Assembly: GCA_013306675.1 (NCBI GenBank)
Contig: JABLUY010000362.1
Span: forward strand, 1-26,970
Direction of reading: 5' to 3'
Source: Thraustochytrium sp. TN22
Taxonomy: Eukaryota; Sar; Bigyra; Thraustochytrida; Thraustochytriidae
Length of the DNA stretch: 26,970 nucleotides
How positions within the stretch are numbered: the first letter of the stretch is position 1; every line of letters starts with the position of its first letter. This document shows, piece by piece, positions 1 to 26,970 of the stretch. The position numbers and the translations under genes were made by a program. The notes below the pieces were generated by a model that made no database searches, was not told the DNA's origin, and was given only the letters and a program-made list of their open reading frames with translations.

Positions 1-31
<31 letters not shown>

Positions 32-51
32 GCCGCGCCGCGCCGCGCCGC
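1..51. repeat. CCG and CGCGC microsatellite
   Basis: Ten CCG triplets run directly into a pentanucleotide CGCGC-type repeat. It is low-complexity GC-rich DNA at the window edge with no supported coding role. The same pentanucleotide family recurs elsewhere in non-coding parts of the window. Confidence 0.9.
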
Positions 52-1026
52 GTTGCGAGCTTGCCGCGCGGCGCTCCAGGCTGCCGCCGTCGCCGACGAG
101 CGCGCCGCGCGGAAGCGGCGGAAGCGCGCGAGAAGAGGACAGCGCGAGGCGGTGAGTAACTAGGCCTAGGCCTGGTGTGGTGTGGTAATACTTAGGTTAA
201 CTTACAGTTAGGCCAAGCCTGCTCCAAGTCGGCAAGTTACTCACCGTCAGCCTCGAGCGAGCTGTCACTGGCTCGAGCGAGTTCTGCTCTCTCTCAGAGC
301 TGAGTCAGCGACCTGGCAGCGGAGAGCTCAGCTCACATATCAGTGCTGGCGCCGGCACTGGCACTGGCACCGGCGCTGCGCGTCTTGTGCTCTGGCTTGA
401 GCTTGTAGGTCTCCACTCGTCGACCTTTTTACAGTTCACAGTCAAGTTAGGACTTCGGATTGATTGCTGACTCACAATGCTCGCACGTGCAGGCAGCCAG
501 CGGAGGCGTCGTCATCATGAGTCATGACCTCGACGCGGACGCGTGAAGAAGCCAGGAGAACCTTTGCGGCCGGCGCAAGGGCCGCAAGGCGTCAAGCGAG
601 ACTTGGCTTGGAGGAGAGCCTGAGAAGCAAGTGAAGTTGGAAACACGGCGCGGCGCGGCGCGGCAAGGAGGCGATACCTTCCCCCGCTTGAACGCTCTAG
701 TAAGCGGCCAGGTCGTTCGCCCTCGTGCTCGTGTCGCACGTCGCTGCACGTGGCCGCTTGGCTGGGCTCCGACCGTGCCGAGAGTCCTCCTGCACCCCCA
801 CCACGCGCGGCGGGGGCGGGGCGCAGCGAGGAGAGCCGCCCCGCGGAAGGGGGCTAGAGAAGGAAGCGGGGAAACCGGCGGAGCCAGTGCACGCGCCGGG
901 CGTGAAGGCCGGCTCGGCGCGGCTCGGCGGCGCTCGCTCGCGGGGCGGCGACGCGCAAAGCGGGATCGGGCGCGCGGCGGGCGGCGGGGCGCGGCGCGGG
1001 CGGGCGCGGGAGCGGCGCAGAGCGCC
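52..1026 (+). other. 5' flank and leader of the sorting-nexin gene
   Basis: No convincing gene is visible in this stretch. It is upstream DNA and probably transcribed leader for the PX gene that starts at 1027. A consensus splice donor (G then GTGAGTAA, intron start at 152) is followed by candidate acceptors ending at 207 (TTACAG) and 434 (pyrimidine run then ACAG), so a leader intron is possible. A 12-bp perfect inverted repeat pairs 150-161 with 235-246. Three short upstream ATG frames lie at 477-527, 517-546 and 524-634. They would matter only if the transcript begins upstream of them, and the transcription start cannot be seen. Another CGGCG pentanucleotide run lies near 645-664. Confidence 0.45.
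152..434 (+). other. possible 5'-leader intron
   Basis: The donor GTGAGTAAC at 152 is close to the eukaryotic consensus. The best acceptor by eye is the T-rich stretch ending in ACAG at 434. A shorter alternative ends at 207 after TTAACTTACAG and would give a 56-nt intron. No coding frame is affected, so only transcript data could decide. This is an inference from splice-site consensus alone. Confidence 0.22.
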
Positions 1027-3588
1027 ATGCAGAACCCGGATCTGGGGCTGGACGAGTGGATCAGGCTGAGCGATGAGGACCCGGTGCTGGTGTCGCTGAG
1101 CGCGCCGCGCAAGGAGAGCAAAGGGTTCCTGAAGACGAGCGTCCTGTACACGGTGCGGACGTCGGGCAAGCAGGCGGTGCACTCGGTGGACAGGTCGTAC
1201 AAGGACTTTGTGGCGTTTCGCACGGTGCTGCAGAAGAGGTTCCCGGGCGCGTCGGTGCCGATGCTGCCGCCGACGCAGAAGATGAAGAGCAAGACGGAGC
1301 AGTTCGTGACGAAGCGCATGCACATGCTGGAGTTCTTCATGCAGGCGGTGTCGGCGAACCCGTTCTTTCGCTCGGACGACGTCTTCGACGCCTTCGTGAG
1401 CTCGCCGCGCAAGTTCGACCGGTCCCTGGCGGACGGCGAGCGCGCGCTCAAGACGGCCGGGAGCGAGGGCTACCACCGGTGGCGGCAGGCGCTGGAGGAG
1501 ACGGTGGTGCGCGAGTCGGAGCAGCTGCGCGCCGTCATCACGGAGGAGCTCGACATGGTCCGCGCGCAGCTGCGCTTGCTGCGGCGCGCCGGCCAGCAGC
1601 ACGCGGACCGCATGGCCGCGCTGGCGGCCTCGTCGCAGGGGCTGTACAACGCGTTCGCGGACTTTTACGTCCTCGAGGACGGCCTGGTTCGTGTGGTTTC
1701 CGGGACGGCGCAGCTGGCGCCGGCAGGGTCGCACTCGCCGGCGCGCTCGGTCACCATGGCCGATGTGCTTTTCGGCGCGGTGGACAAGCTGTCGCAGTTC
1801 ACCGCCGTGCAAATCAGCGACATCTTCTCTGCGCACCAGTTTGAGACGGTCCTGGTGGAACCGCTGCGCTTCGAGCTCGACATGGTGGACATGTGGAAGG
1901 ACCACATCGAGAGCATCGCGGGCCGTGTCAGGGTGGCGCGGCGCTTCGAGCAGCGCGTCTCGTGGCTCGAGCAGCAGATTCGCCAGCTCGAGGAGAAGGC
2001 CGCCACCAAGGAGGGCAAGGCGTATGACAGGCTGTGCGCCGAGATCGACAACCTGCGAACGCGCGAGCTGCCCGAGGCGGAGGGCCGCCTGGCCGAGGCC
2101 AAGGCCGACGTGGAGCAGCACGAGCGCGGTCTGCTCGGCATCGAGCTCTCGCGCTATCGCTCCGCGCGCACGCTGCGCATGGACAAGATCGTGCGCGCGC
2201 TTGAGCGCCTGCACCTGCGCGGCTACGACGAGTTCTTCAAGATCTTCGGCGGCGGCGGCGCGCGCGTGCGCCTGAGCAAGGATCCCAGGGGGAACATTGT
2301 CGTGACACGCAACGAGAATGCCGAGGACGGTGGCTACGAGGACGGCAGCTCTGCCTTCGGCGGCAGCTCCTTCTCCGCCGGCAGCGGCCCCGGCGATTCC
2401 GTCGCCAGCTCGGCCCGCTCGCATGCCGTGGTGCTTCAAAAGCCCGCCAAGAAGTTCGGCTTCAGGCGCGCCTCGACGCGGCGCACCCGCAGCGTGCAGG
2501 ACCCGGAAGCCATGCTTTCTGCCGCCATCGGCGATGTGGCGCAGCACCGCTCCAACCAGATGAGCGCGGCGCCCAACATGCGAGATGGCACGCGCCTCCA
2601 CGTGCACGAGTCGTACACGGCCACGCGCAGCGACGAGCTCGACGTGGACGTGGACGAAGTCCTGGTTGGCCGCCGCGTCGACGACGACATCTGGTACGCC
2701 ACCAACGCGCGCGGCCAGGCCGGCCTCGTGCCATCGCGAGTCGTCGAGGTCATGTCCAAGGCCGCCGGCGTCGAGGGCCTCGATGGCCCGCTGCGGCCGG
2801 CCGCAGGCAACCGCCGACGCAGCCACATGCCGCAGCCCCCGGTTATGGAGATGCCCACGGCGCCCTCGCGCCCGCCTGGCCTCGACGAGGTCGCGCTGCA
2901 CCGCATTGAGACCTCGGCGCGGGCTTCGGTGCGTCTTGACGCGGACGCCCGACTCGCCGCGCCTGGGAGCCATCCCACCGAAGACTTCGACTCGGACGAG
3001 GAGGACGAGGACGAGGACGAGGTGCCCGGCGCTCGCGCCCTCGTCGACTCGGACGCGGAGGACGACTCGGAAGCCGCTCTCGCCCTCGCGCGCATGCGTG
3101 AGCGCGAACGCGAGGAAGCCGAAGAGGAAGCCGAGCGGGAGCGCGAGCGGGAGCGCGAGCGCGAGCGCACCAGCCGCCGTTCACGCCGCCGCGGCGGCAC
3201 CGCAACGGATGATGAGGACCTTGGCGGCGGAGACGAGCCCGACCCGGCAAAGAAGGCAGAGAGGCGGTCCAGCCGCCTTCGCTTCATGCTCGCCCCCAAG
3301 GAGGAGACCGGCAGTAGACGTCGCTCTTCGGAGCGCAGGCGCTCCTCTGGAAGCAAGGCCAGAAGTGCGCCGGGCTCTCAGCTCCAGGCGCAGGGTCCGC
3401 CTCGCCCCGGCCTTGGGATGCTCTCCGACATTCAGAACTTCAACCGCACTAAGCTGCGCGACGCTCATGACGATCAGGACGAAGCTGCGGCCGCCCGCCG
3501 TCGCCAGCGAGCCGCCCAGGTGATCGGCCCGCTCACGCCCCTGGAGGAGCTTCGTCAGAAGCTCGCCTTTCGAGAGAAAATTGAGTGA
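1027..3588 (+). CDS. PX-BAR-SH3 sorting nexin with C-terminal WH2-like motif
   Basis: The predicted 853-aa protein probably binds phosphoinositides on endosomes and shapes or tubulates membrane. The start at 1027 is the first in-frame ATG; the open frame begins at a GTG at 631. A PX domain lies at about residues 20-125. It has the lipid-binding pattern D55-R-S-Y-K-D-F, a proline loop (L80-P-P) and R97. An alpha-helical, coiled-coil-rich segment at 140-405 resembles the BAR region of SNX-BAR proteins. An SH3 domain follows at about 523-576 (D536-E-L, W556, G566-L-V-P-S). Residues 655-720 are acidic then Arg/Glu-rich and probably disordered. A WH2-like actin-binding motif sits at about 797-812 (MLSDIQNF followed by TKL). 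SNX9-type proteins carry SH3 before PX, so this order is different. WASHC3 lies downstream on the same strand. PX and SH3 calls are firm; BAR and WH2 are by-eye calls. Confidence 0.88.
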   Translation: MQNPDLGLDEWIRLSDEDPVLVSLSAPRKESKGFLKTSVLYTVRTSGKQAVHSVDRSYKDFVAFRTVLQKRFPGASVPMLPPTQKMKSKTEQFVTKRMHMLEFFMQAVSANPFFRSDDVFDAFVSSPRKFDRSLADGERALKTAGSEGYHRWRQALEETVVRESEQLRAVITEELDMVRAQLRLLRRAGQQHADRMAALAASSQGLYNAFADFYVLEDGLVRVVSGTAQLAPAGSHSPARSVTMADVLFGAVDKLSQFTAVQISDIFSAHQFETVLVEPLRFELDMVDMWKDHIESIAGRVRVARRFEQRVSWLEQQIRQLEEKAATKEGKAYDRLCAEIDNLRTRELPEAEGRLAEAKADVEQHERGLLGIELSRYRSARTLRMDKIVRALERLHLRGYDEFFKIFGGGGARVRLSKDPRGNIVVTRNENAEDGGYEDGSSAFGGSSFSAGSGPGDSVASSARSHAVVLQKPAKKFGFRRASTRRTRSVQDPEAMLSAAIGDVAQHRSNQMSAAPNMRDGTRLHVHESYTATRSDELDVDVDEVLVGRRVDDDIWYATNARGQAGLVPSRVVEVMSKAAGVEGLDGPLRPAAGNRRRSHMPQPPVMEMPTAPSRPPGLDEVALHRIETSARASVRLDADARLAAPGSHPTEDFDSDEEDEDEDEVPGARALVDSDAEDDSEAALALARMREREREEAEEEAERERERERERERTSRRSRRRGGTATDDEDLGGGDEPDPAKKAERRSSRLRFMLAPKEETGSRRRSSERRRSSGSKARSAPGSQLQAQGPPRPGLGMLSDIQNFNRTKLRDAHDDQDEAAAARRRQRAAQVIGPLTPLEELRQKLAFREKIE

Positions 3589-3605
3589 GGGAGCGCGAGA
3601 GCGAG

Positions 3606-3639
3606 CGAGTGAGTGAGTGAGTGAGTGAGTGAGTGAGTG
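3606..3639. repeat. (GAGT)n microsatellite
   Basis: About eight consecutive GAGT units follow the sorting-nexin stop codon. This is a simple repeat in the presumed 3' UTR. Confidence 0.92.
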
Positions 3640-3683
3640 GGCAACCGAGCAAACGAGGGAGATCATTTGTCTCTGCGGTATGT

Positions 3684-3747
3684 CCTCCTGCTCTTGCTGC
3701 TCCTGCTGCTGCTCCTGCTGCTGCTGCTGGTGATGATGATGATAATG
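3684..3747. repeat. CTG/CTC then GATGAT microsatellite
   Basis: A run of CTG and CTC triplets passes into GATGATGATGATAATG. It is a trinucleotide repeat in the spacer upstream of WASHC3. Confidence 0.88.
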
Positions 3748-3989
3748 TAGCTACAGGTCTTCCTCGTTCCAAAACTTTTGTTGATCATTGCGATGATACT
3801 GCTGCTGCTCGCGCCTGGCGTGTATACTTTCCCGCACACCTTGAGCCGCCATCGTGTGCTCATTCGTTCCACTTCCTTCCACACGAAAGTGTTGTGGCCT
3901 TGTTTGCGATGACAAACCCCGTTTTTCGCTTCGTGACGCGACACACGACGATCGTCGCGTCTCGTGTCACGTCTCGTCTGTTACGCGGC

Positions 3990-4436
3990 ATGTCCAGCCC
4001 GGCGGCGGAGCAGGCCGCCATGGTGGCGTGCGTGAACGCCTTCGCCGCCGACACAGCCGCTTTCCTCGAGCGCTTCGCGACGGATTGCGAGACGCGCCTC
4101 GCCGCCGTCTCGCTCCGCATGAGCAAGACTGAGAGCTTGCTCGCCATCCTGGAGGCCAAGCTACGCAGCGTGCCGCTGCCTGCGGAGGATGAGAACGCGG
4201 CGGACGCCGCTGCTGCTGCCGCGCCCATCGCCGCCCGCCCCCCGACGCAGGCGGCGGTGGCGGCATCAGCAGCGGCGGCAGCGACCGAGTCGCCAGAGGC
4301 CCAAGAGCTACCGTCCAAGTTTGCCAAGCTCTTGCAGCTGCAGGTGCCGGTTGAGCACGTGCGCATGAAGATGCTCCTCGAGGGATTTGACGAGGCTACT
4401 CTGGACCAGCTCTTGTCTACTGTGTCGAGGAGATGA
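3990..4436 (+). CDS. WASHC3: WASH complex subunit 3 (CCDC53) homologue
   Basis: The predicted 148-aa protein is a subunit of the pentameric WASH regulatory complex, which activates Arp2/3 on endosomes. Residues 11-62 form the family's coiled coil. The pattern V-A-C-V-N-x-F-x3-T-x3-L-x-R-F, then C-E-x-R-L-A-x-x-S-L-R, then I-L-E-A-K-L-x-S-V-P aligns position by position with human CCDC53. After an Ala/Pro-rich linker (66-105), the C-terminal family motif is present: Q-V-P-V-x2-V-R-x-K-M-x3-G-F-D at about 118-134. I chose the ATG at 3990 because the family begins close to the coiled coil. An in-frame ATG at 3909 would add 27 residues of basic, unfamily-like sequence. The protein is slightly shorter than animal versions. 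It follows the PX/SH3/WH2 gene and converges with the kinase gene. Confidence 0.87.
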   Translation: MSSPAAEQAAMVACVNAFAADTAAFLERFATDCETRLAAVSLRMSKTESLLAILEAKLRSVPLPAEDENAADAAAAAAPIAARPPTQAAVAASAAAAATESPEAQELPSKFAKLLQLQVPVEHVRMKMLLEGFDEATLDQLLSTVSRR

Positions 4437-4855
4437 GTGAGCATTGCAGCGTCCGAGAGCACGCGACTGGGATTTTTTTGCACATGGATCGCAGCGCAAT
4501 GCGTCGTGAGCTGAGCCTGACAGAGAGCGGCGCCCCTCCGGCCCTCTTGATGAATAACTTTGAAATCGCATTGATCGTTTGGGGGCGCCGATCCTCGTTT
4601 TGCTCTTTCGCGCTTCTTCTTCTTCTTCTCTTTCGCTTCTCCTCTTGGCTCTGCAGAGGAAAGCTCTTTCTTGTTTCATTCCTCCTTTCTTTTTTTGTTG
4701 TTGCTGCAAAGAAAAGACAAAGACAATCATCAAACACAGAAGAGACACAGGGTTTTGCAGCAGGGGAAATACAGAAAGGCACAGCAGCCCGGCCAACGCA
4801 ACAGAGCGCGCCGGGCGCGGCCAAAGTCAGGCGCCATGCGCAGAAGCTTGGCGCT
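4437..4855. other. convergent 3'-end spacer
   Basis: This lies between the stop codons of WASHC3 (+) and the AGC kinase (-) and presumably holds both 3' UTRs and poly(A) sites. It is locally T- and CTT-rich (about 4605-4705), unlike the GC-rich flanks. I see no gene here; long frames running through it are antisense continuations of the kinase. Confidence 0.6.
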
Positions 4856-6427
4856 TTAGAGCGTGAGCTCGGTAGGCTTGGGCGAATCAGGCTTGCCCTC
4901 GAACCAGTGAGCCTCGGCGAAGCCGTCCGGAAGGGCGGCGTAGCCGGTGAGCTCGAGGTTAAAGGGGCAAGGCGACGCGAGGTCGACGCGGAGCAGCTCC
5001 TTGGTGAAGGTGCCATCGAAGTTGGAGGTGTCGGCGTCGGTGGCGAGGGCCGGGATGAACTCGGGCTCGATCTCGAGCGCGTTGAGCTTGTCCCAGTCGA
5101 GGCCGTCGAAGAAGGGGTGCGCCATGACGTTGGCCGAGCCATCGTTACCGTAGCCGAGGCGGTCGCGCTCATCGTACTTGAGGAGAGCGGCGATAAAGTC
5201 GGTGGCGTCGGCGGAGATGGGCTTGAGCTTGGCCGGGGTGCGCGGGAACTGGAGGTCGCAGGCGAGGATCTTGTTGAGCATGGCCTTGCGCTCGCGCGAA
5301 TAAAAGGGCGGGACGCGGTAGAGCATCTCGTACATGAGGATGCCGAGCGCCCACCAGTCGACCGTCTTGCCGTAGGTGGCGTTGCGGTCGTTCTTCTTGG
5401 TGGTGGCGCAGAGGATGAGCTCTGGGGAGATGTACTCGGGCGTGCCGCAGATGGAGTAGCAGCGCATCGAGTTGTCATCGCCGTTCTTGTTGAACTGGAT
5501 CGAGAGGCCAAAGTCCGTGAGCCGGAGGTGGCCCTGGTGGTCCAAGAGCACGTTCTCGGGCTTGAGGTCGCGGTAGATGATGCCGTTCTCATGGAGGTGC
5601 GCGAGCGCCGATGTGATCTCGGCGACATAGACGCGCGTGCGCGACTCGGAGAAGACGCCCTGGCGCTGCATGTGCTGAAAGAGCTCGCCGCCGGGCGCGT
5701 ACTCGAGGAACATGAAGATCTTGTCGCGGTTCTGAAAGGAGCCGTGGAAGCTCGTGACGAACGGGTGCTCGCCGACGGTGTGCAGCACGAGGTTCTCCAT
5801 CTCGGCGTGCTCGACCTTGGTGGAGACGGGCCGCACGCCACGCGTGGCGCCGGGCTTATCGATGAGGTTGGCCTTGGCGACCTCCTTGACGGCCACGAGG
5901 CGGCCCGTCTTGCGGTGACGCATGAGCATGACCTTGCCGTAGCCGCCGCGGCCAATAACCGAGACCGCGCGCAGCGCGGCTGGATCCGCAGCGTCGCGGA
6001 ACCCGTTGCCGCCCTTGGTGGCCACGAGAATATCGAGGGCCGACTTCTTCGAGGCCGGCTGCGCGGCGCCGCCCGAGGCGCCCGTGCCGGCGCCGGCCTT
6101 GGCGAGCGCCTTCTTGGACCCGAAGACCATCCAGGTCATGACCTTGTTGAAGCGCGTGCTGCCGGAGCGGTTGCTCACGGCGCTGGCGCGCGACGAGGTG
6201 CTCGAGGTGGAGACGGCCGAATCGTTGGACACTGCGCGCGGGTTCCGCGCCGCGTTGGCGCCGGCGCTGGCGGGGCTCGACGCCGCCTGCGCCGCCCCGG
6301 CGCTGACGCCCATCAGCTCCTCCTCGCCGCCCTTGCCGCCCTCCTCGCCCTTGGCGCCGGCGTTGCTCCACACCGTCGACAGGTACGAGGTGCCCTCAGC
6401 AAACCACCCGGCCAGAACGCGCTCCAT
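4856..6427 (-). CDS. AGC-family Ser/Thr protein kinase
   Basis: The predicted 523-aa cytosolic kinase transfers phosphate from ATP to Ser/Thr. The first ~150 residues are Ala/Ser/Gly-rich and probably disordered. The kinase domain spans about 153-440: glycine loop G159-R-G-G-Y-G-K-V, ATP-anchoring K181 in VAVK, an E(H)AEMENL helix, catalytic Y285-R-D287-L-K-P-E-N292, metal-binding D305-F-G, activation loop C327-G-T329-P-E-Y, and S334-P-E. T329 is the expected PDK1-type phosphorylation site. An AGC-type C-terminal extension follows (FDGTFTKE at 470-477), but no clear FxxF(S/T)Y hydrophobic motif is seen at the end. The domain looks most like the S6K/Akt/PKA group; no finer assignment is safe. 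The ATG at 6427 is the first in frame, because the frame upstream to 6778 starts at a GTG and is Arg/Glu low-complexity sequence. All catalytic residues are intact. Confidence 0.93.
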   Translation of the reverse strand: MERVLAGWFAEGTSYLSTVWSNAGAKGEEGGKGGEEELMGVSAGAAQAASSPASAGANAARNPRAVSNDSAVSTSSTSSRASAVSNRSGSTRFNKVMTWMVFGSKKALAKAGAGTGASGGAAQPASKKSALDILVATKGGNGFRDAADPAALRAVSVIGRGGYGKVMLMRHRKTGRLVAVKEVAKANLIDKPGATRGVRPVSTKVEHAEMENLVLHTVGEHPFVTSFHGSFQNRDKIFMFLEYAPGGELFQHMQRQGVFSESRTRVYVAEITSALAHLHENGIIYRDLKPENVLLDHQGHLRLTDFGLSIQFNKNGDDNSMRCYSICGTPEYISPELILCATTKKNDRNATYGKTVDWWALGILMYEMLYRVPPFYSRERKAMLNKILACDLQFPRTPAKLKPISADATDFIAALLKYDERDRLGYGNDGSANVMAHPFFDGLDWDKLNALEIEPEFIPALATDADTSNFDGTFTKELLRVDLASPCPFNLELTGYAALPDGFAEAHWFEGKPDSPKPTELTL

Positions 6428-6779
6428 GATGCCCGGGGCTTTTGGCTCTTTTGCCTTCTGCCGCCGCGACGAGCCCCCGAGCTGGCGCACAAAGATGCGC
6501 CTGTGCCGGGCCCTGTCTTCCGGGTCTGTCTCGCGCGGCTTCTTCCGCGCGGCCGACTCTGGAGCCTGCCTGTCACTGGCCCGCCAGCCGGGGCTGGCCT
6601 CCTCTGTCCGCGGAGCGCCGAAGCACTCGGCGGCCAATCTCGTCGGCCCACGCGCCGGCTCCGGCCCCCGCTTCACTCGCTCGCTCCTGGGCTCCGCGCC
6701 TCGGCCCCCTTTTGTCTCTCTCGCTCGCTCTCGAGCCCGCTCTCGAGCTCGTTCCCCGTCTGTTTGTCTGGCTGCCACG

Positions 6780-6826
6780 TCGCGCCGCGCCGCGCCGCGC
6801 CGCGCTGCGCTGCGCTGTGCTGCGCC
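6780..6826. repeat. CGCGC/TGCGC pentanucleotide repeat
   Basis: Tandem CGCGC units grade into TGCGC units, upstream of the kinase start. Confidence 0.85.
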
Positions 6827-7114
6827 TCGCCGCCGCCGCTCCCACTCCTCGCGGCGCGCTCTTCGGTCGGCGCCCTGCCGAACGCGGGTCCTTCCTCGCC
6901 TCGCCTGCTCACCTCAACAGGCGCGGGGCGGAGGGGCTTGATCCTCACGCGGTCGCCCGCGCCGCCGTCTCGACTCCCGGCCGCCGACCGCCCGGCCGGC
7001 CGGCCCGCGCGACGGGCCGCGCGCCCGCGCGCCTGCCCCCGACGCCGCTCGCCGCGCCGCGCCGCGCCGCAGCGACGCGCCGCTCGCGATCGAGCGTCCG
7101 CCGCGCGAGCTCTC

Positions 7115-7139
7115 AATCTCTCTCTCTCTCTCTTTCTCT
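7115..7139. repeat. (TC)n dinucleotide run
   Basis: An almost pure TC tract with one TTT interruption lies in the gene-poor interval. Confidence 0.85.
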
Positions 7140-7565
7140 GGCGAGCAAGTAGGCTTGCCTAGCCTAGCCTGCCTTGAGCACCCGCGCTGGCTGCTGCCGT
7201 GCACCCTAACGTAGACACGCCGGTCGCGGCCAGGCGCGGACTCCGCCGTCGCCCGGTCTTGCGCGTTTGGAACGAGGCGCCTCGCGACGCCACGGCTGGC
7301 TGGACGAGCCGCTCGCCCGCTCGCTCGCTCGCTAGCGCGCCCGCTAGCGCGCTCGCGCGGGACGCGGCGCTCCCTCGCCCGCCGGCGCGGACCCGCCTGG
7401 ACTCGGCTGTGCGCGAGGGTTGGAGAGGAGAGGAGGGTGGCCTTGATCGGCCTCGGTTGTTCAATCTGGCGAACTGGATTCCGCGGCCGCCGCGAGGCGA
7501 GGCCGTGGAGGGAGCTCGCGCGCGCGGGGCACGCGGAGCGCGGCCGCCGCTGGGGCGCTGCGCCG

Positions 7566-7607
7566 CCTGCTGCCTGCCTGCCTGGCTGGCTGCCTGCCTG
7601 CCTGGCC
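7566..7607. repeat. CTGC/CTGG tetranucleotide repeat
   Basis: Alternating blocks of CTGC and CTGG units form a simple repeat. A similar CTGG run occurs upstream of the CdsA-like gene near 24820. Confidence 0.85.
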
Positions 7608-8809
7608 TTGCTCTGCCCGCGGCTGCGCGCGAGCGTCTGCAGCGAGCGCCAAGACGATTTGCTTGCCTGCTGCCTTCCTTTCTTCTCCGCGTCGACGGCC
7701 GGGCCCGGGTCCGGTGCGGCGCGCGCGGGGGCAGCGCGCGCGTCGCTTCCGTCCTCTCTTGCGCGGCCCCCCCGCGGGGCCCCGCGGCGGACTCGCGCGC
7801 TGCCCCCGGTCGTACCTCTAGCGCCCGGGCCGCGAGCGGGCGCGCGCGCGCCGCAGGGGGGCGTACGGGCCCCGCGCGCGCGGCCCCGGCTGCCGCCCCG
7901 GCGCGCGGACTCGCGGCGCGCCCCCCGACGCGGCGCGGTGCCCGCCGCCCCTCGCACCCCGCCAGCGCCGTGCACACTCGCGGGAGGAGGGCGACCCAGC
8001 CTTGATGAGGCCTGATCTTGGTTCACTGCCAGGAGGCAGAGGCGCGCCACCGCCGCGGCCGCCCTGGCGTCGCTTCCGGCGCCGTGCACAAGCCTGCTGC
8101 AGCTGAGCAGACCAACTCGGGCTAGGCTGCGCAGCGACGAGCGCCAGCCGCGGCGCCGCGCGGCCGCCCGGCCGGGGGCCCGCCCGGCGCTTGCTCGACC
8201 GAGAAGACCCATGATCGACCGCCCGGGGTCTCGGTTTCTTGCCTCAGGGCGGCCGCAGCCCGCCGTTTCGGCGGCGGCCTCCGCGGCGCCGGGTCCGCTG
8301 CCGCCCGCGCCCCCGCGCGGCGACGTGTGCAGGCGCGCGCGCCGCCGCCGCAACGCGCGCGCCAAGCGCACCGGAACCCGCGCGCCGCCGCCGCCGCCGC
8401 CGCAACGCACACCGGGGGCGCGGGGACGCCCAACGAACTGCGGGCACGCGCTGCGCGGCCTGCGCCTGCTACGCCTGCACTGCGCTGCTCTCTCTGTCAG
8501 ATGGCATCGCCGCCGGTAGTTAGGACGGGCCTCGCTCGCCGCCCGCCCGGGCCTGTGCAGCCAGGCGCCGCGCGGCCGCCGCCAGCCAGCGGCCTGCGCG
8601 GCGGCGGCGCGCCCGGGCGGCGACGAGCGAGCGCGGCGCTGCTGGCTGGCCGGCAGCGGCTGCGACGCCGGCGCGGCCAGGAGGAGCCCGGCTCCGGCCG
8701 CCACTCGTGGTCGCGACCGGCCAGCTGAGCTCCGCCGGCTGACGGAGAGAGAGAGAGCCTAGCAAGCGCTCGGTGCGGCGTGCCGGCGCGTGCGGCGCGC
8801 GTGCGAGGC

Positions 8810-8872
8810 CAGCGCGGCGCGGCGCGGCGCGGCGCGGCGCGGCAGCGCAGCAGCGCAGCAGCGCAGCGCCGC
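8810..8872. repeat. GCGGC then GCAGC microsatellite
   Basis: Six or so GCGGC pentamers are followed by a GCAGCGCA-type repeat. No coding role is supported. Confidence 0.88.
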
Positions 8873-9096
8873 AGCCGCAGCCCGCGCGGGAAGGCGGGCG
8901 GCGAGACCCGTGGCCGCCACGGCGGCGGCGAGCTGGTGCGGCAGCAGAGGCGGGCAGGCAGGTACAGTACGGCCGCCGGCGCGGCGCGGCGCGAGCGCGT
9001 GTGTTGGTGGTGGCGACTAGGCGACCCGGACCCGGAGGAGCTGCCGTGCTGCCTGTGCAGCGGGCGCAGCACGACGCAGCGAGCGATGCACCGCGC

Positions 9097-9136
9097 GTGC
9101 GGTGCGGTGCGGTGCGGTGCGGTGCGGTGTGTGTGC
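9097..9136. repeat. (GTGCG)n pentanucleotide repeat
   Basis: Five to six GTGCG units end in a GTGTGTGTGC run. This is the same pentanucleotide period as other GC-rich repeats in the window. Confidence 0.88.
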
Positions 9137-9700
9137 ACGCGCGGCAGTACAGCGTGGCGTGCCGAGGGGCCGCAGCGTGAATCAATCAGGAGCGGGCGCA
9201 GTGCGGGCGTCGCCCACCTTGGTGCGCAGCGGCGGCGCCGCGGCGCACCAGCCGGCCAGCCGCCAGCCGCCAGGGTGCGGCGATCTGGATCGATTGTCCG
9301 AATTCATCCCGGCTCGTGGGCGTGCACGCCGTGCAGCACTGGTGCCTTGACAGGCTTAACTCTTGATGATGAACCAAGGACAGATCCGGGCGAGGGGCCC
9401 CGCGGCACGTGCGGTCAGGCAGGCTCCGATCGGCCCTCCCTGCCGTTCTTGACAGCTGGCCGGAGGCAAGGCTTGCCGCTGCGCCGCATCGCATCGATTC
9501 GCATGCCAGCCAGGGAGCCTGAGTGAGGGGCCGCGGTGCCACGGCGCGGCACGCAGCGAGGTCGGCGCGTCGGCGCAGGAGGCTCCTCCGACTGCTCGTT
9601 CCTGCTGGCTGGCTGGCCAGGGTGGCCTGGACCCGGCTGGCGCAGGGTGGAGCCTGTAGGATAGGCCTGGCAGGTCTTCCTACTAAGCTTACACTTCAGC

Positions 9701-10310
9701 AGTTGGCTCAACTTGGCTGATCATCCGCTCTGCGATGATGAGTACGGCGGCTTGCAGTCACTCGTTGGTTGGCAGCGTGCCGCTTGGGGCGCTCCGGGGT
9801 CCGAGCCGCCGCCACCTCAGCTGGGCCTCCTGGAGGACGAGCTGGTGCTCGCTCGCTTTTTTCACGCCCGAGCAACGGCTTGGAGGAGACCGCCGCAGTC
9901 GTCTGCGCCTTCGTCGAGAGTTCCGACGACGAGGCAACGAAACGCATCTTGGTAAACTTGCGCCGTCCTGCGCCCGCGGAGGAGGCAAGCCGAAGATTAT
10001 GCAGCAGCTTGTCGGGTTGCGTACGTCAAGTGGCGCTGGAGATTAGCTCGAGATCTCTGGCATCGATGAGACGCAAGAGTTCCCTCCAGTGCTCGCTCTC
10101 CGAGGAGATTTTGCAAGCGCGCTTCAAGAATGTATGCGCCAAGTCCGGGGTGCTTGAGAAGGACTAACTGTGATGTTACACGAACACGGGGCTTTGGCGC
10201 TGTATGTATGACTCGAGGGTCTGCTTTGACACGGGGCTGGCGCCGGCCTAAGTCGAGTTCCCGCGTTGCTCGCGCCTTCACGCGCTGCTCGGGCCTTCAC
10301 TTTGGTGACG
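9701..10310 (+). other. unassigned stretch with a weak ORF, possible gene relic
   Basis: The composition is less extreme here than in the preceding interval. An ATG-initiated frame at 9769-10167 (132 codons) gives a protein with a mixed, globular-looking second half, including Glu-Glu-Ala and Leu/Ser/Arg-rich helices. Overlapping frames at 9713-9955 and 9735-10046 also look partly protein-like, as if a coding region had been frameshifted. I recognise no family. It could be a decayed gene, part of the neighbouring transposon, or chance. Confidence 0.2.
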
Positions 10311-10739
10311 CGGCATCACGCCGTGGCCAGGCCTGCACTGGCACGTTGAGACCGTTTCGCCTGCGCCTTGTCTCGAAACTCGACATGTGGTGAACCATCA
10401 TTTTCTACTCTCTTGATGCGGCGGTGACTCGGAGTGAAGGACCAGTAATGTAGCAACCAGATCCGCTTGGCGGAGTGAACCTTTTCGTGAGCTAGTGGAA
10501 GTTCCTGACGCGGTTGATCGCACGCGGCATCCGCCGTGGCCAAGGCCTGCACTGGCACGTTGAGACCGTTTCGCCTGCGCGTTGTCTCGAAACTCGACAT
10601 GTGGTGAACCATCATTTTCTACTCTCTTGATGCGGCGGTGACTCGGAGTGGAGGACCAGTAATGTAGCAACCAGATTCGCTTGGCGGAGTGAACCTTTTC
10701 GTGAGCTAGTGGAAGTTCCTGACGCGGTTGATCGCACGC
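10311..10739. repeat. tandem duplication, two copies of a ~214-bp unit
   Basis: Copy one (10321-10525) and copy two (10534-10739) are almost identical across about 205 bp, differing at a few single bases and one inserted A. Each copy is preceded by CGGCAT (10311 and 10525), giving a period of 214 bp. The array abuts the 3' side of the transposase relic on the minus strand, so it may be the element's terminal region or a later duplication. The near-identity suggests a recent event. No coding function is supported. Confidence 0.95.
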
Positions 10740-11950
10740 CCCACGTGGATGCGCTTGCGAGCATTGTTTTGCCTCGCTTCAAGTCAGCGCTTTCTGCCCC
10801 TTGGACTGCATGAGCGGTACATCGAGCTGCGCATCTTGATGTGCCAGCGGCTCGAACTTCAGCTTGGAGCTCCTGTCCGCCAGGATGGTCTGGTTTGGGT
10901 GCACGCATTCCCCGCGGTTGCCAGAGCGCTCCGTGAGCACAGGATCGGAGATCCTGCCCGGCTAGGTCTGGGAAGCCCAACCAAAGTTGCCGCATCAAGC
11001 ATATGAGCAGCGTCGCAGTGTCGCGCGATTCGTACGCGCTTAAGGTAGCAGCACTCCGCGCGAGGGGGTTATCGGGGACCCGAACCTCGAGCTCCGCCGC
11101 GCTGAGGAGCCAGCTGAGCATGGGGCTCCTGGACTTGATTTCGACATGCTCAGGGCAGGAAGCTTTCAGCATCTCCGGGTCAGGCGTCTTCAAGCCAAGG
11201 CTGAAGACCGTGTACAGCGTCTGGATCCCGAACTCGAAGTTGCGCGAGATCGTGCCCTGGCTCACGCCGAACAGCGATCCCATGAAGACCTGGCTCAAGC
11301 CCAGACGCAAGATCATCAGCGCAATGAGGAGGCGATCTTCGAGCCTGAGGGCAGCTGCGCGGCTACGACACGACGCGCTGCTGGAGGTGGACTTCGCCGT
11401 CCTTCTAGCGCTCACCTCCTGACACTCTGGAAGCGCCTGGCCCTCCTCAAAGCGCTTCCAGACGGCGATGCTTGCATCGCGCTGCAGGGTGTCGTCTCCA
11501 CCAGCGACGCGAACGAGCGAAACGATCGATTCAAAGCATGTGACACTCGACACCCCAGTATTGCCACCGGAATCGCGCCCTCGTGTTGGGCGCCGGCTTG
11601 GCTTGCGACATCGGCCGCAGCCGATTGAAGTATCGGTCTCGCGCATCCTCATCCAGCTTGCCAGACTCCGTCTCCGTGTGCACCGCGCGCCCCGACCGAC
11701 GAGGCCTTCTCCTGTACATTTTGCTCGTGCGGAAGACTCCTTCCTTCGCTTGGCACCATGGCATCTCGCACGTGCACTGCGACATCACTCCGGCAGGCCC
11801 TGCGACCTCGTCCGGGTTGGTTCCAGCTTTTGAGGTCCCCACGCAGATGCTTTGAGCGCCCGACATGTCATCCAGGGGCGGCTTGCGCAAGGGCATCCAA
11901 CCTAACGACCACCTTGGCCTGCGTAAGCTGAGTGAGAGCGCCAAGGCCAA
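10740..11950 (-). mobile_element. remnant of a DDE DNA transposon, boundaries approximate
   Basis: The transposase relic defines the core. The 214-bp tandem repeat directly borders it on its downstream side. Upstream on the minus strand, a separate frame (11950-11531) encodes a basic segment with a C-x-C-x4-C cluster and an R-Y-F-N-R-L run. This might be the eroded N-terminal zinc-finger region of the same transposase, but that is a guess. I could not identify terminal inverted repeats or a target-site duplication, so the ends are uncertain. Confidence 0.5.
10784..11652 (-). pseudogene. decayed DDE_Tnp_4-type transposase
   Basis: This is a relic of a cut-and-paste transposase of the HTH_Tnp_4/DDE_Tnp_4 kind, as found in ISL2EU-like elements. 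In the first frame (11652 downward) a helix-turn-helix segment lies at about 11349-11240 (LRLEDRLLIALMILRLGL, then LFGVSQGTISR). It is followed by the region that should hold the first catalytic Asp (about 11110-10993). There the usual D-A-T-E reads S-A-A-E, so the Asp is lost. The second half (about 10960-10786) is recognisable only in another frame, with P-G-R-I-S-D-P, T-E-R-S-G, I-L-A-D-R and S-K-G-Q. An in-frame stop sits just before it, where the second Asp is expected. A frameshift, a stop and lost catalytic residues make it non-functional. Confidence 0.72.
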
Positions 11951-12883
11951 GCGCGGTAGGGGCTCTCGAGCTCACAGTCAAAACGACCCCCCCACCCCCC
12001 GCCCCCCGCCCCCGCCCGCGCCTCTGCCCGCCCTGCGCGCCCGCTACGCGGCGCGCAGCGCAGCTCGCCACTTGGCTTTGCGGCTCTGATTCTGTTTTTT
12101 GCTCTTGCCTCATCTGCAGTGAGCTACGGCAGCAGAGCGCCAGAGCGGCTGCCGCCACAAGATAGGCCGGGCCCAGGCCGCGCATAGGACACGCCTCGCG
12201 ACTCGGGCGATCGAAATTCGCCCAGCGCCTCTCGTCGCGTCCGTGCCCATGCCTTCTGGACGCGAAACTCGATTGAGGATCATGACGTGGGTAATAATGG
12301 CAATGGTTCAAGGCAACTCCTGCGGAGCGCTCCGTCTCATTTGACTTGGAACTCATGCATCGCGCCTTTCTGCTTGCATGAAGACTTGCTCCATGGCCCC
12401 ATCGGTCAAGCTTCTCGTTCCGCAAATCATGTCAGCAGGCTGGCGGCTCCCACTTCGCCCGAGCAAACTTGCGTGCCCCAAACTTGATGCAAATCGATTC
12501 CATGACCCACCCACATGATCGCTCCGCCTCGCTTCGGGCTGGCAGGCTGGCAGACAGACGTTCCTGCAGCGCCCTCGTGACTCGGACTCGCGGGTGGCTC
12601 GAGCCTGTTGGCGAGGTTAGGCGATGCACGTGCAGTGCCATGTGCCACCGCCATGTGCCGCTAGCTAGCTAGAATGTGCCGCTGACAAGCGCCGCTGCCA
12701 TGCGCTGCTGCAATCTTAATTTTTAATTAAAACTGAGGCCAACGATCTCCGTTCCGAGTCTGAGATCAGTGAGTCAGTGATCTCAGGCCTGTTTGATCGC
12801 GATCTCGTCAAGCTGCTTTTCCTTTTCCCACGACGTGAGGTGAGACAGGTTGTTCTCCTCCTCGCCTCGTCCATGGCACTGTT
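11951..12883. other. upstream region of VPS13
   Basis: No gene is recognised. Visible items are a C-rich tract (about 11984-12030), an AGCTAGCTAG run (about 12661-12672), and an AT-rich island TTAATTTTTAATTAAAA (about 12716-12732) that stands out from the GC-rich surroundings. A 9-bp inverted repeat lies at 12760-12786, and a short upstream ATG frame at 12873-12923. The last 200 bp are the most likely place for the VPS13 promoter and leader; no transcription start can be assigned. Confidence 0.5.
12760..12786. promoter_or_regulatory. 9-bp inverted repeat around a TGAGTCA core
   Basis: CTGAGATCA (12760-12768) and TGATCTCAG (12778-12786) are perfect inverted repeats separated by nine bases. 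The spacer contains TGAGTCA, the classic bZIP/AP-1-type site. It lies about 100-190 bp upstream of the candidate VPS13 starts. The symmetry is seen directly; a regulatory role is an inference. Confidence 0.35.
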
Positions 12884-12923
12884 ATGCCCGGACCGGCCCG
12901 GTCACCAGGCGGCGCGAAGTTGA
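12873..12923 (+). promoter_or_regulatory. upstream ORF overlapping the first VPS13 ATG
   Basis: An ATG in a strong context (CCATGG) opens a 16-codon frame. It overlaps the in-frame ATG at 12884 and stops at 12923, before the ATG at 12950. If transcribed, it could steer ribosomes to the downstream ATG at 12950, which is also the one that aligns with VPS13 N-termini. No transcript evidence is available. Confidence 0.3.
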
Positions 12924-15900
12924 CAGAACGCTTCGGCCCGCGCGGGAGGATGCTCGCGCGCGCGGTGGCGGAGCTGGCCGGGCGGTACCTGGAGGACGTG
13001 CGACCGGAGAGCGTCCGCGTGAGCTTTGCGGACGGCGGCGCCTGCGTGGTGCGGAATGGCGCCGTGCGGGCCTCGGCATGGGCGGGGCTCGGACTGCCGT
13101 TCCGCGTGGAGACCGCGCGCTTCGCGGAGCTGCACGTGCAGCTGGGCTGGAGCTGGCGCGGGCTTGAGACGGCCGCCAGCGTGCACGTGGATGGCCTGCA
13201 GCTCGAGCTACGGCCGTTTCGGGACGCCGCCGAGGCGCGTGACGCAGTGCTCGAGCGGAAGCGGGCCCTGGTGGCGCGCCGCGTGCGCGCCAGCGAGGCG
13301 GCGCAAGGCCAGGCCTCGCGCGACCGCCATGCCTGGGCTGCCGCCTTGCTCACGCGGGTGCTAGAAACCGCCTCGCTGCAGCTCACCAATCTCACCCTGC
13401 GCGTGCTCGAGCCGGATCCGGCGCCAGGTCTCATTCTGCGCGTCGCCGCCATCCGCCTGCGGTCCGCCCGCGACCATGCCAACTCTCCCTCTGGAACCAT
13501 GCCCGCCGCATCCTCGCCCGTAGCGGCGTCCGCGGATCCTGACGCGCCCGGCCTCGGGCTCGCCTTCGCCGGAGGCCCGGCGCTCGCGCACAAACTTGTC
13601 ACGGTCGAGGACCTCTCGCTCGCCGCCGACGACCGCCCCGACGTTGTCGTGCTGCGCCTCGCGCGCGCCGACGCTACTGTGCAGGTCGACGCCGCTGCGC
13701 CGCACCCTCGCACCGGCGCGCCCTCCGTCCTCGTTGACCTCGACTGCCCCGGCGACGGCCTCGACATGCCCAATCTCTCCGCCGACGTCCTCGAAGTTCT
13801 CGCGCGAACCGCCCGCCGCTGGCTCGCCTTCGCCGCCGAGGACCCGCCCGTGCCACCCGTAGACCCGGCGGCGCCCGACCTCACTGGACTCGCGCCGGCC
13901 GTGGCCGCGCGCCACCGTTGGCACGCCGCCATCCGCCACGTCCGCCGCCTCCTGCGCCGCCGTCGTCGGTGGCTTGCGCAGGACCCAGCCCACGTCGCCG
14001 CGAGGCAGGTGCAGCTCGAGGCGCTCGCGAACCTCCTGGCTACCTTCGACCGCGATTCGCCAGACGACATGCTCCGGCCCGATCCACGCATCGACAGCTT
14101 CGTCGCAGACTGCCCGGCCAGAGACCTTGTCCAGGCCTGCCTCCGCGCGCGCGCGTTGCGTCGCGACGGCCGCCTTTGCGCGCAGGGCTCGCCTTCCGCG
14201 GCGCCATCCGAGACCGCCGACAGGCCAGTCCTCGCGTCCTGGGCGTCCTGGCTTGTCGCGCTTCTACCCGACGAAGCGCACGAGCTCGGCCGAACCAACG
14301 ACCTGCCCGCCGACGGCCTCTCGGCGCCCTATCGCTTTGAGGTCTCCGCTACCGCCGCCCAGGTCTGCCTCGCCCTTGTAGACGACCACGGCTTCGCGCT
14401 GTGCGCTTTTTCAGGAAGCCCCTCCATCGTCCTGCGCGAGACCGCAGCCTCCACGCGCGTCACCGCAGCGGTCGACGACCCGCGCCTCCGCGTCAACGGC
14501 CGCGACCTCCTGCGACCAATTCCACAAACCGCGCCCGACGCCGACTTCTTCTTCGACGCTTCGCCGGACGACAACGACGCAGCAAATCAGGACGGCCTCG
14601 AGGAGGTCGACACGGATCACGAGGAAGACGAGGACGAGGACGAGTTCCACGATGCCGCCGAGGACCAAGACGCCCTCCTGCTCGTCGGCATTGCGCACTC
14701 CAAGTCCGACGAAATCCTCGCCAGCCACGCGCCCCTGCGCGTCATGTATAAACGCCAGACGAGTGAAGCAAGAGGAGACGCGGGCGGCGCGGACGACGCG
14801 CGCGCACCCGGCAGCGCCACCATCGTCGTGGAGCCCGTCGAGCTCGACTGGGACCCGCGCACCGTGCTTGCGCTCGCTGCCTTTGCGCAGACCGCGTCCG
14901 CCGCGCTCGACGGCGCCCACGCCGTCGGTACCGACCTCCTGCTACACTCGCTCCACGCAGACGCCAACTTCGACCTCCGCGTACGCTTCGGCGCGCCACG
15001 CATCCGCTTCGACGATGAAACCTGCCTCGCGCTTGGCTCGCTCGCCGTGGCGACCGCCCCGCTCAAGGACCAGGGCCGGCAACAGCAACAGCAACACTCG
15101 CAACAGCAGAGAGGCGGAGATTTTGAGGCTCGAGCCATCGACATTGCCTTCCACGGCACGCAGCTCTGGCGCAACGGGAGAACTGTGTTTGGCCCGCTGA
15201 ATCTCGACGGCGCGCTCCGCACAACACGGACCGCCCAGGACACCGCGGCCCCTTCAACGATGCGCGACCTCCACCTCCATCTCTCGACCACGAACGACCC
15301 CGTCAGCAACGCCGCTGGCAGCGACACTGCAGACGGCGCGGGCGCCGCTGCAGCGACGGCCACGGTCGAGATTCACGCCGCCAAGGTGCTCACCATCGAC
15401 GAGGACCTCTGCGCCTTTCTTGCCGTCGTTGCGCGCGATCTCGCCGCCGCCGACCCAGTCGAGGCAACCCCCGTGCGCAGACTTACCGCCTCCACCGCGG
15501 CCGCCGCCGCCGTCGCCGTCCCCGCTGCTGCGGCTGCTAGCCACAGCGTGCAGAATGGCATGACACAAGTGCGGCTCACTGCGGACGCGCTGCGTGTCGA
15601 TGTCCTCCACAAGCGCCGGCCCGTGCTGTACCTAGGTGTGGACGCCGTCCGCGCTGACCTCTCTCTTCTCGGGCTGCAGCGTCGGGATCTCGCGCGCGCC
15701 ACGGTGCGCCTTGACAGGCTCGTCTGTAGGCACCCCGATGGGCGCGCGCTGCTCGCGCACTGCTCCCCGCTCCTGGAGCTCGAGCCTAAGCGCGTCGCTC
15801 TCACGCTGCCGGACCGTGTCGCGCTCACTTGGGTGCCGCCAGCCATGGCCGACGCCTGGGCCACCCTGCAGCATCTCGGTGTCTCGGAACAGGACCTGCA

Positions 15901-18900
15901 CGAAGCCATGGCGTCCACGCTCGCCCAGTCCGTCGTAGCCTCTGTCTCCACGCGCGCCGCCGCCACCTCTTCCTCCTCCTCTGCCGGCGCTGCTGCCGCC
16001 GCGCTGCGAACCAGTTTCAAGCTCGCCATCCCATCCGGCGCCGCACTCACTCTCTTCAAGCGCTGGGACCCGCTCGCCAAGCTCGTCGTTGACAGCCTCA
16101 GCCTCGATGCGCGCCCTACCGACCGCCACGAGGCCTTCGCCGTCTCGAGTACGCTCGGCGCCTGCGTACTGCACAACCTGCGCGCCGACCCGGGCCCGCT
16201 ACGCGAGATCCTCTCTCTGCCCTCCGCGACCCTCGCTTACAAGTACCGCCACGGCCACGCGGCTGACCACGAGCTCAACATCGCGCTAGGCCCTGCCACC
16301 GCTGTCTTCTGGCAGCCCTTTTTCACGGAGTGGGTTGACTACGCCGCCACCGGCGTCTTCGACCTCTTTGCCCACTCCGCGTCAGATCGCGTTCTCGCCT
16401 CTTCGGCCGCCGACTGGGCGCGTGCAAGCATCACCCTCGGCGCCTGCTCGCTCCTCGTGCCGGCTGACGCCCGCGCCTCGCGGGCGCTCCGCGTGCGCCT
16501 GTGCGAGGTCTCTGTGAGCAACGAGCTCGATCGCGACGCCGGCCTCGACGTCTACAAGGTCTGCGCCTCCGGCCTGCGCGTCGAGTCGTCCTCGGGCGCC
16601 TCCATTCTCGAGCACCCAGACGTCACGCTCTTCTTCGACCGCCCGCTCGCCTCCGGCGACACGCTGCTGCGCGCCGACCTCGCCAACTTCCACTTTAACA
16701 TTCTCGAGGACTCCCTCGTCGACATCCTTGCCTGTGCGCGCGGCAACCTGCTCAACCAGACCAGTCTGCTCAACGCGCTGCTGCGCATCCGCGACGGCGA
16801 CCACGGCGCAATCCGCTATTGGCGCCACTGGATTGAGACCAAGTCCCGCCCGCAGCGCGCGCGCCTGCGCGCCACCTCCATCTCCGCGCGCCTCCTCAAG
16901 AGCATCGTCATCTCCGTCGACGCCTGCGAGGCAGCCACCTTCACTCGCTTCATCCCCGCCGTCTCCGCCTTTGCCTTCGAGAACGAGTACACTGTGCGCG
17001 GCCTCGAGGCTTCGGTCGCTGGGATCCCACTGCTGCGCTCCGTCGCGCGCATGGACGCCGCCGAGCTCTTGCTTGGCGACCGTCCTGCCGCCGTCACCAC
17101 CAACGAGTTCTCCCTGCGCCTGCACCATGACCCAGATCGCCGCACCTATCTCGCGAGCCTCGCGCTCGATCACTTTGCCCTCTTGCTCGGGCCCGAGCCC
17201 TTCGACCTCGCGCTCTTGCGCCACCTGCACCACATTGTTCTCCGCGAGGCCGCAACGCCGCCGGCGCAAGGCCGCCACCACCACCGCAACAACAATGACA
17301 ACAAGCACCACGATGCCGACGCGCCCGCGCTTGCGCTTGCGCCCGCGGTTGAGCCAGCGCTTTCGCAGCACCAGGAGGTGCAGCTCGAGCTTGAGGTCAA
17401 CGGCGCTCGCCTTGGCCTGGTCGATCCAGACGGGAACCGCTTCGACCTCGGCCTTGGCGCCATCGGCAACGCGCTCACGACCACCGTGCTGAATGGCGAG
17501 CACTCCCGCATGGACCAAGGCACGCTGCACCTCGAACTTAGCGCGGCCCTTTCGGACGGCCAGGCCATTGAGCTCAATGCGGGACAAGAGCTCAACGCGC
17601 ACGCCTCGATGGGCGACAGCAGAAGCACCAAGGGCAGCTGCAACGGCAACGACCCCAACAGCAGCACGCACGAAAGCTACGGCGGCAAGATCAACAACCC
17701 CATGGCCATGACCATGACAGCGAGCATGCTCGCGGCAACTATGGACGACGAAAACGACGAGAACGAGGACATGGCTGGCGACAAGGGCCGTAACGTGCCA
17801 TGGCTTTTGCGTCCCTGCTCGATCGAAGTTCTCTGGGACATGATTGAGAAGTCCGCCGCCACCGATACCGTCACACAGCAGGTGCGCCTGCAGCTCACAT
17901 CGCCCGTGCGCTGCGAGCTTTCGCCGGGCCAGGCTGTCGCGGGCGCGGCGCTGCTCCCCGCCCTTGCTCAGCTCGCCTCGGCTCTGAGTGCCCCGGCGTC
18001 AGACGCGGCTGCCGACGACGACCTAATCCGCAGGTCCTTCGCCACCCCTGATTCGGCTACAGACGGCATTCGCTTCGAGATCGAGTTTCTTCGCGCCCCG
18101 CTCGGCCTCAAGCTTGGGCCGGTAGATACCCCGGTCCCGGGTGGCTCCGTGCTCGAGGTGCGCGGCTACGCCAAGCAGTGCGAGGAGTCTGTCACGCTGC
18201 AAATCGCGCCAGGCGACCAGCTCGTCAGCGTGAATGACCAGGACATCACGGCGTTGCCGCTCGAGGACGCCAAGGCCGTGCTCCGCGACGCAGCATGGCC
18301 GCGACGCATCCTCTTTTTTCGTCCGGACGCCGTGCGCGCGCGCATCGTGGATCCGCTGCTCTTCTCGCCGCTCAACACCGCCATCTGGGCTTGCCGCAAC
18401 TGCAGATCGGCCCAGCCCGTCACCAAGCGCGACCAGAACGAGGCCTTCCAGGAGCGCTGTCTTCGCTGCGGCGCCGCGCATATTCAGCTTGCCGCCGACC
18501 GAGAGGGCGACGCGTTGGGCGCCGGCCGCAGCCACCGCGCCGGCGGCGCCGGCGGCGCTGGCGGCATCGGCAGCGACGAGGACGAGGACGTGGACGCTGA
18601 GGGCGCCATCGTGCAAGACGAAGTCTTCGAGAACCAACGCTTTTATCTGCTCGTCGGGTGGTCGCCGCAACTCCTGCCCACCGATCCCTACCCGTGGAGC
18701 GACCTCGCCGGCCTCGCGCCGCGCCAGCTCGACGCGCATGCCCCGCTCCCGAAGAGCTCTGTACCGGGGGCCAAGTGGTACTGGGTCGACGACTGGACCG
18801 TCGACGACACGCGCTGCCGAGGAGGCACCAGCGACGGCGGCTGGACCTACGCGCGGGAGTTTGGGCGCTTCCGCCGGAGTCATCGCCCTCCCCGAGGCAA

Positions 18901-21900
18901 GCCCAAGCGTACCGACTGCGTTCGCCAGCGCCGCTGGGTGCGCCGCCGCGTCCTGTCCAAGGCCCCCATCCAGCGCCTCCACACCGAGTCGCCCGCGATC
19001 TCCGCATCAACGGCCGCCGCCCCGCCGCCCCCACCGGTGGAGCCGCTGCCCGCTAGCGCCACGATCGAAGCGAGCGACGATTCTCTCAAGGTGCCGCCCA
19101 CCGCGCCTGCGCCGTCCGCGGCGGCGACGCAGTACTCCTTTCTTGTTGACACCAATCAGTACGAGGTGTCGCTGCTCATGGAGAGCGACGCCGTGCACGG
19201 CCCCCTGATCAGGCTGCGGGCCGGTCTGCGCAATCCACTCGTTCCTACGTCTTGGGCGCGCGCGCTGGTCTTCCTCGGCGTGGACAGCAAGCAAGCTGCG
19301 CTCGACTCCGTCGCGGCCCGACTCCTGCCCCGCCGCCTCGCAGGTAATTTGTGCGTCACTGCTGAGGCCTTCAACGCGGCTCTGCTGGACTGGGAGCCCA
19401 TTGTCGAGCCCTGGGCGCTCGCTTTCGAGGCGCAGCACGAAGCGTCCTGGACACTTACGCTCATGGGCCTCTCCCGCCTCAACATCAACGTCGGGCTCTC
19501 CATCGCCGATGCACTCGCGCACATGCGCACGTGGGGCCCGCTCGCGCCGCGACAGCGAGGTCGTGCTGGCCCCGCGACGCCGCCGCCTGCGCGCGCGCCT
19601 CTGCTCGCGCTCCGCAACCTCAGTGGCGTCCCTATCACCGCAAGCCCCGCCGCGTGGCCCGCCACGGAGGTCGACCTGGACCCGGGTACGACCATCTCGG
19701 CCGTGCAGCTCCTGGGCAGCACCACCGCCGCCTTTGATCTCTGGCACGGCTCCAGTGCGCAGCAGGCGCAGCAAATGCAGCAACAACAGCAGGTACACCA
19801 GCAGCAGCAGCAGCCGCAGCCGCAGCAGCAGCCGCAGCAGCCGCAGCAGCCGCAGCAGCCGCAGCAGCCGCAGCCGCAGCAGCCGCAGCCGCAACAACAG
19901 CCGGCCAGCGGCGGCGGCGGCGGCTTCGCGGGCACTGGAGACGGCGCGCATAACCAGGACGCCATATCGCTCACTTTCTTCGGTGGCTGGCAGCCGCTGC
20001 GCGGCCTGTCATTGCGACAGCTCATGCATGATGGTGAGATCGTTGCACACACTCTGGTCCAGGAGCAGCAGAGCTCCTCGACGGGGACCGTTCTCCTGCG
20101 GGTCCAGGTGGGCAGCGCCGGGGAGCGCGTCGTGCACGTGGAGTCGAGCATACACGTCGCCAACGAGTGCGACTTTGCGCTCTCGCTGCGCCTCGAGGAC
20201 CCGGGCGCGCTTGGCACGCTCATGGTGGACCCATGCGAGCCGTACGGCGCGGCGCAGCTGCCTCTCGTCAAGAACCTTGAATTGCGCATGCTCCTGCTCG
20301 GCGTGCTGGGCGAAACAACGCGCTCCGGCTTTGTGCTAAACCTCGCGCAGCTGTCCAGCAGCGCCCTGAAGATCGCGCGCGCCAACCTGGCACGCGCCGT
20401 CTCGCCCCCTGGCGTCCCGCTGGAGGAGTCGCTCACCGAACTCGCGCCCGGCCGGTACGTGCTCGTTGGCGTGCATGCCGAGGCCGTCAAGGAGGGCCGT
20501 GCCCGTCACGGGGCGCAGACGCGCAAATACGCGGCCTGCAAGCTCACCATCTCGGCGCGGCCTCCGCGCACTGTGTGCAACGCGCTCAAGATTGCCATCG
20601 AGGTCAGGGCTGAGCCCAACCCGGCGATCGTGCACGAGGTCGCCGTGGGCGGCACGGTGCCCCTCTACCACCTGGACGAGGTGGCGCTGAGCTTTCGTCT
20701 TGCTTCTGTGGCGGACGCGTGGTCCGCCTGGGTCAAGTCGGCTGACCTCGCGGCGCGCGGCGGCGCCTCGGTGCGCATCCAGGACTGCCACGGCCGTGCC
20801 GTCAACGTGCCGATCTCCTTTCGCGGGCGCTGCATCACGGTTGGCCCTGCCGTTTGCGTGCAGGACCACACCTGGGGGCTCGGTCTGCAGGTTGGCCTGG
20901 TCCCGACGCCGGGCGGCAAGCCGTGCGCCTCGCCTGGCCAGGCCGTGACGGACTCCATTTCTGTCGCCGAGTACCAGCGCTGGCTCCCGCTGCAGGGCTG
21001 GAAGCCGCCTACACTTCCCGGGGATCCCAGCGCTTGGGCCTACCACCCGGAGATGAGAGCGCCTGCCACGGAGCTCGCGGAGGTGCCCTTGGAGCCGGGG
21101 TGGACTTGGGCCGAACCGGAGTGGCGCTGCGACACGAGTGGGCACGACTGGGAGTATGCCACGGACTTTCAAGCCGAATCGTGGTCCCTGGACCGCGGTC
21201 GCCTCGACTGCGTGCGCCGGCGCCTGTGGCGCCGCACCTGCGTCCGCGACGCCTCCGCCGACCTCGTGCTGCTGGGCGCTGACGCCCGCTCCACGTCGGC
21301 GCACTCCCGGTCAGGCGGCGACGGCGGCGACCGGGTGACGGAGTCCGATGGCGGCTCGGGTGCTGACACGGTCCTGCAGCTCACGCTGCGTCTCTCTGGC
21401 CAGACCGAATGGAGCGAGCCCGTGACGCTCACGCCGGGCACCTGGACGCCTGTCGACGTCGTTGACGCGCTCTCCAGCACGGCCATCTCGCTGGTCGTAC
21501 AGACGCCTCTCCTCGTGGATCGCGAGCCCGTAGTGGTGTGGAACCAGTACGTGCTCTCCAACACGGTGACGGGCGACATCATCTTCGTGGCCCCGTGTTC
21601 TGCGGACGTGGGCGCAGACGAGGTGCCCACGACGGACAAGGTGACGAAGATTCAGACGGGTGAGACGCTACGGCGCTTTCACTGGGACCGGGCCGCGCGC
21701 GGCCGCCTCCTGCGCGTGGGCCGCACGGTTCGCACGAGCCTCGGCGCCCCGCGCATGGTGTGGAGCGGGCCAGTGGACCCCAACATGCTGGACGATGTGG
21801 TGCTCATGCTGCGTGAGCCGGACGGCGCCGCCCGCGCGCTGGTGCACGCGTCCATCCGCGAGGATGCGGTCTCGCGCTCCGTGCAGATTGTCTTCGGTGA

Positions 21901-24196
21901 CACTCTGCGCGGGTCGGCGCAGGCGCCGTACCGTGTGGAGAACCGCACGCTGCTGCCTATCGAGTGCAGCCAGCTGTGCAAGTACGCGCGCAAGTTGCCC
22001 CCGCTGGTCGTCAAGGACCGGCGTGTGTGCTTCTTTGGGCTCGAGTCCGCCACCGAGGACGCGCAAGGTGCCCGCCTGCAGATTCGCGCTACGACGGAGG
22101 AAGGCACGCAAGTGGCGGCGGTTGTGAGCCTGCTGGGCGACGTCAACGCGGAGCAGCGCGACCTTGAGCCGGTGCGTACTGCGGAGAGCCGCATCGTGGT
22201 GCGCGTGTTTGCGGAGGGCGCGACGCGCGTGATTTGCGTGGCGCATGCCTGGGCCGTCGTGGAGGCGCCGCCGTACGTCGACGAGCAGGTGGCGCTGCGC
22301 GCGCGCTGCGAGCTGCAGGGCGGCGTGTCCGTCTCGCTGGTCGGCGTGCATCGCGAGTTGCTTGCGGTGCACGCGGAGGGCCTCAGCGTGGCGGGCGCTG
22401 TCACGGACACGCTCCGCACGGTGGACGCCGAACTCGCTTCGCTGCAGGTCGACGACGCCGACCCGGACACGCGCGTGCCGGTCATGCTCCGCCAGGGCCC
22501 GGCTCGCGTGAGCCTCGCTACGTACGCGCGCCTGCCGCGGCGCGTCAAGCTGCTCTCGCTGCGGCTCGCGCCGCTCGCGCTGCACCTAGCCAAACAGCAG
22601 ATCCGCGCGCTCTCGCGGTTCTACGAGCTGCTTGGCGCGCGCGTGGCTCGCGCCTCGCGCGGCCCCGCGTCGCGGCCTCAACGGGACCACCACGGCCTGA
22701 AGAGCAACAGGGGCGTCGGCAGCAGTGGCGGCGTCGGCGGCGGCATCGGCGGCGGCGGCGGCTCCAGCGGCGGCGGGCCGATCTCCTTCGACCTCCTTCA
22801 CGTGTATCGCTTGCACGCTCGTGTGAGCCTGACTTCGTCGGCCACGACGCGGTCGCTGCCATTGGGTGAGCTCATGCGCCGTCGCGCCGGCTCGGACACG
22901 CCAGCTCGCGGGCCAGGGGGCTCCGCAGCAGCCGCCGTGGCCTCCGTCTCGGCACTCGAGGTGGTGGGCGCCGCCATCGCGCGCGTCACGGATCTCGACG
23001 AGGTGCAGCTGCCGTACTGGGCGGTGGCGCTGGGCCACCTTTTGCGCAGCGACCTGCGCGACCACGACGTGCGGTGCGCGGAGCTTGTGCTGCAGCACAC
23101 CACCATTTACGACCTCGAAACGTCCGCGGTGGCGCAGCATTACATTGCGCAAATGGCCAAGGCGCTCGCGAGCACCGCGCTGGTGGGCTCGGGACTCATT
23201 CGCGCACCGCTGCACCTTGCGCGCCAGCTGTCCATGGGCGTCTCCGGCGTGCTGGCGCGCGGCCCACGCTCCAGCCTCGAGGAGGGCGCCTCAGGTCTCG
23301 TGGCGGGCACCGCCATGGTCTCCGAGTCGGTCTTTCGCGGCTTGGCGCGGGGCCTCGCCACCATGTCGCTCAGCGATGAGTACATCCGGCGCCGCCAGGA
23401 CCGCGAGGAGCGCATGCGCGGCGCCACGGCGCCGCCGGGCCTGCGCCAGGCGCTCAACGAGGGCGCGCTCATCGTGCGCAACAGCGTCTCGGAGGGAGTC
23501 GTCGGTCTCCTCGCGGAGCCAGTACAGGGAGCCCGCGACTACGGACCGATGGGCTTTCTGGGCGGCATCGGCAAGGGCGTCGTGGGCGTCGCCATAAAGC
23601 CCGTCATGGGCGTGCTAGATGCCGCCACGGTTGCTACGCAGTCGGTGCGCCCGCAGGCGGCCCAGGTTCCGGCGGCAGCACTCTCGGGCCACGAGGCCGC
23701 CGAGGACACGCAGGCGCAGTCGCTCGCGGACGCCGCGCTCGCCCTTGGCACACGCCGCCGCCGCCCGCGCGCGCTCTACGGGCTCGGGCTGCGCATCGCG
23801 CCGTACAGCGACGAGGATGCTCGCGCCGTGCAGCTCCTGCGGGCGCTGCAGCGCGGCAAGTTCACCGACGAGGTCTTCTTCGGCCGCTTCCAGCCTTCGC
23901 GCGAGGACCTCGAGTACATTATTACGGACCGCCGCATTCTCTGCGCGCGGGTCGACGCCCAGGACCCGGCCGCAGTCGCCGACGCGGACCGCGCCAGCGC
24001 CTGCGTGCAGTGGACGGTCGACTTTGCCAATGTCCAGGCTATTGCCGTCACGCGCGACCCGGCCAGCGGCGTGCACGTGCGCTTCCGAGCACTCGACCAG
24101 GAGACCGCCTCACGCTTCGTGCCAGCGCCCTTGGATCAGGCCTACGGCTTCGCCGGACTCTTGCATGCCGCGCAGCGCACGCCGGTTGCAGGCTAG
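12884..24196 (+). CDS. VPS13-family bridge-like lipid transfer protein with PDZ, zinc-ribbon and two DysF domains
   Basis: This single uninterrupted 3770-codon frame encodes a rod-like protein expected to channel phospholipids between membranes at contact sites. The chorein N-terminus fits from Met23 (12950), so that may be the true start; numbering here is from 12884. The order is: chorein ~23-125; beta-groove (RBG) region to ~1700, with two FFAT-like motifs (core F-F-D-A at 556-559 and E-F-H-D-A-A-E at 587-593) in acidic surroundings; PDZ-like domain ~1727-1815 (P1739-L-G-L-K-L loop); zinc ribbon C1837-x2-C1840-x18-C1859-x2-C1862; DysF ~1915-2025; VAB region ~2240-3120, interrupted by a Gln/Pro tract (~2291-2341) and a second DysF (~2697-2789); VPS13_C/APT1 region from ~3125, with a Gly-rich loop (~3278-3298); ATG2_C-like helices ~3416-3586; and a PH-like end ~3632-3756. 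Canonical VPS13s lack the PDZ, ribbon and DysF modules. Confidence 0.96.
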   Translation: MPGPARSPGGAKLTERFGPRGRMLARAVAELAGRYLEDVRPESVRVSFADGGACVVRNGAVRASAWAGLGLPFRVETARFAELHVQLGWSWRGLETAASVHVDGLQLELRPFRDAAEARDAVLERKRALVARRVRASEAAQGQASRDRHAWAAALLTRVLETASLQLTNLTLRVLEPDPAPGLILRVAAIRLRSARDHANSPSGTMPAASSPVAASADPDAPGLGLAFAGGPALAHKLVTVEDLSLAADDRPDVVVLRLARADATVQVDAAAPHPRTGAPSVLVDLDCPGDGLDMPNLSADVLEVLARTARRWLAFAAEDPPVPPVDPAAPDLTGLAPAVAARHRWHAAIRHVRRLLRRRRRWLAQDPAHVAARQVQLEALANLLATFDRDSPDDMLRPDPRIDSFVADCPARDLVQACLRARALRRDGRLCAQGSPSAAPSETADRPVLASWASWLVALLPDEAHELGRTNDLPADGLSAPYRFEVSATAAQVCLALVDDHGFALCAFSGSPSIVLRETAASTRVTAAVDDPRLRVNGRDLLRPIPQTAPDADFFFDASPDDNDAANQDGLEEVDTDHEEDEDEDEFHDAAEDQDALLLVGIAHSKSDEILASHAPLRVMYKRQTSEARGDAGGADDARAPGSATIVVEPVELDWDPRTVLALAAFAQTASAALDGAHAVGTDLLLHSLHADANFDLRVRFGAPRIRFDDETCLALGSLAVATAPLKDQGRQQQQQHSQQQRGGDFEARAIDIAFHGTQLWRNGRTVFGPLNLDGALRTTRTAQDTAAPSTMRDLHLHLSTTNDPVSNAAGSDTADGAGAAAATATVEIHAAKVLTIDEDLCAFLAVVARDLAAADPVEATPVRRLTASTAAAAAVAVPAAAAASHSVQNGMTQVRLTADALRVDVLHKRRPVLYLGVDAVRADLSLLGLQRRDLARATVRLDRLVCRHPDGRALLAHCSPLLELEPKRVALTLPDRVALTWVPPAMADAWATLQHLGVSEQDLHEAMASTLAQSVVASVSTRAAATSSSSSAGAAAAALRTSFKLAIPSGAALTLFKRWDPLAKLVVDSLSLDARPTDRHEAFAVSSTLGACVLHNLRADPGPLREILSLPSATLAYKYRHGHAADHELNIALGPATAVFWQPFFTEWVDYAATGVFDLFAHSASDRVLASSAADWARASITLGACSLLVPADARASRALRVRLCEVSVSNELDRDAGLDVYKVCASGLRVESSSGASILEHPDVTLFFDRPLASGDTLLRADLANFHFNILEDSLVDILACARGNLLNQTSLLNALLRIRDGDHGAIRYWRHWIETKSRPQRARLRATSISARLLKSIVISVDACEAATFTRFIPAVSAFAFENEYTVRGLEASVAGIPLLRSVARMDAAELLLGDRPAAVTTNEFSLRLHHDPDRRTYLASLALDHFALLLGPEPFDLALLRHLHHIVLREAATPPAQGRHHHRNNNDNKHHDADAPALALAPAVEPALSQHQEVQLELEVNGARLGLVDPDGNRFDLGLGAIGNALTTTVLNGEHSRMDQGTLHLELSAALSDGQAIELNAGQELNAHASMGDSRSTKGSCNGNDPNSSTHESYGGKINNPMAMTMTASMLAATMDDENDENEDMAGDKGRNVPWLLRPCSIEVLWDMIEKSAATDTVTQQVRLQLTSPVRCELSPGQAVAGAALLPALAQLASALSAPASDAAADDDLIRRSFATPDSATDGIRFEIEFLRAPLGLKLGPVDTPVPGGSVLEVRGYAKQCEESVTLQIAPGDQLVSVNDQDITALPLEDAKAVLRDAAWPRRILFFRPDAVRARIVDPLLFSPLNTAIWACRNCRSAQPVTKRDQNEAFQERCLRCGAAHIQLAADREGDALGAGRSHRAGGAGGAGGIGSDEDEDVDAEGAIVQDEVFENQRFYLLVGWSPQLLPTDPYPWSDLAGLAPRQLDAHAPLPKSSVPGAKWYWVDDWTVDDTRCRGGTSDGGWTYAREFGRFRRSHRPPRGKPKRTDCVRQRRWVRRRVLSKAPIQRLHTESPAISASTAAAPPPPPVEPLPASATIEASDDSLKVPPTAPAPSAAATQYSFLVDTNQYEVSLLMESDAVHGPLIRLRAGLRNPLVPTSWARALVFLGVDSKQAALDSVAARLLPRRLAGNLCVTAEAFNAALLDWEPIVEPWALAFEAQHEASWTLTLMGLSRLNINVGLSIADALAHMRTWGPLAPRQRGRAGPATPPPARAPLLALRNLSGVPITASPAAWPATEVDLDPGTTISAVQLLGSTTAAFDLWHGSSAQQAQQMQQQQQVHQQQQQPQPQQQPQQPQQPQQPQQPQPQQPQPQQQPASGGGGGFAGTGDGAHNQDAISLTFFGGWQPLRGLSLRQLMHDGEIVAHTLVQEQQSSSTGTVLLRVQVGSAGERVVHVESSIHVANECDFALSLRLEDPGALGTLMVDPCEPYGAAQLPLVKNLELRMLLLGVLGETTRSGFVLNLAQLSSSALKIARANLARAVSPPGVPLEESLTELAPGRYVLVGVHAEAVKEGRARHGAQTRKYAACKLTISARPPRTVCNALKIAIEVRAEPNPAIVHEVAVGGTVPLYHLDEVALSFRLASVADAWSAWVKSADLAARGGASVRIQDCHGRAVNVPISFRGRCITVGPAVCVQDHTWGLGLQVGLVPTPGGKPCASPGQAVTDSISVAEYQRWLPLQGWKPPTLPGDPSAWAYHPEMRAPATELAEVPLEPGWTWAEPEWRCDTSGHDWEYATDFQAESWSLDRGRLDCVRRRLWRRTCVRDASADLVLLGADARSTSAHSRSGGDGGDRVTESDGGSGADTVLQLTLRLSGQTEWSEPVTLTPGTWTPVDVVDALSSTAISLVVQTPLLVDREPVVVWNQYVLSNTVTGDIIFVAPCSADVGADEVPTTDKVTKIQTGETLRRFHWDRAARGRLLRVGRTVRTSLGAPRMVWSGPVDPNMLDDVVLMLREPDGAARALVHASIREDAVSRSVQIVFGDTLRGSAQAPYRVENRTLLPIECSQLCKYARKLPPLVVKDRRVCFFGLESATEDAQGARLQIRATTEEGTQVAAVVSLLGDVNAEQRDLEPVRTAESRIVVRVFAEGATRVICVAHAWAVVEAPPYVDEQVALRARCELQGGVSVSLVGVHRELLAVHAEGLSVAGAVTDTLRTVDAELASLQVDDADPDTRVPVMLRQGPARVSLATYARLPRRVKLLSLRLAPLALHLAKQQIRALSRFYELLGARVARASRGPASRPQRDHHGLKSNRGVGSSGGVGGGIGGGGGSSGGGPISFDLLHVYRLHARVSLTSSATTRSLPLGELMRRRAGSDTPARGPGGSAAAAVASVSALEVVGAAIARVTDLDEVQLPYWAVALGHLLRSDLRDHDVRCAELVLQHTTIYDLETSAVAQHYIAQMAKALASTALVGSGLIRAPLHLARQLSMGVSGVLARGPRSSLEEGASGLVAGTAMVSESVFRGLARGLATMSLSDEYIRRRQDREERMRGATAPPGLRQALNEGALIVRNSVSEGVVGLLAEPVQGARDYGPMGFLGGIGKGVVGVAIKPVMGVLDAATVATQSVRPQAAQVPAAALSGHEAAEDTQAQSLADAALALGTRRRRPRALYGLGLRIAPYSDEDARAVQLLRALQRGKFTDEVFFGRFQPSREDLEYIITDRRILCARVDAQDPAAVADADRASACVQWTVDFANVQAIAVTRDPASGVHVRFRALDQETASRFVPAPLDQAYGFAGLLHAAQRTPVAG
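19755..19905 (+). repeat. CAG/CCG repeat encoding a Gln/Pro tract in VPS13
   Basis: About 50 codons of CAG, CAA and CCG encode poly-Gln followed by Gln-Gln-Pro and Gln-Pro repeats, then five Gly. The tract sits in a loop near the start of the VAB region, so length variation might be tolerated. Smaller Gln-rich and His/Asn-rich runs occur near 15073-15110 and 17275-17310. Confidence 0.92.
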
Positions 24197-24351
24197 CTGG
24201 CCGGCTCGCTTCAAGCACACAGCGAGCTAGAGCATCTTAGGCTACTGACTTATGTAACTATGACAATCGCGACCGTTGACCCCGACGGTCGCGCAAACCT
24301 GTAAGTAAGCGCAAGACCTCCAATGCACGATCGGGAGCAGCGAGGCATTTC
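24197..24351. other. convergent spacer after VPS13
   Basis: This is a short 3' spacer between VPS13 (+) and a small minus-strand ORF. It contains a strong GC-rich hairpin, listed separately. No gene is seen. Confidence 0.5.
24268..24293. other. perfect 9-bp stem hairpin in the VPS13 3' region
   Basis: CGCGACCGT (24268-24276) pairs perfectly with ACGGTCGCG (24285-24293) around an 8-nt loop. It lies 72 bp past the VPS13 stop. It could form a stable RNA or DNA hairpin near the transcript end. Any function is unproven; the symmetry is directly visible. Confidence 0.5.
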
Positions 24352-24675
24352 TCAGGGGCTCGCTCCGCCTTGCCGCCTCCTTGTCTTGGCCGTCCTCACG
24401 TCCACCCTCCTGTTCGTCAGGTACCCGAGGTAATCCGCGAAGGGCGCCTTGGCGATGGGCGCTCGCAAACGCCAGTCGGCGACCATCTCCTGCTGCTCGC
24501 GCTGGGCGGCCCTCTCCGCCTCCTCCTTCTCGTGCTTGTGCTGCCCGTTGTGGTCCCAAGGAGGCTGACACTGAGGCTGCGGCGCCTCGGACCCGGAGGG
24601 CGGCCTGCCAGAGGACGGCGCCGACAGCAGCAGCGTGAGCTTGCCGGGCGAGAGCCCGAGCACGTAGTCGTCCAT
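24352..24675 (-). CDS. hypothetical small protein, 107 aa
   Basis: I do not recognise a family. The frame starts with an ATG at 24675 and encodes a short hydrophobic N-terminus (residues 5-19), a Pro/Ser-rich linker (20-42), a charged helix with coiled-coil potential (47-66), a segment with A-P-F-A-D-Y-L-G-Y-L (77-86), and a basic tail (R-R-V-D-V-R-T-A-K-T-R-R-R). There is no obvious signal peptide. It is divergent from the CdsA-like gene (215 bp between ATGs) and convergent with VPS13, a sensible place for a gene in this compact arrangement. The helix and conserved-looking C-terminal half favour a real protein. Against it, random open frames are common at this GC content. Confidence 0.4.
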   Translation of the reverse strand: MDDYVLGLSPGKLTLLLSAPSSGRPPSGSEAPQPQCQPPWDHNGQHKHEKEEAERAAQREQQEMVADWRLRAPIAKAPFADYLGYLTNRRVDVRTAKTRRRQGGASP

Positions 24676-24779
24676 CGCGAGCCGCCTGCGCGGCGCCGCT
24701 GTCCGTGGCAGCCGCGACGGGCCGGGCCAGCGCGGCGATGGGGTTCTGCAGGCCGCCGCCGAGCAGAACGCGACTACGC

Positions 24780-24840
24780 CTCGCGAGCAGCTCTAGCTAG
24801 CTAGCTAGAGCTAGAGCTGGCTGGCTGGCTGGCTGGCTAG
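24780..24840. repeat. CTAG and CTGG tetranucleotide repeats
   Basis: A CTAG-rich run (about 24790-24817) passes into CTGG units (about 24818-24837) in the shared upstream region of the divergent pair at 24675 (-) and 24891 (+). Confidence 0.88.
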
Positions 24841-24890
24841 GCCGCCGGGCCAGCGAGGTCGCCGGGCCAGCCGCTGCGCCGCGCGGCAGC

Positions 24891-25598
24891 ATGGCGGCGC
24901 GGCGGCCTGCGCAGTCTCGCTGGGCCGATCTGGGCCCGCGGGTCGGCGTGCTCGTGGCGCTCGTGGTGGGCGTGCTGCTGCCCATCGCGAGGTGGCCGCG
25001 CGCGTGCACGCTCGTGTCCCAGGCGGCGACGGCCGCGGCGGTGCTGGAGTGGCTGCTGGGCGCCTGGAGGTCGCCGCCCGCCGCCGCGCTGGCCGCCGGC
25101 TCCGGCTCGCTGCAGGACGGCCTGCGCGTGGCGGCCTCGCTCGTCCTCCTCACGCTCTGGGCCGCCGTGACCATGCCCGTGCTGCGCGAGCGCATCGAGG
25201 GCGCCTGCCCGGGCCACTGGCGAACAATCGAGATCATCCTCGTGGTCATGCTGGTGTCGGACTCGGCGCAGCTCGCGTGCGGACGCACCTTTGGTCGCAT
25301 CAAGGCGCTGCCCTGGCTGTCTCCGAACAAGTCCGTCGAGGGCTACCTGGGCGGTCTGGCGATCACGCTTGCCTACGCGGCGCTCGTTCATGGGTGGCCG
25401 TGGCACCTCACCGTTGTGGCCTTTTCCGCCGGCGTCGTGGGCGACCTTGGGTTCTCGCTTGGCAAGCGCCTCCTGGGCATCAAGGACTTCTCCAGCCTGC
25501 TCGGTCCGCACGGGGGCGTGTGCGACCGCATTGACTCCTTTCTCGTTGCCTGGGCTGCTGTCACCTGGTATGACTGCCCTGCCCTTGAAGTGAAGTAA
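24891..25598 (+). CDS. CdsA-type phosphatidate cytidylyltransferase (CDP-diacylglycerol synthase)
   Basis: The enzyme makes CDP-diacylglycerol from phosphatidate and CTP, the branch-point precursor of phosphatidylinositol, phosphatidylglycerol and cardiolipin. The predicted 235-aa protein is very hydrophobic, with about six membrane segments (near 16-33, 41-57, 79-97, 114-131, 153-170, 172-189). The family signature runs from S189 to D215: S-L-G-K-R, K198-D199, H207-G-G and D212-R-I-D. It matches the known pattern except for G191 in place of a hydrophobic residue. An upstream D124-S-A and S144-P-N-K-S-V-E-G-Y-L-G-G are also typical. The ATG at 24891 has a good context (GCAGCATGG). At 235 residues it is shorter than the roughly 270-285 of bacterial CdsA, losing N-terminal membrane segments rather than the catalytic end. 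It resembles the bacterial/organellar type; location in ER, mitochondrion or plastid cannot be decided. Confidence 0.88.
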   Translation: MAARRPAQSRWADLGPRVGVLVALVVGVLLPIARWPRACTLVSQAATAAAVLEWLLGAWRSPPAAALAAGSGSLQDGLRVAASLVLLTLWAAVTMPVLRERIEGACPGHWRTIEIILVVMLVSDSAQLACGRTFGRIKALPWLSPNKSVEGYLGGLAITLAYAALVHGWPWHLTVVAFSAGVVGDLGFSLGKRLLGIKDFSSLLGPHGGVCDRIDSFLVAWAAVTWYDCPALEVK

Positions 25599-25674
25599 GA
25601 AGAGGGACGAAAAGCATCAACCAAGGCAAGGGACGCGAAGCGCCTGACAGGTCAGGGTCTATGAAAACAAGCCT

Positions 25675-25806
25675 TTCATCATTCTGCAAACAAGACTTTG
25701 TAAATATCAGCGACGGTCGTCCTGGCAGGCGATGCGCATGGTCAAGGCGTCGACGCCACCGCCGCCGCTGATACCACTCGAGCTCAGTCTCCTTCTTCTC
25801 CTGCGC
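25675..25806 (-). pseudogene. partial duplicate of the 3' end of the adjacent membrane-protein gene
   Basis: On the minus strand this segment resembles the end of the gene at 26750-25923. Shared blocks include GCGCATGGTC followed by GGCGTCGACGCC (25734-25757 versus 25965-25988), CCTGGCAGGCG (25721-25731 versus 25940-25950), and a similar CTCCTTCTT stretch. The exact 18-mer TTCATCATTCTGCAAACA occurs at 25675-25692 and 25834-25851. Offsets differ (231 bp and 159 bp), so insertions or deletions followed the duplication. The copy has lost the reading frame and is not expected to make protein. Confidence 0.7.
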
Positions 25807-25833
25807 CAGGTCGGTGTCCATGTGAGAACTCCA

Positions 25834-25851
25834 TTCATCATTCTGCAAACA
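25834..25851. repeat. 18-bp direct repeat, second copy
   Basis: This is identical to 25675-25692, 159 bp away. It marks the boundary of the tandem duplication of the gene's 3' end. Confidence 0.9.
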
Positions 25852-25922
25852 CGAAATTTTAGATACTGGTACCCACCAAGAAGGAGGCGGCGACTCTTGA
25901 GCCTGAACCGGCGGCTCCTGGC

Positions 25923-26750
25923 TCAGGAGCAACAGTCATCCTGGCAGGCGTTGCCCTTGCGCTTGCGCATGGTCTCGGCGTCGACGCCGCCGATGCCGTC
26001 GTCCCACTCGTCCTCGGTTTCCTTCTTTCCCCGAGCAGCGGCCTCCTTGCGCTCGGCCTCGCGCTTCGCGCGCTCGGCGGCCTTCGTCGGGTCCTCCTCA
26101 GCGAGAAAGTAAAGCCCAAGCACGATAGCAGTCAGGGAGACGTAAAAGGCAGGGGTGAAGGTTGCGTCCGCGCCGAGCGCGCCGTTGACGCCAAACCAGA
26201 AGAAGCCAATGCCCATGAGCAGGTTCTGCAGGCACTCGTACGGCCAGAAGAGGGCCAGGAGCGCGGAAAAGACAATCACCACGGCGCCGGCCACCACAAA
26301 GGTGTTCTCCACGAGGAGCTCCTTCATGCCGGCGCTCGCCTTTTGCCAGCGGCACCACTCCAGCGCCTTGCCCTCCAACGTCTTGGGCTCCACCTTCTTC
26401 TTGCTGCGCTTGGGCCTGCGCGGCATGGCCGCATCCAGCACCGCCTTGGCGAGCGGCCGCGCATCCTTGGGCAGGTCATCCAGGTGCGTGAGCCCCACCG
26501 TGACGGCCTCGCCCACCGCCTCGGCCGGCAAGGCCAGCCCGGTGAGCAGTCGCTGCGCGGCGGGTTGCGCCGCCGGCGGCAGCCGGTCCAGGTTCGCCAT
26601 GGTGAAGCTCGCCAGCACGCCCAGCGCCGACACGGGCGTCTTGCTGTGCGCGGTGCCCTTCCCGAAGGCCACCGCCAGGTCCGCGCGCAGCAGCACGGAC
26701 GCGCAGGCCGCCGCGCCCAGCGCGCGCGCGGCAACCGCCCGCCAGCCCAT
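25923..26750 (-). CDS. membrane protein of unknown function with signal-like N-terminus and Cys-rich tail
   Basis: I do not recognise a family for this predicted 275-aa protein. The N-terminus is signal-like: basic residues R4 and R9, a hydrophobic stretch ~10-20, then A-V-A-F-G at 26-30. A region rich in Ala/Leu/Pro (35-110) and a Lys/Arg patch (111-120) follow. Three likely membrane helices lie at about 149-169, 172-193 and 199-217. The tail is highly charged, with an Ala/Glu/Lys/Arg helix at 220-245 and the ending C269-Q-D-D-C-C-S. The ATG at 26750 is the only reasonable in-frame start. The A-F-x pattern after a signal peptide recalls the phenylalanine motif of plastid-targeting leaders in red-plastid algae, but one motif is weak evidence. 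The gene converges with the CdsA-like gene. The consistent membrane topology supports a real gene. Confidence 0.66.
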   Translation of the reverse strand: MGWRAVAARALGAAACASVLLRADLAVAFGKGTAHSKTPVSALGVLASFTMANLDRLPPAAQPAAQRLLTGLALPAEAVGEAVTVGLTHLDDLPKDARPLAKAVLDAAMPRRPKRSKKKVEPKTLEGKALEWCRWQKASAGMKELLVENTFVVAGAVVIVFSALLALFWPYECLQNLLMGIGFFWFGVNGALGADATFTPAFYVSLTAIVLGLYFLAEEDPTKAAERAKREAERKEAAARGKKETEDEWDDGIGGVDAETMRKRKGNACQDDCCS

Positions 26751-26970
26751 CCTCCCCGCCGCGTCCGCCGCGGCCCGCGCCGCCGCCGCCGCCGCGACCG
26801 GGCGAGCGCGACTGCGCGCCCGCGCTCTCCGCCGCCCGCGCTCTCCGCCGCCCCAGCCGCCGCGCCGCGCCCGCGCCCGCGCCGCCCGCGCCGCGCTCTC
26901 CGCCCGCTCGCTGCGTTTTTCGGGTCTGCCTCGCCTCGCCTCGCCGCCTCGCCGCAGACCGCCATCCCGC
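26751..26970. other. upstream region of the membrane-protein gene
   Basis: GC-rich, low-complexity DNA with CCGCC and CGCGCC repeats. It is presumably the promoter and leader of the minus-strand gene. No further feature is supported before the window ends. Confidence 0.45.

Follow-up and report, generated by a model that had tools for sequence, protein, structure and literature searches.

The targeting of VPS13 bridges to the right membrane is still under study, and the role of DysF domains beside yeast Vps13 was left as a guess in PMC8891532. A 26,970-nt stretch of DNA from Thraustochytrium sp. TN22 (contig JABLUY010000362.1; hereafter the window) contains a VPS13-family gene on the + strand (12884-24196), the protein features described below being on this strand as well; the gene's single intact frame runs uninterrupted for 3,770 aa from the ATG at 12884 to a stop codon ending at 24196. 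We read the product as a VPS13-type bridge with built-in membrane-recruitment and regulatory domains, and give this explanation, including its mechanism, a probability of roughly 55%. Natural fusions are classic evidence for two parts working together, and this one gives single-protein constructs for studying DysF with VPS13. The organism is probably one of the oil-rich marine protists exploited for omega-3 production (a PUFA synthase is present in the genome), in which bulk lipid movement matters.

Judged by its sequence, the 3,770-aa protein is a member of the VPS13 lipid-bridge family. Pfam scanning gave no VPS13_N match at the N-terminus; a profile of six other VPS13 N-termini from the same genome identified a divergent chorein-like region there (aa 23-122; 12950-13249) with 24.5 bits, the best of 200 shuffles reaching 4.1. 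A groove-like segment bearing the motif WEPIVEPW (aa 2085-2219; 19136-19540) matched a four-sequence VPS13 profile from the same genome with 26.4 bits (best of 200 shuffles, 3.8), the four segments having been selected for their common WEP motif, which is present in five of nine VPS13 frames. It is followed by the VAB region (19595-21973), the start of which was placed by eye and the last part (21545-21973) by Pfam VPS13_VAB, with scores below the cut-off in both the whole protein (E=0.019) and the fragment (E=4.7 × 10−4); the region includes a Gln/Pro-rich tract (19760-19918) and aligns collinearly with that of C132, a paralogue encoded on another contig. Further downstream, aa 3399-3592 (23078-23659) matched structures of VPS13A (9yg5_B; 2.2 × 10−15) and VPS13C (9yqp_B; 2.2 × 10−13) in the PDB and would correspond by position to an ATG2-C-like region, and Pfam assigned a C-terminal VPS13_C domain (23759-24058) at 32.1 bits as a fragment and 27.8 bits in the whole protein (cut-off 21). 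The putative function of the protein is lipid transfer via the groove. Its FFAT-like motif F-FFDA-SP (14546-14566), a possible ER/VAP anchor, is suggestive only, since FFDA occurred in 408 of 20,000 shuffles (~2% by chance); VAP-type MSP domains are present in the same genome, as indicated by MSP-family matches.

In one open frame, the 300 codons at 18062-18961 encode a PDZ domain, a C-x2-C-x18-C-x2-C ribbon and a DysF domain. The initial annotation had proposed this combination within a VPS13 protein, and the single frame together with the domain scans bears it out, zinc binding by the ribbon being putative. The block had been placed between the groove and the VAB region; it does lie upstream of the latter, but the groove-like segment at aa 2085-2219 comes after it, so that the block appears to be inserted in the bridge. 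The opposite strand is also stop-free across the 900 bases of the block. Stop-free opposite strands are frequent in GC-rich DNA. AlphaFold prediction of the whole block gave an unusable model (pLDDT 37.5), no homologue turned up in four IMG/VR scans, and the architecture is known from one genome. No VPS13 with DysF or PDZ was found in the literature searched, the coverage of which did not extend to a plant and protist VPS13 survey (Leterme 2023).

Profile searching, suggested along with the initial annotation, placed the first DysF domain above the Pfam cut-off and the PDZ domain (aa 1727-1812; 18062-18319) at it. The latter scored 23.8 bits when scanned alone (cut-off 23.2) and fell below the cut-off in longer pieces, with 22.4 bits in 164 aa, 21.5 in the block and 17.4 in the whole protein. 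The GLGF-type loop is present as P-L-G-L, and although a single-sequence PDB search gave a best match of only E=0.053, a two-sequence profile matched PDZ structures across most of their length (best E=8.4 × 10−4). A single-sequence AlphaFold model of the domain (pLDDT 57.2) was compared by Foldseek, and among the 50 matches listed of 698 (E up to 10), 47 had titles naming PDZ and the remaining three presumably bear PDZ as well; the best listed match to this low-confidence model had E=0.012 with a TM of ~0.3, so the predicted model weakly backs a PDZ fold. As a single-sequence query the domain retrieved no other VPS13 of the same genome above the inclusion threshold, and its kinship with C420 is therefore argued from an alignment by eye and the profile result.

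The putative zinc ribbon (aa 1835-1866; 18386-18481) was recognized by its motif. Its cysteines (Cys 1837, 1840, 1859 and 1862) form the only two CxxC pairs of the whole protein, and two such pairs fell within 40 residues in 12 of 5,000 shuffles. Pfam ribbon-family matches were all sub-threshold, and a RanBP2-type zinc finger, suggested by W-x-C-x2-C, was rejected as having no Pfam support. A single-sequence search with the ribbon found no other VPS13 of the genome above the inclusion threshold; it was seen in this protein only. A Gly/acidic low-complexity linker (18482-18613) follows.

The first DysF domain (DysF1; aa 1911-2023; 18614-18952) was identified by Pfam, PDB and stack positions. 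The DysF end of the Pfam Pex24p profile (positions 235-358) matched aa 1898-2020, with 58.8 bits (6.2 × 10−16) when the whole protein was scanned (two stretches) and 50.3 bits when only the block was, against a cut-off of 26.8; the PDB match was to the TECPR1 DysF structure 8p5p (E=5.6 × 10−14; 40% identity). Eleven stack positions were scored in dysferlin numbering (F954, W965, K983, C988, W992, W1012, W1027, R1038, R1040, W1042 and R1046; PMC3898210), and identity to dysferlin was found at 8 of them in DysF1, 7 in the second window domain and 6 in TECPR1. DysF1 carries a net charge of +8, whereas five other DysF domains range from −4 to +1, and the 18 residues of its tip loop (18860-18913) include eight Lys/Arg but no acidic residue; 18-residue windows that are similarly basic also occur around aa 343-366 of the protein. 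The loop occupies the place of the TECPR1 sphingomyelin tryptophan, and its charge suggests that DysF1 may bind anionic lipid. DysF domains of Pex30, Pex31 and dysferlin are reported to bind liposomes with 40% phosphatidic acid (PA; PMC12101078), and PA binding is ascribed to hydrophobic regions in PMC12101077. A phosphatidate cytidylyltransferase-like gene neighbours the frame (24891-25598); a link to PA through it is most likely coincidence.

A second, weaker DysF domain (DysF2; aa 2690-2788; 20951-21247), overlooked when a single one was described within the block, lies in the VAB region. Alone it scored 24.0 bits in Pfam (cut-off 26.8), and as a single sequence it had no PDB match; its call is supported by collinearity with the DysF domain of C132, which matched TECPR1 and dysferlin in the PDB. 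C132 is a more canonical VPS13 (VPS13_N, 5.5 × 10−39; VAB, 7.2 × 10−15) with 29% identity to the window protein over 242 residues in BLASTP (E=1.2 × 10−8) and 32% in an alignment with a 238-aa window stretch. Since its DysF occupies the collinear place in the VAB region, DysF in VAB is common to two paralogues, and the block contributes an extra copy. DysF1 and DysF2 (net charge −4) are separate, not nested, with DysF1 preceding the final groove-like segment upstream of VAB; in an eight-sequence tree, relevant to whether DysF1 arose by duplication from DysF2, the two did not pair (supports 44-82). DysF was found in two of the eight VPS13 loci scanned. Elsewhere in the genome it occurs in C65 (DysF-PH-VASt) and C34 (whose SNARE match is sub-threshold), both with membrane or lipid domains, and in C188, for which the part read gave no Pfam match; the proposal that all DysF domains of this genome reside in lipid-transfer proteins was rejected on account of C34 and C188. 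The DysF counts are lower bounds, because the genome Pfam search missed the domains of these three proteins. A weak DysF match with an internal stop (C246; E=0.29) and a ferlin-like FerI match (C450) were also observed.

In the mechanism that we favour, the N-terminal end would dock on the ER via the FFAT-like motif and a VAP-type MSP domain, while the basic tip of DysF1, near the acceptor end, would touch anionic lipid, most likely phosphatidic acid. The PDZ domain would grip the C-terminal tail of a membrane protein, DysF2 and VAB would bind a second partner, and the domains together would place the groove, and perhaps switch it on, where membrane is built. Here the protein would hold in cis what yeast Vps13 obtains in trans from its DysF partners Spo73 (with Spo71) or Pex23/24.

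PDZ domains are classical peptide binders, and the VAB region, site of DysF2, is an adaptor-binding region. Both points favour a block that acts purely as a protein-binding scaffold, in which the partners of both PDZ and DysF are proteins, the ribbon serves to brace the insert and DysF stays off lipid; the dysferlin DysF has likewise been proposed to extend its own sheet with other proteins (PMC3898210). This is an unlikely explanation that still deserves weight, given that membrane binding has been reported for DysF domains (those of Pex30, Pex31, dysferlin and TECPR1; PMC12101078, PMC10476172, PMC12101077) and that the tip of DysF1 is unusually basic.

Membrane recruitment, the use foreseen in the initial annotation, is the likeliest one for the block, but its suggestion of peroxisomes found no specific support. 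Pex23-family DysF proteins work at ER-peroxisome and ER-droplet contacts (PMC8891532, PMC8172628, PMC12101077), Pex30 itself being located at ER-droplet contacts (PMC12101077), which leaves a lipid-droplet link conceivable. The family is nevertheless reported as fungi-specific and ER-located (PMC8172628), the Pex24p profile matched at its DysF end only, and DysF proteins are active at several membranes (PMC12101078, PMC8372973, PMC10476172), binding PA or sphingomyelin; targeting specific to peroxisomes or lipid droplets is accordingly quite improbable. The structural match to TECPR1, the best obtained, would fit a sensor in which DysF detects sphingomyelin on broken endolysosomes and lipid is brought for repair, and human VPS13C is recruited to damaged lysosomes (PMC12081312). 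At the positions of 12 TECPR1 residues whose change abolishes recruitment (PMC10476172), DysF1 has the same residue in 4 cases and DysF2 in 5, the loop alignment being uncertain. However, in both window domains the essential W154 is replaced by Arg and none of C84, L89 and I142 is retained; only the C132 domain has Trp at the W154 place among four aligned DysF domains of this genome, and sphingomyelin binding is not shared by other mammalian DysF domains according to PMC10476172, which makes such a sensor very unlikely. That unrelated coding pieces were fused in frame by assembly or gene modelling is scarcely credible, for although the architecture comes from a single genome and the Gly-rich linker could conceal an in-frame intron, the 3,770 codons lack a stop, third-position GC is nearly equal in block and entire frame (0.843 and 0.842), a groove-like segment lies in frame downstream of the block, and the paralogue on another contig likewise has DysF in its VAB region.

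Returning to the recruited and regulated bridge, we tentatively propose, at less than even odds, that DysF generally acts as a partner module for VPS13 bridges and that labyrinthulomycetes do in cis what yeast does with separate Spo73/Pex23-type proteins. DysF in VAB would be old and shared by at least two paralogues, one of which would have gained a basic DysF, a PDZ domain and a ribbon on the bridge, to serve as a switch that senses lipid where membrane grows.

With yeast Vps13 and human VPS13A/C the window protein has in common the chorein-like start, the groove-like segment before VAB, a putative VAB region, the VPS13A/C-like stretch and the VPS13_C end. The VPS13 accessory domains in PMC7613979 include UBA, lectin, WWE, beta-sandwich, PH, C2, beta-tripod, beta-helix and alpha bundles, the words 'dysferlin' and 'PDZ' being absent from its main text, whereas the window protein has DysF and PDZ. 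Dysferlin and myoferlin share most named stack positions, but in them one DysF domain is embedded within another, among C2 domains, and there is no groove (PMC3898210); a Pfam scan of the whole window protein found no C2 domains. TECPR1 provides the closest solved DysF (8p5p) and binds sphingomyelin (PMC10476172) but has tectonin repeats and a PH domain (PMC8172628), the same scan finding no tectonin repeats in the window protein, and its Trp154 is Arg in the window DysF domains. Pex23/Pex30 share the DysF domain and, in Hansenula, Vps13 cooperates with Pex23/24 (PMC8891532); they are, however, fungal membrane proteins with transmembrane parts (PMC8172628), whereas the window protein matches the DysF part only (profile positions 235-358 and 252-358), with no match to the membrane part at the N-terminus of the Pex24p profile. 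In yeast, Spo71-Spo73 is regarded as a Vps13 adaptor complex (PMC8372973), and the membrane location of Spo73 needs basic loop residues (PMC4863634). The yeast link may be indirect, since Spo73 reaches the prospore membrane without Spo71 and Vps13 (PMC4863634). The likeness thus lies in a DysF working with VPS13 and in the importance of a basic surface loop in Spo73; the difference is that Spo73 is a separate DysF-only protein, whereas the VPS13 of the window itself carries DysF twice.

The window, an entire contig (C291) of the 37.9-Mb genome (453 contigs), carries an uninterrupted frame running from the ATG at 12884 to a stop codon ending at 24196 on the forward strand, which encodes a protein of 3,770 amino acids. 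Pfam assigned Pex24p/DysF over two stretches of this protein (E=6.2e-16) and VPS13_C (2.5e-6); PDZ and VPS13_VAB were sub-threshold, the adaptor-binding (VAB) region falling under its cut-off by itself, and VPS13_N gave no match at the N-terminus. A PDB sequence search (E up to 0.1) returned five matches: human VPS13A (2.2e-15) and VPS13C (2.2e-13) close to the C-terminus, the DysF domain of TECPR1 (1.5e-12), and two on a Gln-rich tract that are probably due to chance. A profile of six other VPS13 N-termini from the same genome detected a chorein-like start at amino acids 23-122 (24.5 bits versus 4.1 for the best of 200 shuffles). Taken with the Pfam and PDB matches, this start therefore identifies the protein as a divergent VPS13.

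The three elements that the initial annotation had read at 18062-18961 of this frame, a PDZ-like domain, a zinc ribbon and a DysF domain, were all recovered, the zinc role of the ribbon being putative. The DysF domain (DysF1; 18614-18952, amino acids 1911-2023) was matched by the Pfam Pex24p/DysF profile and by TECPR1 in the PDB (8p5p; E=5.6e-14). The PDZ (amino acids 1727-1812) reached 23.8 bits when scanned alone (cut-off 23.2) and scored lower in longer pieces, and as a single sequence it gave a PDB E-value of only 0.053; a two-sequence profile that added the PDZ-like stretch of the VPS13 on contig C420 gave 68 PDB matches with E no higher than 1 (best 8.4e-4). Among the 60 of these 68 that were shown, all except 8yeq_A are, going by molecule name or by what we take them to be, PDZ-bearing. 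Predicted structure models of the block and of the PDZ were of poor quality. The ribbon (amino acids 1835-1866) consists of two CxxC with 18 residues between them (C-x2-C-x18-C-x2-C), the only CxxC of the protein; two such motifs fell within 40 residues in 12 of 5000 shuffles. Neither the PDZ nor the ribbon, as single sequences, retrieved another VPS13 of the genome above the inclusion threshold.

A second DysF domain (DysF2; 20951-21247, amino acids 2690-2788, forward strand), missed in the initial annotation, lies in the VAB region. Scanned alone it scored 24.0 bits (Pfam cut-off 26.8), and as a single sequence it had no PDB match at E up to 0.1. Seven further contigs (C399, C167, C132, C401, C222, C420 and C119) had VPS13_VAB matches above the cut-off, and a VPS13_N search added C107. 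A DysF profile was run on eight VPS13 loci, the window and those seven VAB contigs (nine frames in all); it detected the domain in two, the window and C132, and in none of the other six above the inclusion threshold. Both had contributed sequence to the profile, so that they score by construction; the best of 200 shuffles reached 2.4 bits. The C132 protein is a standard VPS13 (VPS13_N 5.5e-39, VAB 7.2e-15) whose DysF immediately precedes position 361 of the VAB profile and matched TECPR1 (2.1e-11) and dysferlin (7.4e-7) in the PDB. Amino acids 2551-2788 of the window protein are collinear with this VAB stretch and DysF (BLASTP 29% over 242 residues, E=1.2e-8; 32% identity in the alignment), and a DysF within VAB is thus common to the two paralogues.

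Other VPS13s of the genome carry PH, C2 and PX as accessory domains. The C420 protein (C420:225464-241376; stretches L015, L012 and L013) spans two overlapping frames of 3,239 and 2,175 amino acids, reflecting an intron or frameshift, with a sub-threshold PH, a C2, the PDZ-like stretch (PDZ_6, only 13.0 bits) and a C-terminal PX; the C167 protein has a sub-threshold C-terminal PDZ_6. The VPS13-like protein of C119 (C119:22911-36461; L039, L040) combines EF-hands with two C2 domains and could be a calcium-regulated bridge. DysF outside VPS13 was seen in a DysF-PH-VASt protein, a fusion to a StAR-related lipid-transfer-type domain (C65; L014:5143-8199), and, as DysF-like domains, on C34 (L042:782-2905, reverse strand; 34.6 bits, with a sub-threshold SNARE match in the same protein) and C188 (L043:2150-4498; 24.7 bits, with no Pfam match over the portion of its frame that was read). 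Contig C124 (26703-41142; G000) encodes a PfaA-type polyunsaturated fatty acid synthase (3,044-amino-acid frame) beside a divergent 2,083-amino-acid frame, a pair that is typical of thraustochytrids and suggests that the genome belongs to one. Within the window, the VPS13 gene is preceded by a PX protein with sub-threshold SH3 (631-3588, forward), a protein kinase (4859-6778, reverse) and an HTH_Tnp_4 transposase-type frame (10615-11652, reverse); the next frame downstream (24891-25598, forward) encodes a CTP_transf_1 protein (9.3e-27; 60.7 bits against NCBIfam phosphatidate cytidylyltransferase, cut-off 385), and the adjacency of this phosphatidic acid-using enzyme class to a DysF protein is probably coincidental.

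The block had been placed between the lipid-carrying groove and VAB. It does lie ahead of VAB, but a groove-like segment with the WEPIVEPW motif still follows DysF1 (amino acids 2085-2219; 26.4 bits versus 3.8 for the best of 200 shuffles), as scored by a profile of four other VPS13s that were chosen by the motif itself (present in five of nine VPS13 frames), which makes the test partly circular. We take the motif to stand in the groove immediately before VAB, in agreement with the order in these proteins. Because this segment follows DysF1, the block is best seen as a loop insertion inside the bridge.

The two DysF domains differ in charge. DysF1 has eight basic and no acidic residues among the 18 of its tip loop and a net charge of +8, where five other DysF domains range from −4 to +1; DysF2 is at −4. 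The position of TECPR1 W154 is Arg in DysF1, and the Trp is missing from DysF2 too. Arg at this place, the basic tip loop and the net charge favour an anionic lipid rather than sphingomyelin as the partner of DysF1; counted against this reading, similarly basic 18-residue windows also occur near amino acids 343-366. DysF2 may bind protein or another lipid. A tree of DysF domains gave no resolution. At the 11 positions named in fold-holding stacks in the available text on the dysferlin crystal structure (PMC3898210), identity was 8/11 for DysF1, 7/11 for DysF2 and 6/11 for TECPR1; of 12 TECPR1 residues at which mutation abolished recruitment (PMC10476172), DysF1 keeps four and DysF2 five.

At amino acid 556 (window position 14549) the protein contains FFDA, similar to a VAP-binding FFAT motif; similar motifs occur in the C420 frame (FFDA, amino acid 1233) and the C401 frame (YFDA, amino acid 1269), and the genome has three MSP-family matches. 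FFDA arose in 408 of 20000 shuffles, so as a VAP/ER anchor it is suggestive only. We infer a mechanism in which the N-terminus of the bridge would anchor at the ER, and DysF1, PDZ and DysF2 would direct the bridge to a growing, anionic membrane or activate it there.

Scans of IMG/VR yielded no homologue from other species, and the literature matches listed, in the text available for them, yielded no published VPS13 with DysF or PDZ. Levine 2022 (PMC7613979) presents accessory domains of many kinds in VPS13 proteins; the words 'dysferlin' and 'PDZ' are absent from its main text and from that of a 2025 bridge-protein review (PMC12066543), and the main text of a VPS13 paper on Toxoplasma from 2026 (PMC13298984) likewise lacks 'DysF' and 'PDZ'. 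In the excerpted 2010 ferlin study, DysF holders are ferlins, a human beta-propeller gene and yeast Pex30-type proteins (PMC2923515). According to the portions available of the following papers, the DysF domains of Pex30, Pex31 and dysferlin bind phosphatidic acid liposomes (PMC12101078), as does that of Pex30 in PMC12101077, although the latter ascribes the binding to hydrophobic regions. Prospore membrane placement of Spo73 depends on a basic loop, yet its localisation is independent of Vps13 (both PMC4863634); Spo71-Spo73 is treated as a Vps13 adaptor complex (PMC8372973), and the DysF proteins Pex23 and Pex24 work with Hansenula Vps13, the contribution of DysF being a guess (PMC8891532). 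Throughout these systems (PMC4863634, PMC8372973, PMC8891532 and PMC12101078), VPS13 and dysferlin-domain proteins are described as separate proteins.
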